This document shows positions 1 to 64,000 of a DNA stretch of 64,000 nt, piece by piece. The DNA is taken from positions 248,001 through 312,000 of the forward strand of contig NZ_CP101824.1 of NCBI RefSeq assembly GCF_024498195.1, written 5' to 3'. Source of the stretch: Halovivax cerinus. Lineage in GTDB: Archaea > Halobacteriota > Halobacteria > Halobacteriales > Natrialbaceae. Numbering within the stretch: the stretch's first letter is position 1; the number at the start of each line of letters is the position of its first letter. Below the pieces are notes generated by a model. It was not told the DNA's origin, made no database searches, and saw only the letters and a list, made by a program, of their open reading frames with translations. A program made the translations under genes and the position numbers.

Positions 1-122
1 TACGACTGTACGACGACCTCGCGAGAGTGCAGCGATCGTCAGCTTCGTCGATTGCAGATGCGTAGCCCCGAACGGGTGGCGTGGCGAGGGTCGATAGGGT
101 CGAACGGGATCCACCAACGACT

Positions 123-683
123 ATGAGTCGGGACACCGGCGACCGAGGACGTACGGGAGAGCGTATTTCGTTCGATGGGGGACAGTCACGAACGCGGAAG
201 ACGATTCTCGCGCAGGTAAACGAACGGCTCAAACGCGAACCCGGGGTCGAGTATACACGCTTCGTCCCCGGACGGATCGCGCCGACGTCCGTCGTTGCAG
301 CGATCGAGCCGACCCCGTTCCTGGGCGAGACGTATCCGGCGCCACACGCAACACTGGAGGTCTGGTGGGCACCGAAATCGACCGGTCGAGATCACGCCAT
401 GATACAGTGGTACGAAACGCTCGACGAGGCACACCCGTCGACCGATAGTGACGTTGATCCGACAATTACGTCTCACTACACGCTTGCCTGTGGCTGGCAC
501 CAGGACGATCATCACGACGAACTCGGCCCGGCACACTTCCAGGAGGAGTACCCGGACGGCAGAACGAAACGATACGGCATCCAGTTCGACGACGTGACGC
601 CACTCTGGATAGTAAGTCGCTGCCTGGCGGAACTTCCGGACAGGCTGGCGAGGTTCCGTAATCGACTCGCGTCCGAGGGGTAG
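123..683 (+). CDS. Hypothetical haloarchaeal protein
   Basis: I do not recognise this protein. The reading frame is open from 81, but the ATG at 123 (MSRDTGDRGR) gives a more natural acidic/basic N-terminus, so I chose it; it encodes 186 aa. The body is soluble, rich in Trp, His and Asp (a WHQDDHHDE stretch about two thirds along), with no signal peptide or membrane segment. The gene converges on the stress-protein gene at 723, with about 40 nt between the two stops. The His/Asp cluster could bind a metal, but that is a guess. The start could equally be at 81. Confidence 0.55.
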   Translation: MSRDTGDRGRTGERISFDGGQSRTRKTILAQVNERLKREPGVEYTRFVPGRIAPTSVVAAIEPTPFLGETYPAPHATLEVWWAPKSTGRDHAMIQWYETLDEAHPSTDSDVDPTITSHYTLACGWHQDDHHDELGPAHFQEEYPDGRTKRYGIQFDDVTPLWIVSRCLAELPDRLARFRNRLASEG

Positions 684-722
684 GTGAGCCTCACCGTCGA
701 CACTCCCGCTCTGCGTCCCCAC

Positions 723-1142
723 TCACTCCCCGGGATTCGGAATCGTCAGCACCGGGATCGACGAGTGCTCCTGGACGTCCTCGGCGACGCTCGGGTTGAG
801 CACGCGGCCGACGCCGGTCCGGTTGTCGGTCCCCATCACGATCAGGTCCGCGTCGGCGGTCGCCACCCGGTCGTGGATCGCGTCCGCCGGGGCGCCCTCC
901 GCGAGCGTGGTCGTGACGGGGACGTCCTCGGCCGTGGCGGCGCGCTCGACGGCCTCGACGGCGTCCCGGGCCTCGGCCTCGGGGTCGTTGCGTAACTGAT
1001 CGCGCTGCATCTGTCCGGACCCCTCGATCACCGACAGTGCGTGGACGGTCGCGTCGAGCGAGCGCGCCAGCGCGATCGCGTGTTCGGCCGCGCGCGTCGA
1101 CGTCTCGCTCCCGTCGGTCGGAACCAGCAGGTGCTCGTACAT
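723..1142 (-). CDS. Universal stress protein UspA family
   Basis: A 139-aa single-domain Usp protein. The N-terminal first strand and loop (MYEHLLVPTDGSE) and the C-terminal nucleotide-loop region (IVMGTDNRTGVGR ... PVLTI) are the family signature. The usual G-x2-G-x9-G-S loop is partly altered, reading LNPSVAE where LGSVAE is common, so ATP binding is uncertain. The frame is open upstream to 1247, but MYEHLL at 1142 matches the normal Usp start. It is a cytosolic stress-associated protein, usually dimeric. It is monocistronic here, facing the small gene at 1269. Confidence 0.93.
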   Translation of the reverse strand: MYEHLLVPTDGSETSTRAAEHAIALARSLDATVHALSVIEGSGQMQRDQLRNDPEAEARDAVEAVERAATAEDVPVTTTLAEGAPADAIHDRVATADADLIVMGTDNRTGVGRVLNPSVAEDVQEHSSIPVLTIPNPGE

Positions 1143-1268
1143 ACGACCACCCTCGATCGCCTGCCGCATACGGTCGGACCCTGCACTCGCAACCGGATCC
1201 GCGGGACGCCGATTCAGGCCCGCCGTCAACCAGTGGGTCTTTGACACTGCCCGCCAGTCAGTAGCCTG

Positions 1269-1478
1269 ATGTCCGACGACGAGCCAACCGTCCCTATCGT
1301 CTGTCCCGCGTGCGAAACCACCTCACGCGTTCCGATCGACGATGTCGCCGATACGGTCGAGGGCCACAACGAGCGCCACCACGACGGCGAGGCGATCGCC
1401 GAAGTCGATCCCGCACTCAAAGACCAACTAGCCGATCTCGTCGTCGACGACCTCGGATTACTGGAGGACGAGTCCTGA
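1269..1478 (+). CDS. Small hypothetical protein with one CxxC pair
   Basis: A 69-aa acidic protein. One zinc-knuckle-like CPAC pair near residue 12 is followed by a likely helical acidic tail with HNERHHDGE. The composition is typical of small haloarchaeal proteins, and it starts close to the divergent Usp gene. With a single Cys pair plus the His cluster, metal binding is possible but unproven. I cannot assign a function. Confidence 0.6.
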   Translation: MSDDEPTVPIVCPACETTSRVPIDDVADTVEGHNERHHDGEAIAEVDPALKDQLADLVVDDLGLLEDES

Positions 1479-1576
1479 GTACAGACGCGATCGGAGGCGC
1501 TGGAGGGTTCGACAGGACCACATGGCGACGCCCCCGTACGGCCGGGCGGCTCGTCCGCGTCGTGGACGACTCCCAG

Positions 1577-1671
1577 GGCGCCACACTTCAGTCAGGACAC
1601 CACGCCTCACCCAGGGCGCCACACCTCACCCAGGACACCACGCCTCACCCAGGACACCACGCCTCAGCCGG
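1577..1671. repeat. Tandem repeat, 5 x 19 nt
   Basis: Five abutting 19-nt units of the type GACACCACGCCTCACCCAG (alternating GACACC and GGCGCC starts). They lie between the small gene ending at 1478 and the stop of the minus-strand gene at 1664; the last unit overlaps that stop. The rest of the 1479-1663 gap shows no gene. Confidence 0.9.
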
Positions 1672-2446
1672 GGAGCCCCACGTCGTCGATCGAGCGGATC
1701 GTGAGGTCGTACGTCTGCGGAATTCCCGAGAGATCGACACGAACGAGCAACACGTCGAGTGAGTCGTCGCGCCGGGCCAGCCGCGACATCCCGTCTCGCT
1801 GGTTGCGCTCGAAGCTGGTCGAGCCGTGCTTGACCTCCGCGACGTAGCGTTTGAGGACGCGACCGGACTCGCCGCCCGGCTCCGTCCCGTCCCGCTCCCG
1901 GACGGTGAACGCCGCGTCCGGGTGCCAGGCACCGTCGATGTCGGGGTCCAGCCCGCCGACGCGGTCGGGATCGTCGTCGACGATCACGCGGAACGAGTCT
2001 GGGTCGCGTTCTAACTCGCGCGCCGCGTAGGCGACGATCGGCGGCGGGTCGTAGCGGTAGGCCGAAAAGAGCGCCTCCGCCAGCGCGCCCACCTGCTGGG
2101 CGCGTGTATCGAACGTCCAGCCCGTCGCCGGGTCGCCGCGCGAAGCGGCGTCCGGGCGCGGCTCCCTGACTTTCACCAGGTAGGCGTCGACGTCCGCGGG
2201 GTCGTTCGGCGCCGGTTCCTGAAAGCGCAATCCCGGACAGTCGACCGCGTGGATCAGCTTCGCCACCGCATCGGCCCGACTCTCGTAGCTGAGCACCTCG
2301 CCGGCACTCTGGCGTAGCGTCTCGATCTCCGCGGCCGCCGCGCACGCAGAGCGCTTCAGCGCTACCCGGAACGGTGAGGCGTCGGGCACCCGGCCGGCCT
2401 CCGCGACCTGGTACGGTTCGCCCGGCCACTGCTCCTCCCAGCTCAT
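1664..2446 (-). CDS. Hypothetical protein, possible PD-(D/E)XK nuclease-like
   Basis: A 260-aa soluble protein with no signal or membrane segment. Near the C-terminus it reads VLKRYVAEVKHGSTSFERNQ, preceded by an acidic stretch. An E-x-K core followed by S-x-x-x-x-x-Q resembles the active-site region of restriction-like (PD-(D/E)XK, DUF3883-like) nucleases. The last ~40 residues (LDVLLVRVDL, a hydrophobic strand) fit such a fold. The nuclease reading is inference; the E-x-K pattern is what is seen. The stop codon lies inside the last unit of a 19-nt tandem repeat, so repeat change could alter the C-terminus. Confidence 0.6.
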   Translation of the reverse strand: MSWEEQWPGEPYQVAEAGRVPDASPFRVALKRSACAAAAEIETLRQSAGEVLSYESRADAVAKLIHAVDCPGLRFQEPAPNDPADVDAYLVKVREPRPDAASRGDPATGWTFDTRAQQVGALAEALFSAYRYDPPPIVAYAARELERDPDSFRVIVDDDPDRVGGLDPDIDGAWHPDAAFTVRERDGTEPGGESGRVLKRYVAEVKHGSTSFERNQRDGMSRLARRDDSLDVLLVRVDLSGIPQTYDLTIRSIDDVGLPG

Positions 2447-2630
2447 TGGTGGGTCCAGTGTGCGCCACTACCATGAGTGTCCCGCCCGACGGCGAGCTCG
2501 CCGGTCGCGCACCGGACACCCCAGAACACGTTCCAGCCGCCGCTCGACACCGTATCGGCCACCGAATTCTCTATCGCCGGCCCCTCGGCGTCCGAGGCAT
2601 CGCGCCAGTCGGACTCGGCGTGGTCCGCCG

Positions 2631-2936
2631 TCAGTCGACGATCTCCGCGTCGTCGCCATCCTCGTTCGTCTCGACGGAGACCGTGAGGACGCCGTTGTTG
2701 TAGACGGCCTCGTGGTCCTCGCCGAAGCCCCAGTCCGCCGTCGGGGTCCGGAACGCCCGCTCGTCGACCCCGTCGGGCCCGTCGATCCGGAGTTCGAGGC
2801 GATCGTCGCCGACGAGAACGGTCAGGTCCTCGCGCGCGGCCGGCGAGACGTCGACGACGACGTCGACGCGATCGGTCGCGGAGTCGTAGTAGTACTGCGT
2901 CGGGCGATGCTCGGAACGCGGCTGCGCGGTAGACAC
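2631..2936 (-). CDS. Hsp20/CS-domain-like protein
   Basis: A 101-aa protein read from a GTG start at 2936; the frame stays open far upstream but that part is arginine-rich and not coding-like. It has the beta-sandwich pattern of small heat-shock/GvpH-like proteins in haloarchaea: DRVDVVVDVSPAAREDLTVL, then VGDDRLELRIDG, and a final VYNNGVLTVSVE strand. That last segment corresponds to the A/GxL-type end of the alpha-crystallin core (NGVLTV). Probably a cytosolic chaperone-type protein. Its separation from upstream genes suggests it is transcribed alone. Confidence 0.75.
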   Translation of the reverse strand: MSTAQPRSEHRPTQYYYDSATDRVDVVVDVSPAAREDLTVLVGDDRLELRIDGPDGVDERAFRTPTADWGFGEDHEAVYNNGVLTVSVETNEDGDDAEIVD

Positions 2937-3055
2937 GAGTGCGTCTCGTGGCCGAGCCCACCTGACTCGTCGCCTGAACGTGTGCAGGGCAGAAGGGGTT
3001 CCGGAACGGAACGCCAGTTGGGTCGATCGAACCGACGGGATCGGACGCGGCGACG

Positions 3056-3415
3056 CTACTGCGTAGCGAACCACGGGCCGTCGGTCGTGTCCGGGTCGAG
3101 CGCCGAACCGCAAAACCGACACTGCTCCGCCGAGGCGAGTTCGCGAGCGCGACAGTTCGGACAGTCGCGAAGCGGCGGTGTGCCCGCCCCCGATCGCTCG
3201 CCGCGGCCGGCCGACGTCGCCCCCACTCCGCCCCCACCGGCGTGGGGCCGTCGACCCAGATTGGCGTACAGGAGGAGGCCGACGATACCCCCGAAGAACG
3301 CGGTCGACGCCCACAGGAGCGGGCTGTGTGGACTGTTGGTTCGCGCGTCGTAGCCGACCCAGAGCGCGGCGGCCAGACAGAGCGCCGTATACACGACGAA
3401 GAGAGCGAATAGCAT
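3056..3415 (-). CDS. Zinc-ribbon membrane protein
   Basis: A 119-aa protein. Two hydrophobic helices (residues 1-20 and about 33-52, FFGGIVGLLLYANLG) are followed by a Gly-rich linker and a C-terminal zinc ribbon with CPNC and CRFCG pairs (residues ~85-103). This is a frequent haloarchaeal architecture of unknown role: membrane anchor with a cytoplasmic metal-binding ribbon. It is flanked on the right by a repeat-bearing gap. Confidence 0.75.
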   Translation of the reverse strand: MLFALFVVYTALCLAAALWVGYDARTNSPHSPLLWASTAFFGGIVGLLLYANLGRRPHAGGGGVGATSAGRGERSGAGTPPLRDCPNCRARELASAEQCRFCGSALDPDTTDGPWFATQ

Positions 3416-3725
3416 GTTCTGTCGTACAGACTGCCGAGAAATATGTATTCCGACCGTCTGAAATAGTTGGCTGTCGATCGGTACCGGCCTCCTCTGTCAG
3501 GTACGGCGTACCCGTCCCTCGATCGACCGTACTCACCCCTCGATCGACCGTACCCGTCCCTCGATCGACCGTACTCGCCCCTCGATCGACCCGTCCACTC
3601 CGTGCGAGGCGGCGATAGGTCACGCCACTCCGTGCGAGGCGGCGTCGGCAGGTACCGAGGACGTCGTTCCGAACCCGTGGGAGGCAGCGCAAGACGGATA
3701 GGCCCGCCATCCCACGATCCGAGTA
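3416..3725. repeat. Gap with two short repeats (4 x 21 nt, 2 x 20 nt)
   Basis: No gene is visible in this gap. From 3517 to 3600 there are four 21-nt units of the form CCTCGATCGACCGTACYCRYC, the last one degenerate. The 20-mer CCACTCCGTGCGAGGCGGCG follows at 3595-3614 and again at 3625-3644. The promoter of the TauE/SafE-like gene at 3726 should lie in the last part of the gap; I see no clear TATA box. Confidence 0.85.
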
Positions 3726-4541
3726 ATGACCGCGTTCTCGTCGGTCGTCGCCGCGGCCGGCCACGACTCGATGGACGTCGCCGCCAACGCGGATCTGGTG
3801 GCCTTCCTCGTCGTCGGTCTGCTCGCCGGCGCGCACTGTCTCGGGATGTGCGGACCGCTGGTGACCACGTACGGCCAGCGGATGTCGAGCGGAAGCGAGC
3901 GCCGAGCGGACGACCTCTCGCTCTTCGAGGTGCGCCAGCACCTGCTGTTCAACCTGGGTCGCACCGCGAGCTACGCCCTCATCGGCGGGCTGGTGGCGCT
4001 ACTCGGCGCGCTCGCGTTCGCCTCGGCCGACGCAACGTTCGCCGTGGGCAACACCCTTCGCGCCACGACGGGGATCCTCGTCGGCCTCCTGATCATCGCC
4101 AGTGGCCTCTACTACCTGCGCGGTCGGGCCGGCGTCCCGGGCCACGGCCTCCCCGTCGTCGGGAGCGTCTTCGCGGCCGTCTCCGGTGCGCTCACGAGCC
4201 ACGTCGACCGGCTCGCGAACGGCCCCGGGATCGTCCTCCTCGGCGGCCTCCACGGCCTGCTCCCCTGCCCGATCATCTACCCCGCCTACCTCTACGCGTT
4301 CGCCCAGGGCGAACCCGTCCGAGGCGCGCTCTCGCTGGCCGTGCTCGGCCTCGGGACGATCCCCACGCTGTTCGTCTACGGCACGCTCGTGACCGCGATC
4401 GGTTCGAACACCCGCGTCCACCTCCACCGAGCGCTCGGAGTCGCGTTCGTCGTCCTCGGGTACTTCCCGCTGAAGATGGGGCTGATGGTCTTCGGGGTCG
4501 ACCTGCCCGGCCCGTCGCTGCCGTTCTACCAGGGCCTCTGA
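3726..4541 (+). CDS. Sulfite exporter TauE/SafE - UreH_2-like membrane protein
   Basis: A 271-aa polytopic membrane protein with about six helices. The motif GAHCLGMCGPL at residues ~38-48 is the hallmark of the UreH_2/DsbD-like cytochrome-biogenesis transporter family, and the second half repeats a related pattern (GGLHGLLPCPIIYPA, residues ~175-190). Members transfer metals or reducing equivalents, and bacterial relatives sit beside cytochrome-oxidase assembly copper ATPases. No such partner is adjacent here; the only heavy-metal-type ATPase in the window is 37 kb away at 41077. The paired Cys (CLGMC and the LPCP Cys) are intact. The exact substrate is unknown. Confidence 0.85.
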   Translation: MTAFSSVVAAAGHDSMDVAANADLVAFLVVGLLAGAHCLGMCGPLVTTYGQRMSSGSERRADDLSLFEVRQHLLFNLGRTASYALIGGLVALLGALAFASADATFAVGNTLRATTGILVGLLIIASGLYYLRGRAGVPGHGLPVVGSVFAAVSGALTSHVDRLANGPGIVLLGGLHGLLPCPIIYPAYLYAFAQGEPVRGALSLAVLGLGTIPTLFVYGTLVTAIGSNTRVHLHRALGVAFVVLGYFPLKMGLMVFGVDLPGPSLPFYQGL

Positions 4542-4782
4542 CGATCGTTCCCGAGGGGTCGTCTCCATCGACGCCAGCGTCACTTCCACCGGCCGCTCGA
4601 GACGCTCCCACCGAGACGCGATAGTCGGATCCGCGTGTCGAGGTAGCGGCCGCGTTCTCGCGGGCAGGTGAGCAGTATCGACTGCGTACCGACGCGTACG
4701 GACGCGTCGAACGGATCGACCGTTCCGAATGCCGTTCGTTACTATGCCCGTGGTTCTGCGACCCACAGAACGGTTCACCAGC

Positions 4783-5901
4783 ATGTACGAAGGGCAAACA
4801 GTCGGCGTCGTGATTCCCGCGTACAACGAGGCGGGATTCGTCGGCGAGGTTATCGAGACGCTCCCGGAGATCGTCGACCGGGCGTACGTAGTCGACGACC
4901 GCTCGACCGACGACACCTGGTCCGAGATCGAAGCGGCGGCGATGCGGGTCAACGCGGCCGCCGGTGTCGATGGGACCGTCGACGCGATGGGCGAGGCGTC
5001 CGACGGAGTTCCACGCGGACGCGTCCAGGGCGGTGACCAGGTCGAGTCGACGAGCGAGGTGGCCACCGACTCGTCCCTGCACGCTGACGGCGGCGAACTG
5101 GTCACGCCACGGATCGTGACGGTCCGTCACAGCCGAAATCGGGGCGTCGGCGGCGCGATCAAGACGGGGTACGCGCTGGCGCGTGAGAACGGACTCGACG
5201 TGGTCGCGGTGATGAACGGCGACGGACAGATGGATCCGTCGTTGCTACAGCGGATCGTCGATCCCGTCGTTCGTGGACGGGCCGCCTACGCGAAAGGGAA
5301 CCGCCTCGCCAGTGCGGACGATCGAGCCGGGATGCCACCCTGGCGCCTGTTCGGCAACGCCGTCCTGACGTACATAACGAAACTCGTCAGCGGCTACTGG
5401 GGGATGAGCGACCCGCAGAACGGCTACACCGCGATCTCCCGTGACGCCCTCGAGGCGATCGAACTGGATCGCCTCTACGAGGGCTACGGCTTCTGCAACG
5501 ACGTCCTCGTCCACCTGAACGTCGAAGGCTTCCGCGTCGAGGACGTACCCATGCCCGCGCGGTACGGGGACGAGCAGAGCCACATTCGGTACTCGCGGTT
5601 CGTCCCGTCGCTGTCGTGGCTCCTCCTCCGGCGTGGCCTCTGGCGCTACCGGATGCAGTCCGTCGGCTCGGGTCCACGCCAGCCGTACCTCCTCCTGCTC
5701 GCCGGCGTCCTCGGCGGAACGGTCGGACTGGCCGCGCTGGGGGTCGCCGCCCTCACCGTCGGCGTCGGCTCGGCGGAAGCCGCCCTGTCGCTGCTCGCGG
5801 TTCTCCTCGGTGGTCTCTTCGTCGCGGTCGCCGTCACAGTGGACCGACTGCACGGTCGGTCGCCCGACACCGACGGATACGAGCCGGCCGGAGGTGACTG
5901 A
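4783..5901 (+). CDS. Family 2 glycosyltransferase with C-terminal membrane helices
   Basis: A 372-aa GT-A enzyme. VGVVIPAYNEAGFVGEVI begins the fold, VVDDRSTDDTW is the nucleotide-binding DDxS region, and VAVMNGDGQMDP carries the metal-binding DxD-like site. Two hydrophobic helices close the protein (about residues 310-360), as in dolichyl-phosphate sugar synthases and Agl-type transferases. An acidic insertion of about 45 aa separates the DDRS region from the next strand. I chose the ATG at 4783 (MYEGQTVGVV) over the upstream one at 4729. The stop is 2 nt before the GTG of wecB, so it leads a GT2-wecB-deacetylase operon. It probably charges a polyprenyl phosphate or extends a lipid-linked glycan. 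Confidence 0.88.
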   Translation: MYEGQTVGVVIPAYNEAGFVGEVIETLPEIVDRAYVVDDRSTDDTWSEIEAAAMRVNAAAGVDGTVDAMGEASDGVPRGRVQGGDQVESTSEVATDSSLHADGGELVTPRIVTVRHSRNRGVGGAIKTGYALARENGLDVVAVMNGDGQMDPSLLQRIVDPVVRGRAAYAKGNRLASADDRAGMPPWRLFGNAVLTYITKLVSGYWGMSDPQNGYTAISRDALEAIELDRLYEGYGFCNDVLVHLNVEGFRVEDVPMPARYGDEQSHIRYSRFVPSLSWLLLRRGLWRYRMQSVGSGPRQPYLLLLAGVLGGTVGLAALGVAALTVGVGSAEAALSLLAVLLGGLFVAVAVTVDRLHGRSPDTDGYEPAGGD

Positions 5902-5903
5902 GC

Positions 5904-7121
5904 GTGGGTGAGGACGCCCCGGAGGCGGCAACTCGCCGATCCGAATCGACGAGCGATAGCGAGTCGACGGCGACAGACGATCGCCGTTCCTCGGCGAAGG
6001 ACGACCGACCCCACGTCCTGAGCGTGATCGGCGCCCGGCCGCAGTTCGTCAAGGCGGCCGCCGTCTCGCGGGCCCTCTCGGGACGTGTCGACGAGACCGT
6101 CGTCCACACCGGCCAGCACTACGATCCCGAGCTCTCGGCGGTGTTCTTCGAGGAACTCGCCCTCGACGAACCCGATTACCACCTCGACGTCGGGTCGGAC
6201 ACGCACGCGGCCCAGACCGCCGCGGTGATGGTCGAGATCGAACGCCTCGTCGACGCCGAGGAACCAGACGCCGTCCTGGTCTACGGCGACACCAACTCGA
6301 CGCTCGCCGGCGCACTCGCCGCGACCAAGCGCGAGCCGACGCTCGTCCACGTGGAAGCCGGACTCCGGTCTGGGGATCGATCGATGCCCGAGGAGGTAAA
6401 CCGGATCTGCACCGATCACTGCGCGGACGTCCACTACGCGCCGAGTGAGACCGCCGTCGAGACGCTCGAACGCGAGGGGATCACCGACGGCGTGGTACGA
6501 TCCGGCGACGTCATGTACGACACGCTCCTCCAGGTTCGCGATCGGCTCGCGGACGACGACGTCGCCGACGCGCTCGTTCCTGCCGGGGAGACGGCGAGCG
6601 ACGGCCACCACGCCGATCGACTCGTCCCCGGAGACGACGCGTTCGTCCTCGCGACCGTCCACCGCGCCGCCAACACCGACGACCCGGACCGGCTGGAATC
6701 GATCGTCGAGGGGTTGTCGGCGCTCTCTCGGCCCGTGGTCCTGCCCGCTCACCCGCGGACCGTCGCCGCGCTGCGCCGCGAGGGGCTCTGGGAGCGGGCA
6801 CTCGACGGGATCGATCTCGTCGAACCGGTCGGCTACCTCGACTTCCTGCGCCTGCTCGTCGCGGCCGACCGCGTCGCCACGGACTCCGGCGGCGTCCAGA
6901 AGGAGGCGTTCTACCTCGATACGCCCTGCGTGACGCTACGCGAGACGACCGAGTGGGTCGAGACCGTCGAGACGGGCTGGAACCGCCTCGTCGGCGCGGA
7001 CGCCGACCGGATCGTCGAGGCGGTCGAGTCGGCCGTGCGCCCGGCACGGAAACCCGACCTCTACGGGAGCGGAACCGCTGCCTCGCGCATCGCCACCGAC
7101 GTAGAACGCCGACTGGGGTGA
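5904..7121 (+). CDS. wecB: UDP-N-acetylglucosamine 2-epimerase (non-hydrolysing)
   Basis: A 405-aa full-length WecB/MnaA-type enzyme that interconverts UDP-GlcNAc and UDP-ManNAc. Seen motifs: GARPQFVKAAAVSRAL at residue ~37, TGQHYD, YGDTNSTLAGA, HVEAGLRSGDRSMPEEVNR, HRAANTDD and the UDP-binding ATDSGGVQKEAFYL. The first ~30 residues are a variable acidic extension. It starts with GTG two bases after the GT2 stop and is followed 12 nt later by a deacetylase, so the three are cotranscribed. It supplies ManNAc or a derived uronate precursor to the local glycan pathway. No UDP-ManNAc dehydrogenase (WecC) is seen in the window. Confidence 0.95.
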   Translation: MGEDAPEAATRRSESTSDSESTATDDRRSSAKDDRPHVLSVIGARPQFVKAAAVSRALSGRVDETVVHTGQHYDPELSAVFFEELALDEPDYHLDVGSDTHAAQTAAVMVEIERLVDAEEPDAVLVYGDTNSTLAGALAATKREPTLVHVEAGLRSGDRSMPEEVNRICTDHCADVHYAPSETAVETLEREGITDGVVRSGDVMYDTLLQVRDRLADDDVADALVPAGETASDGHHADRLVPGDDAFVLATVHRAANTDDPDRLESIVEGLSALSRPVVLPAHPRTVAALRREGLWERALDGIDLVEPVGYLDFLRLLVAADRVATDSGGVQKEAFYLDTPCVTLRETTEWVETVETGWNRLVGADADRIVEAVESAVRPARKPDLYGSGTAASRIATDVERRLG

Positions 7122-7133
7122 GCCGTTCCAGCC

Positions 7134-8291
7134 ATGCCAGACGAAGCCGCCACCATCGACCCGCTCCGGAGGATCGAACGACCGGCCGCGCCGCGCGAGC
7201 GCGATGAGCCGAAACTCCCGCCGAGCGCATGCTGGGACCGGTCACCCCTGCCCGACGGCGCCTCGTTCGCCCTCTGTCTCACCCACGACGTCGACCGGCC
7301 GTACAAGGGCCTTCGGTCCCTGTTCTACGCGGCCCAGGAACGACCCGCCTATCACCTCCGAACGGCGCTGTCCGACGAGAACCCCTACTGGCAGTTCGAG
7401 GAGATCCGCGACCTCGAGGACGACCTTGACGTCCGCTCCGCGTTCTACGTCCTGAACGAACAGCACCTGCTCGCCGAGCGTCCCGTTCGTGACTGGCTCT
7501 CGCCGACGAACTGGGTCCAGCACCTCGGGCGCTACGACGTCAGATCGCCCGACGTCCGCGATGCGATCGCCGACCTCGCGGCCGGCGGCTGGGAGGTCGG
7601 GCTCCACGGTTCGTTCCACTCCGCCGACGATCGCGACCGACTGGCCGAAGAGAAGGCGGCCCTCGAAGACGTCCTCGCCGAAGCGAGCGGCGGAAAACGA
7701 CCGAACCCCGGGAACCGACCGGGCGGCGAGGAACGGCCGACCACCGGGAACCGGTCGAACGGCGAGGAACGGCCGAACGACGAAGGCGCCGCCCCGACGT
7801 CCGTATCCGGCGGCCGACAACACTACCTCCGGTGTACCATACCGGAGACCTGGCGCCACCACCGGGCGATCGGCCTCGACTACGACGCCAGTTTGGGTTC
7901 CGGGACGCACGTGGGCTTCCACAGCGGCTACCGGCCGATCCGGCCGTTCGGCGACGACTTCCGCGTCTTCCCACTGACGGCCATGGAGCAGGCGCTTCCG
8001 GACCCCAGCGTCGAGCCGGAGGCCGCCCGACTGACCTGCGAGGAGCTACTGCTCGAAGCCGCGGCCAACGAGGCTGTGATGACCGTCCTCTGGCACCCAC
8101 GGTACTTCAACGAACGCGAGTTCCCCGGGTACCGCGGGCTGTACCGCTGGCTCGTCGAGCGCGCGCAGGAACTGGGCGCCTGGATCGGACCACCGCGCGC
8201 GTTGCTCGAGGCGCTCGACGAGACTGACGGACCGCACGCACCGATCGAAGCGGGGTCGACAGGGCCCACCGACACCAGTCGGCGTCGGTGA
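7134..8291 (+). CDS. Polysaccharide deacetylase-like protein
   Basis: A 385-aa NodB-like (CE4) homologue without a signal peptide, so probably acting in the cytoplasm on a lipid- or nucleotide-linked glycan. The metal/catalytic motif LTHDVDRPYKGL is at residues ~48-59, the second His motif GLHGSFHSADD at ~158-168, and a late WHPRYFN at ~320. A low-complexity insertion at ~182-215 holds two 12-aa units (PNPGNRPGGEER, PTTGNRSNGEER) coded by a 36-nt repeat and is likely a loop. It is the last gene of the GT2-wecB operon. Confidence 0.82.
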   Translation: MPDEAATIDPLRRIERPAAPRERDEPKLPPSACWDRSPLPDGASFALCLTHDVDRPYKGLRSLFYAAQERPAYHLRTALSDENPYWQFEEIRDLEDDLDVRSAFYVLNEQHLLAERPVRDWLSPTNWVQHLGRYDVRSPDVRDAIADLAAGGWEVGLHGSFHSADDRDRLAEEKAALEDVLAEASGGKRPNPGNRPGGEERPTTGNRSNGEERPNDEGAAPTSVSGGRQHYLRCTIPETWRHHRAIGLDYDASLGSGTHVGFHSGYRPIRPFGDDFRVFPLTAMEQALPDPSVEPEAARLTCEELLLEAAANEAVMTVLWHPRYFNEREFPGYRGLYRWLVERAQELGAWIGPPRALLEALDETDGPHAPIEAGSTGPTDTSRRR

Positions 8292-8475
8292 CGGTCGAGA
8301 CGGGGTACCGGCCGTCACTGACCAGAGCCGGGACGAGAGGTCCGTCGTTCCCGGCGAGAGCCGAAGATGGGATTCCGGCCGTCACTGACGTGCGCCGAGG
8401 TAGGATATTCCACCGTCGCCGGTGAGAGTCGCCTGACGATCCTCTGTACACCCAGGTACGGCCTGCTGGGGCCGA

Positions 8476-9621
8476 TCACTCGTTCTGCGGAAGTGGTTCG
8501 GCCGGAGCAGGCTCGGCCGTCGACGTCGGCGCGTCGCGACGATCGAACCGATCGAGGGCGTCGACCCCGTCGGGGTCGCCCGCCGCGGTCGCCACCGCCA
8601 CGATGACGCGCGTCAGGTTGCAGCGATCGGCGAGGAACGCGTCCCGCCGGCGTCGCCAGGTCGCGTCCGTGCCGTCGGCCGACAAGAGTGTCGTCGCCCG
8701 TTCCAAGACGGCTTCGAACGCGGCCTCGTTGTAGATCATTCCGTTGCGTTCGAGCGCGCGGAAGTTGCCCATGTCGTCCGCGCCCACGAACGAGTTCGAC
8801 CGGATCGCGGGTGTTCCCAGCAGGGCGGCCTCGGTGACCATCGTCTGCGTGTCCGCGACGAGCAGGTCGGCGCCGGCGAGCGCGTCGTGTACCAGCGCCG
8901 GGTGGAGCGAGAACGGCCGCGCCGGGAGTCCGTCGTAGTCCATATCGCCGCCCTCGTCCGACACGAGGACGGTGGCGTGTGCGTCGAGGGTTTCGATCAA
9001 TTCGCGCCGGCGATCCGGCGTGAACCCACCCTTCCCGACGTCGTGGTGCGACCCGAACGCGTTCAGCCGGACGACGACGTACGGTTCGTCGCGATCGACG
9101 CCGAGGCGGTCGCGGATCGACGCGTCGTCCCCCGACTGGCGGGCGAATTCGTCCGGATGGAGGTACGCACACTCCTTCAGTCCCGGGAAGACGTAGTGGT
9201 CGTCACAGAGGCGCGTCTGGAATGTATCCGGCGTGAGGACCGTCCGCGCGAACGGCGTCGAGATCGCGTGGTCGAGCCCCGTCACCTCCGAGTCGATCAG
9301 GAGAACCACCGGTGTGCGCGTGAGGGCACCGGTATGGGCCGCGTACGCACCCATCCCGAAGATGAGGTCCGGATCGAACCGGCGGGCCACAGAGAGGGCG
9401 CGCGCGTAGTGTGCCGGCAGGTTGGCCAGCAGGGACCACTTCGACGTCTCACAGGCACCGTAGACCTCGTAGGGGAGGTCGTACCACTCGGCGAGGGCGA
9501 CGGTACAGCCGTAGTCCCTGGCGAGGACGAGCACGTCGTGACCCAGCGATTCGAGATCCGAAACGGCGTTTCGGTAGCAGTGGACGTGCGCCGGCGTGTT
9601 GGCGAATATGAGATACCGCAT
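8476..9621 (-). CDS. DUF354 family protein (GT-B-like)
   Basis: A 381-aa protein starting at MRYLIFANTPAHVHCYRN, the typical DUF354 opening. This is an archaeal/bacterial family with a GT-B-like two-domain fold, often found in polysaccharide clusters. Further signs are DLIFGMGAYAAHTGAL, VVLLIDSEVTGL and ADLLVADTQTMVTEAALLGTPAIRSNSFVG, a region like the sugar-nucleotide site of WecB-type enzymes. The frame is open upstream to 9768 but that part is arginine-rich; the ATG at 9621 is the natural start. It runs opposite to the wecB operon and convergent with it. The specific reaction is unknown. Confidence 0.82.
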   Translation of the reverse strand: MRYLIFANTPAHVHCYRNAVSDLESLGHDVLVLARDYGCTVALAEWYDLPYEVYGACETSKWSLLANLPAHYARALSVARRFDPDLIFGMGAYAAHTGALTRTPVVLLIDSEVTGLDHAISTPFARTVLTPDTFQTRLCDDHYVFPGLKECAYLHPDEFARQSGDDASIRDRLGVDRDEPYVVVRLNAFGSHHDVGKGGFTPDRRRELIETLDAHATVLVSDEGGDMDYDGLPARPFSLHPALVHDALAGADLLVADTQTMVTEAALLGTPAIRSNSFVGADDMGNFRALERNGMIYNEAAFEAVLERATTLLSADGTDATWRRRRDAFLADRCNLTRVIVAVATAAGDPDGVDALDRFDRRDAPTSTAEPAPAEPLPQNE

Positions 9622-9810
9622 TCGACGAGAGAGACGGAATCGGAGCGCTTTGTTACGGCTAACGTAGCGAGATGACGGGACGCCGTATCGCCGGACTACA
9701 GTTCTGTCCGATGAACCGACACGAGACAGGCGCTGCCAAACCGTCGATCGACGGACCGCGTCACTCACCGAGCGTGACGGCAGGGAAGGGTGTCCGGATC
9801 GACAGGAGTG

Positions 9811-11067
9811 CTACTGCAGGACGCGCTCGGCGAGATCGGCGGGCGTCACGACGTCGATACGACCGGCCGATTCGAGACGGTGAAGGTGTTCGATCGTCCG
9901 CTCGAAGTCGGTGCGCTGCTGGTCCGTCAGTTCGTGGTAGAAGAGACCGACGTGACCGCCCCACCGGGCGGCGCGGTCGAGCAGGTCGACGGCCGTCTCG
10001 GCGGACGGTTCCCCCACCCTGGGGCACAGGAGCGGCTCTACCGGGGCGCCACCGACGCCCCGTCCGGACCAGAACGCCAGGTCGTGGTACTCGTCGACGA
10101 TGTCGAGCGTTCGATCGGTCCACTCGCCGAACGGATAGGCGAAGTACCGGGCCCCGTCCTCGAAGCCGTGGTCGACGAGCCACTGGTGTGCGTCGGCGAT
10201 CTCCGTGACCTGTTCGTCGGCACTCAGGTCCTTCAGGCGCCGATGGGAGTACCTGTGACTACCGATCGTCCAGCCGGCGTCCGCCAGCCGTGAGCACCGT
10301 TCCAGGCCGAGTCGTCCGTCACCGCCGATCGTGGTTGGATTGACGAACGAGGTAGCGACGTACCCGTACCGATCGAGGATCGGAACCGCCTCTGTGTAGT
10401 CGGTCGCGTAGCCGTCGTCGAACTGGATCGTCACGGTACCGGTGGACCGACGTGGGACGAAGAACAGTTCGTCGACGTGCATCGTCCGCGCCCGATCGCC
10501 GACCCAGAGGGCGATGCGGATTTCTGCGACGTCGGAGAGGTCGACGGACCCCGTGACTGTCTCGAGACCGAACGAGTATCGCAGCGGTCGCCGATCACCG
10601 TTGATTCCGCGCCGGAAGTCGGCCCGGTTTTCGTCGCCGTCGAACAGCTGGATTCGCGGGACCACCGAGTCCCCGGTCGAGAGGATGAGTCCGGGAACGA
10701 CGTTCGAACAGTCGAGCGGTTCGGACAGCGTTCGACGGATCCACACTCGCTCGTCGGTGGTGTCGGCGTCGAGACGGGCCCCGCGCGGGGCGTCGTCCAG
10801 CGAACCGTCCAGTACCGTCCACGGCGAGAGGTCGTCGAAGTCGTCGAAGGGGTCGCCGTGGACGAGAGAGCGGCCGTCGTCGCGAGGATCGCCATCTTCG
10901 TTCCCTTCCCCAGGGGTATCGGATTCGCCGGGATCGTCAGTCGATTGGATAGTACTGGACGTGTTGGTGGCTCCGTCGACGCGATCGTCCGCCCGTCCGA
11001 TCCGATCGTGGTCGAGACAGCCCGCGAGTCCCGCCGCCGCGACAGAAAGGTACGTCCGCCGTTTCAT
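9811..11067 (-). CDS. Exported polysaccharide deacetylase lipoprotein
   Basis: A 418-aa protein. MKRRTYLSVAAAGLAGCLD has a Tat-like twin Arg and a lipobox Cys (LAGC), so it is a membrane-anchored lipoprotein. A Ser/Thr/Asp linker leads to a beta-sandwich-like middle (~60-190), then a NodB (CE4) domain. The CE4 motifs are complete: TIQFDDGYATDY (metal DD), GSHRYSHRRL (H-x3-H) and YFAYPFGEW. It should remove N-acetyl groups from an extracellular glycan. I chose the ATG at 11067, seven codons inside the longest frame, because it gives a proper signal peptide. About 170 nt separate it from the next minus-strand gene. Confidence 0.87.
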   Translation of the reverse strand: MKRRTYLSVAAAGLAGCLDHDRIGRADDRVDGATNTSSTIQSTDDPGESDTPGEGNEDGDPRDDGRSLVHGDPFDDFDDLSPWTVLDGSLDDAPRGARLDADTTDERVWIRRTLSEPLDCSNVVPGLILSTGDSVVPRIQLFDGDENRADFRRGINGDRRPLRYSFGLETVTGSVDLSDVAEIRIALWVGDRARTMHVDELFFVPRRSTGTVTIQFDDGYATDYTEAVPILDRYGYVATSFVNPTTIGGDGRLGLERCSRLADAGWTIGSHRYSHRRLKDLSADEQVTEIADAHQWLVDHGFEDGARYFAYPFGEWTDRTLDIVDEYHDLAFWSGRGVGGAPVEPLLCPRVGEPSAETAVDLLDRAARWGGHVGLFYHELTDQQRTDFERTIEHLHRLESAGRIDVVTPADLAERVLQ

Positions 11068-11234
11068 ACTCGGAGAGAAGACACTCACGGACGCACATTG
11101 TTAGGGAGAGCGTGAGAGTCGGGGCTCGCTATCCGTTTGGGGGTAGATTCCATCCACGCTCGGCGTTCGAGGCGATCCGTAGAGTCGCCCACCATCACCG
11201 ATGGTGGTCGCGCGCTGGACGCGCCGGCCGATTC

Positions 11235-13118
11235 TTACTCGGCTATCGACATGTCGTCCAGTAGCTCGATGAGCGTCACGACGCGGTGGCGTTGTTCGTC
11301 CGCGAGTGCCGTATACGTGCCGACGGCGTCGTATTCCCAGTCCAACACGAGCTGGTGGAGATAAGCCATCGGCAGGTACACCTCGAACGTCCGATACGGC
11401 AAATCGACCGCGTCACAGTACCGACGAACGCACGATCGTGCGCGTTCTCCGAGTTCGGTATCGTCACACAGGACCGTCCGGACTCGGTCCTCGAAATCGC
11501 CGACGAGCCACGCAGCCGTGTTGAGAAGCAAGTAGCCGGCGTCGACGATCGGGGAACCGGTCGGCGCACCGTACTCCCAGTCGATAACGGACGTGATCGT
11601 CCGGCCATCGAAATAGATGTTACTAGACATGAAATCGCCGTGAACCGGAGTGGAAAACGTCGTCGCCGGGGCGTCGACGGCGGGAGGATCGATGTTCGCC
11701 GGCGAACATCGCATCTCCGTCCGGATCTCCGCGGGCGACCGTTCGATCGGATCCCCGCCGTACGTGCGCTGGAAATCGGCGAGCCACTCGTACCCGATCC
11801 GGAGAATCCGTTCCATGGAGTCGACGTCCCGTCCGACCGCGTCGTCGAGCGGACGCCCCTCGGCCGGTACTACCCGACGGACCGATCCGAACGGAGACTG
11901 CAGCGAATCGCCGTTCGGGATTGTCTCCGCAATAGCAGCGTCGGAACTGCTGAGGGCCGACGTGACGCGGTTCTCGCGTTCGGTGTACGGCTCGTGGGTT
12001 GCCCGATTCGGTACTTTGTGGATATCTGAGATGCCGGACTCGTCCACGTCGAGGACGATCGAGCGGGCTCGACCACCCACCACGAGCGGATCGTCGAACC
12101 CGAACGGCGACGGTTTCGAGCGGGTGGAACAGACGACGAGAAGCGAGGGATAGCACCGCTTTACCAGCCCGCTCCGGTTCGCCACCCGCATCAGCTTCTC
12201 GACGGCGGTCCCGAGCGCACCGTGTTCGTTCGCGTAGGCGTCGAATATCTGCGGGATGGCGTGTGCGTTCTCGACGTCGAATGCGTACAGCGGTCGTGAA
12301 GCGGTCGGAAAGAGTGCGTACACAGAGACGTCGTCGAATCCTGCGTCGGCTGCGAGCGTTCGGTATCCGTTCGCGGTTCCCGGGCCCACACCGAGCGCTC
12401 CTGTTCTATCGGTTTGCACCGGTTCGATCCGCTCGGTGAGACCCGTCCGACTCGGCCAGCCGTCAGCCAGAAAGACGAGTGAACCGTCGTCGGAGAGGTA
12501 GCGACGAACCCGTTCGAGCCGCGACCGATCGACGCGTTCGCCGGTGAAGTCGGCGACGACGGTCTGGAACGTATCGTCCCGGAACGGAAGTCGCCGGTCG
12601 GTAGAATGAACGGGGGTGACCCGCTCCGCGCTGGCGTAATCGTCTCGAACGGCGACGATTCGAAGCTTGTCGAGCGAGGCTTCGACCGCGTACACCGATT
12701 TGGCGTGCTCGGCGAGCACCATCGACCGTCGACCGTACCCGGCGTTCAGGTCCAAACACCGCCCGGTGATGTACTCCGCGACGAGCGGGAGCCACAGGTC
12801 CTGCTGGACGTCGAAGACTGTCGATAGTACCGACTCCCGGTGCGGGTGATCCCCGAGCACCTCGTCGGCCGCAGTACGAATCGACATCGTCGTCGCCGTT
12901 CTGGCGAACTCCGCGAGAGTCGCCTCCGAGAGCGGCCATGAGGACGGTTCGTCGGCTGGTCGACACGAGACGATTCCGTACCGTTCGACCAGCTCGGCGT
13001 CACAATGGTCACACACCATCGAATCGTCCGAGAACGTCGCGGAACAATCCGGACAAACCAGTTCGGCGAGGTCGGACGACGTCCGCGACGGTGACCACAC
13101 GTTCCTCGATCGTGTCAT
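11235..13118 (-). CDS. Zinc ribbon - methyltransferase - APH phosphotransferase fusion
   Basis: A 627-aa protein with three parts. Residues ~22-39 form a zinc ribbon (CPDC, CDHC). About 95-330 is a class I SAM methyltransferase (motif I LDLNAGYGRR, acidic AVEASLDK, later FLADGWPSR). About 380-620 is an aminoglycoside-phosphotransferase/choline-kinase-like kinase with the catalytic HGDFMSSN and metal-binding VIDWEYG. The ATG overlaps the TGA of the flippase gene (ATGA), so the two are translationally coupled and probably work on one pathway: methylating and phosphorylating a glycan or lipid-linked intermediate. The substrate is unknown. The frame extends further upstream but is only the antisense of the flippase gene. 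Confidence 0.82.
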   Translation of the reverse strand: MTRSRNVWSPSRTSSDLAELVCPDCSATFSDDSMVCDHCDAELVERYGIVSCRPADEPSSWPLSEATLAEFARTATTMSIRTAADEVLGDHPHRESVLSTVFDVQQDLWLPLVAEYITGRCLDLNAGYGRRSMVLAEHAKSVYAVEASLDKLRIVAVRDDYASAERVTPVHSTDRRLPFRDDTFQTVVADFTGERVDRSRLERVRRYLSDDGSLVFLADGWPSRTGLTERIEPVQTDRTGALGVGPGTANGYRTLAADAGFDDVSVYALFPTASRPLYAFDVENAHAIPQIFDAYANEHGALGTAVEKLMRVANRSGLVKRCYPSLLVVCSTRSKPSPFGFDDPLVVGGRARSIVLDVDESGISDIHKVPNRATHEPYTERENRVTSALSSSDAAIAETIPNGDSLQSPFGSVRRVVPAEGRPLDDAVGRDVDSMERILRIGYEWLADFQRTYGGDPIERSPAEIRTEMRCSPANIDPPAVDAPATTFSTPVHGDFMSSNIYFDGRTITSVIDWEYGAPTGSPIVDAGYLLLNTAAWLVGDFEDRVRTVLCDDTELGERARSCVRRYCDAVDLPYRTFEVYLPMAYLHQLVLDWEYDAVGTYTALADEQRHRVVTLIELLDDMSIAE

Positions 13119-14578
13119 AGCGTCGTTTGAATTTTTCGGACGTCTAGCAGGCCGGTAATCGTCGAGAGGGCCGCCCAGACGGCCAGTCCGAGCAGGATGA
13201 TCGCGACGAGCGACGGCCAACCGTCGACGTAGCCGTTCGCCGGAAGAACGACGACGACCATCCCGGCAGTCACCCCGACGATTCCCCCGACGCGACGGGC
13301 CAGGCGCCCGAGTCGAAGGTCGAACTCCTGATGGATGATGAGAACGTTCGCGGCGGTGTAGATCGAGTACGTCACCACCGTCGCGATCGCCGCACCGGCG
13401 ACGCCGAGGATCGGGATCAACGCCACGTTCAGGACCACGTTGCCCGCGGCGGTCGCCCCCTTCACGATCGCGCGCGATTTTGCGCGGCCCAGGAAGTCGA
13501 GCGCGTTGCTGGTTATCTTCGTCACGGCTTGCAAAATCGCGTACAGCGAGAGGATCTGCAAGACGGGAACGGCGTCCAGATAGGCGGCCCCGAACACGAG
13601 CTCGATCGTCGGTTCGGCGACCAGGACGATCCCCGCCGCCGCCGGGATGTACAGCAACAGCGAGTGCGTCAGCGCCTCCTCGTACATTCGCGCCGCTTCC
13701 GCGACGTTTCCGTCGGCCTTCTGCGCTCCGAACGACGGGGAGAGGGTAAAGCCCAGCGCCGAGACCGGCGCTTCGAGAAACTCCACGATCTGTTTGCTGA
13801 TGACGTAGTACGAGACGGCTATCGGCGAGAGGAAAAAGCCCACGAGCACGGTGTCGATCTGTTTGTCGAGAACGTTCGCCGTGTTCGTGGCGGTCAACGG
13901 GACGGTGTACTCTCCGATTCGGCGGCGAAGGCCGGATTCCATCGCGCTCGCCGGCTCGACGGAACGGAACGCGCGCCGGTGGACGACCCACAGTCCGACG
14001 AGCGAGGCGACAGCGAAACTCACCACGTAGCCGACTAGCGCGCCGAGCGCGCCGAACCCGGCGATAACCAGCGCGGCGGCGATGACTAGCCGGGAGATTC
14101 GGTTGAGCGCGTGGACGGTCGCAGCGGTTTCTATCTCCTCGAATCCCTGTAACGTGAGTCGAGTGAACGTCGCGAGCGCCTGGAACGGGAGAAAGAGGAG
14201 TCCGAGCAGCAAGAACGGTACCAGTGCGGGTTCCTCCAGAACGACGGCCAGGTGCCGATGCCCGAGGAGCAACGCGATCCCGACGACGGTGACCGTCGCC
14301 GCGTTAAACAGTACCGAGACGCGGAGGATGTGCGGGAGCTGGCCAGGATCCTGTGCCTTGTACGTCGTTATGTATCGGGCGCAGGACTTGGCGATACCGA
14401 GCTTGCTGAAAACGCCCAGGACGCCGAAGACGGCGATCGCGAGGAACAGTAATCCGTACTCGGTGGGCCCGAGCAACCGCGCGAGGACGACCATCAGCAA
14501 CCCGCCCGAGAGGGTCGCGACGATCCGACCGACGAATTCGAACGTAAACCGCGAGACCAGGCTGTCCGTCTCGGTCAT
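13115..14578 (-). CDS. Polysaccharide flippase (MATE/MVF superfamily, AglR/Wzx-like)
   Basis: A 487-aa polytopic protein with about 12-14 helices. The N-terminal region (RFTFEFVGRIVATLSGGLLMVVLARLLGP, read in parts) followed by GPTEYGLLFLAIAVFG is the standard opening of polysaccharide biosynthesis/flippase proteins. A second half-repeat begins at YTVPLTATNTANVLDKQID. It should move a lipid-linked glycan across the membrane. The start at 14578 (MTETDS) is preferred to 14611. It is the first gene of a two-gene operon with the methyltransferase-kinase fusion (4-nt overlap). Confidence 0.92.
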   Translation of the reverse strand: MTETDSLVSRFTFEFVGRIVATLSGGLLMVVLARLLGPTEYGLLFLAIAVFGVLGVFSKLGIAKSCARYITTYKAQDPGQLPHILRVSVLFNAATVTVVGIALLLGHRHLAVVLEEPALVPFLLLGLLFLPFQALATFTRLTLQGFEEIETAATVHALNRISRLVIAAALVIAGFGALGALVGYVVSFAVASLVGLWVVHRRAFRSVEPASAMESGLRRRIGEYTVPLTATNTANVLDKQIDTVLVGFFLSPIAVSYYVISKQIVEFLEAPVSALGFTLSPSFGAQKADGNVAEAARMYEEALTHSLLLYIPAAAGIVLVAEPTIELVFGAAYLDAVPVLQILSLYAILQAVTKITSNALDFLGRAKSRAIVKGATAAGNVVLNVALIPILGVAGAAIATVVTYSIYTAANVLIIHQEFDLRLGRLARRVGGIVGVTAGMVVVVLPANGYVDGWPSLVAIILLGLAVWAALSTITGLLDVRKIQTTL

Positions 14579-15186
14579 CGGACCACGTGCGTACTCCGAA
14601 TACCTCGGCAATCAGGTCCGAACCGGTAGACAGGTCCGAGACCGACGCGATGCGCCCGCAATCGTCGCGACACGGTATCCCCGGTCGCGACCAACGAGTC
14701 GGTATCCGGCACCCACCCGCGAGCATCGGTTCGACCCTCCCGCGACCGCCCATTCCACCGACTGACACGTTCGTCGGAGCGAACCCCCCACAGGAGCCTC
14801 ACTCGGTGAGACACCGGGGACAGTCGGTGAGGTGTTCCTCCACAGGTAGCTGACACGGGCATTGCGCTGACGGACCGGTCGGCAGCGGTGACTTAGGTTA
14901 ATTACGTGCTACCGGTCGACGACCTGGTCACGTGTACTGCCATCGCCGATCCGACCGCCGAACCCGGTTGGACGGGTCGATCCGGTGGCCGAATTTCGGG
15001 AAGCGGTACCAGCGCGGAAACACCGTAGTGACGACAGTCCCGATCGAAATAGTTTCACGTTCTCGAATATTTAAACCATTCTATCAAGGACGACGTTACT
15101 TTCGTCAAACTGGCTGTATTCACGTAAATACGTGAATCATGTGAACGTGAACGTTCAGAACCGTTACGCCGTTTCCATCGAACGGA
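14579..15186. other. Divergent regulatory gap
   Basis: No gene is seen in these ~600 nt between the divergent flippase and the first beta-helix gene. The left two thirds are GC-rich. From about 15040 the sequence turns AT-rich, with a TATA-like AATATTTAAACC at 15066-15077 that fits a promoter for the gene at 15187. Operator-like palindromes follow at 15119-15157. Confidence 0.6.
15119..15157. promoter_or_regulatory. Operator-like palindromes upstream of beta-helix gene 1
   Basis: TTCACGTAAATACGTGAA at 15119-15136 has two perfect 8-bp arms around AA. Right after it, GTGAACGTGAACGTTCA (15141-15157) contains a doubled GTGAAC and the perfect palindrome TGAACGTTCA. The block lies downstream of the TATA-like box and 30-68 nt before the ATG, a position suited to repression. 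The regulator is not identified. Confidence 0.55.
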
Positions 15187-17400
15187 ATGACGAAAGACGA
15201 GACAAGCCGACTGGCGGATACCGGTCTCGATCGGCGGTCGTATCTGAAAGCGGCGACCGGAATCGCCGGACTCGCCGCCCTCGGTACGAGCGCGTCGGCG
15301 GCGACAGACTACGAAGAGATCGTCGTCGATTCCGGGGAGACGTACAGAAAATCGTTGTCCGACGGAGAAACGTGGGAAAACGTCGTCCTCGATATCACCG
15401 CCCCAGGCGCGGGGTATTCGATCACGGCGACGGCGGACGACTGGACCGTCCGCAACGTCGGCGTACGCGGTGACTGGGACCACGATCCCGGCTCCCAGCA
15501 GTTCATCGTTCGGACGGATAGCGCCGACGCGACCGGTCTGGTCGAGAACGTCTATCTCGGCGACGGCACGCAGGGCGGCGGCGACCCCGGTGGACTGTTC
15601 GTTCACGCTCGCCACGCGGGAACGGTTACCATCCGCAACTGTAACATTCAGGGCTTTCCCGACAACGGCATCTACGGGTCGGCCCCCGGAACGTCCCACG
15701 GCAACGGGGGCGTCGTCCGGATCGAGAACACCTACGTGGCGGACTGCGGATCGTCCGGACTGCGGATCGGATCTGACGGATCGTCCGTCGAAAATTGCGT
15801 CGCGTGGGACTGCGACCGCGGCCTCTGGTGTCTGTTCAGCGACGAGCTCGAGGCGATCGACTCGAACTTCGGCGCGAGCGGGTTCGACATCCGCGTCGGT
15901 AGTGGCTCGCAAGAATCCGGCGGGCCGTACGGAGAACTGTCGGTCACGAACACGCGGTGGGAAAGCGAGCAACTCGAACGCTCCCAGAACGCGATTCACG
16001 GATCCTCAGCAGGGGCGCCGGCCCACCGTGGTCCCGATGCCCTCGGCGCACCGACGTCGCCCGAAGCGGCGGCAAGCGGAGACGGCTCCGGTGACGAACC
16101 AGCACCCGAACCGGAGCCCGAACCCGAGTTCCCGGAGGACGGCCACCTCGTCGCGTTCGTCACGGAACCGGACGCGTCCTACGCGTCTCACGAGTTCTAC
16201 GCCGACGGGCCCGTCTCCTTCGCGGAGGCGCCCTACGACAGCCCGTCCGGCAAGTCCATCGAGGGCGGGACGTACACGAACCGGGACTTCGTCGAGGAGA
16301 CAGACGACGGCTGGCACGCCGGCGGAACCACCGGCGGCGGCGCAGGCGACGCGTACGTGGTCGAGGGCCCGGTCACCTCCGTCACCGTCGATCAGCCCGA
16401 CGTCATGTGGATCGAACTCGACGGCGAGCGAGTGAGCGAAGACGAACTCGTGTCGAAGACCGGCGGCGACCAGGACGACGAGGAGACCGGCGTCGAGTCC
16501 GATCTCGTCGCGTTCGTCACGGAACCGGACGCCGCCTACGCGTCCCACGAGTTCTACGCCGACGGGCCCGTATCCTTCGCGGAAGCGCCCTACGACAGCC
16601 CGTCCGGAGGGTCCATCGAGGGCGGGACGTACACGAGTCGGGACTTCGTCGAGGAGGTCGACGGCACCTGGCACGCGGGCGGCGTCACCGGCGGCGGCGC
16701 GGGCGACGCGTACGCGGTCGAGGGGCCGGTCACCTCCGTCTCCGTCGACCAGCCAGACGTCATGTGGATCGAACTCAACGGGGAGCGAGTGTCGGAAGCG
16801 GAGCTCGTCGAGCGAACGGGCGGCGACCCCGGTGACGACCCCGAATCGGAGACCCACACGCTCGAAGTCGCCGGACAGTTCGACTACCGGGTCGAAGTCT
16901 CCGGTGAGATCCGACCCGCCGAGTCCCACGCCCGGTGGCTCTCAGAGGGCGAGGCGTACGGCGACGACTGGGCCGAGTGGTGGCTCTCGGGCTCCGACAG
17001 CGCTCGCACCGTCTGGGAGTTCACCGGTGAGATCACGAGTCTGGAGATCGACGATCACGACGGCACGACCGAGCTGCGCACGCTCGCCGTCGACGGCGAG
17101 GAACTCGATCACGGCGAGTACGTCGACACCGGCCCCCACCGGCTCGACGTCGCCGGCCAGTTCGCCTACCGCGTCGAAGTCTCAGGCGAGATTCGACCGG
17201 CCGACGCCCACGCAAAGTGGCTGAACGAAGGCGATGCCTACGGTGACGACTGGGCCGAGTGGTGGCTCTCCGGCTCCGAGAGCGCCCGGACCGTCTGGGA
17301 GTTCACTGGCGACATCACCAGCCTCGACGTAGGCGACTACGACGGCGTCACGGACGTCCGGGCGCTCACCGTCGACGGCGAACCCGTCGAGGAGGTCTGA
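15187..17400 (+). CDS. Tat-exported beta-helix protein 1 with two pairs of C-terminal repeats
   Basis: A 737-aa protein. A twin-Arg signal (DRRSYLKAATG, then ASA-type cleavage near residue 40) directs Tat export. Residues ~42-300 look like a right-handed parallel beta-helix (short repeating strands such as VTIRNCNIQGFPDNGIYG, ENCVAWDCDRGLWCLF). An EPEPEPEPE linker leads to four modules: two ~105-aa units beginning LVAFVTEPDA (residues ~319 and ~439) and two ~92-aa units of the type VAGQFxYRVEVSGEIRP (~557, ~650). It is the largest of three paralogues. It is probably a cell-surface, polysaccharide-binding or processing protein; I see no clear lyase active site. Confidence 0.85.
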   Translation: MTKDETSRLADTGLDRRSYLKAATGIAGLAALGTSASAATDYEEIVVDSGETYRKSLSDGETWENVVLDITAPGAGYSITATADDWTVRNVGVRGDWDHDPGSQQFIVRTDSADATGLVENVYLGDGTQGGGDPGGLFVHARHAGTVTIRNCNIQGFPDNGIYGSAPGTSHGNGGVVRIENTYVADCGSSGLRIGSDGSSVENCVAWDCDRGLWCLFSDELEAIDSNFGASGFDIRVGSGSQESGGPYGELSVTNTRWESEQLERSQNAIHGSSAGAPAHRGPDALGAPTSPEAAASGDGSGDEPAPEPEPEPEFPEDGHLVAFVTEPDASYASHEFYADGPVSFAEAPYDSPSGKSIEGGTYTNRDFVEETDDGWHAGGTTGGGAGDAYVVEGPVTSVTVDQPDVMWIELDGERVSEDELVSKTGGDQDDEETGVESDLVAFVTEPDAAYASHEFYADGPVSFAEAPYDSPSGGSIEGGTYTSRDFVEEVDGTWHAGGVTGGGAGDAYAVEGPVTSVSVDQPDVMWIELNGERVSEAELVERTGGDPGDDPESETHTLEVAGQFDYRVEVSGEIRPAESHARWLSEGEAYGDDWAEWWLSGSDSARTVWEFTGEITSLEIDDHDGTTELRTLAVDGEELDHGEYVDTGPHRLDVAGQFAYRVEVSGEIRPADAHAKWLNEGDAYGDDWAEWWLSGSESARTVWEFTGDITSLDVGDYDGVTDVRALTVDGEPVEEV

Positions 17401-17530
17401 GCCTGTCGAGCCGGGCTATACCCGTCGAGGAGGTCTGAATCGGCCGTCTCAGCCCGGTCGAATGTCGGAGAACCCACTCGCCATCGACACGCGGAGCCGT
17501 GTGAACGAATACCGCGATAGACACGCGGGG

Positions 17531-17592
17531 TAATATATCAGCAACACCTGAAGGTCAAGGGGTTAGCGTTGTCCGTCGTTCCGGAGAGACAC
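17531..17592 (+). promoter_or_regulatory. Promoter and leader of beta-helix gene 2 (copy shared with gene 3)
   Basis: A TATA-like TAATATAT at 17531-17538 is followed by AGGTCAAGGGGTTAGCGT and CGTCGTTCCGGAGAGAC just before the ATG; CCGGAGAGA can serve as a ribosome-binding site. Almost the same leader precedes gene 3 (19203-19243). Confidence 0.6.
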
Positions 17593-19101
17593 ATGAACGA
17601 AACCGACAGGGCGTCGAGACTGACTGGCAATCGAGAAACAAGTCGACGGAGGTACCTCCTCGGTGCGGGGACGGCACTCGGGTCGCTCGGCCTCGTGAGC
17701 GGGGCCAGCGGGCGAGCGGCGGGGGCGACGGGCTACGAGACGATCACGGTCGGCGCCGGTGAGACGTACCGAAAGTCCCTCTCTGACGACGAGACGTGGG
17801 AGAACAAACTCATCGACATCACCGCACCCGGCGCGGGCTACCGGATCACCGCCAGCGCGAATAACTTCGAGATCCGCAATATAGGCATCCGCGGCCGGTG
17901 GGACCACGATCCGGGGTCGCAGGCGTTCGTCGTCTACGTGCCGAACGCGGGTGCGACCGGGCGGATCGAGAACTGTTACGTCGGCGACGGCGCGACGGGG
18001 ACCGACCCCGGCGGCCTGTTCGTCCACAGGAAGCACCGGGGCACGCTCACGGTCGACCGGTTCACCGTCCAGGGGATGGGTGACAACGGCATCTACGCGT
18101 CCGCGCCCGGTTACGGTGGCGCCAGCAATGGCGGACAGGGCGACGTCCACATCAGGAACTCCTACGCCGCGAACAATCGCTCGTCGGGCTTCCGGCTGGG
18201 TTCGTCCGGATCGACGATCGAGAACTCGTCGATGTGGGGGAACGACCGGGGCCTCTGGTGTCTGTTCGATCACGTCCGGGCGACGAACTGCGACATGGGA
18301 GACAACGGCATCGACGTCCGCGTCGGCAGCGGGTCACAGGAAGCGGGTGGTCCATACGGCGAATTGACGGTCGACAGCTGTCGGTACGGGACGACACAGA
18401 TCGAGCGTTCGCAGAACGCCATCTACGGCTCGTCACTGGGGTCGCCTCGACGCCGCGGACCCGCCGACGTCGGCGCACCGGCCTCCGCCGAAGCCGCCGC
18501 GCGTGGCGCTCCCGTCACCGGAGACGAGAACGAAACTACCCCCGATCGGAACGTCCACACGCTCGACGTCGCCGGTCAGTTCGCCTACCGAGTCGAGGTC
18601 TCCGGCGAGATTCGACCGGCCGATGGACACACCCGCTGGCTCACCGAGGGTGAGTCCTACGGCGACGACTGGGCCGAGTGGTGGCTCTCGGGCTCCGACA
18701 GCGCCCGTACCGTCTGGGAGTTCACCGGCGAGATCACGAGTCTGGAGATCGACGATCACGACGGCACGACCGAGCTGCGTACGCTCGCCGTCGACGGCGA
18801 GGAACTCGATCACGGCGAGTACGTCGACACCGGCCCCCACCGGCTCGACGTCGCCGGCCAATTCGCCTACCGCGTCGAGGTCTCCGGCGAGATTCGACCG
18901 GTCGACGCCCACGCGAAGTGGCTGAACGAAGGCGAGGCCTACGGCGACGACTGGGCCGAGTGGTGGCTCTCGGGCTCCGACAGCGCTCGCACCGTCTGGG
19001 AGTTCACCGGTGAGATCACGAACCTCGACGTCGACGACTACGACGGCGTCACCGACGTCCGGACGCTCGCCGTCGACGGCGAGCCGATCGACGAGGTCTA
19101 A
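17593..19101 (+). CDS. Tat-exported beta-helix protein 2 with two C-terminal repeats
   Basis: A 502-aa paralogue of the preceding gene. A Tat signal (SRRRYLLGAGTALG) leads into a beta-helix domain (~45-300; DNGIYASAPGYGGASNGG, DRGLWCLFDHV) and then two VAGQFAYRVEVSGEIRP-type modules at ~322 and ~415. It lacks the LVAFVTEPDA modules of gene 1. The frame opens with a TTG at 17569, but the ATG at 17593 has the ribosome site. Its repeat modules are nearly identical in DNA to those of gene 1, and its beta-helix shares a perfectly identical 209-bp tract with gene 3, which suggests recent exchange. Confidence 0.85.
   Translation: MNETDRASRLTGNRETSRRRYLLGAGTALGSLGLVSGASGRAAGATGYETITVGAGETYRKSLSDDETWENKLIDITAPGAGYRITASANNFEIRNIGIRGRWDHDPGSQAFVVYVPNAGATGRIENCYVGDGATGTDPGGLFVHRKHRGTLTVDRFTVQGMGDNGIYASAPGYGGASNGGQGDVHIRNSYAANNRSSGFRLGSSGSTIENSSMWGNDRGLWCLFDHVRATNCDMGDNGIDVRVGSGSQEAGGPYGELTVDSCRYGTTQIERSQNAIYGSSLGSPRRRGPADVGAPASAEAAARGAPVTGDENETTPDRNVHTLDVAGQFAYRVEVSGEIRPADGHTRWLTEGESYGDDWAEWWLSGSDSARTVWEFTGEITSLEIDDHDGTTELRTLAVDGEELDHGEYVDTGPHRLDVAGQFAYRVEVSGEIRPVDAHAKWLNEGEAYGDDWAEWWLSGSDSARTVWEFTGEITNLDVDDYDGVTDVRTLAVDGEPIDEV
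17986..18194 (+). repeat. 209-bp tract identical to 19634-19842
   Basis: Every base is the same as in 19634-19842, inside the beta-helix regions of paralogues 2 and 3, while flanking codons differ. This points to gene conversion or recent duplication. Confidence 0.9.
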
Positions 19102-19180
19102 CCAGACGCGACCCCGACCGAACCGGAATCTGGCCGACCCGCCCAACCCTCCCCGGCCGGGAATCGAGGATAGAGACCCG

Positions 19181-19243
19181 GTAATATACGATTAACAGAT
19201 GCAGGTCAAGGGGTTAGCGTCGCTCGTCGTTCCGGAGAGACGA
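19181..19243 (+). promoter_or_regulatory. Promoter and leader of beta-helix gene 3
   Basis: A TATA-like GTAATATACG at 19181-19190, then the shared leader AGGTCAAGGGGTTAGCGT and CGTCGTTCCGGAGAGAC ending at the ATG. It matches the leader at 17552-17591 with only a few changes, so genes 2 and 3 are likely expressed alike. Confidence 0.6.
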
Positions 19244-20173
19244 ATGAGTGATGCGGACGCGAACGGACGAGCTACTTCCGATCGAGGGACGAGTCGCCGC
19301 GGATATCTCTTCGGCGCCGGGACGGTACTCGGCTCGCTCGGGCTCCTCGTGACGACCGGCCGATCGGCCGCCGCCGAAAACGTCGAGACGATCACGGTCG
19401 GCACCGGTGAGACGTACCGAAAGTCCCTCTCCGACGGCGAGACGTGGGAGAACAAACTCATCGACATCACCGCACCCGGCGCGGGATATCAGATCACCGC
19501 CTCGGCGAACGACTGGGCGATTCGCAACGTCGGTATTCGAGGCCGGTGGGACCACGATCCAGGGTCGCAGGCGTTCGTCGTCGCCGTCCCGGAGGCGGAC
19601 GCGTCCGGAACGATCGAGAACTGCTACGTCGGTGACGGCGCGACGGGGACCGACCCCGGCGGCCTGTTCGTCCACAGGAAGCACCGGGGCACGCTCACGG
19701 TCGACCGGTTCACCGTCCAGGGGATGGGTGACAACGGCATCTACGCGTCCGCGCCCGGTTACGGTGGCGCCAGCAATGGCGGACAGGGCGACGTCCACAT
19801 CAGGAACTCCTACGCCGCGAACAATCGCTCGTCGGGCTTCCGACTGGGTTCGTCCGGATCGACGATCGAGAACTCCGTGATGTGGAACAACGATCGGGGA
19901 CTCTGGTGTCTGTTCGAATCGATAGAGGCGGCTGACTGCGACATGGGCGGTAACGGCATCGACGTCCGCGTCGGAAGCGGGTCACAGGAAGCGGGTGGTC
20001 CGTACGGCGAGCTAGCGGTCACCGACTGTCGGTTTGGAGCGAGCCAGGTGGAGCGCTCGCAGAACGCCCTCCACGGCTCGTCCCAGGGGTCGCCTCGACG
20101 CCACGAGCCCGCCGACGTCGGCGCACCGGCCTCCGCCGAAGACGCCGCTCGGAGTGTCGTCTGCTATCGGTGA
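19244..20173 (+). CDS. Tat-exported beta-helix protein 3, without C-terminal repeats
   Basis: A 309-aa paralogue with a Tat signal (SRRGYLFGAGTVLG) and the same beta-helix domain (DNGIYASAPGYGG, DRGLWCLFESIEA). It ends at AARSVVCYR, exactly where gene 2 goes on into its linker and repeat modules. No remains of the modules are visible downstream, so this is either a natural short form or an old truncation. The ATG at 19244 follows the same CCGGAGAGA site as in gene 2. The in-frame ATG at 19199 lies inside the conserved leader and is less likely. Confidence 0.83.
   Translation: MSDADANGRATSDRGTSRRGYLFGAGTVLGSLGLLVTTGRSAAAENVETITVGTGETYRKSLSDGETWENKLIDITAPGAGYQITASANDWAIRNVGIRGRWDHDPGSQAFVVAVPEADASGTIENCYVGDGATGTDPGGLFVHRKHRGTLTVDRFTVQGMGDNGIYASAPGYGGASNGGQGDVHIRNSYAANNRSSGFRLGSSGSTIENSVMWNNDRGLWCLFESIEAADCDMGGNGIDVRVGSGSQEAGGPYGELAVTDCRFGASQVERSQNALHGSSQGSPRRHEPADVGAPASAEDAARSVVCYR
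19634..19842 (+). repeat. 209-bp tract identical to 17986-18194
   Basis: Second copy of the identical tract in paralogue 3. Confidence 0.9.
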
Positions 20174-20506
20174 GTGCGACCGGTTCCGGGTACCGCAAAC
20201 CCGTACTGCTGGGTGAGACCAGTACAGTGTGAAACGACGGCTTCCGTTCGGCGGACGACGTATTTTCACCGGTTCGTACACACCCGTTCGTCGATCGCCG
20301 ATCACGAATTCGTCGGACCGTATTCGGGCCGATCCGCGGCTGTACGAATCGATTACCGGTCGGCTTCTGTATCGACGAACGCAGTTGCCACCCTCCCTGT
20401 CTACCGTTCGAGTACAGTGTCTCGACGACGACTGACAGTCGCTGGATAACAATGGACGGAGGAGCGGTCGTCCGAACGAGAGCGACGTTTCCGACCGTTA
20501 TCAACC
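20174..20506. other. Gap without gene
   Basis: About 330 nt between beta-helix gene 3 and the phosphodiesterase gene. The reading frames present are short and without coding character. No clear palindrome is seen. The promoter of the gene at 20507 should be in the right half. Confidence 0.5.
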
Positions 20507-22096
20507 ATGACCGAAAATCACCCTCGCAAGGCATTCGTACTCGGAATCGATGGCGTCCCGTGGAAGCTGCTGGAGAGCTGGGCGAACGCCTGCGAGCTAG
20601 AACATATCCGACAGCTGATTACGGAGGGGGCAGCGGGTCCACTCCAGAGTACAGCGCCGCCCACGACGCCACTCGCCTGGCCATCCATCGCGACGGGAAC
20701 GTGGCCGGATAAACACGGGATCTACGGGTTCCACAGGCTGGAGAGCGATTACACCCATCGCATGTACACCGGCTCGGACCGGACGCGGCCGGCGCTCTGG
20801 GACATGCTGTCGCCCGCCGTCGCCGGCAACGTACCCATGACGTATCCGGCGTCGGAGATAGATGGGGCGATGGTCAGCGGGATGATCTCGCCGTCGACGG
20901 ACGGGGAGTTCGCACAGCCCCCGGCGCTTCGCGAGGCGATCGAATCCGAAATTCCGGGATACCAGATCGAGCTAGACTGGAACGAGTACACCGATTCTCC
21001 CAGTGAGTTCGTCGACGACGTACGTGACCTCGTCGCAACGCGACGACGACTGATGCGGTTGCTCGAACGTCGATACGAGTGGCGACTCTTCTTCTTCGTC
21101 TACACGGCGCCGGACCGACTGCAGCACCTCATCTGGGACGAGGAGGTCCTGCTCGATCACTACCGACTGCTCGACGAAATCGTCGGCGAAGCCATGGAGC
21201 GCGCCGAGGCAGCCGACGCGACCCTCTACATCGTGTCCGATCACGGATTCGGACCGATCTCGACGTTCGTCAACCTGAACACGGTGCTCGCCGAGAACGG
21301 CTTTCTCTCTCGGAAGGCGAACGATGGCGCTCGTGGATCGCTGTCGAAACTCGGGGTGAACAAATCGTCCGTACTGCAGGCGCTCGATCGGGCGGGAATC
21401 ACTCCCGATACGCTGGTCGATCACCTCCCGGCGTCGATCGTCAGTAGCGTGGCCGAACGGATCCCCGGAGACCACGGGCTCTACGACGTCGACTTCGACG
21501 AGACGGTCGCGTTCGCCCACGATCCGAGCCAGATCTACATCAACGACACCGGACGATTCGAGCGTGGAACGGTGTCGCCGTCCGACGTCGAGGCGGTGAA
21601 AGAAGACGTCCGAACGGCCCTTTCGAACGTGACCGACCCCGAAACCGGAGAGCGGGCGCTTGCAGTCCACGATGGAAGCGAACTGTTCGAGAGCGATCCG
21701 ACGGCGCCCGATTTGATCGCGGTGGGCCGCGGCGAGTACGAGGAAAAGACGAGCGTGGCTGAAGACGCGTTCGTTCCGGCGGGAACGAAAGCGGCCAGCC
21801 ACCGGTCTGAGGGGATGTTCCTCGCGTGGGGAGACGCCATCGTACCGGGTACGACCGTACCGGACGCGTCGGTCGTCGACGTCGCGCCGACGGTGTTACA
21901 CGGAGCGGGCGAACCCGTTCCAGAGCAGACGGACGGACGGATTCTAACGGAAATCTTCACCGCTGCGGTCGCAAACGAACGATCCATCAGTCGACGGCGG
22001 TACGAATCCGTTTCAGATGGAACAGTGGCCGACGAGCCGAGTGACGACTTCGACGGCGTCGAGGATCGGCTGCGTGGACTGGGATATCTGGAGTGA
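20507..22096 (+). CDS. Type I phosphodiesterase / nucleotide pyrophosphatase family protein 1
   Basis: A 529-aa alkaline-phosphatase-superfamily enzyme without signal peptide. Motifs: FVLGIDGVPW (first metal Asp), PPTTPLAWPSIATG with HGIYGF (nucleophile Thr region), APDRLQHLIWD (metal Asp/His) and VSDHGFGP (metal Asp-His). All ligands look present. Members cleave phosphodiesters or transfer phospho-groups; in archaeal glycan clusters they may remove or transfer sugar-phosphates or phospho-alcohols. Its paralogue is at 36462. The gene stands alone, convergent with the GT-C-like gene. Confidence 0.88.
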   Translation: MTENHPRKAFVLGIDGVPWKLLESWANACELEHIRQLITEGAAGPLQSTAPPTTPLAWPSIATGTWPDKHGIYGFHRLESDYTHRMYTGSDRTRPALWDMLSPAVAGNVPMTYPASEIDGAMVSGMISPSTDGEFAQPPALREAIESEIPGYQIELDWNEYTDSPSEFVDDVRDLVATRRRLMRLLERRYEWRLFFFVYTAPDRLQHLIWDEEVLLDHYRLLDEIVGEAMERAEAADATLYIVSDHGFGPISTFVNLNTVLAENGFLSRKANDGARGSLSKLGVNKSSVLQALDRAGITPDTLVDHLPASIVSSVAERIPGDHGLYDVDFDETVAFAHDPSQIYINDTGRFERGTVSPSDVEAVKEDVRTALSNVTDPETGERALAVHDGSELFESDPTAPDLIAVGRGEYEEKTSVAEDAFVPAGTKAASHRSEGMFLAWGDAIVPGTTVPDASVVDVAPTVLHGAGEPVPEQTDGRILTEIFTAAVANERSISRRRYESVSDGTVADEPSDDFDGVEDRLRGLGYLE

Positions 22097-22186
22097 CCTC
22101 TCGGACCGTGTAACCGCTCGCGTAACACCTTCCGAATATCCATCGATCTAGGAACCTACATCCGAACGCTTCGTCGGTCCAAGATC

Positions 22187-23977
22187 CTACGATCGGCTGT
22201 CGACGTAGTAGATGGTCACTTCTCCGCTCGATTGGAGCCGGTGGACGCCCGGCTGTGTCGAAACCGACGACAGTTGCGAGTCGGTGTATCGAATTTCCCG
22301 GTACGCGATCGTCTCGCGCTCGTGATCCATCTCCGTTACGACCAGGTACCGATCCGATTCGAGTGACGTCAGCCCGGCGTCGATCTCCTCGCCGGTGACG
22401 GCGCCGTACGAACTGGTGCGATCGAGGGGCGCGTAGTGGGCGTCGGCGTACCGGTTCGGGCCGCTGCGGATGCCGACGAAGCCGATGTCGTCCGCCGCGT
22501 CGAACGCATCCGCGTGCTCGGACATCGACTGTTCGGTGACGTGCGGCGCGGGTTTGTACACGTACGGTGAAGCGAACACGCCGACCAGCGACGCGACGAG
22601 GAGGACCCCGATCGCGACGGCGACGCCGGCCTGCGCGAGTCGTCGGGTCCGGGCCCGCGTGATCGCTTCCATGCCGTAGGCGAGCGCCACGGCGCCGGTG
22701 ATGGTGACAAACAACATCATGAAGCCGAAGACGCGAACGTACATCATCCCCGACGAGCCGAAGAAGTACAGGAAGAAGAGGACGGTCAACCCGGCGAGAC
22801 CGACCGTGAAGTACGCGACGAGCGAGCGCAACTGCCCGTGCCGTCGGCGGCCCACTCCGAGACCCACGCCGAGGACGAGGAGCCCGGTGAGGACGCCGAA
22901 GACGAGGTGCGGACCCAGGATCTTGAGGACGACGACCGCCAGACTCCCGCCCACGGCCGAGAGGGAATCGGCCTGCGAACCGACCGAGGACCCGGCGGTG
23001 TCGTTGGTACCGAGGAGGAACTCGACCGTGCTGACGAGGTGGAACCTGATCACGCGCTGGATGAGCTCGTGGGTCGCACTCCAGGCGAGAAAGGCGACGG
23101 CGAGTACGGCCGTCAATCCGTATATCGGCGTGTGGCGAGCGATGGCGTCGAACCCGCGGACGCGACGGGCGAGCGCCTGCGTCACGCAGATGCCGAACAA
23201 CACCACCAGCAGGTGGGCGGCGAGCTGCGGGTGATACAGCACGATCGCGACGAGCAACAGCGCGGCGAGGAGACCGTACCCGCGACGGGAGCGTCCGTCG
23301 GGCCCCTGCCCGAGGTAGGCAACGAGCACGAAGACGAACGCCGCGGAGAAGAGGATGGCCTGCGACATCGAGTGTGGGGTGATGAACGTACTGAGCGTCG
23401 TGATTGGCAGGAGCAAGAACGCAGAGAATGCCCCGAAGATCGGACTGTATCGACTGTCGAAGGTTCGCGCCGTCGCCATCGCGACGAAGCCGAAGAAGAG
23501 CCCGCACAGCCCGACGATGACCAGCATCATCGCGTGCGCGAGTCCGACGCCGAGCGTCTCTCCCACCAGGGTCGTCACGGTGTGCAATCCGGGGTAGCGA
23601 AGGTCCCTCGGCCCGTACGCGCCGGAGGCGATGCCGCGGGCCCAGCCCAGATGCGTCAGGGCGTCACCGCCCGAGATGAACCAGTACCCCCGGAGCACTG
23701 GCATCCCGGCGACGACCATGGCCGCCCCGCCGCCGAGACAGAGCGCGAGCCGCCGGAGCCATCCGGCCGACGTCGCGAGCGCGAGCGACAGCGAGAGGGC
23801 GAACGCGACGCCGAGCAGCCGCCACACCCAGACCGGCGTCGCCGCGTAGATCGAGAGTTCGTAGCCGGTTGCCGGCGACTCGTGCGCGAGGGCGATCGCC
23901 CCCGTGAGGGCACCGAAGCCGATCGCCAGGAGGGCTCGTTCGCCCGGCGTCGCCAGTTGCGAACGCTGCGTCGTCAT
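22187..23977 (-). CDS. Multi-spanning membrane protein, GT-C glycosyltransferase-like
   Basis: A 596-aa protein with about 13 hydrophobic helices and a C-terminal soluble tail of ~120 aa. The first outside loop carries GGDALTHLGWARGI, an acidic D-x-x-x-H loop of the kind used by GT-C (Pmt/Stt3/ArnT-like) transferases that take sugars from lipid carriers. The tail (DIGFVGIRSGPNRYADAHY) may be extracytoplasmic. It likely adds a sugar from a polyprenyl-phosphate donor outside the cell. It is followed on the same strand by nothing close; the formyltransferase-deacetylase pair lies just upstream (135 nt), so cotranscription is possible. Confidence 0.75.
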   Translation of the reverse strand: MTTQRSQLATPGERALLAIGFGALTGAIALAHESPATGYELSIYAATPVWVWRLLGVAFALSLSLALATSAGWLRRLALCLGGGAAMVVAGMPVLRGYWFISGGDALTHLGWARGIASGAYGPRDLRYPGLHTVTTLVGETLGVGLAHAMMLVIVGLCGLFFGFVAMATARTFDSRYSPIFGAFSAFLLLPITTLSTFITPHSMSQAILFSAAFVFVLVAYLGQGPDGRSRRGYGLLAALLLVAIVLYHPQLAAHLLVVLFGICVTQALARRVRGFDAIARHTPIYGLTAVLAVAFLAWSATHELIQRVIRFHLVSTVEFLLGTNDTAGSSVGSQADSLSAVGGSLAVVVLKILGPHLVFGVLTGLLVLGVGLGVGRRRHGQLRSLVAYFTVGLAGLTVLFFLYFFGSSGMMYVRVFGFMMLFVTITGAVALAYGMEAITRARTRRLAQAGVAVAIGVLLVASLVGVFASPYVYKPAPHVTEQSMSEHADAFDAADDIGFVGIRSGPNRYADAHYAPLDRTSSYGAVTGEEIDAGLTSLESDRYLVVTEMDHERETIAYREIRYTDSQLSSVSTQPGVHRLQSSGEVTIYYVDSRS

Positions 23978-24112
23978 TCTCTCGATCCGTCGACTGTCCC
24001 ACCCCTTGTAATGGAGCCGATGGATGACCGTAACGAGGCGCTACCTGTCCGGCGGCGTGAGACTGGGTTCCAGTGACGTACAGGGCGGTGACCGGTCGAA
24101 ATCGGCAGACGC

Positions 24113-24931
24113 TCACGTTCCGAACCGACGTCCCATCCGACCGATCGCGTTCTTGAGTTCGATCCTGGTAGTCGCGATCGGTCCCGGACAGGTGTACAGT
24201 TCGCCGAGGGCCTCGACGGTCGTCGGTTCGAACGACGGCTCGGCGAGTCGCTCGCAGGCCGTCGCCAGCATATCTGTCGAGCGCTCGAAGAGCCGCCGTT
24301 CCACCGCCTGCCAGGTCGCCAGATCGTCGATGTCGACGCGCTTCTCGACGACGATTTCGCCCCCGTCGAGCGTCTCCGTGAGCCGCTGGAGCGTCACGCC
24401 GGCCGTCCGCTCGCCGTTGGCGAACTCCCAGACGCCCGGCGGTCGACCCCGGTACTCCCGGACGTCGCCGTGGTGGTAGCTCAATACGCCGTGGGGCGGC
24501 GTCGTCAGGACGTCGCCTTTCAGGATGCCGAATCCGCGCCGGAACAGCACGTCGACACCGGCGGCGTCGATACGGTCGATCGCCGAGGCGGGCAGGCGCT
24601 GGCCGAAGCCGTCGGCGGGTTCCGGGTGGATGGCCACCCGTTCGGCGTCGTCGAGCCACGGGAGATCGTCGATCGAAACGGGTTCCAGGTACGTCGGCGG
24701 GTTCACGAGCTGGTGGGCGGCCAGGACGGGCGCCCACGCGCCCGTATCGAGCGCCGAAGTGGCGTACCGTCGCAACGTCCCCACCGAGTCCGTCCGACCG
24801 TCGGCCGACAGGATCACCGTCGAGACGTGTACGTTCTCGCGCTCGATCGCTCGTTCGACGGCGTCGACCGCCCAGCGTCGCATCACCGGTCCGTCGAGCA
24901 AGAGTCCGACGGTGAGCGCGTTCGTCGTCAT
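24113..24931 (-). CDS. Formyltransferase family protein
   Basis: A 272-aa protein with the folate-dependent formyltransferase core: GILKGDVLTTPPHGVLSYHH, then GDVREYRGRPPGVWEF and GVTLQRLTETLDGGEIV. In well-known members the catalytic set is Asn-x-His followed by Asp. Here the Asn position appears to be Ser/Tyr (LSYHHGD), so activity needs checking. In this setting it could N-formylate an amino sugar on a nucleotide. Its ATG is 6 nt after the stop of the deacetylase gene, so the two are an operon. Confidence 0.78.
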   Translation of the reverse strand: MTTNALTVGLLLDGPVMRRWAVDAVERAIERENVHVSTVILSADGRTDSVGTLRRYATSALDTGAWAPVLAAHQLVNPPTYLEPVSIDDLPWLDDAERVAIHPEPADGFGQRLPASAIDRIDAAGVDVLFRRGFGILKGDVLTTPPHGVLSYHHGDVREYRGRPPGVWEFANGERTAGVTLQRLTETLDGGEIVVEKRVDIDDLATWQAVERRLFERSTDMLATACERLAEPSFEPTTVEALGELYTCPGPIATTRIELKNAIGRMGRRFGT

Positions 24932-24937
24932 CGGGCG

Positions 24938-25930
24938 TCACTCGATCACGATGCCCAGTTGCTCCGCCGGTTCCACCGCGTCCGGTTCGGACGCCTCACA
25001 GACTGCCGGGAGTTCGCGCATCGGCCGGATCTCGACGGCGCCGTGGTCGCGTCGTTTCGCCAGGTAGCCGAGAAAGTCGTCGATCTGGGGCCACTGCTGC
25101 TCGTTCGCGAGGTCGTAGAGGTGACACCAGAAGTGGACGTCACCGCCGGCGGCGGCCGCATCGACCCCGCGACGGAGGTTCCACGCGTGCAACCGTCGCC
25201 GAACGGCACGCGGAATCGGCTGATACACCGGGTGTGGCGGGTACCGCCCGGTTCGGAGGTACGGTACGGCGAGTGTCGTGTACTCGGGGCTGTAGGTTTC
25301 GACGACGCCGTCTACCTCGCACGGGCTGGCCGACGGGTGGCGCTCGAAGAGGATCTCGGTGAGTTTGCGAACGGGCGTCGCCGGTCGGCGCTCGCCACGT
25401 GCGCGGTAGTGCGGGACTCGCTCGACGCGAATACCGCCGTCGAGGAGCGTCTCCGACGGCGTGAGTCCGTGGCGCGGCGGGACGATCGACGTCGCGGCCG
25501 GGAGCCCGTTTCGCTCGTGAACGCGCCGACAGCGATCCAGTTCCCACGCGACGACCGCCGGATCGACCGCGTCGCACTCGACGTGCGAGTAGGTGTGCGT
25601 GCAGAGTTCGTGGGCCGTCCGGCGAGAGCGGATGTCCTCGATCAGGTCCGGCGCGTAAAACGCCGGATCCTCGTCGACGGAGGTCCCCGGATCGACGTCC
25701 CACCAGTCGTCCGCGTGAGGGCCGCCGTGGTGGCCGGCGCAGTGCTCGTGAAACAGGTGGCCCACGACGTCGAAGGTGATCGGGACGTCGTGGTCGTCAC
25801 AGCGTTCGAGCAACCGCGAGAGGTACCGCGTCTCCGCCGCCCGTCCCTCGCTCAACTTGTCCAGTTTCCCGTACGTCGCGAGGCCCCACCCGAGTTCGAG
25901 TTCGATGCTAATCGTGACAGTCCCCGGCAT
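24938..25930 (-). CDS. Polysaccharide deacetylase-like protein
   Basis: A 330-aa CE4-like protein without signal peptide, starting at MPGTVTISIELELGWG. The position of the usual metal DD is ELELGW, a conservative change; the second motif CTHTYSHVE (H-x3-H) is intact. A His-rich stretch (HEHCAGHHGGPH) follows the first strands. It overlaps none, but the formyltransferase starts 6 nt later. Deacetylation followed by formylation of the freed amine would be a sensible joint step; this is inference. The ATG at 25930 is preferred to the upstream one at 25948. Confidence 0.78.
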   Translation of the reverse strand: MPGTVTISIELELGWGLATYGKLDKLSEGRAAETRYLSRLLERCDDHDVPITFDVVGHLFHEHCAGHHGGPHADDWWDVDPGTSVDEDPAFYAPDLIEDIRSRRTAHELCTHTYSHVECDAVDPAVVAWELDRCRRVHERNGLPAATSIVPPRHGLTPSETLLDGGIRVERVPHYRARGERRPATPVRKLTEILFERHPSASPCEVDGVVETYSPEYTTLAVPYLRTGRYPPHPVYQPIPRAVRRRLHAWNLRRGVDAAAAGGDVHFWCHLYDLANEQQWPQIDDFLGYLAKRRDHGAVEIRPMRELPAVCEASEPDAVEPAEQLGIVIE

Positions 25931-26155
25931 GGATGGGACACACACCAACCGCGATAAAGTCCCTTTGCGTGAGTTTCACGGACTGCGAGCTGTCGGGCCG
26001 GGCTGGCGGCGTCCGGATCGGACTGATGACGGCGTCTCACCGCCAACGGGACATCGACCGCGAACCGACACCGTGAGCCGTCGCGGCGGCTATCGAGGTA
26101 TCGTATCGGACGAATAGCGGATGCAAACGCCCGGTGCGTTTGCACTCGAAGCGCC

Positions 26156-26362
26156 TTACAGCCGTTCGAGGTTCGTCGCGCGCGGTCCCTTGGGGGATGA
26201 TTCGATGTCGAACTCGACGTCCTGCCCCTCTTCGAGGTCCGGACCGCCGACGTCTTCCATGTGGAAGAAGACGTCCTCGTCGTCGTCGACTGCGTCGTCG
26301 TCGGTCGAAATGAAGCCGTACCCGCCTGTGTCGTTGAAGAAGTCTACCGTACCGGTTGCCAT
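26156..26362 (-). CDS. cspA: Cold-shock protein
   Basis: A 68-aa OB-fold protein. MATGTVDFFNDTGGYGFIST covers RNP1-like GYGFI, and DVFFHMEDV is RNP2. The acidic insertion DDDAVDDDEDVFF is typical of haloarchaeal Csp. It ends SSPKGPRATNLERL as usual. It binds single-stranded RNA/DNA as a chaperone. It is transcribed alone; the frame continues upstream to 26521, but MATGTV is the standard start. Confidence 0.96.
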   Translation of the reverse strand: MATGTVDFFNDTGGYGFISTDDDAVDDDEDVFFHMEDVGGPDLEEGQDVEFDIESSPKGPRATNLERL

Positions 26363-26577
26363 TACACCCGAACACAGCCTCGACACAGTGATAATACTTT
26401 CGAGTGAGTGAGTACCACGGATCGGCGGCGTCGAACGCGGGCGAACCCGGCCGTTCGGTCGTGTGACTGTGTCCCCAGCCGGGTTGTGAGAAGTCCCTGT
26501 CGCCCATCGGATCCGTACCACGCGACGCGGCCCAGAGATACTTACGGGGCCGTCCCGTGTGAGTCAGTTGCATCGTC

Positions 26578-26847
26578 ATGAAATCGTGCCAACGCTGCCA
26601 GGCGGTCATCGACGAGTATACCTTGGACAAACAACTCGAACCCCTGCGCGACCTCACGGTCGACGACTTCAACGTCTGTGCGGACTGTGCAACCATCGTC
26701 CCCGATGCATGCGTAGAGTGTGGCAGCGCGGTGTACGTCCCCAGAAGCGAATCCAGCGTCCCCGACTACTGCCCGGCGTGCCGATCGGACTTGCTCGTCC
26801 GGACGGGGCAGGACCCGGGCTGGAACGGGGACTCGGTATCCACCTGA
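26578..26847 (+). CDS. Small multi-zinc-ribbon protein
   Basis: An 89-aa protein with four Cys pairs: CQRC (4-7), CADC (34-37), CVEC (45-48) and CPAC (65-68). It has two likely zinc sites in a cytosolic protein. It is common in haloarchaea as a hypothetical. Its 3' end lies opposite the tail of the minus-strand membrane-protein frame (26669-27448), which makes the downstream part of that frame doubtful. Confidence 0.72.
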   Translation: MKSCQRCQAVIDEYTLDKQLEPLRDLTVDDFNVCADCATIVPDACVECGSAVYVPRSESSVPDYCPACRSDLLVRTGQDPGWNGDSVST

Positions 26848-27448
26848 CCCGGCCGTCGCAGTTGCGTGTCGCCGCGTGACAGTCGGGCAGTGTCGCCGGA
26901 CGCCCAGTCGATACCTGGCGCGACCGGCGGCGATTCCTCGCGACGGACATCGAGAGAGAGAGAGAGAGAGAGAGATACCGGACGATCACCCTGATAGACA
27001 CCGACGGACAGCCAGAGAGATACCAGCCGAACAGCAGCGGTGACACCAGCAACGTGAGTGGAACGAGGATCCAGACCTGGCCCGCCAGCACGTCGTACTG
27101 TCCGAGCGTCGTCGAAACCGGCGTCCCCTCCACGTAGCCCACGAGGAACTCGAACCCGACGGTCAGGACGACCCAGCCGACACCCACGAGGACGAGTTCC
27201 GCCCGGGTGAACGAGATCGCAGAGAGCGAGACGTACAGGAACGAGACGAGAGCGATCGCCAGGACGAGGACGAACGTACTCACGACGTGGGCGGGGTACG
27301 AGCCGAGACGAGGGACGAGGACGACTTCCCGAAACCCGCCGTTCAGTACCGCGACGACGGCCATGAGGAGCCACGGAACGAGTGAGGACGCGAGGACCGA
27401 GAGCCGAACTGATCCGGCCGCTGCGGTTGCCGTGAGAAGACCCAGCAC
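26669..27448 (-). CDS. Integral membrane protein with a (GA)12 tract; C-terminus uncertain
   Basis: The first ~155 of 259 residues are a clear polytopic membrane protein with five helices (for example VVSTFVLVLAIALVSFLYVS and ILVPLTLLVSPLLFGWYL). At 26952-26975 the gene runs through (TC)12 on the coding strand, giving LSLSLSLS. Beyond that the current frame is arginine-rich and antisense to the gene at 26578. In the frame shifted by one step the tail reads DVRREESPPVAPGIDW, which is more acidic and ends at 26766. So the natural C-terminus probably depends on repeat length. Function unknown. Confidence 0.5.
   Translation of the reverse strand: MLGLLTATAAAGSVRLSVLASSLVPWLLMAVVAVLNGGFREVVLVPRLGSYPAHVVSTFVLVLAIALVSFLYVSLSAISFTRAELVLVGVGWVVLTVGFEFLVGYVEGTPVSTTLGQYDVLAGQVWILVPLTLLVSPLLFGWYLSGCPSVSIRVIVRYLSLSLSLSMSVARNRRRSRQVSTGRPATLPDCHAATRNCDGRVRWIPSPRSSPGPAPSGRASPIGTPGSSRGRWIRFWGRTPRCHTLRMHRGRWLHSPHRR
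26952..26975. repeat. (GA)12 microsatellite
   Basis: Twelve GA units inside the membrane-protein frame. Two-base units change the frame when one is gained or lost. Such tracts are rare in GC-rich haloarchaeal genes. Confidence 0.97.
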
Positions 27449-27567
27449 GCTAGTCGGGGTGACGACGTCGCCGGATAAAAAGCGTGCCCAATCCGTATCG
27501 ATGTCGAACGGCCGACCATCGCCCCCCGTTCACAGGACCCGTACCCGTGACGCCGACTGTCCCCAGT

Positions 27568-28107
27568 TCACAGGACCGTACCAGGCATCGCAGACGAGAC
27601 CAGGGCGAAGAGCGCGATCGCGTACACGAGGTCGAGCCAGAACGCCCGAAGCAGGTTTACGACGTGGATGAGGGCGATCACCGGAAGCCCCAGTAAGACG
27701 GTGGGCGAGGTACGCCACTTCGACCTGGTCTGTCCCCACAGCACCGAGGCGTCGCCGGCGCTCGGGAATGCGTGCATCCCGAAACTGATGCCGAGCCAGA
27801 ACAGGACGCCCCCGACGACTCCGGCGTCGGCCGGGGACCCGCCGGCGGGAATCGACAGCGCGACGCCACCGAAGGCGGCGAGCGCGAGGACGGTGTTCAG
27901 CAGAAACGGCGCGACCGCCACCATCGTCGCGTGGCGATACCGGCGGGGTTCGGCGTGACGGACGTAGCCGGCTGGGTTTCCGAACCGAAAGTAGCACACC
28001 TCGAGGACGGGGATCCCGAACAGATCACAGACCCGCTTGTGGGCCAGTTCGTGTACGATCACGCCGGGAAAGGTCGCGATCGTCAGGACGAACCCGAGGA
28101 GACCCAT
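27568..28107 (-). CDS. DUF3267-like membrane metalloprotease homologue
   Basis: A 179-aa protein with four to five helices. VIVHELAHKRVCDLFGIP (residues ~17-34) holds the zinc HExxH motif in the first helix, as in DUF3267/site-2-protease-like proteins. A later VVNLLRAFWLDLVY may carry the third ligand; I do not see a clear NPDG. I chose the ATG at 28107 (MGLLGFVLT); further upstream the frame runs into a 30-nt repeat. Perhaps an intramembrane protease or a relic of one. Confidence 0.72.
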   Translation of the reverse strand: MGLLGFVLTIATFPGVIVHELAHKRVCDLFGIPVLEVCYFRFGNPAGYVRHAEPRRYRHATMVAVAPFLLNTVLALAAFGGVALSIPAGGSPADAGVVGGVLFWLGISFGMHAFPSAGDASVLWGQTRSKWRTSPTVLLGLPVIALIHVVNLLRAFWLDLVYAIALFALVSSAMPGTVL

Positions 28108-28458
28108 GCGTTCGAATTCGGCCGATCCATCTTTACTGTTTTCGTGTATCGAAGAAAAGGCGACGGTCGGGTTCGGTTCCGTCGGCAGTTCGATCCGGCG
28201 ACAGTGAGGGGTCTCGTCCCGTCCGCGTGAACTGTGGGGTACGTCGCCCCATCCGCGCGAACTGTAGTGAACGTCTTCCCGTCCGCGCAAACTGTGGGGT
28301 ACGTCGTCCCGTCCGCGTGAACTGTAGTGAACGTCGTCCCGTCCGCGTGAACTGTAGAGAACGTCGCCCCGTCCGCGTACATCGGACGAGATTTGATCGA
28401 AGTATTTCTGACGGCCTATCGGGAGCCGTGACTGTCCACGTCGTCGCCTCCGACCTGC
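28108..28458. repeat. Gap with six 30-nt tandem units
   Basis: From about 28211 to 28380 six 30-nt units follow each other exactly, with cores such as GTCCGCGTGAACTGTAGTGA (at 28221, 28251, 28281, 28311, 28341, 28371). They lie upstream of the DUF3267-like gene and downstream of the PGF-CTERM-like gene. No gene is seen in this gap. Confidence 0.92.
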
Positions 28459-29586
28459 TCACCGCCTGCGGGCGGCGAGCACCGCGACGGCGAACGCTGC
28501 CAGTCCGGCCACGACGCCGAAGCCCGGGAGGGAAGCGCCGGGACCACCGGCGACGACGTCGAACGTCACGTCGCGATCGCCTACCGCGACCGTCCGCGTC
28601 CCCGGCTCGTCGAGCGTCAGCGACGTCGAGATCGTCGTCGTCTCGCCGGCGGCGAGCGTCACGGTTCGCTCGTCGACGACGTCGCCATCGACCACGAACG
28701 GGACGGTCACCGTCTCAGACCCGTCGCCATCGTTCGTCACCGTCGCGCGGAGGGATACGGGTTCCCCCGCGTCCGCCGCGTCGTCGACGTCGAGTTCGGT
28801 CACCGTCGAACACGCGCCCGAACGGACGGTGATTGGGTCGTCCAGTGCGAGCGACGTCCGCGTCGCGTTTCCGTCGTTCGTAACGACCTGCCAGTCGGTC
28901 ACCTGGCCGTCGTACCCGCCGTCGGTGTATCGCTCGTCGGCGTCCTCGTTGAACGCCGGCGTCACCGTCACGGCGAACGACCCGTCCAGCCCGGTAAACG
29001 CCGCGCCATCGGATCGACCCTCGGTCCAGACCCAGGTGATGCGACTCGACGTCTCCCGATGGGTGAAGACGTCGTCTCGCCCGTCGTAAGCGTCGTCCTC
29101 CACGGTCCACTCGCCGTCGATCGGCAGGTCGTCGAACGCCATCGTCGCGGACCCGCCGTCCGTGTCGCCATCGAGGCGGTCGTGGACCACGACGAGGGAG
29201 CGCCCACCCGCGCCGTCGTAGACGAAGAGGGTGCTCGTGTCGTCAGCCTGGAACTGGGTCGTCCCGTAGGAACTGTACGTGTACGACGACGGCGTCGTGT
29301 TGGGCGTTCGGTAGTCGTAGTAGTCGGCGACGGACCGGGACCCGTCGCCGAACGGAGTGACGGGGAGACAGCGGTCGCCCTGCTCGACGGTGACTCCGTC
29401 GGATTGGATCTGCGCCACCTGCGTGATAGACGAATTCTGGGTGGTGACCGGGTCACCGACGATCGAGCCGGCGGTCACCAGCCCGACCGAACCGAGCAGT
29501 ACTCCGACCGTCGTGGCTACGAGTAGCAGCGTCATCGCGGGCCCCAGCGAATCGCTGTCGGGTCGATGGAAATGTCCACTAGCCAT
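28459..29586 (-). CDS. Secreted surface protein with PGF-CTERM-like tail (1)
   Basis: A 375-aa protein. An N-terminal hydrophobic segment (TLLLVATTVGVLLGSVGLV) serves as signal/anchor. The middle is an acidic beta-rich domain starting QGDRCLPVTPFGDGS, then a CARDB-like sandwich (VSLRATVTNDGDGSETVTVPF). The C-terminus is LPGFGVVAGLAAFAVAVLA followed by RRR: the LPGFG signature, a helix and an Arg end, as recognised by archaeosortase-type enzymes. It should be anchored on the cell surface. Its paralogue is at 31902; the FemAB-like and GT4 genes lie between the two. Confidence 0.83.
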   Translation of the reverse strand: MASGHFHRPDSDSLGPAMTLLLVATTVGVLLGSVGLVTAGSIVGDPVTTQNSSITQVAQIQSDGVTVEQGDRCLPVTPFGDGSRSVADYYDYRTPNTTPSSYTYSSYGTTQFQADDTSTLFVYDGAGGRSLVVVHDRLDGDTDGGSATMAFDDLPIDGEWTVEDDAYDGRDDVFTHRETSSRITWVWTEGRSDGAAFTGLDGSFAVTVTPAFNEDADERYTDGGYDGQVTDWQVVTNDGNATRTSLALDDPITVRSGACSTVTELDVDDAADAGEPVSLRATVTNDGDGSETVTVPFVVDGDVVDERTVTLAAGETTTISTSLTLDEPGTRTVAVGDRDVTFDVVAGGPGASLPGFGVVAGLAAFAVAVLAARRR

Positions 29587-29706
29587 TAAGTATCGTAGTT
29601 TCTGGTGATCGAACCCCGCCAGTAGTTATCCCACCCGTTCTTCGCCGGTAGTCGGCCGCTACTTTTCGGGGAATCGATCGTTGGTCAGACCAGCGAACAC
29701 GCACGA

Positions 29707-30798
29707 ATGATTGACGTTCACCGACTCCCTGCCGACGACGAGTGGAACGCGTACGTCGATAGATCGACACAGAGTGCCCCATTCCATCGGGCCGAGTTCC
29801 TCCACGCCATCGCCGACGAGACGGACGCAGAGCTCACGCGTCTCGTCGGGAAGAACGGCGATCACCCGATCGGAATTCTCCCGCTGTTCGTCGACGCTCG
29901 GGGGCCGCTCCGACTGCTCTTCTCTCCGCCGCCCCACGCCGGCATCCCGTACCTCGGGCCGGCGATGATGCTCGATCCGAACATCAAGTATCGGAAGGCG
30001 ACGCTCCGGACGAAGGAGTTCGTCGAAGCCTGCCTCGAGTGGATCGACGACGAGGTCGACCCCCACTACGTCCGGATCGTCACGAACCCGGCCTACGACG
30101 AGGTGCGCCCCTTCAGCTGGCGTGGCTTCGACGTGACACCCCGGTTCACGTACGAACTGGACATCGACCGGGACGAGTCCGAGTTGCTCCGATCGTTCTC
30201 GCGCGACGCCCGGACCTCGATCCAGGACGCCTACGAGCCGCGCGCCGTCGCCGACGGCGGCGCGGTCGTCCACGCCGACTCGGACGACGGAATCGACGCC
30301 GACGACGGAACCGAGGGCGCTGACCCGGGATACGCGATCGAACGCGGCGGCGAGGCGAGCGTCGAACGGCTCGCGGGCCAGCTCCATCGGCGCTTCGCCG
30401 AGCAGGGCGAGACGTTCCCGCTCTCGACGGACTTCCTGACGCGGATCTACCGGGACCTCCCCGAGGGGACGATCGAAGCCTACGAACTCACCGTGGACGG
30501 CGAGCCCGTCTCCGGTCGGCTCTCGCTCACCGACGACGATCGACTCACGTTCTGGCAGGGCGTGCCGAAACCGCGATCGACTGTCGACCTGCCGATCAAC
30601 GACCTGTTGAACTGGCACTCGATGCGTCGAGCCCGAGCCGACGGCTGCGACGTCGCCGACCTCTCCGGCGCCAACGTCGAACGCCTCTGGGACTACAAAG
30701 CGAAGTTCAATCCTGACCTCGCATCGTACGCCATCCTCGAACGCACGGCGACGGGCGTGGGGCCGCTGCGCTCGCTGTACGAGTGGTGGAACGCGTGA
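29707..30798 (+). CDS. FemAB/GNAT-type acyltransferase-like protein 1
   Basis: A 363-aa soluble protein of the BioF2-like/FemAB GNAT group. Features: the N-terminal strand opening with EWNAYVDRSTQSAPFH, a proline-rich FSPPPHAGIPYLGPAMM, FSRDARTSIQDAY, then a second GNAT half with VDGEPVSGRLSLTDDD and DLPINDLLNWHSMRRA, ending VERLWDYKAKFNPDLA. Relatives transfer aminoacyl groups from tRNA to cell-wall precursors or act in exopolysaccharide systems. Haloarchaea lack murein, so a glycan or lipid amine is the likely acceptor; this is inference. The GT4 gene follows in the same direction. Its paralogue is at 35266. Confidence 0.8.
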   Translation: MIDVHRLPADDEWNAYVDRSTQSAPFHRAEFLHAIADETDAELTRLVGKNGDHPIGILPLFVDARGPLRLLFSPPPHAGIPYLGPAMMLDPNIKYRKATLRTKEFVEACLEWIDDEVDPHYVRIVTNPAYDEVRPFSWRGFDVTPRFTYELDIDRDESELLRSFSRDARTSIQDAYEPRAVADGGAVVHADSDDGIDADDGTEGADPGYAIERGGEASVERLAGQLHRRFAEQGETFPLSTDFLTRIYRDLPEGTIEAYELTVDGEPVSGRLSLTDDDRLTFWQGVPKPRSTVDLPINDLLNWHSMRRARADGCDVADLSGANVERLWDYKAKFNPDLASYAILERTATGVGPLRSLYEWWNA

Positions 30799-30868
30799 GC
30801 GGACCAACCGGACCTCGCTCGTGCGCCGTCGCCAGAAGCGTCGGTCACCGTCACGACGGGGACAGCCG

Positions 30869-31783
30869 ATGCGCGTCCTCCAGTTGACGACCAACGCCGA
30901 GGCCACGTACGTGACCAATCAGGTCACGGCCCTGGCCGATCGCGGCGTCGAGAGCGACGTCCTCGAAGTCCCGCGATCCGGACCGGACGGGCGGCGCGTC
31001 ACGGATTACCTCCGATTCTGCCCGGCGGTCCGTTCGCGGGACCTGGCCGCGTACGACCTCGTCCACGCCAACTTCGGGTTGACGATCCCGGCGGCCGTGG
31101 CACAGCGACGCGTTCCGGTCGTGACGAGCCTGGTCGGATCGGACCTGATGGGCCGATTCGGCGGCCTGACGAGAGGGTTCGCCCGCCTGTGCGACGACGT
31201 CATCGTGGTGAGTCCGGAGATGGCCCGAATCCTGTCCGGAGAGGTACACGTCATCCCCTACGGTATCGATCTCGAACTGTTCAGACCGATGGAGACGGAT
31301 CGCGCCCGCGACGTCGTCGACTGGCCGACCGACGGTCGGCACGTGCTGTTTCCCTACCACCCGGATCGGCCCGTCAAGAACTATCCGCTCGCCGAGCGTG
31401 TGGTCGAGCGGACGGCCAACCGGGCGCCGTACGACGTGGAGTTGCACGCGATCTCCGGCGTCGACTACGACCTGATACCCGCCTACATGAACGCCGCCGA
31501 CGCCCTCCTGCTTACGTCCAACCGGGAAGGCTCACCCAGCACCGTCAAAGAGGCGCTCGCGTGCAACACCCCGGTCGTGTCGACCCCCGTCGGCGACGTC
31601 CCGGAACGCGTCGACTCCCTCACCGTCAGCGGCGTCGGCGAGTCGGTCGACGAACTGGCCACGACGCTTCGGTGCGCGCTCGACGCTGCCGACGAGCCCG
31701 GCGGTCGGGACGCCGTCCGGCCGCTCGGACTGGATCGAATGGGCGAACGCATTCTCGCCGTCTACCGACGGACGGTCGCCTGA
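30869..31783 (+). CDS. Family 4 glycosyltransferase
   Basis: A 304-aa GT-B enzyme. MRVLQLTTNAEATYVTNQV starts the first Rossmann domain, HVIPYGIDLELFRPM is the linker, and SNREGSPSTVKEALACNTPV is the donor-binding EX7E-like site (E at GSPSTVKEAL). It probably adds a sugar to a lipid-linked or nucleotide-bound acceptor. The upstream GTG at 30821 would also be in frame, but the ATG at 30869 matches family starts. It is 70 nt after the FemAB-like gene and likely cotranscribed. Confidence 0.9.
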   Translation: MRVLQLTTNAEATYVTNQVTALADRGVESDVLEVPRSGPDGRRVTDYLRFCPAVRSRDLAAYDLVHANFGLTIPAAVAQRRVPVVTSLVGSDLMGRFGGLTRGFARLCDDVIVVSPEMARILSGEVHVIPYGIDLELFRPMETDRARDVVDWPTDGRHVLFPYHPDRPVKNYPLAERVVERTANRAPYDVELHAISGVDYDLIPAYMNAADALLLTSNREGSPSTVKEALACNTPVVSTPVGDVPERVDSLTVSGVGESVDELATTLRCALDAADEPGGRDAVRPLGLDRMGERILAVYRRTVA

Positions 31784-31901
31784 CGGGTTGGCCACCGTCC
31801 AGACGTCCACGGCACGACTGGGAGCCGGTCGCCCGGCAGGCGACGGGGCGCACGCGATCGGTGATCGGTCCGACCGCGCCGGTGAAAACTGAGACGTCGC
31901 G

Positions 31902-33005
31902 TTACCGTCGGATTCGAAGCGCGAGAACCGACAGTACCGCGACGATAGCGACCGGGACGCCGAACCCGGGTAATCGGGTGGCGATGCCACCCGACTCGTC
32001 GACGCTCGCCGACTGTCCGCCCACGGACAGCGTCGCCGCTTCGTCGACGGAGACGGTCGCGTTGAACGTCACGGCGTCGTTCGGGCCGATCGAGAGGTCG
32101 TATTCCTCGACGACCTCACCGTCCATCGCGATCGGGACAGTGATGGTCTCCGCTGCGTCACCCTGGTTCGTCACGGTCGCGTTGAACGTGACCGACCCAC
32201 CGTCGGTTTCGACGACGTCGAGGGCGGTGACGGCCGAACACCCGCCCGAGCGGAGTTCGACCGGCTCGGTCGTGTCGAGCGACGTCGCCTGCGGGTTCCG
32301 ATCGTCGCCGGAGAGTACCTGCCACTCGGTTATCTCCCCGTCACTCTGTTGGAGGTCCGCCACGTCGTTGAACGCGGGTCGAATCGTCACGGCGAAGTCG
32401 TCACCGAGGTCGGTGTAGACGCCACCATCGGTCCGGCCGCCGGCCCAGGTCCAGCTGACGCGACTCGCGTCGCCGCGGCGGTCCCAGACGTCGTCGTTGG
32501 TTCCGGACCCGTTCTCGACGTCGAGATCGTACTGGTCGTCCTTGACGGCCCACTCGCCGTCGGGGAGGCCGTCGAAGACGAACGTCACGTCTCCGCCGTC
32601 ACCGGTTCCCTCGAGTTCGCCGTGGACGACCACCAGGTTGAGGCCGTCACCGCCGTCCTGGAGGAACAGACGACTGGTGTCTGCCGCCTGGACGTGCGTC
32701 GTCCCGTGCGAGCTGTACATGTACGAACTCGGGCTCGTCTCCGGATGGCGATAGTCGTAGTACTCTTCGGCAGTCTGATAGCCGTCGCCGAGCGGGGTGA
32801 TCGGGATGCACCGATCGCCCTGGACGGCCGAGTAGCCGTCGTTGTAGGCGGGGAGCGAGAGGTCGGGCTGTCCGTCCGTCTGGTCGGTGCTCGCGTTCGC
32901 CCCCGATTGGGCCACGGTCGGCGCCCCGGCGGCGAGGACCACCAGACCGATCGAAACCAGCGCGAGTCCCACCACGGCGAGGACCGTTCGGTTGATGCGG
33001 ATCAT
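31902..33005 (-). CDS. Secreted surface protein with PGF-CTERM-like tail (2)
   Basis: A 367-aa paralogue of 28459-29586. Signal/anchor helix TVLAVVGLALVSIGLVVLAA, an acidic domain beginning QGDRCIPITPLGDGYQTAEE, a YYDYRHPETSPSSYMYSSHG block (counterpart YYDYRTPNTTPSSYTYSSYG in the other copy), a CARDB-like sandwich and a C-terminal LPGFGVPVAIVAVLSVLAL + RIRR. The conserved YYDYR and SSYxYSS blocks mark a shared ligand-binding or assembly domain of unknown function. Confidence 0.83.
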   Translation of the reverse strand: MIRINRTVLAVVGLALVSIGLVVLAAGAPTVAQSGANASTDQTDGQPDLSLPAYNDGYSAVQGDRCIPITPLGDGYQTAEEYYDYRHPETSPSSYMYSSHGTTHVQAADTSRLFLQDGGDGLNLVVVHGELEGTGDGGDVTFVFDGLPDGEWAVKDDQYDLDVENGSGTNDDVWDRRGDASRVSWTWAGGRTDGGVYTDLGDDFAVTIRPAFNDVADLQQSDGEITEWQVLSGDDRNPQATSLDTTEPVELRSGGCSAVTALDVVETDGGSVTFNATVTNQGDAAETITVPIAMDGEVVEEYDLSIGPNDAVTFNATVSVDEAATLSVGGQSASVDESGGIATRLPGFGVPVAIVAVLSVLALRIRR

Positions 33006-33545
33006 ACCTTGCCTGCGAACGGAGGCCGAGACGGCCGTTTGTTATGGCGCCATTTCACTGCGATATGACGGTGCTACGTTTTTTCACGAAATACGCCGGA
33101 GGCTAGTGCGGTCACGAGCGACGGAATTTCTAGCACCGATGGCGTCGGGTGACGCTCGAACCCCAGTGGCGGTCGGAACAACCGTCGGTGACGTGTGGGT
33201 CGACGCCGGAACCGATCGGGCCAACCGTCGGTGACGTGTGGGTCGACGCCGGTACCGGTCCGGTCGGCGCCGATGACGTGTGGGTCGCCGCTGATGGACG
33301 GCGAGGAATCGATTCCGTGTCACCCCGCGAACCCGATCCGAGCGTGCGCAGCGGCGTCGATTCCGCTGTGGTCCAAGATGGTGACGCCGTCGCGGCGAAT
33401 CCGACGGAGAACAGCGAGAACGGAGAACGCGACCCACGCTGGTACCGGTTCCGACCGCACTCCGGTTTCGAGACGAGGTGGCGACGCCCCGAGTGCCCGC
33501 GGCGACCGTCACGGCATCTCGACCGTCGCCGAATCCGTCGCGGAT
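33006..33545. repeat. 540-nt gap with ~42-nt tandem units
   Basis: No gene is convincing here. At 33179-33300 three units spaced by 43 and 42 nt share GTCGGTGACGTGTGGGTCGA, the third more diverged. The right-hand part translates to acidic peptide in one frame, but without start or homologue I recognise. The promoter of the PGF-CTERM-like gene (start 33005) lies at the left edge, AT-rich near 33040-33110. Confidence 0.8.
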
Positions 33546-34859
33546 CTAGCCCACGTTCGCTCCGCGGACCGACGCGCCAACCTCGAAGTCGTCGCCGACG
33601 CCGACGTCCGACCCGTCGTCCGATTCGTTTCCGCCGGCTCCCGGCTCGTCGCTCGTCCCGGCACCACCTGCCGAATCGTCGGACTCGTCGTTGGCTCCGC
33701 CAGGGTCGTCGGATTCGTTGCCGGCCCCTATCGGACCGTCGTCCGATTCGTTCCCATCCGCCACCGGACTGTCACCGGACTCGTCGTCCGAGCCGATATC
33801 GTCGCCACCTGTCGGCGGACCGTCTTCGCCAGGGTCGCCGCCGGGAGACGCCTCGCCCACATCGATCCAGACGTGCGTGTAGCGATAGGCGTTCTCGGGC
33901 GACGGATCCTCCGGGACGCCGTCGACGTAGAGGAGGTAGACCAGACGGAGGTCGCCGGATTCGGCCGTCGGCGTCACGGCGACGTCTCGGTGGACGGTCT
34001 CGGCGTCCTCGACGGAGAGGGTCGCTTCGTGGAGTACCTCGTCGTCGCGTCGCTCACCGTCGACATAGCGCTCCTGGCGGACGACGAGGTCGTAGGTCAC
34101 CTCGCGACGTTCCTGATTGTCGACGGCGACGGTGAGCGAGACCGAGTCACCGGGTTCGATCTCCGTGGGGTAGCCGGCGGCGACCAGGTCACCGTCGTCG
34201 TCCGCGGCGAGCAGCTGCATCCCGGTGTAGCGCTCCCCGTCCAGCGGCGAGAGCAGCGCGTAGCCACCGGTCGCCACCGCGAGCACGACGCTGACCGCGA
34301 GGACGACGTTCGTCGCCGCGAGCAGCGGCGAGCCCGTCGGGAACAGGGCCGACCGTAGCGTCGACCACCGGAGGGTACGAGACGGGCGGTATCGGCGGGC
34401 AGGCGACAGGCGGCGACGACGAATCCACGCACCGACCGCGCCGACGACGGTGACGCCGGCGACGGCGGCCACGATTGGGCCGAGTCGGAACGTGGCGACG
34501 AACGGGAGGACGACTCCCAGAATCGGCAGGATCGCCAGACTCGTCGCGAACGAGAGCGCGATGCGTTCGCCGTCGGACGGCGTCCGGCCGCCGAGGGCGC
34601 CACCTGCGGTCCCGGGATCGAGCCCCGACGACCGGGCCGGAAAGCAAAGCGAGACGACGGCGTATCCCGGGGCCAGAAACAGTAACGGGACGCCCACGAC
34701 CGCGCGAAGCGGCGGCGCGGGCGGGTTCCAGCCGACGAGCACGACGACGGCGACGACCACGAACCCACAGAGGGCCGCGAGATCCGTCGAGCCGGCGGTC
34801 CGTGGACCGTCGGCCGTTCGAGTGTGGGTCGCCTGCGACCGCTCGAACAGCTCCTTCAT
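33546..34859 (-). CDS. DUF1616 family membrane protein
   Basis: A 437-aa protein. About four to five N-terminal helices (LAALCGFVVVAVVVLVGW, LRAVVGVPLLFLAPGYAVVS; the FLAPGYA phrase is the DUF1616 sign) precede an extracellular beta domain (VSLTVAVDNQERREVTYDLVV). The C-terminal ~110 aa are low-complexity repeats of NESDD/GGAxDES. DUF1616 proteins occur in archaeal surface-polysaccharide clusters with unknown function. The acidic tail looks like a surface spacer. Confidence 0.85.
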   Translation of the reverse strand: MKELFERSQATHTRTADGPRTAGSTDLAALCGFVVVAVVVLVGWNPPAPPLRAVVGVPLLFLAPGYAVVSLCFPARSSGLDPGTAGGALGGRTPSDGERIALSFATSLAILPILGVVLPFVATFRLGPIVAAVAGVTVVGAVGAWIRRRRLSPARRYRPSRTLRWSTLRSALFPTGSPLLAATNVVLAVSVVLAVATGGYALLSPLDGERYTGMQLLAADDDGDLVAAGYPTEIEPGDSVSLTVAVDNQERREVTYDLVVRQERYVDGERRDDEVLHEATLSVEDAETVHRDVAVTPTAESGDLRLVYLLYVDGVPEDPSPENAYRYTHVWIDVGEASPGGDPGEDGPPTGGDDIGSDDESGDSPVADGNESDDGPIGAGNESDDPGGANDESDDSAGGAGTSDEPGAGGNESDDGSDVGVGDDFEVGASVRGANVG

Positions 34860-35265
34860 CGGTCGACGAACCGACCCGTACGCGGATTGTTACTACTCGG
34901 ATACCGGGCAGTCCGCGACCGATGGCAGTCAGGCGTCGAAAACGGTGGGTTCGTGGGCCCCTCGCGGCCAGTCTCGGGCGGGAAGCGTGTGGCTACTCGC
35001 GGCCAGATTCGGGCGGGAAGCCTGTGGCTACTCGCGGATCGCCCCGCAGGGTCGTCACGGGCGAGGGCCGGCGTCCCGGGGGAAACCGGTCGGAATTCGC
35101 CGGAAGGGGGCCGATTACAAAACCGAATCGTCACGAGCCCTGACGTATGCACACCAGTACGAGCGCACGGTCACGAATCGACGACGCCGTCACGGGCGAC
35201 ACCGCGGCCGCGCGGCGCCACCGCCGGCCGACCGACGCCGTCGGCGTCGGCGGAGGTGACGACCG
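34860..35265. repeat. 405-nt gap with 35-nt tandem units
   Basis: Two 35-nt units abut at 34961-34995 and 34996-35030 (CTCGCGGCCAGTCTCGGGCG and onwards), and a third starts at 35031. No gene is visible. The promoter for the GTG-started gene at 35266 should be in the right part. Confidence 0.8.
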
Positions 35266-36360
35266 GTGGTAGACGTCCGCGTCGCGACGGACGAGGACGT
35301 CTCGCGATGGAACGGCTACGTCTCGCGGTCGCCCCACGGGACGCTGTTTCACGAGTACGACGCCCTGCGAACGCTCGCGGAGTACGCCGGAGCGCGCCTC
35401 CACCCCCTCGTCGGTTTCAAAGGCCAGGAGCCCGTCGGCGTCTTCCCCGTCTTCGCCATCCGGAAGGGGCCCGTGATGACGGCGTTCTCGCCGCCCCCGG
35501 ACCTCCGCGTGCCCGCGCTCGGGCCCGCCACCCTGAACCTCGGAAAGCTGAAACAGCGAAAGCGCGAGAAACGTCGCGAGCGATTCGTCGACGGCTGTCT
35601 CGAGTGGATCGACGACGAGCTCGGGCCGCGGTACACCCACGTCCGGACGGGACCGGCCTACTCCGACGTGCGCTCGTTCAAGTGGGCCGCGTACGACGTC
35701 ACCCCCGAGTTCACCTACCACGTCGACCTCTCGGCGGACGAGGACGACCTCCTCTCCCGGTTCAGCAGCGACGCTCGGCGAAACGTGACGAACACGCCGG
35801 CGGATGCCTACGAGATCGTCGACGGCGCGAGTGATCGCCTCGTCAGCGGGAGTGACGGTGTCGACGACGGAACGGACGGTGCGCCCGCGCTCTCGGCGGC
35901 CGATACCGACGGCGCCACCGCGATTCGGCGGATCGTCGCCCAGGTTCGCGAGCGGTACCACTCCCAGGGCGTCGACTTCGACGTCCCCGCAGACTTCGTC
36001 GTCGACCTCCACGAGCGCGCCGATCGGGGCGCGGTCCGGCCGTACGTCTGTCGCGTCGACGGCGGATTCGTCGGCGGTATCCTCGCCGTCGAGTACGGCG
36101 ACACGATCGGCCGATGGATGGGCGGCGTCCGGACGGACCGCGACGTCGACGTGCCGGTCAACGATCTGCTCGACTGGGCGGTCATGCGCGACGCGCGTGA
36201 TCGTGGCCTCGCCACCTACGACCTCGTCGGGGGCGAGACCCGCCGGATCAACCGCTACAAGGCGAAGTTCGACCCGTCGCTGCGGACAGCCTACAGCATG
36301 GAACGGGGCTCCTGGGGCATGCAGACGCTCGCGCACCTCTACCAGTCGGTCACGAAGTGA
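35266..36360 (+). CDS. FemAB/GNAT-type acyltransferase-like protein 2
   Basis: A 364-aa paralogue of 29707-30798, starting with GTG. Matching blocks: FSPPPDLRVPALGPATL, FSSDARRNVTNTPA, VDVPVNDLLDWAVMRDA and INRYKAKFDPSLRTAYS. The insertion after the DARRNV block (DRLVSGSDGVDDGTDG) varies between the copies. The same acyltransfer role is inferred. Just downstream lies a phosphodiesterase gene (100 nt), the second of the AP-superfamily pair, so a FemAB-like + PDE unit is plausible. Confidence 0.8.
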   Translation: MVDVRVATDEDVSRWNGYVSRSPHGTLFHEYDALRTLAEYAGARLHPLVGFKGQEPVGVFPVFAIRKGPVMTAFSPPPDLRVPALGPATLNLGKLKQRKREKRRERFVDGCLEWIDDELGPRYTHVRTGPAYSDVRSFKWAAYDVTPEFTYHVDLSADEDDLLSRFSSDARRNVTNTPADAYEIVDGASDRLVSGSDGVDDGTDGAPALSAADTDGATAIRRIVAQVRERYHSQGVDFDVPADFVVDLHERADRGAVRPYVCRVDGGFVGGILAVEYGDTIGRWMGGVRTDRDVDVPVNDLLDWAVMRDARDRGLATYDLVGGETRRINRYKAKFDPSLRTAYSMERGSWGMQTLAHLYQSVTK

Positions 36361-36461
36361 GGAGCGACCGGCCCCACTCCGGCGCGATCGGTTGGGTATC
36401 GTGACCGTACCCGGGCGCAGTAGGTCACTACCCAAAGGACGCCGAGTGGTCGTCGAGGGCG

Positions 36462-38093
36462 ATGACAGCCGACACCGGGCTCCGGACCCTGCTGGTCGGG
36501 ATCGACGCGGCCTGCGAGCGAATACTGGAGCCGCTGTTCGCCGACGGCGAGTTGCCAACGCTCGCCTCGATCGTCTCGACGGGTGCGAGCGGACCCTTGC
36601 GGTCGCAGGTCCCGCCGTGGACGGCGAGCGCGTGGCCCTCGCTCTACACCGGGATGAATCCCGGCAAACACGGCGTCTTCAGCTTCCTCACGTTCGACGG
36701 GTACGACTGGGACGTCGTCAACGCGACCGACGTCCGCGAACGAACGCTCTGGGAACTCCTCGACCGCCACGGCTACCGCAGCGTCGTGGTGAACGCGCCG
36801 GTGACCCACCCGCCCAGGGCCGTCGACGGTGCCCTGATTCCCGGCTATACCGCGCCCGAGGACCCGACGTGCCACCCCGAGGGATTGTTGGACGACGTCC
36901 GCGACGCGATCGGCGACTACCACGTCTATCCCGACGACGACTCGACCGACGCGTACTGCCGGGCCATCCGCTCGCGCGGCGAGGCGTTTCGCTACCTGGC
37001 CGATCGGTTCGAACCGGACTTCGGCTTCCTGCAGTTCCAGGCCACCGACTCGATCTTTCACCGTCGACCCGACGATACGGCGGGGATCCGTGCGCTCTAT
37101 CGCGAGGTCGACCGCCAGGTCGAGGCGACGCTCGACACCTGTCGCCCGGAGACGATCGTCGTCGCGAGCGATCACGGGATGGGACCCTACGAGGGCTACG
37201 AGTTTCGCGTCAACGACTTCCTCCGGGAACTGGGCGCCGTCGAGACGGTCCGTGGCGGTCGCGGCATGCCGACCTGGTCACGGGCGCGCGAACGAAGTCT
37301 GAAAGCGGGCGAGGATACGACGAGAACCGGCGCCGGCGCACCGAGCGACGAGAGCGGGCCCGGACCCCTCCAGCGATCGATGGTCGCGCTCGCGTCGGTG
37401 GGCCTGACGAGCCAGCGCATCGGCGCCGCCCTGGAGCGGGTGGGCCTCGCGGACGCAGTCGCGAGGCGTGTCCCCGACGCCCTCGTCAGCGCCGGCACGG
37501 AGCAGGTCGACTTTCGGCACTCGGCCGCCTACATGCGCTCGCGGATCGAATGCGGGATCAGACTCAACCTGCAGGGTCGCGAGCCGAACGGCGTCGTGCC
37601 CGAATCCGACTACGACGACGTCCGCGCCGACCTGATGAACGAGCTCCGGGCGGTCACGGCGCCGGACGGTGAGCCGGTCTTCGAGACCGTCGCGCCGCGA
37701 GAGGCCTACTTCCACGGACCGGAGAGTCACCGGGCGGTCGACGTCGTCACCATCCCCGCCGACTACGACCACTTCCTCTCGACGACCCTGCGCGGCGAGC
37801 GCTTCGGCCGGCCGACCGAACCCTGGAACCACAAACTGGACGGGTTCGTCGCCGTCGCCGGTGAGACGGTCGATCTGCGCGAGGGTGTCGGCAACGCGCA
37901 CCTCTGCGACGTCGCGCCGACCGTGCTCTCGACGTTCGACGTCCCAGCGGACGAGCGCATGGACGGGACCGTCCTCCCCTGCGTCCCGCACGCCGGCGAG
38001 CGGTCCTACCCGCGGTTCGAGAACGACGAGTCGGCCAAGACCGACGACGACGCCGTCGAACAGCGCCTTGCTGACCTGGGATACATCGAGTGA
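36462..38093 (+). CDS. Type I phosphodiesterase / nucleotide pyrophosphatase family protein 2
   Basis: A 543-aa AP-superfamily enzyme paralogous to 20507. Motifs: LLVGIDAACERI (metal Asp), PPWTASAWPSLYTGMNPG with KHGVFSF (nucleophile region), FQATDSIFHRRPD (metal Asp/His) and VASDHGMGP (Asp-His). It ends LADLGYIE, nearly the same as LRGLGYLE in the paralogue. No signal peptide is seen, so the enzyme is cytoplasmic or faces the cytoplasm. The substrate is unknown; phospho-modification of a glycan is a fair guess. Confidence 0.88.
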   Translation: MTADTGLRTLLVGIDAACERILEPLFADGELPTLASIVSTGASGPLRSQVPPWTASAWPSLYTGMNPGKHGVFSFLTFDGYDWDVVNATDVRERTLWELLDRHGYRSVVVNAPVTHPPRAVDGALIPGYTAPEDPTCHPEGLLDDVRDAIGDYHVYPDDDSTDAYCRAIRSRGEAFRYLADRFEPDFGFLQFQATDSIFHRRPDDTAGIRALYREVDRQVEATLDTCRPETIVVASDHGMGPYEGYEFRVNDFLRELGAVETVRGGRGMPTWSRARERSLKAGEDTTRTGAGAPSDESGPGPLQRSMVALASVGLTSQRIGAALERVGLADAVARRVPDALVSAGTEQVDFRHSAAYMRSRIECGIRLNLQGREPNGVVPESDYDDVRADLMNELRAVTAPDGEPVFETVAPREAYFHGPESHRAVDVVTIPADYDHFLSTTLRGERFGRPTEPWNHKLDGFVAVAGETVDLREGVGNAHLCDVAPTVLSTFDVPADERMDGTVLPCVPHAGERSYPRFENDESAKTDDDAVEQRLADLGYIE

Positions 38094-38230
38094 GTGGCGA
38101 CCGACGAGACAGTCCGCCAGAGCGGATCCAGCAGCTGGATGTGCGTCGGAGCGCACCGGGCCGGCTCCCGATCACCGAACGACGACACCGAGATAGAAAT
38201 GGTTATTTACCAACTATCAGGTGAGGACAT

Positions 38231-39874
38231 ATGGACAGGCGTGATTTCATTACAGCGACGTCGGGGGTCGGTGCCGTCGGACTCGCGGGGTGTACGAACG
38301 ACGGCAAGCCGTCGGAACCGTCGCCAAACGCTACCGTTATCGTGAGGGACCAACTGAGCGACGGCCGCTCGGTAACGGTCGCGACCGTGGAAACAGACCG
38401 CGACGCGTCACTCGTCGTCAGGAACGCAGCCGGTGACGAAGTAGCCGAGGACGACGTCCCCGCCAGCGAAAGCGCCAGGGACAAAACCGTCGAGATAGAC
38501 GATGGGCTGGGCGAATCCCAGGATATCACGGTCCAGCTCGTCCACGCGGACCACGGCGTCATCGGCGAGTCCACGGCCCACCTCGACGTGGCCGACCTCG
38601 ATAGCGTCGAGTCGGTGGCCGAATCTGGTGAGTTCGTGGAGGTGGCGGCCGCACCCGAGTTCGGATTCAACTATCCCTACTTTCTGTACGTCCCGGCGGA
38701 CCTCGAGACGGGCGGCGGGCCGATCGTGGTCGAACCGAACAACACCGGACGGGCGACCGATTCGTTCGATGCACACCGCAAGTGGGCCAGGAGCCTCGTC
38801 GAATTTCCCACGAAAATCTGTCGGCGTATCAGCGACGGCCTGGGCGTTCCACTGCTGGTTCCCGTCTTCCCCCAACCCGAGGACGAACCCGTCGGCAGCC
38901 ACCACAACGTGCAGGCCCTGGACGCGGACACGATGGCGATCGAGAACGAGAAACTGGCCCGCGTCGATCGGCAACTACTCCGAATGGTCGACCACGCGGG
39001 CGCACAACTGGACGCGCTCTCCTACGCTGCCGACGACGAGGTCCTTCTGAACGGGTTCTCGGTCACCGGGAACTTCGTCAACCGATTCGCCGCGCTCCAC
39101 CCGGACCGGGTGCGTTCGGTCACCGCCTGGGCGGTGAACGGCACAGCGATCCTCCCGATGGAGAACACGGACGGACACGAGCTCAGCTATCCGATCGGCG
39201 TCTCCGACGTCGAATCACTCACCGGAACTCCCTTCGACGAGGACGCGTGGACGGACGTCTCTCAATTCGTCTACATGGGCGCAGAGGACGACACCGACAC
39301 GGTCCCCTACGACGACTGGAGCGAGCCACAGCGTGAAATCGCACTCGACGTCTACGGCGACGATATGCAGCAAGACCGACTTCCGTATTGCGAGACGATC
39401 TACGAGGAGGCCGGTGCATCGGCGCAATTTCACATCTACGAGGGCGTCGATTACGAGTACAGCCGCGCAATCACAGACGACTGCGTCGCGTTCCACCGGC
39501 GGAATATGGAACACGACGCCGGCATCGACCGGATCGAACCCGGCAAGTCACCCGTCACACGAATCGACCTCTCTGTCTCGGATCAGCCCGTGGCAGGAGA
39601 CACGACGGTTCTCGTAGACGTAACCGTTCCGTCGGAGATGACCACACACTCAGAGCAGTTGACCGTCTTCGTCTTCAGGGGGACGGAAACGCACTACAAC
39701 CAGCGGATAGACGCGAGTCGCAAAGAACACTGGGTGTACCCGGGAACGGACGAGACGGTATCGATCCAGCTGAACCCGTCCGAGGCCGGCGTCCCGCTCG
39801 AAGCCGATGAATCGATCACGATTGGGCTGATCGACGAGACGGACGTCGAGACGATCACGGTCACCGTCGAGTGA
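38231..39874 (+). CDS. Tat lipoprotein with alpha/beta-hydrolase-like region
   Basis: A 547-aa exported protein. MDRRDFITATSGVGAVGLAGC has the twin Arg and lipobox. An N-terminal beta domain (TVIVRDQLSDGRSVTVATVE) resembles DUF7282-type sandwiches. Around 160-420 there is a hydrolase-like part: YFLYVPADLE, LLVPVFPQP, and an elbow-like LLNGFSVTGNFVNRFAALHP. The elbow is GFSVTG, not the usual GxSxG with a fifth Gly, so catalysis is uncertain. A second beta domain closes the protein. The upstream AGGTGAGGACAT gives a ribosome site 4 nt before the ATG; a TATA-like GTTATTTACC is at ~38199. Confidence 0.75.
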   Translation: MDRRDFITATSGVGAVGLAGCTNDGKPSEPSPNATVIVRDQLSDGRSVTVATVETDRDASLVVRNAAGDEVAEDDVPASESARDKTVEIDDGLGESQDITVQLVHADHGVIGESTAHLDVADLDSVESVAESGEFVEVAAAPEFGFNYPYFLYVPADLETGGGPIVVEPNNTGRATDSFDAHRKWARSLVEFPTKICRRISDGLGVPLLVPVFPQPEDEPVGSHHNVQALDADTMAIENEKLARVDRQLLRMVDHAGAQLDALSYAADDEVLLNGFSVTGNFVNRFAALHPDRVRSVTAWAVNGTAILPMENTDGHELSYPIGVSDVESLTGTPFDEDAWTDVSQFVYMGAEDDTDTVPYDDWSEPQREIALDVYGDDMQQDRLPYCETIYEEAGASAQFHIYEGVDYEYSRAITDDCVAFHRRNMEHDAGIDRIEPGKSPVTRIDLSVSDQPVAGDTTVLVDVTVPSEMTTHSEQLTVFVFRGTETHYNQRIDASRKEHWVYPGTDETVSIQLNPSEAGVPLEADESITIGLIDETDVETITVTVE

Positions 39875-40174
39875 CGAACGCATCCTGTATTCGGATCGCG
39901 TTCGCCCATTTTCCGAGAGCAACTGCTCTCGTTGCCGGTCGCTCTCTCCGAGGATGCGTATCGATTCGGCCCACAGCAGGGAGCCACTGGCCGCCCGTAC
40001 GTTCGCCGCCCGTTGCGATTCCCCAGCCCGCCGACGGAGAGTGTGACGCGGTCGACACGGTCAGAGACCGGTGGCAGTCGCACGAACCTGACCGTCATCG
40101 ATCCCGAAACGATCGCCTACTCGTCGGTACGCCGGTCATATCAATAGCCGGTATCGATGCCGGCTGCGGTACGC
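39875..40174. other. Gap without gene
   Basis: 300 nt between two plus-strand genes. The only frames are arginine-rich. CCGAGAGCAACTGCTCTCG at ~39915 is a short imperfect hairpin that could act as a terminator for the lipoprotein gene. Confidence 0.45.
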
Positions 40175-41032
40175 ATGCACCGACGCGGATTCGCGGTCGC
40201 CGCACTCGTAACGCTCGCAGGTATCGCCATCGTCGCCGTCGTCGTCTCGTCGGCGGTCGGATTCGGTTTCGCGGACGAGGTCCTCCCGGGGGACGACCAG
40301 GGGGCGCCGACGGACGTCGACGCCGCTGACCCGAACGAATCGACCGGGGACGGCGGGGCGAACGAATCGGACGGGACGACGAACGAGTCGGACGGCGCGC
40401 CCGCGATCGCAGAGTCGGCCGCCGCGATCGCCGCCCCCGAGCAGGGAGATCCGTACTTCGAAGCCAGCGATCCCGACGGCGACTGGGTGAGCTACGTCAA
40501 CCCGCGCGACGAGTACCGCGACCCGTACCTCGGCGAGGGGTCGGGCAAACTCTGCGTGACGCTGCTCAACGCGGACGGTGACCCCATCGTCGGAGAGTCG
40601 ATTCCGAACACGACCGTGACGATACCGACGGGAGAGAGTCTCTCCTGGCACTCGCTGGCCGATCCGTTCGCGGTCGAGTACCCGGTGAGCGACGAAACCC
40701 AGCCGCTCGACGCGGACCAGTTCGGGATCGCCGCCGACCTCCCACAGGGCGACGGCGTCATGGACAGCCACTGTATCGAGTTCCACGGACTGCCGGAGAA
40801 CGGCTCCATCTCCTACGGCGAGGCGCGCGTCACCGGCGAGTACGCCGAGCACGTAGACGTCGTCGGCTACATCCAGAACGCGAACGAAGCCTGGGATACG
40901 AGCGTCGACCCGGTCGACGACGCCGTCTCCTACCAGGCGGCCGGCGGCGGCTGGGACTACGTCCCCGGCGGCTCGCACGGACAGGCGGTGATCGTCCTGC
41001 AACTCGACCCGGACGGCGGTGAGCGTTCCTGA
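40175..41032 (+). CDS. Secreted hypothetical protein
   Basis: A 285-aa protein from MHRRGFAVAALVTLAG: a single hydrophobic segment, then an acidic Asn/Ser/Glu linker (NESTGDGGANESDG) and a compact ~185-aa domain rich in Tyr, Trp and Gly. Two Cys (KLCVTLLN and SHCIEFHG) could pair outside the cell. It is a family often seen in haloarchaea without known function. It sits 44 nt before the ATPase gene but shows no link to metal transport. Confidence 0.72.
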   Translation: MHRRGFAVAALVTLAGIAIVAVVVSSAVGFGFADEVLPGDDQGAPTDVDAADPNESTGDGGANESDGTTNESDGAPAIAESAAAIAAPEQGDPYFEASDPDGDWVSYVNPRDEYRDPYLGEGSGKLCVTLLNADGDPIVGESIPNTTVTIPTGESLSWHSLADPFAVEYPVSDETQPLDADQFGIAADLPQGDGVMDSHCIEFHGLPENGSISYGEARVTGEYAEHVDVVGYIQNANEAWDTSVDPVDDAVSYQAAGGGWDYVPGGSHGQAVIVLQLDPDGGERS

Positions 41033-41076
41033 CCGGGATCCGCCAGCGTTAATGACGCACGCGCCGAATCGCCCCT

Positions 41077-44037
41077 GTGACAGCCGGCGAGTCGGGCGGG
41101 GATCGAACCTGTGCGTTCTGCGGCACGGCCGTCGCCAGCGACGGTGCGGCCGGCACCGGCCGCCGATCCGCCCCGTCCCCGCCGGCCGACGACGAACCGG
41201 CACCGTCCGGTCCGTACTGTTGCCCGGGGTGTCGACACCTCGACGACGCGCTCCAGCCAGCGTCGGCCGGTGACCGGGCGCGAGACTCCGCGTCACCGGT
41301 GGACGCGGTGTTACCGGGAGACGGTGCAGCCGACGGCGCGGACGCGACCGAACCGGACGACTCCCGCGACGGCGAACTCGTCCGCACGTACTTCCGGGTC
41401 GACGGGATGCACGCCGCGCACGACGAAACGTACCTCGAATCGGTCGCGGCGAGTCGCGACGGCGTCGCGGACGCCTCTGCGAGTTACGTGACCGAAGCCG
41501 TCAGGGTCGATCACGATCCCGGGCGGATCACGCCCGACGACCTCGAATCCGCCCTCACCGGGGTCGGGTTCACCGCCTTCGTGCGGGAACGCGGCGCACG
41601 GGAGGCCGGCGACGGCGTCGGTCGCGACCGGCCACAGCTCTCGGGCGACGACCGGGGGATCGGTACGGACGTGACGGGCGAGACGTACCGGGAGCGAGAG
41701 GTCGCCGGATTCCGGAAGCGCCGGGCGGACGACTTCCTCGAGATGCGCTACGTCCTCGGCGTCGTCTTCGGGTCGTTCCTCCTGGTTCCCTACGTCGTCC
41801 TCTTCTACCCAGCCGCGCTCGCCGACCTCACCGGCTGGGGCGCCCTCTCCCTCTTCGGCGGACCGATGGAACTCGACTGGGGCGTGTTACCGCTGTTCCT
41901 CGTCGTCACGGGCGCCATCGTCTACCTCACCGGCCGACCGCTCCTCCGTGGCGCGTACATCGCACTTCGACTCCGGCGGCCGAACACCGACCTGCTCGCG
42001 ACGCTGCCGATCGTCGCGGCCGTCGTCTACGGGACCCTGTCGGTCCTCGTCGGCCGCTCCGACCTCTACTTCGATCTCGCGATCGTCGTCTCGGCGCTCG
42101 TCATGGGCGCGATCTACCGGGAGGCGACGGTCAAGCGCGACGCCGCCTCGCGACTGACCGCGCTGACCCGGGCGTCGGTCGCCGAAGCGCGCCGGCTCGA
42201 CACCGACGGGTCGACGAGCGTCGTCCCCACCGACGAGCTGTCGACGGGCGATCGGATTCTCGTCCGGCAGGGCGAACGCATCCCCGTCGACGGGACACTC
42301 GCGGAGGGTCGGTGTACGGTCGCTGAAGCAGTCCTCACCGGAGAGTCGCTACCGCAGGAGCGGACCGCGGGAGCGGCCGTCGTCGGCGGCTCGACGGTCA
42401 CGGCCGGAAGTGCCGTGGTCACCGTCGGGGACGAACCGACGAGCCGACTCGACGGGCTCACCCGTCGCGTCTGGGACCTCCAGAGCGCGAGCCACGGCGC
42501 GTCGGATCGGGCGGACGAACTCGCCGGCCGCGCCCTCCCCCTGGTGGTCGGCGGCGCGATCGTCGCCGCCACGGCGACCCTGCTCGCGGGCGACGGGCTC
42601 GTCGCGTCCCTCCGGCACCTCCTGCTCGCGGTGATCGTCGCGAGTCCGTGGGCGTTCGCGTTCGCGACACCAGTCTCCGTCGCGACCAGCCTCCGGGAGG
42701 CGGCGGACGCGGGCGTCGTCGTCTTCGACGAGACCGTCTTCGACCGCCTCCGCGACGTCGACACGATGATCTTCGACAAGACGGGGACGCTAACGACCGG
42801 CGAGATGACCGTCCGCGACGCGACGGGACCGGCCACGGCACGACGTGCCGCGGCGGCGCTCGAACGACGGGCCGCCCACCCCGCCGCCGACGCCATCGTC
42901 GACGTGTTCGGTCCGGACACAGACGAGGACGGACCCGGACGTGGACCGTCCGAACCCGGAGGTGCTCCGTCCGAACGAGACGGAGGAGGAGACGAGCGTG
43001 ATACACTCCGCGGCGACGGCGGAACCGCTGAACGCGACAGGACGGGCGGCGGCGGTGACGATTCGGAGGCGGGCCCGACTGACGGCGGCGGTGACGGTAC
43101 GGAGGCGGGCCCGACTGACGGCGGCGGTGACGGTACGGAGGCGGACCCGACGGACGGCGGCGGTGACGGTTCGGATGCGGACCCGACTGACGCCGGCGGT
43201 GACGGTTCGGAGGCGAGCCCGACTGACAGCCACGCCGAACGTGCGGGCTCCGACTCGACGGTCGACGACGGCGCGATGGACGACCGCCACCCGACCGTCG
43301 AGTCGTTCGAGACGCACCCGACTGGCGTCGCCGGCACGGTCGACGGCGAGACCACTCTCGTCGGCCACCCCTCGCTGTTCGACTCGCGGGGCTGGACCGT
43401 CGACGACGAGATCGCGGCGACCGTCGCGTCGATCCGCGACGCGGGCCACCTTCCCGTGGTCGTGGGCCGAGACGGACGCGCCGTCGGCGTCGTCACGGTC
43501 GGCGACCGGCCCCGCGAGTCGTGGGCGGAGACTGTCGACGTGCTCTCGTCCCGGAACGTCGACGTGATCGTCCTCACCGGCGACGACGACTCCGCGACCG
43601 AGTTCCTGGCCGACCACGACGGCGTCGACGCCGTCTACGCCAGCGTGACGCCGAGCGGCAAGGTCGAGGCGGTCCGACGGCTCGCCGCTGCCGGGCAGGT
43701 GGCGATGGTCGGCGACGGAACGAACGATGCGCCCGCGCTCGCGGCGGCCGACATGGGCGTCGCGCTGGGCGGCGGGACGGCTCTGGCGGCCGACGCGGCC
43801 GATATCGCGATCGCCGACGACGACCTCACCGGCGTCGAACGCGCGTTCGCACTCGCCGATCGAGCGCGGCGTCGGCGACGCGGCACCATCTGGCTCTCGT
43901 GTACGTACAACGCGATCGCGATTCCCGCGGCACTCGCCGGCCTCGCGAACCCGCTCGTGACGATGACCGGCGTCGCGGTGACTGCGACCGCTATCGTCGC
44001 GTACGCCTCGTACCCGCTCGGCCTCGGGCGACGCTAG
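41077..44037 (+). CDS. Heavy-metal P1B-type ATPase-like protein lacking the CPC motif
   Basis: A 986-aa P-type ATPase starting with GTG. Layout: N-terminal Cys pairs CAFC (12-15) and CCPGC (48-52); an HMA-like domain with VDGMHAAHDETY (~108-119), where the usual metal CxxC is missing; helices from ~220; A-domain TGESLPQE; helix-6 site reading ASPWAFAFATP (S523-P-W) in place of CPC/CPH; phosphorylation DKTGTLTTG (D567); AAHP (599-602); GDGTNDAP (879). An acidic insertion of ~115 aa after the HP site carries 12-aa repeats. Phosphorylation chemistry looks intact, while transmembrane metal ligands are changed, so the cargo is unclear. The layout is closest to CcoI/FixI-like ATPases. Confidence 0.85.
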   Translation: MTAGESGGDRTCAFCGTAVASDGAAGTGRRSAPSPPADDEPAPSGPYCCPGCRHLDDALQPASAGDRARDSASPVDAVLPGDGAADGADATEPDDSRDGELVRTYFRVDGMHAAHDETYLESVAASRDGVADASASYVTEAVRVDHDPGRITPDDLESALTGVGFTAFVRERGAREAGDGVGRDRPQLSGDDRGIGTDVTGETYREREVAGFRKRRADDFLEMRYVLGVVFGSFLLVPYVVLFYPAALADLTGWGALSLFGGPMELDWGVLPLFLVVTGAIVYLTGRPLLRGAYIALRLRRPNTDLLATLPIVAAVVYGTLSVLVGRSDLYFDLAIVVSALVMGAIYREATVKRDAASRLTALTRASVAEARRLDTDGSTSVVPTDELSTGDRILVRQGERIPVDGTLAEGRCTVAEAVLTGESLPQERTAGAAVVGGSTVTAGSAVVTVGDEPTSRLDGLTRRVWDLQSASHGASDRADELAGRALPLVVGGAIVAATATLLAGDGLVASLRHLLLAVIVASPWAFAFATPVSVATSLREAADAGVVVFDETVFDRLRDVDTMIFDKTGTLTTGEMTVRDATGPATARRAAAALERRAAHPAADAIVDVFGPDTDEDGPGRGPSEPGGAPSERDGGGDERDTLRGDGGTAERDRTGGGGDDSEAGPTDGGGDGTEAGPTDGGGDGTEADPTDGGGDGSDADPTDAGGDGSEASPTDSHAERAGSDSTVDDGAMDDRHPTVESFETHPTGVAGTVDGETTLVGHPSLFDSRGWTVDDEIAATVASIRDAGHLPVVVGRDGRAVGVVTVGDRPRESWAETVDVLSSRNVDVIVLTGDDDSATEFLADHDGVDAVYASVTPSGKVEAVRRLAAAGQVAMVGDGTNDAPALAAADMGVALGGGTALAADAADIAIADDDLTGVERAFALADRARRRRRGTIWLSCTYNAIAIPAALAGLANPLVTMTGVAVTATAIVAYASYPLGLGRR
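43045..43228 (+). repeat. 36-nt in-frame repeats in the ATPase gene
   Basis: About five 36-nt units encoding 12-aa blocks like PTDGGGDGTEAG. They lie in the nucleotide-binding domain, right after the HP motif, and appear as a flexible acidic loop. Confidence 0.9.
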
Positions 44038-44151
44038 CCCGCGCATCGATCGGCGGCTCCCCACCCGCTGGATCCCGACGTCGACGATCCCGCGGCCCGT
44101 CCGCTGGCCGAGACGGACAGGATTATGCCGGTCTCGCGAGTGCCCGTGCGT

Positions 44152-44925
44152 ATGGGAACCATCGTGACCGAGCGGCTCGACGACGAACCGCTCGCGCGGG
44201 TCGTCATCTCGAAGCCGGAGCGACGCAACGCCGTCTCGCGCGCCGAGACGCAGGAACTGGCGGCCACGTTCCGCGAACTGGACGCGGACGACGACGTCAG
44301 GGCGGTCGTCCTCACCGGCGAGGGCGACGCCTTCTGCGCGGGGCTGGACCTGACGAGCGTCGGCGAAGAGCCCTCGACCGGCCTCGTCAACCGGAGTTTT
44401 CACGCAGCCGTCCGGGAGATCGCCACGTGCTCGGCCCCGGTGATCGCCCGCGTCGACGGCCCCGCGGTGGGCGCCGGCGCGGCGCTCGCCGTCGCCTGCG
44501 ACCTCGTCTACGCGGCCGAGGACGCCAGAATCGGCTTCTCGTTCGCGAAGATCGGCCTCTCCGCCGACACCGGTGCGACCTGGATACTGCCCCGACTCGT
44601 CGGCGTCCAGACCGCCTTCGAACTGCTCGCGACCGGTCGGATCGTCGACGCCCCCGAAGCGGCGTCGATGGGACTCGTAACGGCGACCGAACGCGGCGAC
44701 GCGCTGGACGAACTCGTGACCAGCCGCGCGATCGAACTGGCCAACGGCCCGACGCGCGCCCTCTCTGCCATCCGTCGGCTCCTCCTGCGAGCCAACGCGA
44801 ATACCCTGGAGGAGCACCTGGAACGGGAGGCGACGGCCCAGATCGAGGCCTACCACACCGACGACGCCTCGGAGGGCATCGAGGCGTTCGTGTCCGACCG
44901 AGACCCCGACTTTCGCGGACGGTAG
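44152..44925 (+). CDS. Enoyl-CoA hydratase/isomerase family protein
   Basis: A 257-aa crotonase-fold protein. GDAFCAGLDLTSV is the first oxyanion-hole region, VDGPAVGAGAALAVACDLVYA the second, followed by FSFAKIGLSADTGATWILPRLVG. The glutamates used for hydration in true enoyl-CoA hydratases appear partly replaced (Asp at SADTGA), so it could be an isomerase or another crotonase. Role in fatty-acyl-CoA metabolism. The ATG at 44152 is preferred to 44125. Monocistronic. Confidence 0.9.
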   Translation: MGTIVTERLDDEPLARVVISKPERRNAVSRAETQELAATFRELDADDDVRAVVLTGEGDAFCAGLDLTSVGEEPSTGLVNRSFHAAVREIATCSAPVIARVDGPAVGAGAALAVACDLVYAAEDARIGFSFAKIGLSADTGATWILPRLVGVQTAFELLATGRIVDAPEAASMGLVTATERGDALDELVTSRAIELANGPTRALSAIRRLLLRANANTLEEHLEREATAQIEAYHTDDASEGIEAFVSDRDPDFRGR

Positions 44926-45094
44926 CTCGGCGGTTCACGGTGCTCGCTCGGTGCCACGTCGAGCGTGACGTCCCCGCCGAGACGGGCCGGTCCGACGCGT
45001 CCCCGTCATCCGCCGATATTGGTATGTGATGTCGAATGTCACAGTTTGCAGACGGACCCAAGAGTCATTGCACCGGTCGAGGTAGACCGCCTCC

Positions 45095-45607
45095 ATGCTG
45101 GAACGGGCGCTGTACTGGTTCGGTTACGCGTTCGCTCACCTCCTGTTCGTTCGTGCACGGACGCCCGAGTCGGTCGTCCGGCGGTTGCGACTCGCCTACC
45201 GGCTGGTGGGCGTGCGGATCGTCGAGACGCCACGGGTCGACGGGACGGAGCGGACGGTCTTTCTCTGTCCGTACCGAAACCTGGCGGCGGGGCGATGGGG
45301 TTCGAAGTGGCTCTGTCACGAGAAACTCGACCGTGTGGACGACGGCTACGTCACGTTCCTCCGCCGCCACCGGGACATCGAGTACGACCGTCCGCGGAGT
45401 TGTGCGAACCTGGCGTACTGCGAAGCGTCTGCACACTGTTACTCGGACGTCTCCGCGACGGGAAGCGCCGCCTCTGACGACAGGGTAGCCGGGAACGTCG
45501 CCTCTGACGACGGGATAGCCGGGAACGTCGCCTCTGACGAGTCGCCAGTAGGGAGCGCCGCCAGCGTCGCGAACGCCGAGGGAACGGTCGGGGGACGAGA
45601 CGGATGA
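45095..45607 (+). CDS. Hypothetical protein, repeat-extended C-terminus
   Basis: A 170-aa protein I do not recognise. An N-terminal amphipathic/hydrophobic segment (LERALYWFGYAFAHLLFV) is followed by a compact Cys-containing domain (FLCPYRNLAAGRWG, KWLCHEKLD, CANLAYCEASAHC). The Cys pairs may bind metal. From residue ~126 the tail consists of three 10-aa blocks (xASDDxxAGNV) coded by 30-nt tandem repeats. Its end overlaps the methyltransferase start (ATGA), so the pair is coupled. Confidence 0.68.
   Translation: MLERALYWFGYAFAHLLFVRARTPESVVRRLRLAYRLVGVRIVETPRVDGTERTVFLCPYRNLAAGRWGSKWLCHEKLDRVDDGYVTFLRRHRDIEYDRPRSCANLAYCEASAHCYSDVSATGSAASDDRVAGNVASDDGIAGNVASDESPVGSAASVANAEGTVGGRDG
45470..45559 (+). 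repeat. Three 30-nt in-frame tandem units
   Basis: Units starting GCCTCTGACGA at 45470, 45500 and 45530; they make up most of the tail of the hypothetical protein. Confidence 0.9.
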
Positions 45608-46533
45608 CGGATCGACGGCTCGCTCCCGACGGCGCGTCTCGGGAGATCGGTCGCCGCGACCGTGTGGATCGGCTCGACGCCCAGTTCGCCGAGCGCGGCA
45701 CACGCGCGGACGTCTGGCGAGCGCTCGACCTCGTGTTGCCCACCGACGAGTACCTCAACGTGGGCTACTCGCGGGCGTGGCAGACGCACCTGGTCGGTTC
45801 TCCGCAGCAGCGTCTCGTCGAGCGCGTCGTCTCGGAGTTGTCGTCGCTCGATCCGCGCTGGCACGAGCGGCGCGTCCTCGATCTCGGGTGCGGCCGCGGC
45901 GGCGCGACGCGGTACGTCGCGGAGCGCCACGGCGTCGACGCCGTCGGCGTCGACCTCGTCTCCGACAACGTCGCGCTCGCGCAGGCGGCAGCGTCGACTG
46001 ACGACAACAGAGAGGGAAACCGGCCGTCGTTCACCGTCGGCGACGCGACGCGCCTCCCGTTCGGTCGCGACGCGTTCGGCGCGTGTCTGTCACTCGATGC
46101 GATCGTCTACGAACCCGAGAAACGCCGGCTCTTCTGCGAACTCGCCCGCGTGTTGGAACCCCGCGGGGTCTGTGTCGTCTCCGACCTTCTCGTCGCCCGC
46201 GGTATCGTCGACGATCGGGCGCTCGACCGGTTCCGGACGGCCTGGGGCATGCCCCGGCTGTGGACGCGCCACGCCTACCGGGAGGCGATCGAGGCGGCCG
46301 ACCTCGCCGCGCCACTCATCACGGACATCTCCGCCCACAGCGTCCGGCGCTTCCGGACCTGGACGCGACGGTTCCTCGCGGTCGCGGACGGGCCGCTCGG
46401 GCGCGCCCTCGAACGCACGCTCGTTCACCGTGGCCTCGATCCGGAGACGGTGATCGAGCAGGTCCGCGCGGCCCACGACGCGCTCCCGGCGCTCCGGCAC
46501 GTGCTCGTGCCGATCTACGGAACCGAGGAGTGA
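45604..46533 (+). CDS. Class I SAM-dependent methyltransferase
   Basis: A 309-aa methyltransferase. An N-terminal helical part with LPTDEYLNVGYSRAWQTHL precedes motif I (VLDLGCGRGGATRYVA), acidic motif II (AVGVDLVSDN), VGDATRLPFGRDAF and EPRGVCVVSDLLV. The YLNVGYS phrase is typical of small-molecule methyltransferases related to sarcosine/sterol types. Its last 28 codons are duplicated downstream at 47295-47388, behind a toxin-antitoxin pair. The start overlaps the stop of the preceding gene by 4 nt. Confidence 0.9.
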   Translation: MTDRRLAPDGASREIGRRDRVDRLDAQFAERGTRADVWRALDLVLPTDEYLNVGYSRAWQTHLVGSPQQRLVERVVSELSSLDPRWHERRVLDLGCGRGGATRYVAERHGVDAVGVDLVSDNVALAQAAASTDDNREGNRPSFTVGDATRLPFGRDAFGACLSLDAIVYEPEKRRLFCELARVLEPRGVCVVSDLLVARGIVDDRALDRFRTAWGMPRLWTRHAYREAIEAADLAAPLITDISAHSVRRFRTWTRRFLAVADGPLGRALERTLVHRGLDPETVIEQVRAAHDALPALRHVLVPIYGTEE

Positions 46534-46540
46534 GTGTCGG
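46447..46540 (+). repeat. 94-bp direct repeat, left copy (end of methyltransferase)
   Basis: Differs from 47295-47388 by one base (G/A at 46497). It covers the last 28 codons of the methyltransferase gene, its stop, and seven more bases. The pair brackets the toxin-antitoxin genes. Confidence 0.95.
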
Positions 46541-46648
46541 ACAGGATCGGAACCAGGTTCCAGACCGATTCAGGAGGCGAGTACCGCTGGAGAACCGACG
46601 GCGATTGCCCCACCGGACGGGATCGTGGGTTTTGAGAGTGACGTCCCG

Positions 46649-46933
46649 TTAATCGTCGTCAGCGGTATACGCGCCACTACGTCGTTTGATACGTGCGACG
46701 ATCAATCGCCGATCACGACGCCGGAACGTCACGGAGAGTCGAAACCCCCCAACCCGAATCTTCCTGTACGGGCTATTCCGGAGGGGTTCGCCGTATTCGG
46801 GCGGATCGCGCCAGGGGGAGGTAACGATCTCGTCGAGTTTGTCGAGGATCCGGTCCTGCTCGTCGGGTGCCAGCGAGTCGAGATCGGTCGTGGCGGTCTC
46901 CGCGAGTTCCCAGGTCCACCCGTCTTCAGTCAT
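46649..46933 (-). CDS. RelE/ParE-type toxin
   Basis: A 94-aa protein with the RelE fold pattern: WTWELAETATTDLDSL, an Asp/Glu helix (LDKLDEIVTSPW), GEPLRNSPYRKIRVGGFRLSV and the final strand RLIVARIKRRSGAY. RelE toxins cut mRNA on the ribosome; the basic end and RKIRVGG-Arg fit catalysis. The ATG overlaps the 3' end of the antitoxin gene by 8 nt, so translation is coupled, with the antitoxin first. The whole pair lies between two copies of a methyltransferase 3' end. Confidence 0.9.
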   Translation of the reverse strand: MTEDGWTWELAETATTDLDSLAPDEQDRILDKLDEIVTSPWRDPPEYGEPLRNSPYRKIRVGGFRLSVTFRRRDRRLIVARIKRRSGAYTADDD

Positions 46934-47204
46934 CGTCGGTGCCGAACCGCTCTCGCGCTTCGTCTGCGCTCACCGTCCGCCCCTCACGAGCGTCCTCGTC
47001 GGCGTCCAGGAGCGCGAGGAGTTCGTCCCGATCGAACGTCGGGAACTCGACGGCGTCCCGGAGGACGTAGCGGATGAACTCGCTCCGGCTGTTGAAGCCG
47101 CGACCTTGCCACGTGTCGTCGATCTCGTCGAGGAACGACTCGGTGAGCTTGAAGTTCACCGTCGTGATGTCGTCCGAACCGTCGTTCGTGGCTGCTTCAG
47201 ACAT
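46926..47204 (-). CDS. Ribbon-helix-helix antitoxin
   Basis: A 92-aa protein. DDITTVNFKLTESFLDEID is the beta-strand and first helix of a CopG/RHH DNA-binding domain; GFNSRSEFIRYVLRDAV is the second helix. The acidic C-terminus (DEDAREGRTVSADEARERFG) should wrap the toxin. It precedes and overlaps the RelE gene. A near-palindrome lies 7-24 nt upstream of its ATG, probably the operator for autorepression. I chose the ATG at 47204; upstream frame extensions cross the direct repeat and are not natural. Confidence 0.88.
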   Translation of the reverse strand: MSEAATNDGSDDITTVNFKLTESFLDEIDDTWQGRGFNSRSEFIRYVLRDAVEFPTFDRDELLALLDADEDAREGRTVSADEARERFGTDDD

Positions 47205-47210
47205 ATTAGC

Positions 47211-47228
47211 GTAATACGTACGTCTTAC
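47211..47228. promoter_or_regulatory. Candidate operator of the toxin-antitoxin operon
   Basis: GTAATACGTACGTCTTAC is an 18-bp palindrome with one mismatched pair, centred on ACGTACGT. It lies 6 bp before the antitoxin ATG on the minus strand. RHH antitoxins commonly bind such sites. Confidence 0.6.
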
Positions 47229-47294
47229 CAATAGGCGTTTCGACGCGTTTGGCGGAGGGCGCAGCGGACGACGCTGTCGCCTCCGAACCCCGGA

Positions 47295-47388
47295 ACGGTG
47301 ATCGAGCAGGTCCGCGCGGCCCACGACGCGCTCCCGGCGCTCCGACACGTGCTCGTGCCGATCTACGGAACCGAGGAGTGAGTGTCGG
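47295..47388 (+). pseudogene. 94-bp direct repeat, right copy: methyltransferase 3'-end fragment
   Basis: Codes in frame for the last 28 residues of the methyltransferase (VIEQVRAAHDALPALRHVLV onwards) with stop, but has no start or 5' part. It differs from 46447-46540 by one base. It looks like the displaced original end of the gene after an insertion, or half of a tandem duplication. Confidence 0.9.
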
Positions 47389-47487
47389 GGCGGGCCGCGT
47401 CTGCGTGGGGGAGCCGGGCCGTCGTCCAACGTCGTGTCGTCGAGACACTGCCGAACCGTCACCCCGGTAACGTGTATCGCACGTCGA

Positions 47488-48792
47488 TCACAGGCGCTCG
47501 AGAAACGTGTCGAATGCGCCGCTCTCGGGGTGGACGTGGGCATAGGTGCCCAGCGATCGGTACTCGGTCAGTCCGTCGTGGGTCCCGTCGAGTCCGGCTC
47601 CCCGAACGGTCTCGAACACGAACCGGGCGTCGCCGTCGACGGTCGCACTCGAGTAGTGGAACTCGTGGCCGCGAACCCGGTCACCGGACGCGGCGGTCAG
47701 CGTCCCGTCTATCGCCTCCAGTTCGACGTGGTCGAGCGCCTGGTACCGATCGTGCACGATCACGTCGGCGGGGAGCACGCCGGCCATCGCGTAGGTCTCG
47801 CCATCGGCCGTGGTTAGCGACTGTGACAGCGCCATCAACCCGCCGCACTCGCCGAGGACGGGACTGCCGTCGCTCGCGAGGGTTCCGAGTTCGGACACCG
47901 TTCCCGACGATTCGAGCGCCTCGGCGTGCAGTTCCGGATAGCCGCCGGGCAGGTAGACGCCGTCGCACTCGGGTACCGGATCGCCGGCGAGCGGCGAGAA
48001 CGTCTCGACCGCCGCTCGCTCCCGCAGCCGCTCGACGGTTGCGGGGTAGCGAAAACAGAAGGCCGCGTCGTCGGCCACCGCGACCGTGGCATCGACGGAC
48101 GTCCCGGCGTCTATCGACGACGGTGGCCCGTCGGCCGGTTCGCTCGCGATATCGACGAGCCGTTCCACGTCGAGGGGCTCTGCGGCCGTCGCCAGCACGT
48201 CTCTCGGAAGCGCCGACTCGTCGGCCAGTTCGAGGCCGAGGTGCCGGTCCGGAATCTCGAGGTCGGGGTTCGGGGGAATCCGGCCGACGTAGGTCAGATC
48301 GTCCGGCAGTGCCTCGCGGATTCCGGCCTCGTGACGTCCGCCGTGGGCGCGCTGGGCGACGACCCCCGCGACCTCGATGTCCCGACCGATCGCGTCGGCG
48401 TACTCGCGAAAGCCGAGCGCGGTCGCCGCGACACTCTCCATCCCGGCGCTCGCGTCCACGACGAGGACGATCGGCAGATCGAGCGCTTCGGCGACCATCG
48501 CCGTGCTCGATACGTCGCCGTCGTACAGCCCCATGACGCCCTCCACGACGCAGATATCGCCGTCGCCGCGGCCGTAGTTCCGCCGGAGACCGTCCGCGCC
48601 ACAGAGCCAGAGATCGAGCGTTCGCGAGGGACGACCGGCGACCGCCTCGTGGTGACCGGGATCGATGAAGTCCGGGCCCGCTTTCGCGGGCTGAACCGTG
48701 TAGCCCGCCTCGTCGAGGGCCGCGGCGATCGCCAGGGTAGCGACGGTCTTGCCGACGCCGGAGCTGACGCCGCCGAGGACGAATCCGTTCAT
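47488..48792 (-). CDS. cbiA: Cobyrinic acid a,c-diamide synthase
   Basis: A 434-aa CbiA/CobB family enzyme of the cobalamin pathway: ATP-dependent, glutamine-using amidation of the a and c carboxylates. N-terminal P-loop GGVSSGVGKTVATLA; KAGPDFIDPGHHEAV; EGVMGLYDG; the C-terminal amidotransferase has YLPGGYPE and the nucleophile Cys in VLGECGGLMALS, with a final His (SLGTYAHVHPES). All key parts are present. The ATG at 48792 is the natural start. No other cobalamin gene is seen in the window, so it is isolated or its partners lie elsewhere. Confidence 0.95.
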   Translation of the reverse strand: MNGFVLGGVSSGVGKTVATLAIAAALDEAGYTVQPAKAGPDFIDPGHHEAVAGRPSRTLDLWLCGADGLRRNYGRGDGDICVVEGVMGLYDGDVSSTAMVAEALDLPIVLVVDASAGMESVAATALGFREYADAIGRDIEVAGVVAQRAHGGRHEAGIREALPDDLTYVGRIPPNPDLEIPDRHLGLELADESALPRDVLATAAEPLDVERLVDIASEPADGPPSSIDAGTSVDATVAVADDAAFCFRYPATVERLRERAAVETFSPLAGDPVPECDGVYLPGGYPELHAEALESSGTVSELGTLASDGSPVLGECGGLMALSQSLTTADGETYAMAGVLPADVIVHDRYQALDHVELEAIDGTLTAASGDRVRGHEFHYSSATVDGDARFVFETVRGAGLDGTHDGLTEYRSLGTYAHVHPESGAFDTFLERL

Positions 48793-48964
48793 TACAGTTT
48801 CGTTTCTACAAGTGACCTTGAAGTTGTCGACGGCGTCCCGCCGGGCCGTCCGCCGGTCTGGAACGGGCCCACCGGCCGGCGCGACCGGTTCGACCACAGG
48901 ACCCGTTCGGTCGACCGAGCCCGGCGTCGTCTGGCTCGGCGAAGGCTTCGGCCTGACGTTCCGC

Positions 48965-49099
48965 ATGCCGACCGGCTTCCTCTGGGGCGCCGCGCTCATC
49001 CTCTCGATGTTGCTCATGCTCTACGCGACGGTGACGAACGATGGCGACGATGATGTGAGCGGCGCGGGCTCCGGTCGCGGCGCACCGGCGGACGACTGA
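48965..49099 (+). CDS. Small single-helix membrane protein
   Basis: A 44-aa frame: MPTGFLWGAALILSMLLMLY is a clean membrane helix, then an acidic tail (NDGDDDVSGAGSG). The frame runs upstream to 48749, overlapping cbiA antisense, but the ATG at 48965 gives a sensible protein. Such mini membrane proteins are common in haloarchaea. Coding status is plausible, not certain. Confidence 0.4.
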   Translation: MPTGFLWGAALILSMLLMLYATVTNDGDDDVSGAGSGRGAPADD

Positions 49100-49163
49100 G
49101 GTCGAACGCGTCGGATCGGAGGGGCGCCGAGTACCGGGCCCGATCGGCGACTCGCATCGTCGA

Positions 49164-49964
49164 TTACGGGGTTCGATCGTCGAGGAACGACTCGACGGCA
49201 CCGACGACCCGTCGCGGTGCGCTGGCCGGCCCACCGTGGCCGAGCCCGTCGAACTCGACGAACCGACTGTGTGGCAGTGCGTCGTGGACGCTCCGGGCGC
49301 TCTCGCGGAGGAAGTCCGGTCCGGCCGTCCCGCTCAGCACCAGCACCGGTACGTCGACGTCGAGCCGATCGGGAAGCCGATACCGTTCCACCGCGCGATT
49401 CATCCGTAGAACTTCCTCGGCCAGTTCGACGCAGTCGGGCCATGGTGGCCACTCGGCCAGCCACGCGTCGAGATCGTCGATCCCGTCCGGGTGCAAAACC
49501 AGCTCGACGTAGCGCTTGACCGCCTCGCGGTGCCGACCCGCCTCGAGCAGCCGTTCCATCCGGTCGGCGAGATCAGCCTCGGCCCGGTACGGCTCGGGGA
49601 GGATCGCCGGCTCGTAGGCGACGACGGCCGTCACGGGCGCCTCACGCGCGACTTCGATGGCCGTGAGCGCACCGTAGGAGTGGCCGAACAAGATCGGTTC
49701 GTCGTCCAGCCCGTCGACGAGGTCGCGGACGGACGCCACCTCGCGGTCGAGGACGTCGTCCGGTCCGGTCTCGGTTTGGTCGTCGAGGCACGTCCCGAAT
49801 CCCGGCCGCTGTGGGACGATCGTGGCGTAGTTCTCGAGCTCGCGACGAACCGGCGCCCAGTACTCGGGCGGTGCCATGCCGCCGTGGAGCAAGCAAAGCG
49901 GCTGACCAGTTCCATCTCGGTCGTAGGTAAGTTGCGTTCCGTCGGACGCGTGTATCGTCTGCAT
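49164..49964 (-). CDS. Alpha/beta hydrolase
   Basis: A 266-aa full-length hydrolase. LCLLHGGMAPPEYW is the oxyanion region, LFGHSYGALTAIEVA the nucleophile elbow (GHSYG), VLVLSGTAGPDF holds the acid side and GLGHGGPASAP the catalytic His. Soluble, cytosolic. Substrate unknown (esterase, haloperoxidase-like or similar). Divergent from the regulator at 50158, with about 190 nt between. Confidence 0.9.
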   Translation of the reverse strand: MQTIHASDGTQLTYDRDGTGQPLCLLHGGMAPPEYWAPVRRELENYATIVPQRPGFGTCLDDQTETGPDDVLDREVASVRDLVDGLDDEPILFGHSYGALTAIEVAREAPVTAVVAYEPAILPEPYRAEADLADRMERLLEAGRHREAVKRYVELVLHPDGIDDLDAWLAEWPPWPDCVELAEEVLRMNRAVERYRLPDRLDVDVPVLVLSGTAGPDFLRESARSVHDALPHSRFVEFDGLGHGGPASAPRRVVGAVESFLDDRTP

Positions 49965-50157
49965 ACACTCACCGTTCGGCTGTCCGGACGGTAGACTCGT
50001 CTCTCAGTGATGCGGCCCTTTATGAGTGAGTCGGTCGCGGAGGTCCGGGGCCGCCGGGATCCGGTCACGGACGGCGGGTGAACACGCGCTCCACCGATCG
50101 GTCCAGGCACACAGGTGACTTCGTCACCCCCTTGAGAGTGTGCGCGGAGAACGCTGT

Positions 50158-50844
50158 ATGGGATTGGTAGCTGAATTCGACATCGAGTGTCCCGCGTTAC
50201 CGCTCGCGGGTGTCGCGTCGGCCGTCCCCGAGGCGACTATCGGCCTCGACCTCCAGTACAACCACGGCGATCGGCCGCCGTTCGTCGTCACCGTGACCGA
50301 TGGCTCCCGGCGCGCGCTCGAACCGGCGCTGACCGACGCCGACGACGTCGCGACGTGGACGCTGATCGGCGACGCTGGGTCCACGCGCCGGTACCGGGCA
50401 CGACCCGCCTACAGCTTCGCCGACCAGCTCGGCGACGCCATCGACGACCTAGAGGGGCTCACCGACCTCGCCACCGAAGACGCCATCATCGAACGCATCG
50501 AGGTGCTGCCCGGGGGCTGGCGACAGACGGGCTGGTTCCTCGATCGGACGGCGTTCGACGCGTTCGCCTCGTTCTGGCAGGACAACGCCGGATTCAGGCT
50601 CCGCCGGCTCACCTGCGACGGCGACCCCGAACCGGCGGGCGACGGGCTGACCGACGAACAGCGTGAAGCGCTCCGGATCGCCTACGAACGGGGATACTTC
50701 GAGATTCCCCGCCGGACCTCGCTCGACGCGCTCGCCGACGAACTCGACATTGCCGCCTCCTCGGTCTCGGAGCGACTGCGTCGGGCCCAGACGCAACTCG
50801 TCCAGGAGACCGTCGCGCCGACGTGGCCACCGGCGCCGAACTGA
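50158..50844 (+). CDS. HTH-10 (Bat-type) transcriptional regulator 1
   Basis: A 228-aa regulator. Residues 1-165 form the N-terminal sensor half of Bat-like regulators (MGLVAEFDIECPALPLAGVA). The C-terminal HTH-10 begins LTDEQREALRIAYERGYFEI and goes on PRRTSLDALADELDIAASSV with SERLRRAQ as recognition helix. It regulates unknown targets, perhaps the tandem CHAT-like genes next to it. The ATG at 50158 is preferred to 50140. Confidence 0.92.
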   Translation: MGLVAEFDIECPALPLAGVASAVPEATIGLDLQYNHGDRPPFVVTVTDGSRRALEPALTDADDVATWTLIGDAGSTRRYRARPAYSFADQLGDAIDDLEGLTDLATEDAIIERIEVLPGGWRQTGWFLDRTAFDAFASFWQDNAGFRLRRLTCDGDPEPAGDGLTDEQREALRIAYERGYFEIPRRTSLDALADELDIAASSVSERLRRAQTQLVQETVAPTWPPAPN

Positions 50845-50910
50845 GGGCCGCGGCCGGTGACGGGGATCGCGGCGAACCGACGTGGCCGGCCGTCCGCCGG
50901 CGTTCGTCGC

Positions 50911-51163
50911 TCACTCGACAGGTCGGCGGACGACCAGGACGCTCAGATCGGAAAACGGCGTGTCGTCGGGGCCGTCGCCGCCGGCGGGGTCGACGAGTTC
51001 GCCGAGTGAAAAATCGGTGGACGCCCTCGTCGTCGTACGTCAGCTTCTCGCACACCAACGCGTCGAGTGCCGAATTCGCCCCCTCGTCGAGCAGCAAATC
51101 GGCGATGTCGCCGGGCATCCAGTCGAACGGTCGGGACAATACCAGCAGGTGCCAGTTACCCAC
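50911..51163 (-). pseudogene. Small gene broken by a one-base frameshift in a poly-A/T run
   Basis: From the ATG at 51163 the frame reads MGNWHLLVLSRPFDWMPGDI to GVHRFF, then becomes arginine-rich. The next frame takes over with LGELVDPAGGDGPDDTPFSD and SVLVVRRPVE, ending at 50911. Removing one base from the A5 run at 51009-51013 joins both into an 83-aa protein with normal haloarchaeal composition. I do not recognise the family. Either a real frameshift mutation or a sequencing error. It is convergent with the regulator at 50158 and divergent from 51267. Confidence 0.7.
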
Positions 51164-51266
51164 GGTCGCGGCGAGGCGCGTTAGCTCCCCGTCGAGGTCG
51201 CCCCGAACCCGTGTTCGACGCCGAGTCGGTACAAGTATATTTAATCATCTCGTACGGTTCGATAAA

Positions 51267-53366
51267 ATGGTTGACGGCGCGGCACGATCCCCCGTGTTCT
51301 TCGAGCGAGCAGACTCCACCGTCCGCGTCGGGGACGACATCGAGGGCGCCGAGGTGAGAATCGAGATCGACGGGGAACCGGCGCTCGAGCCGGCGCTTCC
51401 CGACGTGTTTCTGTTTCCAGTCGACGAGGCGGTCTCGGTCGTCGCCTCCCGAATGCGCCTGCACGAAACGTTCGGGCAAACGGTCTGGGACCGGGACGGA
51501 AACCGGGTCGGTCTCATCGCGGACGGTCTCGACGACCTCCCGCGAGGGACGTACCACGCGTCGATCACCGGCGCGGTGAAGATCCACCTCCGGTTCGAGG
51601 GCGCGGTGGACACGGCCGAGGAGTACTTCGACGAGGCGGGCCATTCGATCGTCGAGTTGCGCTTCGACGAGCCGACGTCCGTAGCGATCGGTGCCCGCTC
51701 GTTCCGATCGTTTCCGTCGGCGACGATCACGGTCCCCGACGAACCCGAGTCGCTGCTCTCCGCCCTCCCGTACCTGTCGTCGTCGATCAAGGAGTTTACC
51801 TGCGAGCGGTCCTGGCCGACGCTCAGGCAACACCCGCCGGCGATCGAACGCGGCGACCGGCTGGACGTCCCGCCGGAACTCCGGCTCCCGGAGACAGGCG
51901 TCGAAATTCGCGTCCCGGCGACCTACGAACACTGCTACCAGGTGGCACCGCTCGCGTTCTACCTAGGAGCGGATCTCTGCGTCGGTGACGTACCCACGCT
52001 CGTCCTCGAGAACGGCCACGTCGAACCGCTCGCGACGGGTCGAGCGAGCCTGTCTGAGTGCGTCGGCGACCTCCTCGGTCGATGTCTGTTGCTCGACTCG
52101 CTGGTACGGAAAGCGGGCTATAAACCGATGGAGAACGCCGAATACGACCAGCTAGCGCCGGAGTTGCCGTTCTATCCACCCAATCTGTACGACGTCCCCC
52201 TGGCGGATCAGTTACTCGAGTACCTCGAGGTACCCCACGACGTGCTCGCTCCCTACGTGCCACGCTGGCCGAAGCGAGCCGTCTTGCGGCCGACAATCGC
52301 CGACGTCGCGTGTCTCCCCTCGCTGTTACACGAACTCGCCCGTATCGACGTCGCCCCGTCGGCCGAGCGCGTTCATCCGACGATCTCGGACGGCGAGCGT
52401 GGGGAAACACGCCGGGATCGGAACCGAGAGGCCCAGCGATCGGCCGCGCTCCTGACCGCACACACGTTCCCGGAACCGGTGTCGGGAAGCTGTCGGTTGT
52501 ATCCGGACGCGATGAAGCGGGCGCCGACCGTCGAACGGCCCGCCCCAGACTGTGCGCACCTCACCCTCGCGACGGACGACCCGGATCGGGCGCGAGCGTT
52601 TCACCGGTTCGCCGACCGCATCCGCCACGAGACGACGATATCGGTGCTCGAAGCGCCCGCGGCGTCGACGCTTCGCGAGGCGCTCTGTGCCGACCGAACG
52701 GCCCTGTACTGCGAACTCGCGACGAACGGAGACGGAATACGCTGTTCCGACCGGCGGCTCCGATTCGATACGCTACAGGACGTCGAATCTCCGGTCGTCT
52801 GGCTCGCCGGGGCGCCGCCCGGGGCAACCGGAGATTCCCTCGTCTCCAGCGGCGCGATCGCGGTCGTACTCACTGACGACGCGCCGGACGGGACGACGAT
52901 TTGCGGAACGTTCACCCAGTTGCTCGCGGGATTCTCCGTCGCGGACGCGGTGTACACGGCCGACGTCGACCGCGAGGTCGCCGTCCGGTTCGTCGGCGAC
53001 GCCTCCGTGACGGTGGTTCGCCACGTCTGCAAGTCGCCGGCGGTGTTCGACGTCAGTTCGATCGGGGACGACCGCTACGCGTTTACGATTCGAAGTTATC
53101 CCACCGACGTCGTCCGGCAAGGAGCGGCCATCGAGCCCCTCAGCCCCGACGACGTCATCGGCCGGGTCTTGGCGGAGTGCAACCACGACGGGAACTGGCT
53201 CGTTGGCACCGACGCGGAACAGGCGCTTCCGATCACGACGGAGGAAGTCGCGGCCCTGATCGACGACGACGGCTTTTCCGTCCGCCTCGACGGGCGTCTC
53301 GTGGTCGCCGACGACGCGTCCGAACGGGACCGACAAGAGGTCGTTCGCGAGAGGAACCCCGGCTGA
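51267..53366 (+). CDS. Large protein A, possible degenerate CHAT domain
   Basis: A 699-aa soluble protein, one of two tandem paralogues. The N-terminal ~190 aa are a beta-rich domain (ADSTVRVGDDIEGAEVRIEI). A middle part has conserved YEHCYQVAPLAFYLGADL and PPNLYDVPLADQLLEYLEV. The last ~250 aa show the order of a CHAT (caspase-like) domain: TALYCELATNGDGIRC (where H-x-x-x-HG would be), VVWLAGAPPG (~509, where the catalytic NAC would be), SSGAIAVVL, then GFSVADAVY and RFVGDASVTV, which match the usual CHAT ending. The catalytic His and Cys look replaced. The CHAT reading is inference. The ATG at 51267 follows AT-rich TATATTTAATCAT (51236-51248), a good TATA site. Confidence 0.7.
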   Translation: MVDGAARSPVFFERADSTVRVGDDIEGAEVRIEIDGEPALEPALPDVFLFPVDEAVSVVASRMRLHETFGQTVWDRDGNRVGLIADGLDDLPRGTYHASITGAVKIHLRFEGAVDTAEEYFDEAGHSIVELRFDEPTSVAIGARSFRSFPSATITVPDEPESLLSALPYLSSSIKEFTCERSWPTLRQHPPAIERGDRLDVPPELRLPETGVEIRVPATYEHCYQVAPLAFYLGADLCVGDVPTLVLENGHVEPLATGRASLSECVGDLLGRCLLLDSLVRKAGYKPMENAEYDQLAPELPFYPPNLYDVPLADQLLEYLEVPHDVLAPYVPRWPKRAVLRPTIADVACLPSLLHELARIDVAPSAERVHPTISDGERGETRRDRNREAQRSAALLTAHTFPEPVSGSCRLYPDAMKRAPTVERPAPDCAHLTLATDDPDRARAFHRFADRIRHETTISVLEAPAASTLREALCADRTALYCELATNGDGIRCSDRRLRFDTLQDVESPVVWLAGAPPGATGDSLVSSGAIAVVLTDDAPDGTTICGTFTQLLAGFSVADAVYTADVDREVAVRFVGDASVTVVRHVCKSPAVFDVSSIGDDRYAFTIRSYPTDVVRQGAAIEPLSPDDVIGRVLAECNHDGNWLVGTDAEQALPITTEEVAALIDDDGFSVRLDGRLVVADDASERDRQEVVRERNPG

Positions 53367-53527
53367 CAGTCCAAGGTCGCGACGGCGGCCGAGCGTCGAG
53401 GAGCGGGCAGCGGTCGACTGCGGGTCGTGCGTCCGAACACGGGGGCCGGCCACGACGGTGCGGTTCGATCGGCCGCGGTCGGAGCGGCACCGATATATTC
53501 CGTTCGGACGAACGGTCGACAGAGCCG

Positions 53528-55636
53528 ATGACTCGCAGTCCCCACTCACCCGTCTCCTTCGACCGGGACGGCTCGACCGTCCGCGTCGCGGACGACCTGG
53601 AGGGCGCCGAGGTGACCATCGAGATCGACGGCGATCCGACACTCACGCCGGCGCTTCCCGACGTGTTCCTGTTTCCGGTCGACGAGGCGGTCTCGGTCAC
53701 CGTCTCCCGACTCCGCGTGTGCGGGGCGTTCGGTCGGTCGCTCTGGGACGCAGAGGGTAAGCCGGTCGAGAACCTCACGACAGCGCACACCTCCCTCCCG
53801 AGGGCGACGTACCACGCGTCGATCACCGGTTCGGTGAAGCTCCACCTCCGGATCGAGGACGCGATGGTTCGGGCCGAGGAGTACCTCGACGACGCGGACC
53901 GATCCATCGTCGAGATGCACTTCGACGAGCCGACGTCGGTGGCCATCGGCGCCCGCTCGCTCCGATCGCACCCTTCGTCGGCGATCACGGTTCCCGACGA
54001 TCCGGAGGCGCTGCTCGAGGCGCTTCCGTACCTGGCGTCCTCGATCAAGGAGTTTACCCCCGAGTGTTCGTGGCCGACGCTCAGGCAACACCCGCCGGCG
54101 ATCGAGCGGGGCGACCGCCTCTCGATCCCGCCGGACGTGCGACGCCCGGAGACGGGCGTCGAGATTCGCCTCCCACCCACCTACGAACACTGCTACACCG
54201 TCGCACCGCTCGCATTCTACCTCGGTGCGGATCTCGTCGCCGGCGACGCACCCGCGCTCGTCCTCGAAAACGGCCACGTCGAACCGCTCGAGACGACGGA
54301 GGCGTCGCTGTCCGAGCGGGTCACTGACGTCCTCGGCCGGTGTCTACTGCTCGATTCTCTGGTTCGGGAGGCCGGCTACCAGACGGTCGGAAACGCCGAG
54401 TACGATCACCTGGCACCGCAACTGCCGTTCTACCCGCCGAACCTGTACGACCTCTCGCCGTCGGAACGGTTACTCGAGTATCTCGACGTGGCGCACGAGG
54501 TGCTCTCGCCGTATCGTCCGCGCTGGCCGAAACGGGCCGTCCTGCGGCCGGATCCGGCCGACGCCGTGTGTCTGCCCGGGCTGTTGCACGAGCTCGCACG
54601 AATCGACGTCGCTCGGTCGCCGGACGCCGTTCCCCCGACGGTGACCACCGACGAGGATGCGGTCGTCGGATGCGATGGAAACGCGGGTGCGAGACGGCCG
54701 GACGCCCTCCTAACCGCCCACACGTTTCCGGCGTCGGTGACCGGAACCTGCCGGCTCCGGGCGGAGGCGATGCAACTGGCACCCACTATCGAACGACCCA
54801 CTCCCGACCGTGCCCACCTCACGCTCGCGACGGACGATCCGGAGCGGGCCGGCGCATTCCGGCGATTCGCCGACCGTCTTTCCGACGAGACGACGATCTC
54901 GGTGCTCGAACGGCCCACGGCGTCGACGCTTTGCGAGGCGCTTTGTGACGAGCGAACCGCCCTCTACTGCGAACAACCGGCCAGCGAGGACGGGATCCGC
55001 TGTGCAGACCGGACGCTACGCCTCGGCGAGGTGGGGGACGTCGCGACCCCGGTCGTCTGGCTCGCCGACGCCGCGTCCGGGAGTGACGGCGATACGCTCG
55101 TCTCCGCAGGCGCCGTCGCCGTCGCGTCCACCGCCGGTGTCCCCGACCGTGAGCGGGTCTGCGGAGCGCTCGCTCAACTCCTCGGAGGGTTTTCCGTCGC
55201 GGACGCGGTGTACACGGCCGGCGTCGATCGCGACGTCGACGTCCGGTTCGTCGGCGACGCCTCCGTGACGGTCGTTCGTAGCGTAAACAGTGCCCCGACG
55301 ATGATCGACCTTGCCACAGTCGATTCGGATCGGTTCACCCTCACTCTCAAGAACTATCCCACCGGCGTTCTCCGGCAGGGCTCGACCGTCCGGCACGTCG
55401 GGTCGGACGACCCCGTCGGACGGATCGTCGAGGAGTGTCTCCGCGAGGGACACCGACTGATCGGTACGATCGCAGCGCAGCCGTCGTCGCTCACGGCGGC
55501 CGAGGTCGCATCACTCGTCGCCGAGGGCGACTTCGCCGTCCGTCTCGATGGGCGGTTGCTGGTCGGTACCGGAGAACTCCCCGGTGCCGACGGTTCCGGG
55601 CGCGACCGAGCGAGATCGGGTGTGAGCAGGCGCTGA
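53528..55636 (+). CDS. Large protein B, tandem paralogue of A
   Basis: A 702-aa protein colinear with the one at 51267 through its whole length, with strong identity in YEHCYTVAPLAFYLGADL, the PFYPPNLYDL block, RPRWPKRAVLRP and the C-terminal CHAT-like segment (VVWLADAASG at ~509, GGFSVADAVY, RFVGDASVTVV). The catalytic-looking His/Cys positions are again not conserved. It starts with ATG 160 nt after its sister and shares no operon overlap, though cotranscription is possible. No export signal. Function unknown. Confidence 0.72.
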   Translation: MTRSPHSPVSFDRDGSTVRVADDLEGAEVTIEIDGDPTLTPALPDVFLFPVDEAVSVTVSRLRVCGAFGRSLWDAEGKPVENLTTAHTSLPRATYHASITGSVKLHLRIEDAMVRAEEYLDDADRSIVEMHFDEPTSVAIGARSLRSHPSSAITVPDDPEALLEALPYLASSIKEFTPECSWPTLRQHPPAIERGDRLSIPPDVRRPETGVEIRLPPTYEHCYTVAPLAFYLGADLVAGDAPALVLENGHVEPLETTEASLSERVTDVLGRCLLLDSLVREAGYQTVGNAEYDHLAPQLPFYPPNLYDLSPSERLLEYLDVAHEVLSPYRPRWPKRAVLRPDPADAVCLPGLLHELARIDVARSPDAVPPTVTTDEDAVVGCDGNAGARRPDALLTAHTFPASVTGTCRLRAEAMQLAPTIERPTPDRAHLTLATDDPERAGAFRRFADRLSDETTISVLERPTASTLCEALCDERTALYCEQPASEDGIRCADRTLRLGEVGDVATPVVWLADAASGSDGDTLVSAGAVAVASTAGVPDRERVCGALAQLLGGFSVADAVYTAGVDRDVDVRFVGDASVTVVRSVNSAPTMIDLATVDSDRFTLTLKNYPTGVLRQGSTVRHVGSDDPVGRIVEECLREGHRLIGTIAAQPSSLTAAEVASLVAEGDFAVRLDGRLLVGTGELPGADGSGRDRARSGVSRR

Positions 55637-55727
55637 CGCCCGTCGAGCCGTCGACCTGGTACGCCTGCGGCGCTAACGCGTTCGTGCGTCCGTCGATTCG
55701 TGCGCCCGTCGATTTCTGGGCCGGCCC

Positions 55728-56087
55728 CTACAGAGAGAAAGAAGACTCGAATTCCGGGTCGATCTGGAGGATCGACGCGATGGCAGGCGCAGTGCGGTCG
55801 AAGCGCTCCGTCGGCATCACCTGCCAATCATCGGTGTCGTACTCGACGAATCCAGCATCTGCGAGTTTCGGGAGGTGTGCGTGTACGAGTGAGATCTCGA
55901 TACGGTTCGTCGTCTCGCCGGAGACCGAGGCGGGATCGACGTGATGATTGTGTTCGACGATCGCGTCCACGAGACGGTCGATCGACAGCGACTCCTGGTG
56001 ATCGATCAGTTCCGCGAGAACGATGCGACGGTGTGCATCCGTACAGAGTTCGAGAGCGGCGTCGAACTCGTTGTAGGTCCCAACCAT
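55728..56087 (-). CDS. DUF7344-like winged-helix protein
   Basis: A 119-aa protein: FDAALELCTDAHRRIVLAEL starts a winged-helix typical of haloarchaeal DUF7344 regulators, with LVHAHLPKLADAGFVEYDTD as the wing/recognition part. The first ~20 aa and last ~20 aa are tails. Likely a DNA-binding regulator. Convergent with protein B, 91 nt between. Confidence 0.85.
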   Translation of the reverse strand: MVGTYNEFDAALELCTDAHRRIVLAELIDHQESLSIDRLVDAIVEHNHHVDPASVSGETTNRIEISLVHAHLPKLADAGFVEYDTDDWQVMPTERFDRTAPAIASILQIDPEFESSFSL

Positions 56088-56143
56088 ACCCGGTATACGG
56101 TATCGAGGGGGTTCGTCACTGCTTTTGAGTATCCAACCCGTTT

Positions 56144-56809
56144 TTACGTGACAGAATCCATCGGTCGCAAATCTGGAAGCGTCTCTCCGAGAATGTGACT
56201 GATTCCCCGCCTGAGTCGGGACGCGACGGCCTGGTGTGAGATGTCGAGTTCCTCGCCGAGGTCCGTCATCGTCACGTCTCGCGGCGTATTGAAGTATCCT
56301 CGCTCGAACGCGAGGACGAGCGCCTCCCGCTGTGCGTCCGTGAGTCCGACTTCGGCCTCGGCGTCGATCGGCGTGAGCGAGTGGAGTTTCGTGAGCGTGA
56401 TCGGGATGTCGCGCTCACGACAGCCCCTCTGGAACGAGGCGATATCCTCCCGATCGTCGCCCCTGACGTCGAAGTGCCACTCTGTGGACGTCCCCTCTGC
56501 CGAGATAAGCGGGACGCCCGTCTCCATCAGCGTTTGCAAGATGCCGTCGTACTCGAGACTCCACTCGACGCGCAGCAGGTGCTGGTTCTCGACGGAATCG
56601 ACGTATCGGATCGCTTCGACGCCGGGGTGATCGTCGAACGCGCCCTCGACGTCGTCGACGTCGGTCCCCCGAACCCAGAAGTAGGGGATCACGACGTCGT
56701 TCGCCGGGATGATTCGCTCCAGCTGGACCGTCACTCCCGGGAGCCGTTCGAAGATCGTTCCCAGCGGGAACTGCTCTGCCGGAACGGTGACCGTCGCTTC
56801 GGTGGCCAT
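56144..56809 (-). CDS. HTH-10 (Bat-type) transcriptional regulator 2
   Basis: A 221-aa Bat-like regulator. N-terminal sensor half (TVTVPAEQFPLGTIFERLPG), then the HTH-10: LTDAQREALVLAFERGYFNT, PRDVTMTDLGEELDISHQAV with ASRLRRGISH as recognition helix. Targets unknown. The frame stays open upstream to 57118, but that part is antisense to the TrmB gene; the ATG at 56809 is natural. About 70 nt separate it from the TrmB gene on the same strand. Confidence 0.92.
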   Translation of the reverse strand: MATEATVTVPAEQFPLGTIFERLPGVTVQLERIIPANDVVIPYFWVRGTDVDDVEGAFDDHPGVEAIRYVDSVENQHLLRVEWSLEYDGILQTLMETGVPLISAEGTSTEWHFDVRGDDREDIASFQRGCRERDIPITLTKLHSLTPIDAEAEVGLTDAQREALVLAFERGYFNTPRDVTMTDLGEELDISHQAVASRLRRGISHILGETLPDLRPMDSVT

Positions 56810-56880
56810 GCCCGAATCACCGCTCGCTAGAGGTATAGGGTTGGTGCCGCCCCAACCCGGTCGAACCGTGCCGAGCGCCA

Positions 56881-57720
56881 TCACGACCCGTCCGCCGGCG
56901 ACGCCCCCGGGTCGTCGATCGGCAAGAGCCCGGTGGCCATCAACCGCCGCGCGATGACGACGATGCCGTTGTCGAAGCCGCCGCCGTAGACGGCCTGTTC
57001 GTGAGCACCCAGTGACCCACCACGCCCGGTGAACGAACTCACGAGGATCGTGTTTCGGTCGACGAGGAGGAGCCGACCGATCTTCGTGTCGTCGGCGTCC
57101 GGCGTCCCACGGAGCCACTCGAGACCGGAGACGAAGACGTTGGCCTCGGGGAGGCGCGCCTGGATCGTCTCCTCGAGGCCGCCCGATATCGTACCGAGGA
57201 GAACCGTGACGCCCCGCTGCTGGGCGAGACGGATCCGCTCTACCAGGTCGTCGGCGACGATCGACTCGTGGCCGATGACGAGGACGATCTCGTCGTCGGC
57301 GTCGTCCAGCAACTGGCTCGTCCGGTTCGCGATGGCTCGTTCGCCCGATAGTGCCCAGATCTCCTGCGAGATCGTCTCCGAGTCGCTCGCAGCAACCGGT
57401 TCGAGCCGACGAAGCGACGCCGCGAGTCGCTCCGCCCGGGACTCGTACGTCGACCGGAGGGTCTCGGCGGCCTCGTCGATCGGAACGGCGCGAAACCGCT
57501 GAGGATTCGCGTGTTGCACCTCGACGAGCCCGGACTTCTCCAGGACGCGGATCGCGTCGTACACCCTGGTCCGGGGGACCTCCGAGTGCTCGCTCACGTC
57601 CCTCGCCGTCCCGTCACGCGGCAGTCGGATCAGGGTGACGAACGCCCTGGCCTCGTACTCTTTGAGTCCCAGTTCCTGTAACAGTTCGACTGCCTGCTGC
57701 TGATTCGATAGATCCTCCAT
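56881..57720 (-). CDS. TrmB-family transcriptional regulator
   Basis: A 279-aa protein. AVELLQELGLKEYEARAFVT starts the TrmB HTH, PRTRVYDAIRVLEKSGLVEV is the recognition/wing part, and the C-terminal ~150 aa are a sensor (EIVLVIGHESIVADDLVERI). TrmB-like proteins bind sugars or other effectors and control metabolic or envelope genes. The ATG at 57720 is chosen over 57729. Its promoter lies in the long gap to the right. Confidence 0.92.
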   Translation of the reverse strand: MEDLSNQQQAVELLQELGLKEYEARAFVTLIRLPRDGTARDVSEHSEVPRTRVYDAIRVLEKSGLVEVQHANPQRFRAVPIDEAAETLRSTYESRAERLAASLRRLEPVAASDSETISQEIWALSGERAIANRTSQLLDDADDEIVLVIGHESIVADDLVERIRLAQQRGVTVLLGTISGGLEETIQARLPEANVFVSGLEWLRGTPDADDTKIGRLLLVDRNTILVSSFTGRGGSLGAHEQAVYGGGFDNGIVVIARRLMATGLLPIDDPGASPADGS

Positions 57721-58261
57721 GGGTCCCAACCCGGGCTACCGATCGTCGATAGCTCGTTCGACGAAACAACCTCCAGCGGAAAGACGTTTCCCTTCTGCCT
57801 CTTCGTCGGCCGGACGCCCGTCCGTCGGAGACGAGCCTGGCGCACTCGACTGCACCGGGTCGAACGGACAGACCATGAGAGTCGGTCGGACTCGATAGAT
57901 CGACGGGCAGCATCGTTCACTCACTTAATCACAACAAAGATATATGGCCACCCTTCGAACTGGTACCTGGCGCACGTCAGCAGCTGGGTCCCAACCACAC
58001 TGTCGGCGTGCGTCGAGCCGGCATCACGTCGGCTTTTCCCTGCCAGATACGTCGTCCATGAGCTCCCGCTCGATCGGACAACCCCCACGACCCGAACGCG
58101 ACAGGACCACGACAAGTCAGTCACTCGTTTTATCACGACAAGGAAGCGTCCCTGGCAGATACCCCTGTCACGTCACTGATAGGGACGGCCCATCGGGTAC
58201 ATCGCACTGGGGACTTGGACGGGTCCCCACGCCCAACCGACGACGTACGAAACCGCGGTGA
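57721..58261. other. 540-nt regulatory gap upstream of TrmB gene
   Basis: No gene is convincing here. A 23-nt motif occurs twice in the same direction: TCACTCACTTAATCACAACA at 57917 and TCACTCGTTTTATCACGACA at 58121 (5 differences over 23 nt). Both contain a TATA-like core (TTAATC, TTTATC). AGATATATGG at 57938 is another TATA-like site. The two copies may be paired promoter/operator elements for TrmB and the HalOD1 remnant. Confidence 0.5.
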
Positions 58262-58492
58262 CAGTCACTTACAGGGACGAATACGGACGACGAGGATGCG
58301 TCGAACACGCCGTCTCCGGCCGAGGAGTCGACGCCGTCCGAGCGGCGAGTCGAGGTGAGAGCGTCGGATCGAAAACCCCACGTCGCGGTCGTCGACACCG
58401 TCGCCACGCTGCTCTGCACGGCTCCGCTCGACGTGACGCCGGTACACGAGACGGTCGACGTCGACGCGCTCGACGAACTCGCATCGGAACAC
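58262..58492 (+). pseudogene. Truncated HalOD1-domain gene remnant
   Basis: In this frame the DNA reads TGTNTDDEDASNTPSPAEES, then RRVEVRASDRKPHVAVVDTV and ATLLCTAPLDVTPVHETVDV followed by DALDELASEHSE. This is the first half of a HalOD1 output domain (order: VVDTVA, PLDxxPVxETVDxDALDEL). The second half (the FxYxGxxVTVD part) is absent; instead the frame runs antisense into the membrane-protein gene that stops at 58493. The only start is a GTG at 58355, after the acidic part. I regard it as a broken remnant. Confidence 0.55.
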
Positions 58493-59086
58493 TCAGAGTT
58501 GCCAGCGGAGACCGGTCATCATCAGGATGATAGCGAGCATCAACACGGTCTGGACCAGCCCCCACTGGACGGTCCGCCCGAACAGCGCGTCGATCCGATT
58601 GGCGTCGGGATCGGGCATCGAGAGTTCCACGGCTAGCCTGGTCGTCAGGAAGTGGATCGGTCCGAACCCGACGGCCAGCATGGCGATCCCGATTCCGAGC
58701 GAGCCCCACAGCCAGACGGACGGATCCGCCCAGTAGCCCATCAGTTCGGCCAGGGCGATCCCGGAACCGACGACGCCGAGGCTCAGTGGCTCGGCGACGA
58801 CGACCAGCTTCGGCACGAGTGTCGCGTTCACGGCCGCGGCGGCGTCGTCCGAAACCGATTCGAGCGACGGCCCGAGGACGAACTTGAAGAAGAAGTCGAG
58901 TCCGAACCAGAAGGCGCCGAGGGCGACGTGGACGTAGAACAGGCCGCGCGGGTCGCCGGAGAGGTAGGCGACGAGCGGCGCTCCCAGGAAGACGACGGCG
59001 GCGATCCCCGCGAAGCGTTCGCTCGCGGCGTCGAACAGGACTCCCAGTTCCTCGCGGTGGGTCGACGGGCGGTCGATCGTCGACAT
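58493..59086 (-). CDS. Five-helix membrane protein
   Basis: A 197-aa protein with about five membrane helices (IAAVVFLGAPLVAYLSG, GLFYVHVALGAFWFGLDFFF, LVVVAEPLSLGVVGSGIALA, WLWGSLGIGIAMLAVGFG, VQTVLMLAIILMMTG). Two conserved-looking His (YVHVALG, GPIHFLTT) might hold haem or metal, as in small cytochrome-like or CopD-like proteins. The start MSTIDRPSTHR at 59086 is natural. Its end abuts the HalOD1 remnant, marking a likely deletion junction. Function unknown. Confidence 0.78.
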   Translation of the reverse strand: MSTIDRPSTHREELGVLFDAASERFAGIAAVVFLGAPLVAYLSGDPRGLFYVHVALGAFWFGLDFFFKFVLGPSLESVSDDAAAAVNATLVPKLVVVAEPLSLGVVGSGIALAELMGYWADPSVWLWGSLGIGIAMLAVGFGPIHFLTTRLAVELSMPDPDANRIDALFGRTVQWGLVQTVLMLAIILMMTGLRWQL

Positions 59087-59684
59087 GGTCAATCCTCCGG
59101 ATCGAATTCGTCGGTGGCTTCGAACCGGCCGGTGCACCCGTCGGTCGGCGAGCGGGTCCGACGACGCGTTTCGTCCGCAGAGACACGATCTCGGCTCGCG
59201 AGCGGTACGACTGCCGGTCGGCACCTCGACGGGCCACTATCGATCGAGACGGCCGTGCGACGAAGTATCATCGGTCCGCACGGTGGTTGCGAATGACGGA
59301 TACTGAAACTGATGCTCGCGGTGAGTGCTACCGATTCACTGGCGGTGCGTACATCGGGCGGTTATAGCGTCGGTCGCAAGTCGGGCGGATATAGCGTCCG
59401 TCAGGGGTCAAGCGGAGGTGGCGACTCGTCGCGAAGGCGTTCGTCTTTGTCGAGGCAACCAGGTATCGCGGGTCGGCCACGCCACGGTCGACTCGACGGT
59501 CCGGCGCCTGTCTCGCGACCTGCGCCCGGAACACGTCGGCACCAAACGACGCGAAACTGGTTGTCACTCCGACTCTGGCAATCACGCCGGGGACTAGCCA
59601 TCGCGCCGAAACTGGCAATCGCGTCCGCGTCAGGAGCCTATGTGCTGTGTCAGCCGCCGAAAGCGACCGAGACGGGAGTCGACC
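59087..59684. other. Gap without gene, with a 27-nt duplicate
   Basis: About 600 nt. CGGGCGGTTATAGCGTC (59355-59371) recurs as CGGGCGGATATAGCGTC (59382-59398), a 27-nt period with two copies. The frames crossing this gap are arginine-rich and not convincing. Confidence 0.55.
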
Positions 59685-59939
59685 TCAGCCGTCCGATGGG
59701 TCGTCGTCACGCCGGGCGCCAGTCTTCATCCGCCGCGAGAAATTCGAGAGGTTCATCGCCGCGGCGCAGTGCTCACAGCAGAGTCGTTCGGCGTCGGCGT
59801 ACGTCTCCGAGAGCATCTCGGGCACCTCGACGGTGACCCGAAAGAGGAACGGGCGGGCCACGTCACGATCACACCGATAGCACTCGCGGATGCGAGGCGC
59901 CTCGCCGGCCCCGCCGCTCGCCGATTCGACGGATTTCAT
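59685..59939 (-). CDS. Small Cys-pair protein
   Basis: An 84-aa soluble protein with CYRC (residues ~20-23) and CCEHC (54-58), probably one zinc site. The middle (PFLFRVTVEVPEMLSETYAD) is beta/alpha. Haloarchaeal small hypothetical; function unknown. It stands alone, left of the insertion element. Confidence 0.65.
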   Translation of the reverse strand: MKSVESASGGAGEAPRIRECYRCDRDVARPFLFRVTVEVPEMLSETYADAERLCCEHCAAAMNLSNFSRRMKTGARRDDDPSDG

Positions 59940-60463
59940 CCGAGATCACCGCGGCAAGATTCCGCTGGCCACCCGAGTGATCTCGGCCCCCAATCCCGAG
60001 AATCGAAAGTCAGCGACGGATAGCGTTTCAACTCTCTAGACCGAGAGCGGGCGAGACCTTTTTGTCGTGGTGGTGTGTACGCAATCATGGCTGCCAGAAA
60101 CCCCGTGAAGGGTTCTTGGAAGCCACGTCTCGGGTGCTACTACACCCGGGGCATTTCTACCCCCAGCGGAGCGCGTGGCTTCCGTGCGGGTAATTGACGT
60201 GATAGGTAATATAGTTACTGGTGAGTGTGTAGAATCAATATATTTTCCCGAGTATATTACAGTGGATGAATGACGATTCTCCAATCGCTCTGTGAGCAAG
60301 AAGATACTCGGCGCTGCAACTCGCGTGCGTCAAATCCGGGTCTGGCTCATCGCTCCGAACGTCCGTTCGTGTCGCTGCAGTTCACTATTCGTGGTTCCCG
60401 TTTCACTCCGAACCACGCAACGTTCGTCGCAGAAAGCCTAGGCCGGGATACCAACTGCCCCGT
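59940..60463. other. Gap between small gene and tnpB, likely element end
   Basis: No gene. The gap turns AT-rich from 60200. It holds a structured block at 60097-60183 and the 8-bp inverted repeat GTAATATA (60206-60213) / TATATTAC (60253-60260). As tnpB is on the minus strand, this is where the element's right end and guide-type RNA should lie. Confidence 0.5.
60097..60183 (-). ncRNA. Candidate structured RNA / element end downstream of tnpB
   Basis: GGAAGCCACG (60118-60127) and CGTGGCTTCC (60174-60183) form a perfect 10-bp stem. Inside it CGGGTG (60131) pairs with CACCCG (60143). Just beyond, AACCC (60099) pairs with GGGTT (60110). Such nested hairpins at the 3' side of tnpB are expected for a TnpB guide RNA, although the distance of ~280 nt from the stop is somewhat long. 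Not proven to be transcribed. Confidence 0.4.
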
Positions 60464-61729
60464 CTACGAAACGGATTCCGTTGACGAGTGGGGCTTGTCG
60501 GTGGACTCCACCTCGGACTCTTGTGCAGAGTACGGGACGAACCCGTCATTCGGTTTCACCGTCCCCGACTTCAGGGCGAGTTGGCCGTCGCCCGTCCGCC
60601 CCGAGTTCTGAAGCCCGTGACGGACATGTCTCCAGCCGATATTCTTCGCTGCGTTGTAATCTGCGTGTGCCGTAGTTCCGCATTCCTCACACGAGAAGTG
60701 GTCTCGCTCCGGACGGTTGCGTTCGCTCGTGTGTCCGCATTCGTGGCATTTCCTGGAGGTGTATTCCGGATCGACAAATACCACGTCGATACCGTGTTCA
60801 GTCGCTTTATAACGAACATAGTCGACGAGCCGTCGGTGGGCCCACTGGTGAAACGTTCGACCACCCGGCATCGAATCGCGGATGTGCGTCAGATTTTCGA
60901 ACGCGATGTGAGTGCAGCTCGTCGCTATCGCATCTTCGACGACGGCGTTCGAGACCTGATGGAGATACGCACGGGTGTATCGCTCTTCACGACGGTTTCG
61001 CTCGCACAACGTACGATGGGCTGACTCGGTTCCCGCTCGCTGGAGCTCTCGTCGAACGCGTTCGAACTGTCGTCGTTCGTGTGAAAGTTTGCGCCCCGAT
61101 TCGAAGGTGGCAGTCGAGGTAACGGCGAGGTTCTCTATCCCGAGATCGACTCCGAGTACTGTCCTGCACTCGGCAGACTGATCTGCGAGTTTCGGTTTCC
61201 GTTTCCGAAACCCGAGGTGGAGAAAGTATCCGTCATCTCGCGCCGTCAGTCTCGATTCTGTGAGAGACCACTCGTCATTGTCGAGGTACGCGTATTGATA
61301 TCCGTCCGTCGATTCAGGGAGAACCAGTTCCGGTCTGATTCGGCCATCGGTCGTGCTCAACGACACGGTACCGTCGTCGAACACCGTCATCGAATTTTTA
61401 TCGTACGGAATCGTCGGAGCCGTGAATGTTGGCTTCGAACGGGTGGCCATCCGTTCGTTCTGGTCGAGCGTTCCGGAGAGTGCCTGAGCGGCCTGGAAGC
61501 AGGCCAGAATGGAGTGCTGGCTCCCGAGAGCGGTGTTCTCCCGGATAGAATCGTACGCTAGTGATTGCAGTTTCCGTTTTCTCGTTTCGGTGTGGCGCCA
61601 ACCGATCTCCGTCGCGATGTTTGCGCCCTGGCGCCACTCGTCGAGCGTTTCCTCTATACGGTCCTTCTGACTAGGAGTTACCGAGAGGCGAGTGATTGCG
61701 GTCCGGCGCAGATACTCCTCGGACGCCAC
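60464..61729 (-). mobile_element. tnpB: IS1341-type TnpB (IS200/IS605 family), no TnpA
   Basis: A 421-aa TnpB, an RNA-guided nuclease of IS200/IS605 elements. RuvC residues are in place: D in VLGVDLGIENLAVTS, E in HIAFENLTHIRDS, D in AHADYNAAKNIG. The zinc finger has CHECGHTSERNR and FSCEECG. I read it from a GTG at 61729 (VASEEYLRR); a frame to 61816 would overlap the tRNA. No TnpA is present, so it depends on one elsewhere or is static. It lies next to the 3' side of tRNA-Thr. Composition is less acidic and more AT-rich than its neighbours, consistent with transfer. Confidence 0.9.
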
Positions 61730-61815
61730 GACTTCAATACGCCACCCCTTTGTAAAAAAGTTGCTACGATAGGCGGATGTTGTTGTAGGCGAGGAGCAGA
61801 AGAAACTTCGCTCCA

Positions 61816-61887
61816 AGCCTAGGGCGGGAATCGAACCCGCGCTCTCGTCCTTACCAAGGACGCGCTTTACCGCTAAGCTACCCAGGC
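61816..61887 (-). tRNA. tRNA-Thr (GGT)
   Basis: On the minus strand the acceptor GCCTGGG pairs with CCTAGGC (one G-U), the D-arm is GCTTAGCGGTAAAGC, the anticodon stem CGTCC/GGACG encloses TTGGTAA (anticodon GGT) and the T-arm is GCGGGTTCGATTCCCGC. No intron; CCA is not encoded. All stems are complete. Confidence 0.95.
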
Positions 61888-62004
61888 GCGCAACTTGGTG
61901 TTGCTCGGATGCAGGTAAATCCGTTTCGATCCGGTGCCGCGGCGTCGCGCGGTTTGGTGGGACGCGGGACGGCCTCGGGCGGTCGATTCCGCGACCGTGA
62001 CGGT

Positions 62005-62742
62005 CTACTCGATGCCCTCTGAGACGTGGTCCGTGGCGCCGCCGTCGCTGGCGAGGCCGTCGGCCGGCGCGGCGTCCGTCGCGTCGAGCCAGCTCTCGAC
62101 GGGCGGGACCGCGGCGTCGGTTCGATCGGCGAGGGTGTCGGCGAGATCGACCATCGCCGGGGTCGGCGGTTCGGACACCGCAGCGGCGCCCGTGGTAACC
62201 GCGAGGTGAAGGACGTCGTGCTCGAGGCGGGCGTCGACAGCGACGGGATCGTCGGCGTCCTCCCGGGCCGTCTGGTCGCGGCCGAATCGCTGGACGGTCT
62301 CGACGGCGCGGTCGGCGGCGTCCGTCCGCGAGAGCAACGAGAAACCGCGAGCGACGAGGACGTCGGCCGCGACGATCGCGAGATCCGCCTCGGCGTCGGG
62401 TTCGGACGCCGGCCGACCAGCCCGATCGACAGCCGGCGATGCCGGGGTCGTGTCCGTCGACGTGTCGTCGCTCGAGACGGCTGCGTCAGACCAGGGCGGT
62501 TCGCGGGCCAGTTCTCGCGTGAGTGCCAGCCCGACGTAAATGAGCTGCGTCCCCGCAGCGAGCGAGCGGACCGACCCGGGGTCGGTTCGCGGCGCGGCCG
62601 CGAGCGCACTCTCGACGGTGAGCACCGCCGGGGTGAGCGCGTACGCGTCTAGTTCCTCGTAGAGCCGACGACGAAGTGGCGGCGGAGAGACGTCCGACAC
62701 CGCATCGCGGGCGACTCGTCGACACCTGGCGACCCGATCCAT
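62005..62742 (-). CDS. DUF7114-like protein (polyprenyl-synthase-like helical fold)
   Basis: A 245-aa mostly helical protein. LYEELDAYALTPAVLTVES and AADVLVARGFSLLSRTDAAD resemble the order of isoprenyl synthase helices, but the DDxxD metal motifs are missing, so it is likely inactive or a regulatory relative. The middle carries an acidic linker (DDTSTDTTPASPAVD). The stop side (DHVSEGIE) is close to the tRNA. It is divergent from the enoyl-CoA hydratase at 62802, with 59 nt for shared promoters. Confidence 0.72.
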   Translation of the reverse strand: MDRVARCRRVARDAVSDVSPPPLRRRLYEELDAYALTPAVLTVESALAAAPRTDPGSVRSLAAGTQLIYVGLALTRELAREPPWSDAAVSSDDTSTDTTPASPAVDRAGRPASEPDAEADLAIVAADVLVARGFSLLSRTDAADRAVETVQRFGRDQTAREDADDPVAVDARLEHDVLHLAVTTGAAAVSEPPTPAMVDLADTLADRTDAAVPPVESWLDATDAAPADGLASDGGATDHVSEGIE

Positions 62743-62801
62743 CAGCGGGCAGTTGCGGCGGCGGACGCAAAGACCTTTGGAAAGTGCCTCCTCGACCGGG
62801 T

Positions 62802-63518
62802 ATGATCGAAACGGATCCAGGTGGAGACGGCGTCTTGGAAATTACGCTGAATCGACCGGCGGCGCGAAACGCACTCACCTCCCCTGGGCTCGAAGCGCTC
62901 GCGTCGGCGGTCGAGACCGCAGACGAGCGCGACGACGTGACCGTGATCGGTCTCCGCGGAGGGGGCGAGGCCTTCTGCGCCGGTGCGGACCTCGACGCTG
63001 TAGCCGACCTCGACCGCGAGTCGGGCAACGCGTTCGCCCGCCTGGGCCAGCGCGTCGCGAGGACGATCGAATCGAGCGAGACGCCCGTCGTCGCCGCGAT
63101 CGACGGTCCAGCGATGGGCGGCGGCCTGGAGCTCGCGCTGGCCTGCGACCTCCGGGTTGCGACGCCGCGGTCGACCTTCGGCGAACCTGGCGTCACGTTC
63201 GGCCTCTTCGGCGCGTGGGGTGGGACCGTCCGACTTCCCCGCATCGTGGGCGAGGGCACAGCGCTCGATCTCGCGCTCTCCGGGCGGACGATCGACGCCG
63301 AGACGGCACTCGACGTGGGTCTGATCAGTCGTATCGTCACCGACCCGGAATCGGTCGCGACGGAAGTGGCCGGGAATCCGACCGAGACGGTGGCGGTGCT
63401 CGCCGACCGGATCCGGGACCGCGACGAACTCACGTCGCAGGAGCGTCGGGAGGCGACCGCGTTCGGCGAGTGCGTCGAGCGTCACCGAGACGACCTTCGG
63501 GCACTTCGCGAGGAGTGA
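62802..63518 (+). CDS. Enoyl-CoA hydratase/isomerase family protein
   Basis: A 238-aa crotonase. GEAFCAGADLDAVADLD and IDGPAMGGGLELALACDLR form the oxyanion hole; FGEPGVTFGLFGAWGG carries the second Glu region, with E at FGEPGV where a hydratase Glu is expected. Length is normal. Cytosolic, acyl-CoA metabolism. The ATG at 62802 is chosen because upstream codons run antisense to the neighbouring gene. It is a second copy of the family in the window (other at 44152) but not a close duplicate. Confidence 0.92.
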   Translation: MIETDPGGDGVLEITLNRPAARNALTSPGLEALASAVETADERDDVTVIGLRGGGEAFCAGADLDAVADLDRESGNAFARLGQRVARTIESSETPVVAAIDGPAMGGGLELALACDLRVATPRSTFGEPGVTFGLFGAWGGTVRLPRIVGEGTALDLALSGRTIDAETALDVGLISRIVTDPESVATEVAGNPTETVAVLADRIRDRDELTSQERREATAFGECVERHRDDLRALREE

Positions 63519-63575
63519 CGTGGGGCGCGCGATGTGACGGTTCCGTGGCCGTCCGTGCGAGCCCGGCTGCCCGGC

Positions 63576-64000
63576 TCACTCGATGGGATCCGGAGCCGGC
63601 GGCGGGTTTCGCTTGTGTTCGCTCGCCTCGTAGAGCGCGCGGACGTGCGCGACGGTCTCTTCGTCGACGCCGAGTTCGCGCGCGGTCGCCGCGACCGAGA
63701 GCGGGCCGTCGACGTGAGTCGCGAGGATCGCGTCGAGCGTGTCGTAGTCCATCCCGAGTTCCGCCTCGTCGGTCTGGTCGGCCCACAGTTCGGCCGTCGG
63801 CGTCTTCTCGACCAGGTCGTCCGGAACGCCGACGTGGCGGGCGAGCTGGCGAACCTGGGCCTTGTAGAGGGTCCCGATCGGGTGGCAGTCGACGGCACCG
63901 TCGCCGTACTTGGTGAAGTAGCCCACTGCCGCCTCGCTGCGGTTGCCGGTTCCGAGTACCAGGCGGTCTTCGTGATTGGCCACGAGGTAGTTGAACACCG
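63576..64000 (-). CDS. nadE: NAD+ synthetase, C-terminal part (cut by window edge)
   Basis: The last ~141 residues of NadE, which makes NAD+ from deamido-NAD+ with ATP and ammonia or glutamine. Seen: LVLGTGNRSEAAVGYFTKYG, GDGAVDCHPIGTLYKAQVRQ, EKTPTAELWADQTDEAELG and DYDTLDAIL. All are standard NadE blocks. The 5' part with the P-loop (SGGxDS) lies beyond 64000. The gene converges on the enoyl-CoA hydratase, with about 57 nt between stops. Confidence 0.95.
   Translation of the reverse strand, partial: VFNYLVANHEDRLVLGTGNRSEAAVGYFTKYGDGAVDCHPIGTLYKAQVRQLARHVGVPDDLVEKTPTAELWADQTDEAELGMDYDTLDAILATHVDGPLSVAATARELGVDEETVAHVRALYEASEHKRNPPPAPDPIE

What the first reader, a model, noticed from the sequence alone, without database searches (positions are those of the whole stretch)
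11235..13118. Zinc ribbon - methyltransferase - APH kinase fusion coupled to a flippase
One 627-aa protein joins a Cys4 ribbon, a SAM methyltransferase (LDLNAGYGR) and a choline/aminoglycoside-kinase-like domain with intact HGDFMSSN and IDWE, and overlaps the flippase gene by ATGA. Capping of a lipid-linked glycan by methylation and phosphorylation, as in bacterial O-antigen chain termination (WbdD: kinase plus methyltransferase), is a striking parallel built from a different kinase family.
Basis: partly seen in the sequence, partly recalled or inferred. Interest (0 to 1): 0.6.

Follow-up and report, generated by a model that had tools for sequence, protein, structure and literature searches.

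The report
Archaeal glycan-capping kinase-methyltransferase beside flippase
A salt-loving archaeon carries one protein that joins a methylating and a phosphorylating enzyme and is inherited together with a membrane sugar flippase, so it probably puts a phosphate (and often a methyl) mark on surface sugar chains before they are turned to the outside, much as some bacteria cap their chains.

Summary
Confirmed: the 627-aa ORF (minus strand, 11235-13118) holds a Cys4 ribbon, a class I methyltransferase (MTase) and an APH-family kinase, and overlaps the upstream flippase stop by ATGA. It belongs to a family found as 31 copies in 27 of 391 haloarchaeal genomes. The kinase core (K, HGD, N, D, E) is intact in 31 of 31; MTase motif I in only 20 of 31; the Cys4 ribbon in 15 of 31. 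The flippase link is real: 16 of 32 fusions have a flippase directly upstream, and the 11 closest relatives of the window's flippase (itself included) among 391 genomes all lie in genomes with the fusion, 10 of them next to it. Fusion and flippase distances match (r 0.89, 16 loci). In a Thermoplasmata genome the same three parts are three adjacent genes. Most likely the protein phosphorylates, and where the MTase is intact methylates, a lipid-linked glycan before flipping. The closest proven parallel is not WbdD but the Klebsiella O7 terminator, which also pairs an MTase with an APH-like kinase and makes methylphosphate. The coiled-coil ruler and ABC exporter of those systems are missing here. 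Substrate and product are untested; structure prediction failed.

The parts
11235..13118 (-). Fusion protein, 627 aa: Zn ribbon - class I SAM methyltransferase - APH-family kinase
12954..13064 (-). Cys4 ribbon, residues about 19-55 (C22, C25, C36, C39)
   Evidence: sequence; Cys4 in 15 of 31 relatives with the starts used
12264..12821 (-). Methyltransferase domain, residues about 100-285; motif I LDLNAGYGR at 122-130
   Evidence: Pfam Methyltransf_11 above cut-off; profile matches to solved MTases
11238..12086 (-). APH-like kinase domain, residues 345-627; K368, H493-G494-D495, N500, D513-W514-E515
   Evidence: Pfam APH above cut-off; residues invariant in 31 of 31
13115..14578 (-). MOP/Wzx-type polysaccharide flippase, 487 aa; overlaps the fusion by ATGA
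9811..11067 (-). Polysaccharide deacetylase with an export signal (read by eye), next gene downstream, same strand
   Evidence: Polysacc_deac_1 1e-20
8476..9621 (-). DUF354/GT4-like glycosyltransferase, same strand, downstream
   Evidence: homologues beside several fusions
15187..17400 (+). Tat-type right-handed beta-helix protein
   Evidence: Beta_helix; cluster beside many fusions
17593..19101 (+). Second beta-helix protein of the same family
19199..20173 (+). Third beta-helix protein of the same family
   Evidence: same cluster
22187..23977 (-). DUF6541-like membrane protein, recurrent neighbour
5904..7121 (+). UDP-GlcNAc 2-epimerase (WecB-like) of the same glycan island
   Evidence: Epimerase_2 1.3e-97
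4783..5901 (+). GT2 glycosyltransferase of the same island
   Evidence: Glycos_transf_2 7e-20

Best explanation
The protein is a cytoplasmic two-step modifying enzyme of a lipid-linked surface glycan. Its APH-type kinase uses ATP to phosphorylate a sugar of the glycan, most likely the outer (non-reducing) end; its SAM methyltransferase then most likely methylates that phosphate, giving a methylphosphate cap, before the partner MOP flippase turns the glycan outward. Shown: the domains, their catalytic residues, overlap and co-inheritance with the flippase, and the split three-gene form. Inferred: that the substrate is the glycan carried by that flippase, the order of steps, and methylation of the phosphate rather than of another hydroxyl. 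In relatives with a degenerate methyltransferase the product would be phosphate only.
For: Kinase core in 31 of 31. Flippase directly upstream, same strand, within 300 nt in 16 of 32 fusion loci (31 from the genomes searched plus Halomontanus rarus L088). The 11 flippases of at least 59% identity to the window's (itself included) among 391 genomes all lie in fusion-bearing genomes, 10 next to the fusion. Fusion and flippase distances correlate, r 0.886, 0 of 2000 permutations as high, 16 loci. In L033 (Thermoplasmata) flippase, Zn-ribbon MTase and kinase are three successive genes, the kinase 29% identical to the window's; in four haloarchaeal genomes the MTase and kinase are two genes overlapping by 4 nt, and the profile of these split MTases matches the fusion's with hhalign 99.3%, from the ribbon through the C-terminal part. 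The window is a glycan island. A bacterial enzyme with MTase plus APH-like kinase makes a methylphosphate glycan end (PMC11231755).
Against: No substrate or product data. MTase motif I is lost in 11 of 31, including both other copies in this genome. 8 of 32 fusion loci show no flippase in the fetched stretch, nor do the four haloarchaeal split loci. WbdD is not among the 60 shown of 92 PDB profile matches. Hhalign scores to the O7-type MTase are no better than to an unrelated MTase for the fusion profile and little better for the split profile. Structure models had pLDDT 37.5 and 45.2 and are unusable.
Confidence: 0.5

Rival explanations
1. Two independent decorations: the kinase phosphorylates one position and the methyltransferase O-methylates a different hydroxyl of the same lipid-linked glycan; no methylphosphate is made.
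For: The MTase profile also matches sugar O-methyltransferases in the PDB such as D-glucose O-methyltransferase 6uv6. The MTase decays while the kinase stays, in several separate places of the tree.
Against: Consistent fusion or 4-nt overlap of just these two enzymes is easier to understand if one makes the substrate of the other, as in the two bacterial terminators (PMC3482155, PMC11231755).
Confidence: 0.25
2. Phosphorylation is the main function: the methyltransferase-like domain is mainly a glycan-binding or structural platform, catalytic only in part of the family.
For: Kinase core 31 of 31, motif I 20 of 31; 16 of those 20 also keep the acidic residue at position 146; some degenerate copies keep the DGWxR stretch.
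Against: In the window and most of its nearest relatives motif I and the acidic residue are intact, and the split MTases score well above the Pfam cut-offs.
Confidence: 0.12
3. A small-molecule or free-sugar kinase (salvage or activation of a sugar) with a fused methyltransferase that modifies a sugar precursor, not the lipid-linked glycan.
For: PF01636 kinases are mostly small-molecule kinases (recalled); profile matches include antibiotic kinases.
Against: Co-inheritance with one flippase clade and compact flippase-fusion pairs point to a late, membrane-near step.
Confidence: 0.1

Closest known systems
Klebsiella pneumoniae O7 terminator ORF6(O7) N-terminal part (PMC11231755; passages and section 11, part 1, read)
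   Same: N-terminal SAM methyltransferase followed by a kinase whose fold is nearest an APH-family kinase (AmiN); acts on a surface glycan; product methylphosphate shown by NMR.
   Different: Coiled coil, CBM and GT2 modules follow; ABC exporter. The paper found no sequence similarity of its kinase to other known kinases; the presumed homologues of P. asturiensis and Citrobacter read DAVPQN and DAIPSN at the catalytic loop, while the archaeal one has HGDFMSSN and DWE.
WbdD of E. coli O9a / K. pneumoniae O3 (PMC3482155; abstract, outline and Results part 1 read)
   Same: MTase then kinase in one chain; phosphorylates then methylates a glycan end.
   Different: Kinase resembles eukaryotic protein kinases; C-terminal region 460-708 with coiled coil; ABC exporter. 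Not found by our profile among the 60 PDB rows shown of 92.
Haloarchaeal Agl N-glycosylation with flippase AglR and methyltransferase AglP (roles recalled; papers seen only in a search listing)
   Same: Lipid-linked glycan, flippase, methylation; a flippase 54% identical to the window's sits with aglF and aglM.
   Different: No kinase-methyltransferase of this kind is known to us there.
PF01636 APH / choline-kinase-like family
   Same: K, HGDxxxxN and DxE core, above the Pfam cut-off.
   Different: Fused to a ribbon and an MTase; partner of a flippase.

Membership tests
Methylphosphate chain terminators (WbdD / KpO7 ORF6 type) | MTase domain N-terminal to kinase domain in one chain | tested here: met
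Methylphosphate chain terminators (WbdD / KpO7 ORF6 type) | Kinase catalytic residues present | tested here: met
   31 of 31
Methylphosphate chain terminators (WbdD / KpO7 ORF6 type) | SAM-binding motif present | tested here: met
   met in the window; 20 of 31 in the family
Methylphosphate chain terminators (WbdD / KpO7 ORF6 type) | Long C-terminal coiled-coil ruler | tested here: not met
   by length only: 45 residues follow the last nearly invariant position L582; WbdD has residues 460-708 there. No coiled-coil predictor was run
Methylphosphate chain terminators (WbdD / KpO7 ORF6 type) | Wzm/Wzt-type ABC exporter in the cluster | tested here: not met
   Walker A plus ABC-signature pattern within 10 kb in 3 of 32 loci, none the window; those ORFs are 609-663 aa
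Methylphosphate chain terminators (WbdD / KpO7 ORF6 type) | Sequence kinship with known terminators | tested here: inconclusive
   MTase aligns to the P. asturiensis protein, hhalign 94.3% (A1) and 98.6% (A3), but an unrelated MTase scores alike over a shorter stretch; kinase 24.8%
Methylphosphate chain terminators (WbdD / KpO7 ORF6 type) | Methylphosphate on the glycan end | not testable with these tools
   needs biochemistry
APH phosphotransferase family (PF01636) | Pfam score above gathering cut-off; K, HGDxxxxN, DxE | tested here: met
   30.0 vs 23.2 bits; 27 of 31 members match at E 0.01
Class I SAM methyltransferase | Pfam score above cut-off; motif I; acidic residue after beta2 | tested here: met
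   Methyltransf_11 24.2 vs 21.2; D123, G127, G129, E146
MOP-type flippase (partner gene) | Polysacc_synt / Polysacc_synt_3 above cut-off | tested here: met

The most novel reading that the evidence does not exclude
The phosphate or methylphosphate cap is an export tag in a flippase (Wzx-like) pathway: the MOP flippase has evolved with the capping enzyme to accept only capped glycans, coupling capping to flipping as exporter recognition does in some ABC pathways (that last point recalled). This would be an archaeal, flippase-based version of cap-dependent export, made of three parts (flippase, ribbon MTase, APH kinase) that occur in Halobacteria and Thermoplasmata and were later fused.
Probability: 0.2. 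Interest if true: 0.78.

Novelty: new variant of a known kind. Interest (0 to 1): 0.57.

Why it matters
Methylphosphate capping of surface glycans is known from a few bacterial O-antigens exported by ABC transporters. An archaeal counterpart tied to a flippase would give a testable rule for how archaea mark glycans for export, show the same two-enzyme pairing built on a different scaffold, and tell glycan chemists to look for phosphate in haloarchaeal glycans.

Tried and rejected
Structure: the 627-aa protein folded alone gave pLDDT 37.5; the kinase domain with one relative gave 45.2, and its PDB comparison found nothing with E of 0.001 or less. No fold claim is made. Viral origin: a scan of viral contigs with P0001 found no relative. 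A relationship of the Rubrobacter plasmid MTase to the family was looked at and dropped: its neighbours are metal and sulfur genes; it served as a control. The beta-helix and DUF6541 proteins gave no useful PDB match. Similarity of the archaeal MTase to O7-type terminators was at first taken as special; control comparisons with two other MTases showed the scores are not discriminating, only the aligned stretch is longer. A paper on an archaeal version was sought; none of the listings showed one.

Limits of the counts: relatives come from 391 genomes drawn evenly from the class. Gene calls outside the window come from a simple codon-usage script, so starts, and hence the Cys4 count and gap sizes, are uncertain; paralogue L060 shows a full Cys4 ribbon if a longer GTG start is used (L002). 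The 20 control stretches were set by me at fixed offsets in genomes that bear the fusion or, in one case (L111), the split pair; they were not drawn at random. Stretches L040 and L059 were shorter than 20 kb and the window is 64 kb, so presence counts are approximate. Motif I was counted as D or E at 123 with G127 and G129; L040, L043, L049, L052, L054, L055 and L059-L063 fail it.

Full report
What is there. The finding lies on the minus strand. Translation of 11235-13118 (-) gives 627 codons from an ATG to a stop; the plus strand in that register is closed by stops. Bases 13118-13115 read ATGA, so the ORF starts inside the stop of the flippase ORF 13115-14578. Pfam gives APH at 30.0 bits (cut-off 23.2), residues 486-549, and Methyltransf_11 at 24.2 bits (cut-off 21.2), residues 122-216; Methyltransf_25 is just under its cut-off and ribbon models are far below theirs, so the ribbon rests on the CxxC...CxxC pattern itself. 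The flippase is a Polysacc_synt_3/MOP protein.

Surroundings. The window is a glycan island: GT2, UDP-GlcNAc 2-epimerase, polysaccharide deacetylase-like genes, a DUF354-like glycosyltransferase, three Tat-type beta-helix proteins, type I phosphodiesterase-like enzymes, GNAT (Acetyltransf_6) proteins and a DUF6541-like membrane protein (some by cluster or by eye). Downstream of the fusion on the same strand follow a deacetylase and the DUF354-like gene, with gaps of 167 and 189 nt. Two genomes of its family match named plasmid records at the same or nearly the same coordinates: G254 with Haloterrigena alkaliphila and G029 with Natrialbaceae archaeon AArc-T1-2, so it is probably a member of Natrialbaceae (inference).

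The family. A search of 391 haloarchaeal genomes gives 31 copies of the fusion in 27 genomes (E under 1e-29); the window's genome has three. The other matches in that search are shorter: split pairs, a remnant, lone kinases or lone methyltransferases. A profile search of 392 genomes drawn from the phylum found no fusion outside Halobacteria among the rows shown. A named copy is on a plasmid of Halomontanus rarus, annotated only 'phosphotransferase', in the order flippase, fusion, beta-helix, with a DUF6541 gene near.

Catalytic residues. In the 31-row alignment K368, H493, G494, D495, N500, D513 and E515 are invariant. Motif I of the methyltransferase (D/E123, G127, G129) is kept in 20 of 31, of which 16 also keep an acidic residue at 146; 11 of 31 fail. 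On a kinase-domain tree the failing rows fall in several separate places: L040; L043 with L049; L054; L055; L062; and a clade of L052, L059, L060, L061 and L063, which holds both other copies of this genome. Some forks are weak. The Cys4 ribbon is complete in 15 of 31 with the starts used. So the kinase is the constant part and the methyltransferase a part that can be lost.

The flippase link. Of 32 fusion loci (31 plus Halomontanus), 16 have a flippase directly upstream on the same strand within 300 nt, 4 more have one within 600 nt in another arrangement or distance, 4 have one farther away and 8 none in the stretch. Over all 37 stretches examined, five of them split forms, a flippase is present in 25, against 3 of 20 control stretches; beta-helix 17 of 37 against 1 of 20; DUF6541 17 of 37 against 0 of 20. 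More telling is descent. Among 391 genomes the 11 flippases at least 59% identical to the window's (itself included) are all in genomes with the fusion; 10 lie directly upstream of it and the eleventh (G020) lies about 148 kb from its fusion, still beside a beta-helix gene. The next best, 57% and below, mostly stand elsewhere. Against the pattern: G207 holds a close fusion (L035) whose flippase is not of this clade and lies downstream. Pairwise distances of fusion and flippase correlate at r 0.886 over 16 loci, with 0 of 2000 label permutations as high; shared species history contributes to this. In L041, L043, L049, L051 and L053 the flippase-fusion pair, with or without a beta-helix gene, stands without a hit to the GT4 or DUF6541 profiles used; other neighbours there were not annotated. 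In G061 a remnant of the kinase remains next to the flippase.

The split form. In a Thermoplasmata MAG (L033) three successive genes encode a flippase, a ribbon-bearing methyltransferase and a kinase, the last two overlapping by 4 nt. In four haloarchaeal genomes (L064-L067) the methyltransferase and kinase are likewise two genes overlapping by 4 nt, with DUF6541 genes and genes clustering with a beta-helix protein and a PL14-like lyase nearby, without a flippase found by our profile. The split methyltransferases align with the fusion's from the ribbon through the C-terminal part (hhalign 99.3%, E 2.6e-20), and the L033 kinase is 29% identical to the window's kinase, sharing YEWLADFQ and HGDF. 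The tree puts the split kinases together, but long branches meet there.

How it most likely works. A kinase that is never lost, joined to a methyltransferase and inherited with one flippase clade, fits a late cytoplasmic modification of the glycan that this flippase moves. The best precedent for chemistry is the Klebsiella O7 terminator: its methyltransferase and APH-like kinase together put a methylphosphate on the non-reducing end of a glycan, shown by mass spectrometry, NMR and a kinase mutant (PMC11231755, section 11 part 1 and passages). WbdD does the same with a kinase of eukaryotic type (PMC3482155, abstract and Results part 1). Here the chain-length ruler is absent by length and no ABC exporter is tied to the fusion, so capping or decoration before flipping is more likely than length control. 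Not shown: substrate, site, and whether the methyl goes on the phosphate.

A caution on kinship. The P. asturiensis and Citrobacter braakii plasmid proteins found on the way look like O7-type terminators: methyltransferase, unannotated kinase-like segment and an adjacent ABC exporter, and in P. asturiensis also a coiled-coil-like stretch (by eye) and GT2 domains. The SAM-binding residues that the paper names for ORF6(O7) (Y28, Y66, G91, G93, E112, Y158) are invariant at the same numbers in their alignment. The archaeal methyltransferase aligns to the P. asturiensis protein over 212 (fusion profile) and 172 columns (split profile), but an unrelated Rubrobacter methyltransferase scores as well or nearly so over 122 and 109 columns, so no special kinship is claimed.

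Print record. Searches of the held library for haloarchaeal flippase with kinase and methyltransferase, methylphosphate glycans of archaea, haloarchaeal exopolysaccharide clusters with flippase and phosphorylated haloarchaeal glycans listed no paper describing this fusion; most subscription journals are not held, and the listed papers other than the two cited were not read.

Verdict. Observation confirmed; interpretation partly supported. New variant of a known kind: an archaeal, flippase-linked counterpart of bacterial methylphosphate capping enzymes, with function inferred.

Noticed in passing
L059 and L060 (own genome C1, about 2.436-2.466 Mb): Both other copies of the fusion in this genome have lost MTase motif I but keep the kinase core; they sit in a second glycan island with a PF02397 sugar transferase and an NTP_transf_5 plus thymidylate-kinase-like pair.
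   Followed up: partly
L033 7209-18652: The Thermoplasmata flippase-MTase-kinase trio lies two genes from what look by eye like isopentenyl phosphate kinase, IPP isomerase and prenyl synthase genes, a possible hint at the lipid carrier, or chance.
   Followed up: no
L091 5980-10353 and L126 5995-7944: Plasmids of Pseudomonas asturiensis and Citrobacter braakii carry proteins annotated as glycosyltransferase or methyltransferase that look like O7-type MTase-kinase terminators beside ABC exporters; the kinase part is unannotated.
   Followed up: partly
L113 (G061) about 3855-4204: Kinase remnant right beside a flippase, as if the fusion decayed there.
   Followed up: partly
window 15187-20173: Three tandem Tat-type beta-helix proteins, a family found near many fusions; one split locus was also scanned and carries a Beta_helix protein, in a cluster shared by all four. 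Role unknown.
   Followed up: partly
L112 5276-8452: A flippase 54% identical to the window's follows a polysaccharide pyruvyl transferase, with aglF and aglM near: another modifying enzyme beside the same flippase group.
   Followed up: no

Follow-up and report, generated by a model that had tools for sequence, protein, structure and literature searches.

Genes and features of the locus

The window analysed here, a stretch of 64,000 nucleotides from Halovivax cerinus (contig NZ_CP101824.1, positions 248,001 to 312,000), contains two tandem genes encoding proteins A and B (Table 1). An earlier note on this DNA had described them as two colinear paralogues of about 700 residues, and this description holds, with 442 of 688 positions identical (64%; E = 0 in a pairwise comparison, far above chance level) and the blocks GFSVADAVY and RFVGDASVTV found in both proteins. 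Each gene is preceded by a TATA-like element that, judged from the sequence, is a putative promoter of its own, with leaderless-type spacing in the case of A. Neither protein matches any family in Pfam (including its CHAT family), NCBIfam, or PADLOC. The pair is flanked by four regulators, which the earlier note had listed and Pfam recognizes as an HTH_10 protein (E = 2.3e-20) on one side and, on the other, DUF7344 (2.3e-16), BAT plus HTH_10 (about 1e-16), and TrmB (2e-20) proteins.

Table 1. Features of the A/B locus, in window positions.
Feature	Coordinates	Strand	Description and basis
Flanking HTH_10 regulator	50158..50844	+	Pfam; not counted in the system
TATA-like element	51236..51241	+	31 bp upstream of the A start codon; sequence, inference
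Protein A	51267..53366	+	699-aa pseudo-CHAT (inactive caspase-fold) protein; ORF, AlphaFold model, alignment
A N-terminal beta domain	51291..51701	+	Residues 9-145; AlphaFold secondary structure
A middle alpha/beta domain	51714..52361	+	Residues 150-365, R(G/Q)HPP and AxYLGA motifs; alignment, AlphaFold
A CHAT/caspase-like domain	52551..53021	+	Residues 429-585; AlphaFold, structure search, alignment
A Ala485	52719..52721	+	Catalytic His position; alignment with intact relatives
A Ala516	52812..52814	+	Catalytic Cys position; alignment with intact relatives
TATA-like element	53494..53499	+	34 bp upstream of the B start codon; sequence, inference
Protein B	53528..55636	+	702 aa, tandem paralogue of A, 64% identical
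B middle alpha/beta domain	53972..54619	+	Placed via alignment to A
B CHAT/caspase-like domain	54809..55279	+	Placed via alignment to A
B Pro484	54977..54979	+	Catalytic His position; alignment with intact relatives
B Ala515	55070..55072	+	Catalytic Cys position; alignment with intact relatives
DUF7344, BAT-HTH_10, and TrmB flanking regulators	55728..57714	-	Pfam

Orthologues of A and B, at 63-69% identity, occur in H. asiaticus and in a genome taken as H. ruber. Among five Halovivax genomes, the pair stands in tandem in two and apart in one, while two carry a single copy (2/2/2/1/1). Sequence comparison identifies the pair as a duplication within Halovivax of one lineage of a large family.

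Predicted fold

The AlphaFold model of A (pLDDT 91.1, pTM 0.92) predicts the N-terminal beta domain that the earlier note had suggested, with strands inside residues 10-144, followed by the middle and CHAT/caspase-like domains. The proposed CHAT-like fold is likewise supported, as the only PDB matches of this model at E < 0.001 are clan-CD proteases (gingipain, separase, and Csx29/TPR-CHAT) and the best 18 matches all belong to clan CD. Thus, A is predicted to have a clan CD/caspase-like alpha/beta fold, related to that of caspases, and no family library searched offers another assignment. Among CHAT structures, A matches 8eex, 7zoq, and 7y84, an active member of the family matches 8tl0, and a structure search with the intact relative L026 recovers separase at 3.3e-8, together with gingipain and SAVED-CHAT. 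Sequence searches of the PDB return weak matches only, among them the CHAT protein 8tl0 (E = 0.43), and the predicted viral structures searched gave no informative match.

Separase and gingipain are the best PDB matches overall, despite a sequence identity of only about 8-14%, and their alignments extend over about 390-550 columns, reaching past the C-terminal protease domain. Alignments of this length would fit a protein of two halves, in which a pseudo-protease part precedes the protease part. This reading of the middle domain draws on topology and the structural alignments only, since profile-profile comparison finds no sequence similarity between the middle and CHAT domains.

Loss of the catalytic dyad

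In intact relatives, the catalytic His lies in the context [YF][IV]GH and the catalytic Cys in LN[AGS]C. Alignment with these relatives bears out the earlier suggestion that both residues are replaced, by Ala and Ala in A and by Pro and Ala in B. The dyad is present in 105 of 126 aligned family members and both residues are missing in the other 21, while there is no member in which one alone is missing. A and B therefore lack the His and Cys that mark an active CHAT peptidase, and they are probably non-catalytic. Taken together with the fold, it is very probable that they belong to an inactive lineage within a CHAT-like, clan-CD family of haloarchaeal caspase-fold proteins.

A widespread family in haloarchaea

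This family has no name and, as far as alignments indicate, most of its members have an intact His/Cys dyad. It occurs in 364 of the 392 Halobacteriales genomes searched (about 93%) and also in Methanocella-like genomes. A single-sequence scan of genome contigs found no relative, whereas an alignment-based scan recovered 231. The window genome carries ten copies, two with the dyad and eight dead, and a Pfam search with eight further paralogues of this genome yielded nothing useful. Even the intact, putatively active members are poorly captured by Pfam, as only 24 of 67 active relatives match its CHAT family at E <= 1 (best 1.7e-4) and three scored individually reach about 13 bits, below the cut-off of 24. 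DUF7504 recurrently adjoins active members and also occurs fused to DUF7344 beside an active member, and no cas genes are found among the identified recurrent neighbour families. Hence, the earlier proposal of a new kind of system stands as regards duplication and probable non-catalysis, but not as regards a stand-alone system, since A and B belong to a large and mostly intact family.

Among known systems, the caspase-like fold is shared with CHAT peptidases (PF12770; Csx29/TPR-CHAT of Craspase, SAVED-CHAT), which have the dyad whose two residues A and B have both lost. Craspase and SAVED-CHAT are further distinguished by TPR and SAVED domains and CRISPR association, none of which is seen for A and B; in the AlphaFold model of A, a beta and an alpha/beta domain are found where CRISPR-linked CHAT has TPR. 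Bacterial pseudo-orthocaspases are, like the A/B lineage, conserved prokaryotic caspase-fold proteins without the dyad, but they contain a p20 domain (Peptidase_C14), commonly have Tyr or Ser at the dyad positions, and are reported to be absent from Archaea (PMC6426788). By contrast, no Peptidase_C14 match is found for A, B, the paralogues, or the 67 relatives, and the A/B family has no fixed replacement residues.

Descent and selective constraint

In a tree built without the CHAT domain, the dead lineage of A and B forms one branch (SH-aLRT 100) spanning three haloarchaeal families, which shows one old loss of the dyad in this lineage. A single origin for all dead haloarchaeal members is rejected (AU p = 0.017). 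Pseudo-proteases have thus arisen independently within this family in archaea, and one cell can contain both dead and active paralogues.

Middle-domain identity is similar in dead and active members (about 0.52-0.54), while CHAT identity is 0.25 in the dead and 0.50 in the active ones, a comparison of sequences showing that constraint has relaxed on the CHAT domain of the dead lineage and has been kept on the middle domain. The latter is the most conserved part in both groups, and it contains most of the conserved positions of the dead lineage (R181, S182, W183, P184, T185, R187, P190, P191, G234, A235, D277, and R281). Whole-gene dN/dS between H. asiaticus and H. ruber (0.19 for A and 0.25 for B) indicates that the A/B lineage is kept under purifying selection. 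A and B therefore combine a retained fold, a lost dyad, and purifying selection, as regulatory pseudo-proteases do.

Dead and active members commonly coexist. Eight named genomes outside Halovivax encode a full-length dead member of the A/B lineage, and every one of them also has His/Cys members. The same holds for the four Halovivax genomes in which the residues were checked, and both kinds are found together in 36 of 37 Halorubrum genomes, the remaining one having a dead member and no active one found. This co-occurrence weighs little, because active members are nearly universal.

Possible roles of A and B

Of the roles considered, the likeliest is that A and B act as non-catalytic regulators or decoys of their active paralogues, a mechanism that we hold tentatively and at somewhat less than even odds. 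They would keep the ligand-binding, partner-binding, or oligomerizing function of the middle domain, through which they would modulate the active paralogues in the same cell, possibly through competition for a common signal or substrate or through mixed oligomers with them. For the active members, the picture would be that of proteases controlled by signals, with a link to DUF7504 and two-component proteins. The analogy is with the action of FLIP-L on caspase-8, in which an inactive paralogue of an active caspase operates in the same cell; it concerns the mechanism only, since FLIP-L (PMC7586951) has a domain architecture unrelated to that of A and B, which do not belong to its family. The explanation as a whole, in which A and B are a Halovivax tandem duplicate of an old inactive lineage acting as regulatory pseudo-proteases, appears to us evenly balanced.

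Instead, the middle domain could have acquired a new enzymatic or binding function unrelated to protease control, with the CHAT remnant being structural only. The concentration of conserved positions in this domain while the CHAT domain drifts would agree with such a change, as would the unrelated housekeeping genes adjoining the lineage. Nevertheless, most of the same residues are conserved in active members, so that the function is probably shared rather than new, and we consider this alternative unlikely. Decay towards loss is markedly less probable; divergence of the CHAT domain is about double that seen in active members and copy number varies across Halovivax species, but reading frames are full-length in Halovivax and most Halorubrum, dN/dS is low, and one lineage has been retained across three families. 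It is more doubtful still that A and B remain proteases through displaced or different catalytic residues. The fold is kept and Cys493 and Asp495 are conserved whether a member is dead or active, but their equal conservation beside an intact dyad points to a structural role, and the many different residues occupying the His and Cys columns of the dead lineage fit an absence of constraint.

Least probable of all, and largely refuted as a conserved association, is the idea of a single regulated system made up of the pair and its four regulators. It would suit their true adjacency and the DUF7344-DUF7504 fusion beside an active member, but none of the four accompanies the tandem pair of H. ruber, which directly adjoins cobB, or the copies of H. 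asiaticus, which are separated from each other and surrounded by cobalamin and housekeeping genes. These loci run counter to the earlier view of the regulators as company of the pair, and HTH_10, being unlinked to it there, is excluded from the system together with the others. The pair has no conserved neighbour at these loci and, thus, no active paralogue can be connected with it through genomic context.

Caspase-like proteins in haloarchaea

Caspases are proteases of cell death. Published surveys of archaea have reported caspase homologues in no more than 5 of 114 genomes, and no inactive variants (PMC3501461, PMC6426788). Haloarchaea were long thought to be free of caspase genes, and a family with the caspase fold is present in about 93% of those searched. 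Moreover, extracts of Haloferax volcanii exhibit very high caspase-like activity that has not been assigned to any gene (PMC3615174). A lineage-wide pathway can be envisaged, in which His/Cys-active CHAT proteins would be fed by DUF7504 and two-component sensors, would be checked or tuned by pseudo-caspases such as A and B, and would be the source of the strong Haloferax activity; we regard this extended scheme as improbable, and the activity may have another source, such as the proteasome. Its origin now becomes a testable question, since each of the 15 Haloferax species genomes carries exactly one copy of the family, and the caspase fold, the intact dyad, and this single copy provide a concrete candidate gene in a genetically tractable archaeon.

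Predicted Fold and Loss of the Catalytic Dyad

The tandem proteins A and B are 64% identical over their full length, are encoded by genes separated by 161 bp, and have no match in Pfam, NCBIfam or PADLOC. The model of A, built from an alignment of 80 family members, is confident (pLDDT 91.1, pTM 0.92), and its 18 best matches in the PDB are all clan CD proteases, including gingipain RgpB (8.9e-6), separase and Csx29/TPR-CHAT. Moreover, the model of an intact relative from Halomarina halobia (L026) matches separase (3.3e-8), as well as gingipains and the SAVED-CHAT filament. Sequence evidence for CHAT is weak but agrees: of 67 intact members, 24 are hit by Pfam CHAT (best E 1.7e-4), the bit scores checked lying below the curated cut-off, and a PDB profile search returned one CHAT protein at E 0.43. 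The family falls just under the usual annotation thresholds. Therefore, given the structural matches of both models and the agreeing sequence support, the caspase/CHAT-like fold proposed in the earlier note was the right call.

Coordinates of genes in the window and layout of the model of A
Feature	Position	Strand	Length
Gene A	51267-53366	+	699 aa
Gene B	53528-55636	+	702 aa
Cobyrinate diamide synthase-like gene (CbiA/GATase_3)	47488-49017		
A, beta domain	residues ~10-144		
A, alpha/beta (middle) domain	residues ~150-365		
A, linker			
A, alpha/beta (CHAT) domain	residues ~429-585		
A, beta-rich tail			

The motifs [YF][IV]GH and LN[AGS]C are found in 105 of 126 aligned members, and the remaining 21 lack both His and Cys ("dead" members), no member having lost one residue only. 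The dyad positions hold Ala/Ala in A and Pro/Ala in B, which confirms the replacement of both catalytic residues already suspected from the sequence. A member in Halolamina pelagica (L047:8022-9907) is present as two ORFs, apparently split by a frameshift.

Extent and History of the Family

A and B are part of a family and not an isolated pair. The H. cerinus genome, a single contig of 3.9 Mb, encodes ten members, those besides A and B showing 26-36% identity; two of the ten are intact (L009, L010) and eight dead, an unusual expansion. Members occur in all 125 genomes of the organism's taxonomic family and, order-wide, in 364 of 392 genomes and 86 of 95 genera. When 393 genomes sampled from the phylum were searched, the only matches outside the order came from four genomes of one group, two of which we take to be Methanocella paludicola and M. 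arvoryzae. Identity to A is 68% and 65% for the H. asiaticus orthologues, and 69% and 65% for those of a Halovivax genome that is presumably H. ruber; judged by sequence, the window organism is Halovivax-like.

The CHAT domain was left out of the tree, which was inferred from the beta and middle domains alone, and its decay could therefore not steer the topology. A and B fall inside one dead lineage (SH-aLRT 100), with members in Halarchaeum and Halospeciosus (Halobacteriaceae), Halorubrum and Haloparvum (Haloferacaceae) and Halovivax (Natrialbaceae). Separate from it is a second dead lineage, found only in Halovivax; joining both as a single group was rejected (AU p = 0.017). Three state changes are required, one within a Methanocella-like genome. 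In the Methanocella-like member L125:7040-9100, both His and Cys are gone (FIGRHN, FFLCTDSS), apparently an independent event. A duplication clearly took place within Halovivax, the trees favouring no one branching order for A, B and the corresponding proteins of H. asiaticus and H. ruber. The pair is tandem in H. cerinus and H. ruber, lies 11-12 kb apart in H. asiaticus, and is single-copy in two other Halovivax genomes.

Selection and Proposed Role

Comparing H. asiaticus with H. ruber over the whole gene gives a dN/dS of 0.19 for A and 0.25 for B. The dead lineage and active members have similar middle-domain identity (means 0.54 and 0.52), yet mean CHAT-domain identity is 0.25 (0.16-0.35) in the former and 0.50 (0.34-0.75) in the latter. 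Many different residues fill the dyad positions of the dead lineage. The middle domain is conserved in the dead lineage, and, within it, S182, P184, R187, P191, P217, Y232, L233, G234, A235, D277 and R281 are common to Methanocella. A and B are still under selection, but not for protease function, as would be expected if such a protein had retained its binding or assembly part and given up catalysis.

On the best-fitting reading, intact members would be caspase-like proteases under signal control, and A and B putative non-catalytic regulators whose middle-domain input is common with the active paralogues. They might compete for this input or build mixed assemblies with the active paralogues; both this contact and the direction of its effect are presumptive. 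All eight named non-Halovivax genomes with full-length dead members of the A/B lineage also hold at least one His/Cys member. Score was used to sort the members of 44 Halorubrum genomes into types, with five newly retrieved dead ones confirmed by residue; 36 of these genomes carry both types, one dead only, three active only and four neither or a fragment (Fisher p ~0.001-0.013, kinship ignored). Rival explanations are an independent function of the middle domain, displaced catalysis and simple decay.

Relation to Published Knowledge

Of 114 archaeal genomes surveyed for p20-type homologues, 5 had metacaspases (PMC3501461), and a later survey listed 93 sequences from Archaea, every one of them dyad-bearing, without any archaeal pseudo-variant (PMC6426788). 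The A/B family is CHAT-like and has no p20 match, and thus would escape p20-based surveys. Very high caspase-like activity, with no known gene homologue, has been described in Haloferax volcanii (PMC3615174). Each of 15 Haloferax species genomes has exactly one family member, with the dyad intact (a genus-level count); the proteasome is another possible source of that activity. No papers joining CHAT domains with haloarchaea were found in a search mostly not covering subscription journals, where an earlier mention is possible. Caspase-fold proteases and pseudo-proteases are a known kind; the undescribed domain architecture and its place in the tree of life are new.

Gene Neighbourhoods

TATA-like elements lie 31 bp 5' of A and 34 bp 5' of B and, therefore, each gene may have its own promoter. 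The four surrounding regulators described earlier are indeed present (Pfam HTH_10 upstream; DUF7344, BAT-HTH_10 and TrmB downstream). However, a local regulated system of A, B and these regulators, as the earlier note envisaged, is largely excluded because in neither H. ruber nor H. asiaticus does any of them accompany the pair. The nearby CbiA/GATase_3 gene adjoins the pair directly in H. ruber and, therefore, the intervening abhydrolase and HTH_10 genes look like a local difference.

Active members often have signalling genes as neighbours. Of 70 active-member loci, 30 have a same-strand DUF7504 gene no more than 1.2 kb away, vs 0 of 16 dead-member loci, and only two other DUF7504 genes occur elsewhere within those loci. 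The DUF7504 profile has KaiC matches only, which are weak, and no mention of it was found in the literature searched. DUF7504 and an active CHAT member are same-strand neighbours at L145:4978-7883 and, with DUF7504 as the upstream gene, in L057, L051, L060 and L032, a candidate conserved two-gene unit seen across many genera. A different recurring arrangement around active members (L026, L040, L046, L064, L067, L070, L088, L091, L092) has unannotated proteins of ~140 aa downstream and ~235 aa upstream.

In H. cerinus, three second-lineage dead members lie beside PAS/GAF histidine kinases, and the L013-type pairing also occurs in a sister Halovivax species (L154); this is a possible sensor pair. 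Such adjoining genes are seen at L013:3844-6315 and 6375-8405, L014:6191-10715, L011:6582-10405 and L154:7841-12312, some of the kinases having a receiver-like N-terminus. Three further second-lineage dead members stand in tandem at L012:6601-13540 (H. cerinus C1, 0.87-0.88 Mb), with no kinase alongside.
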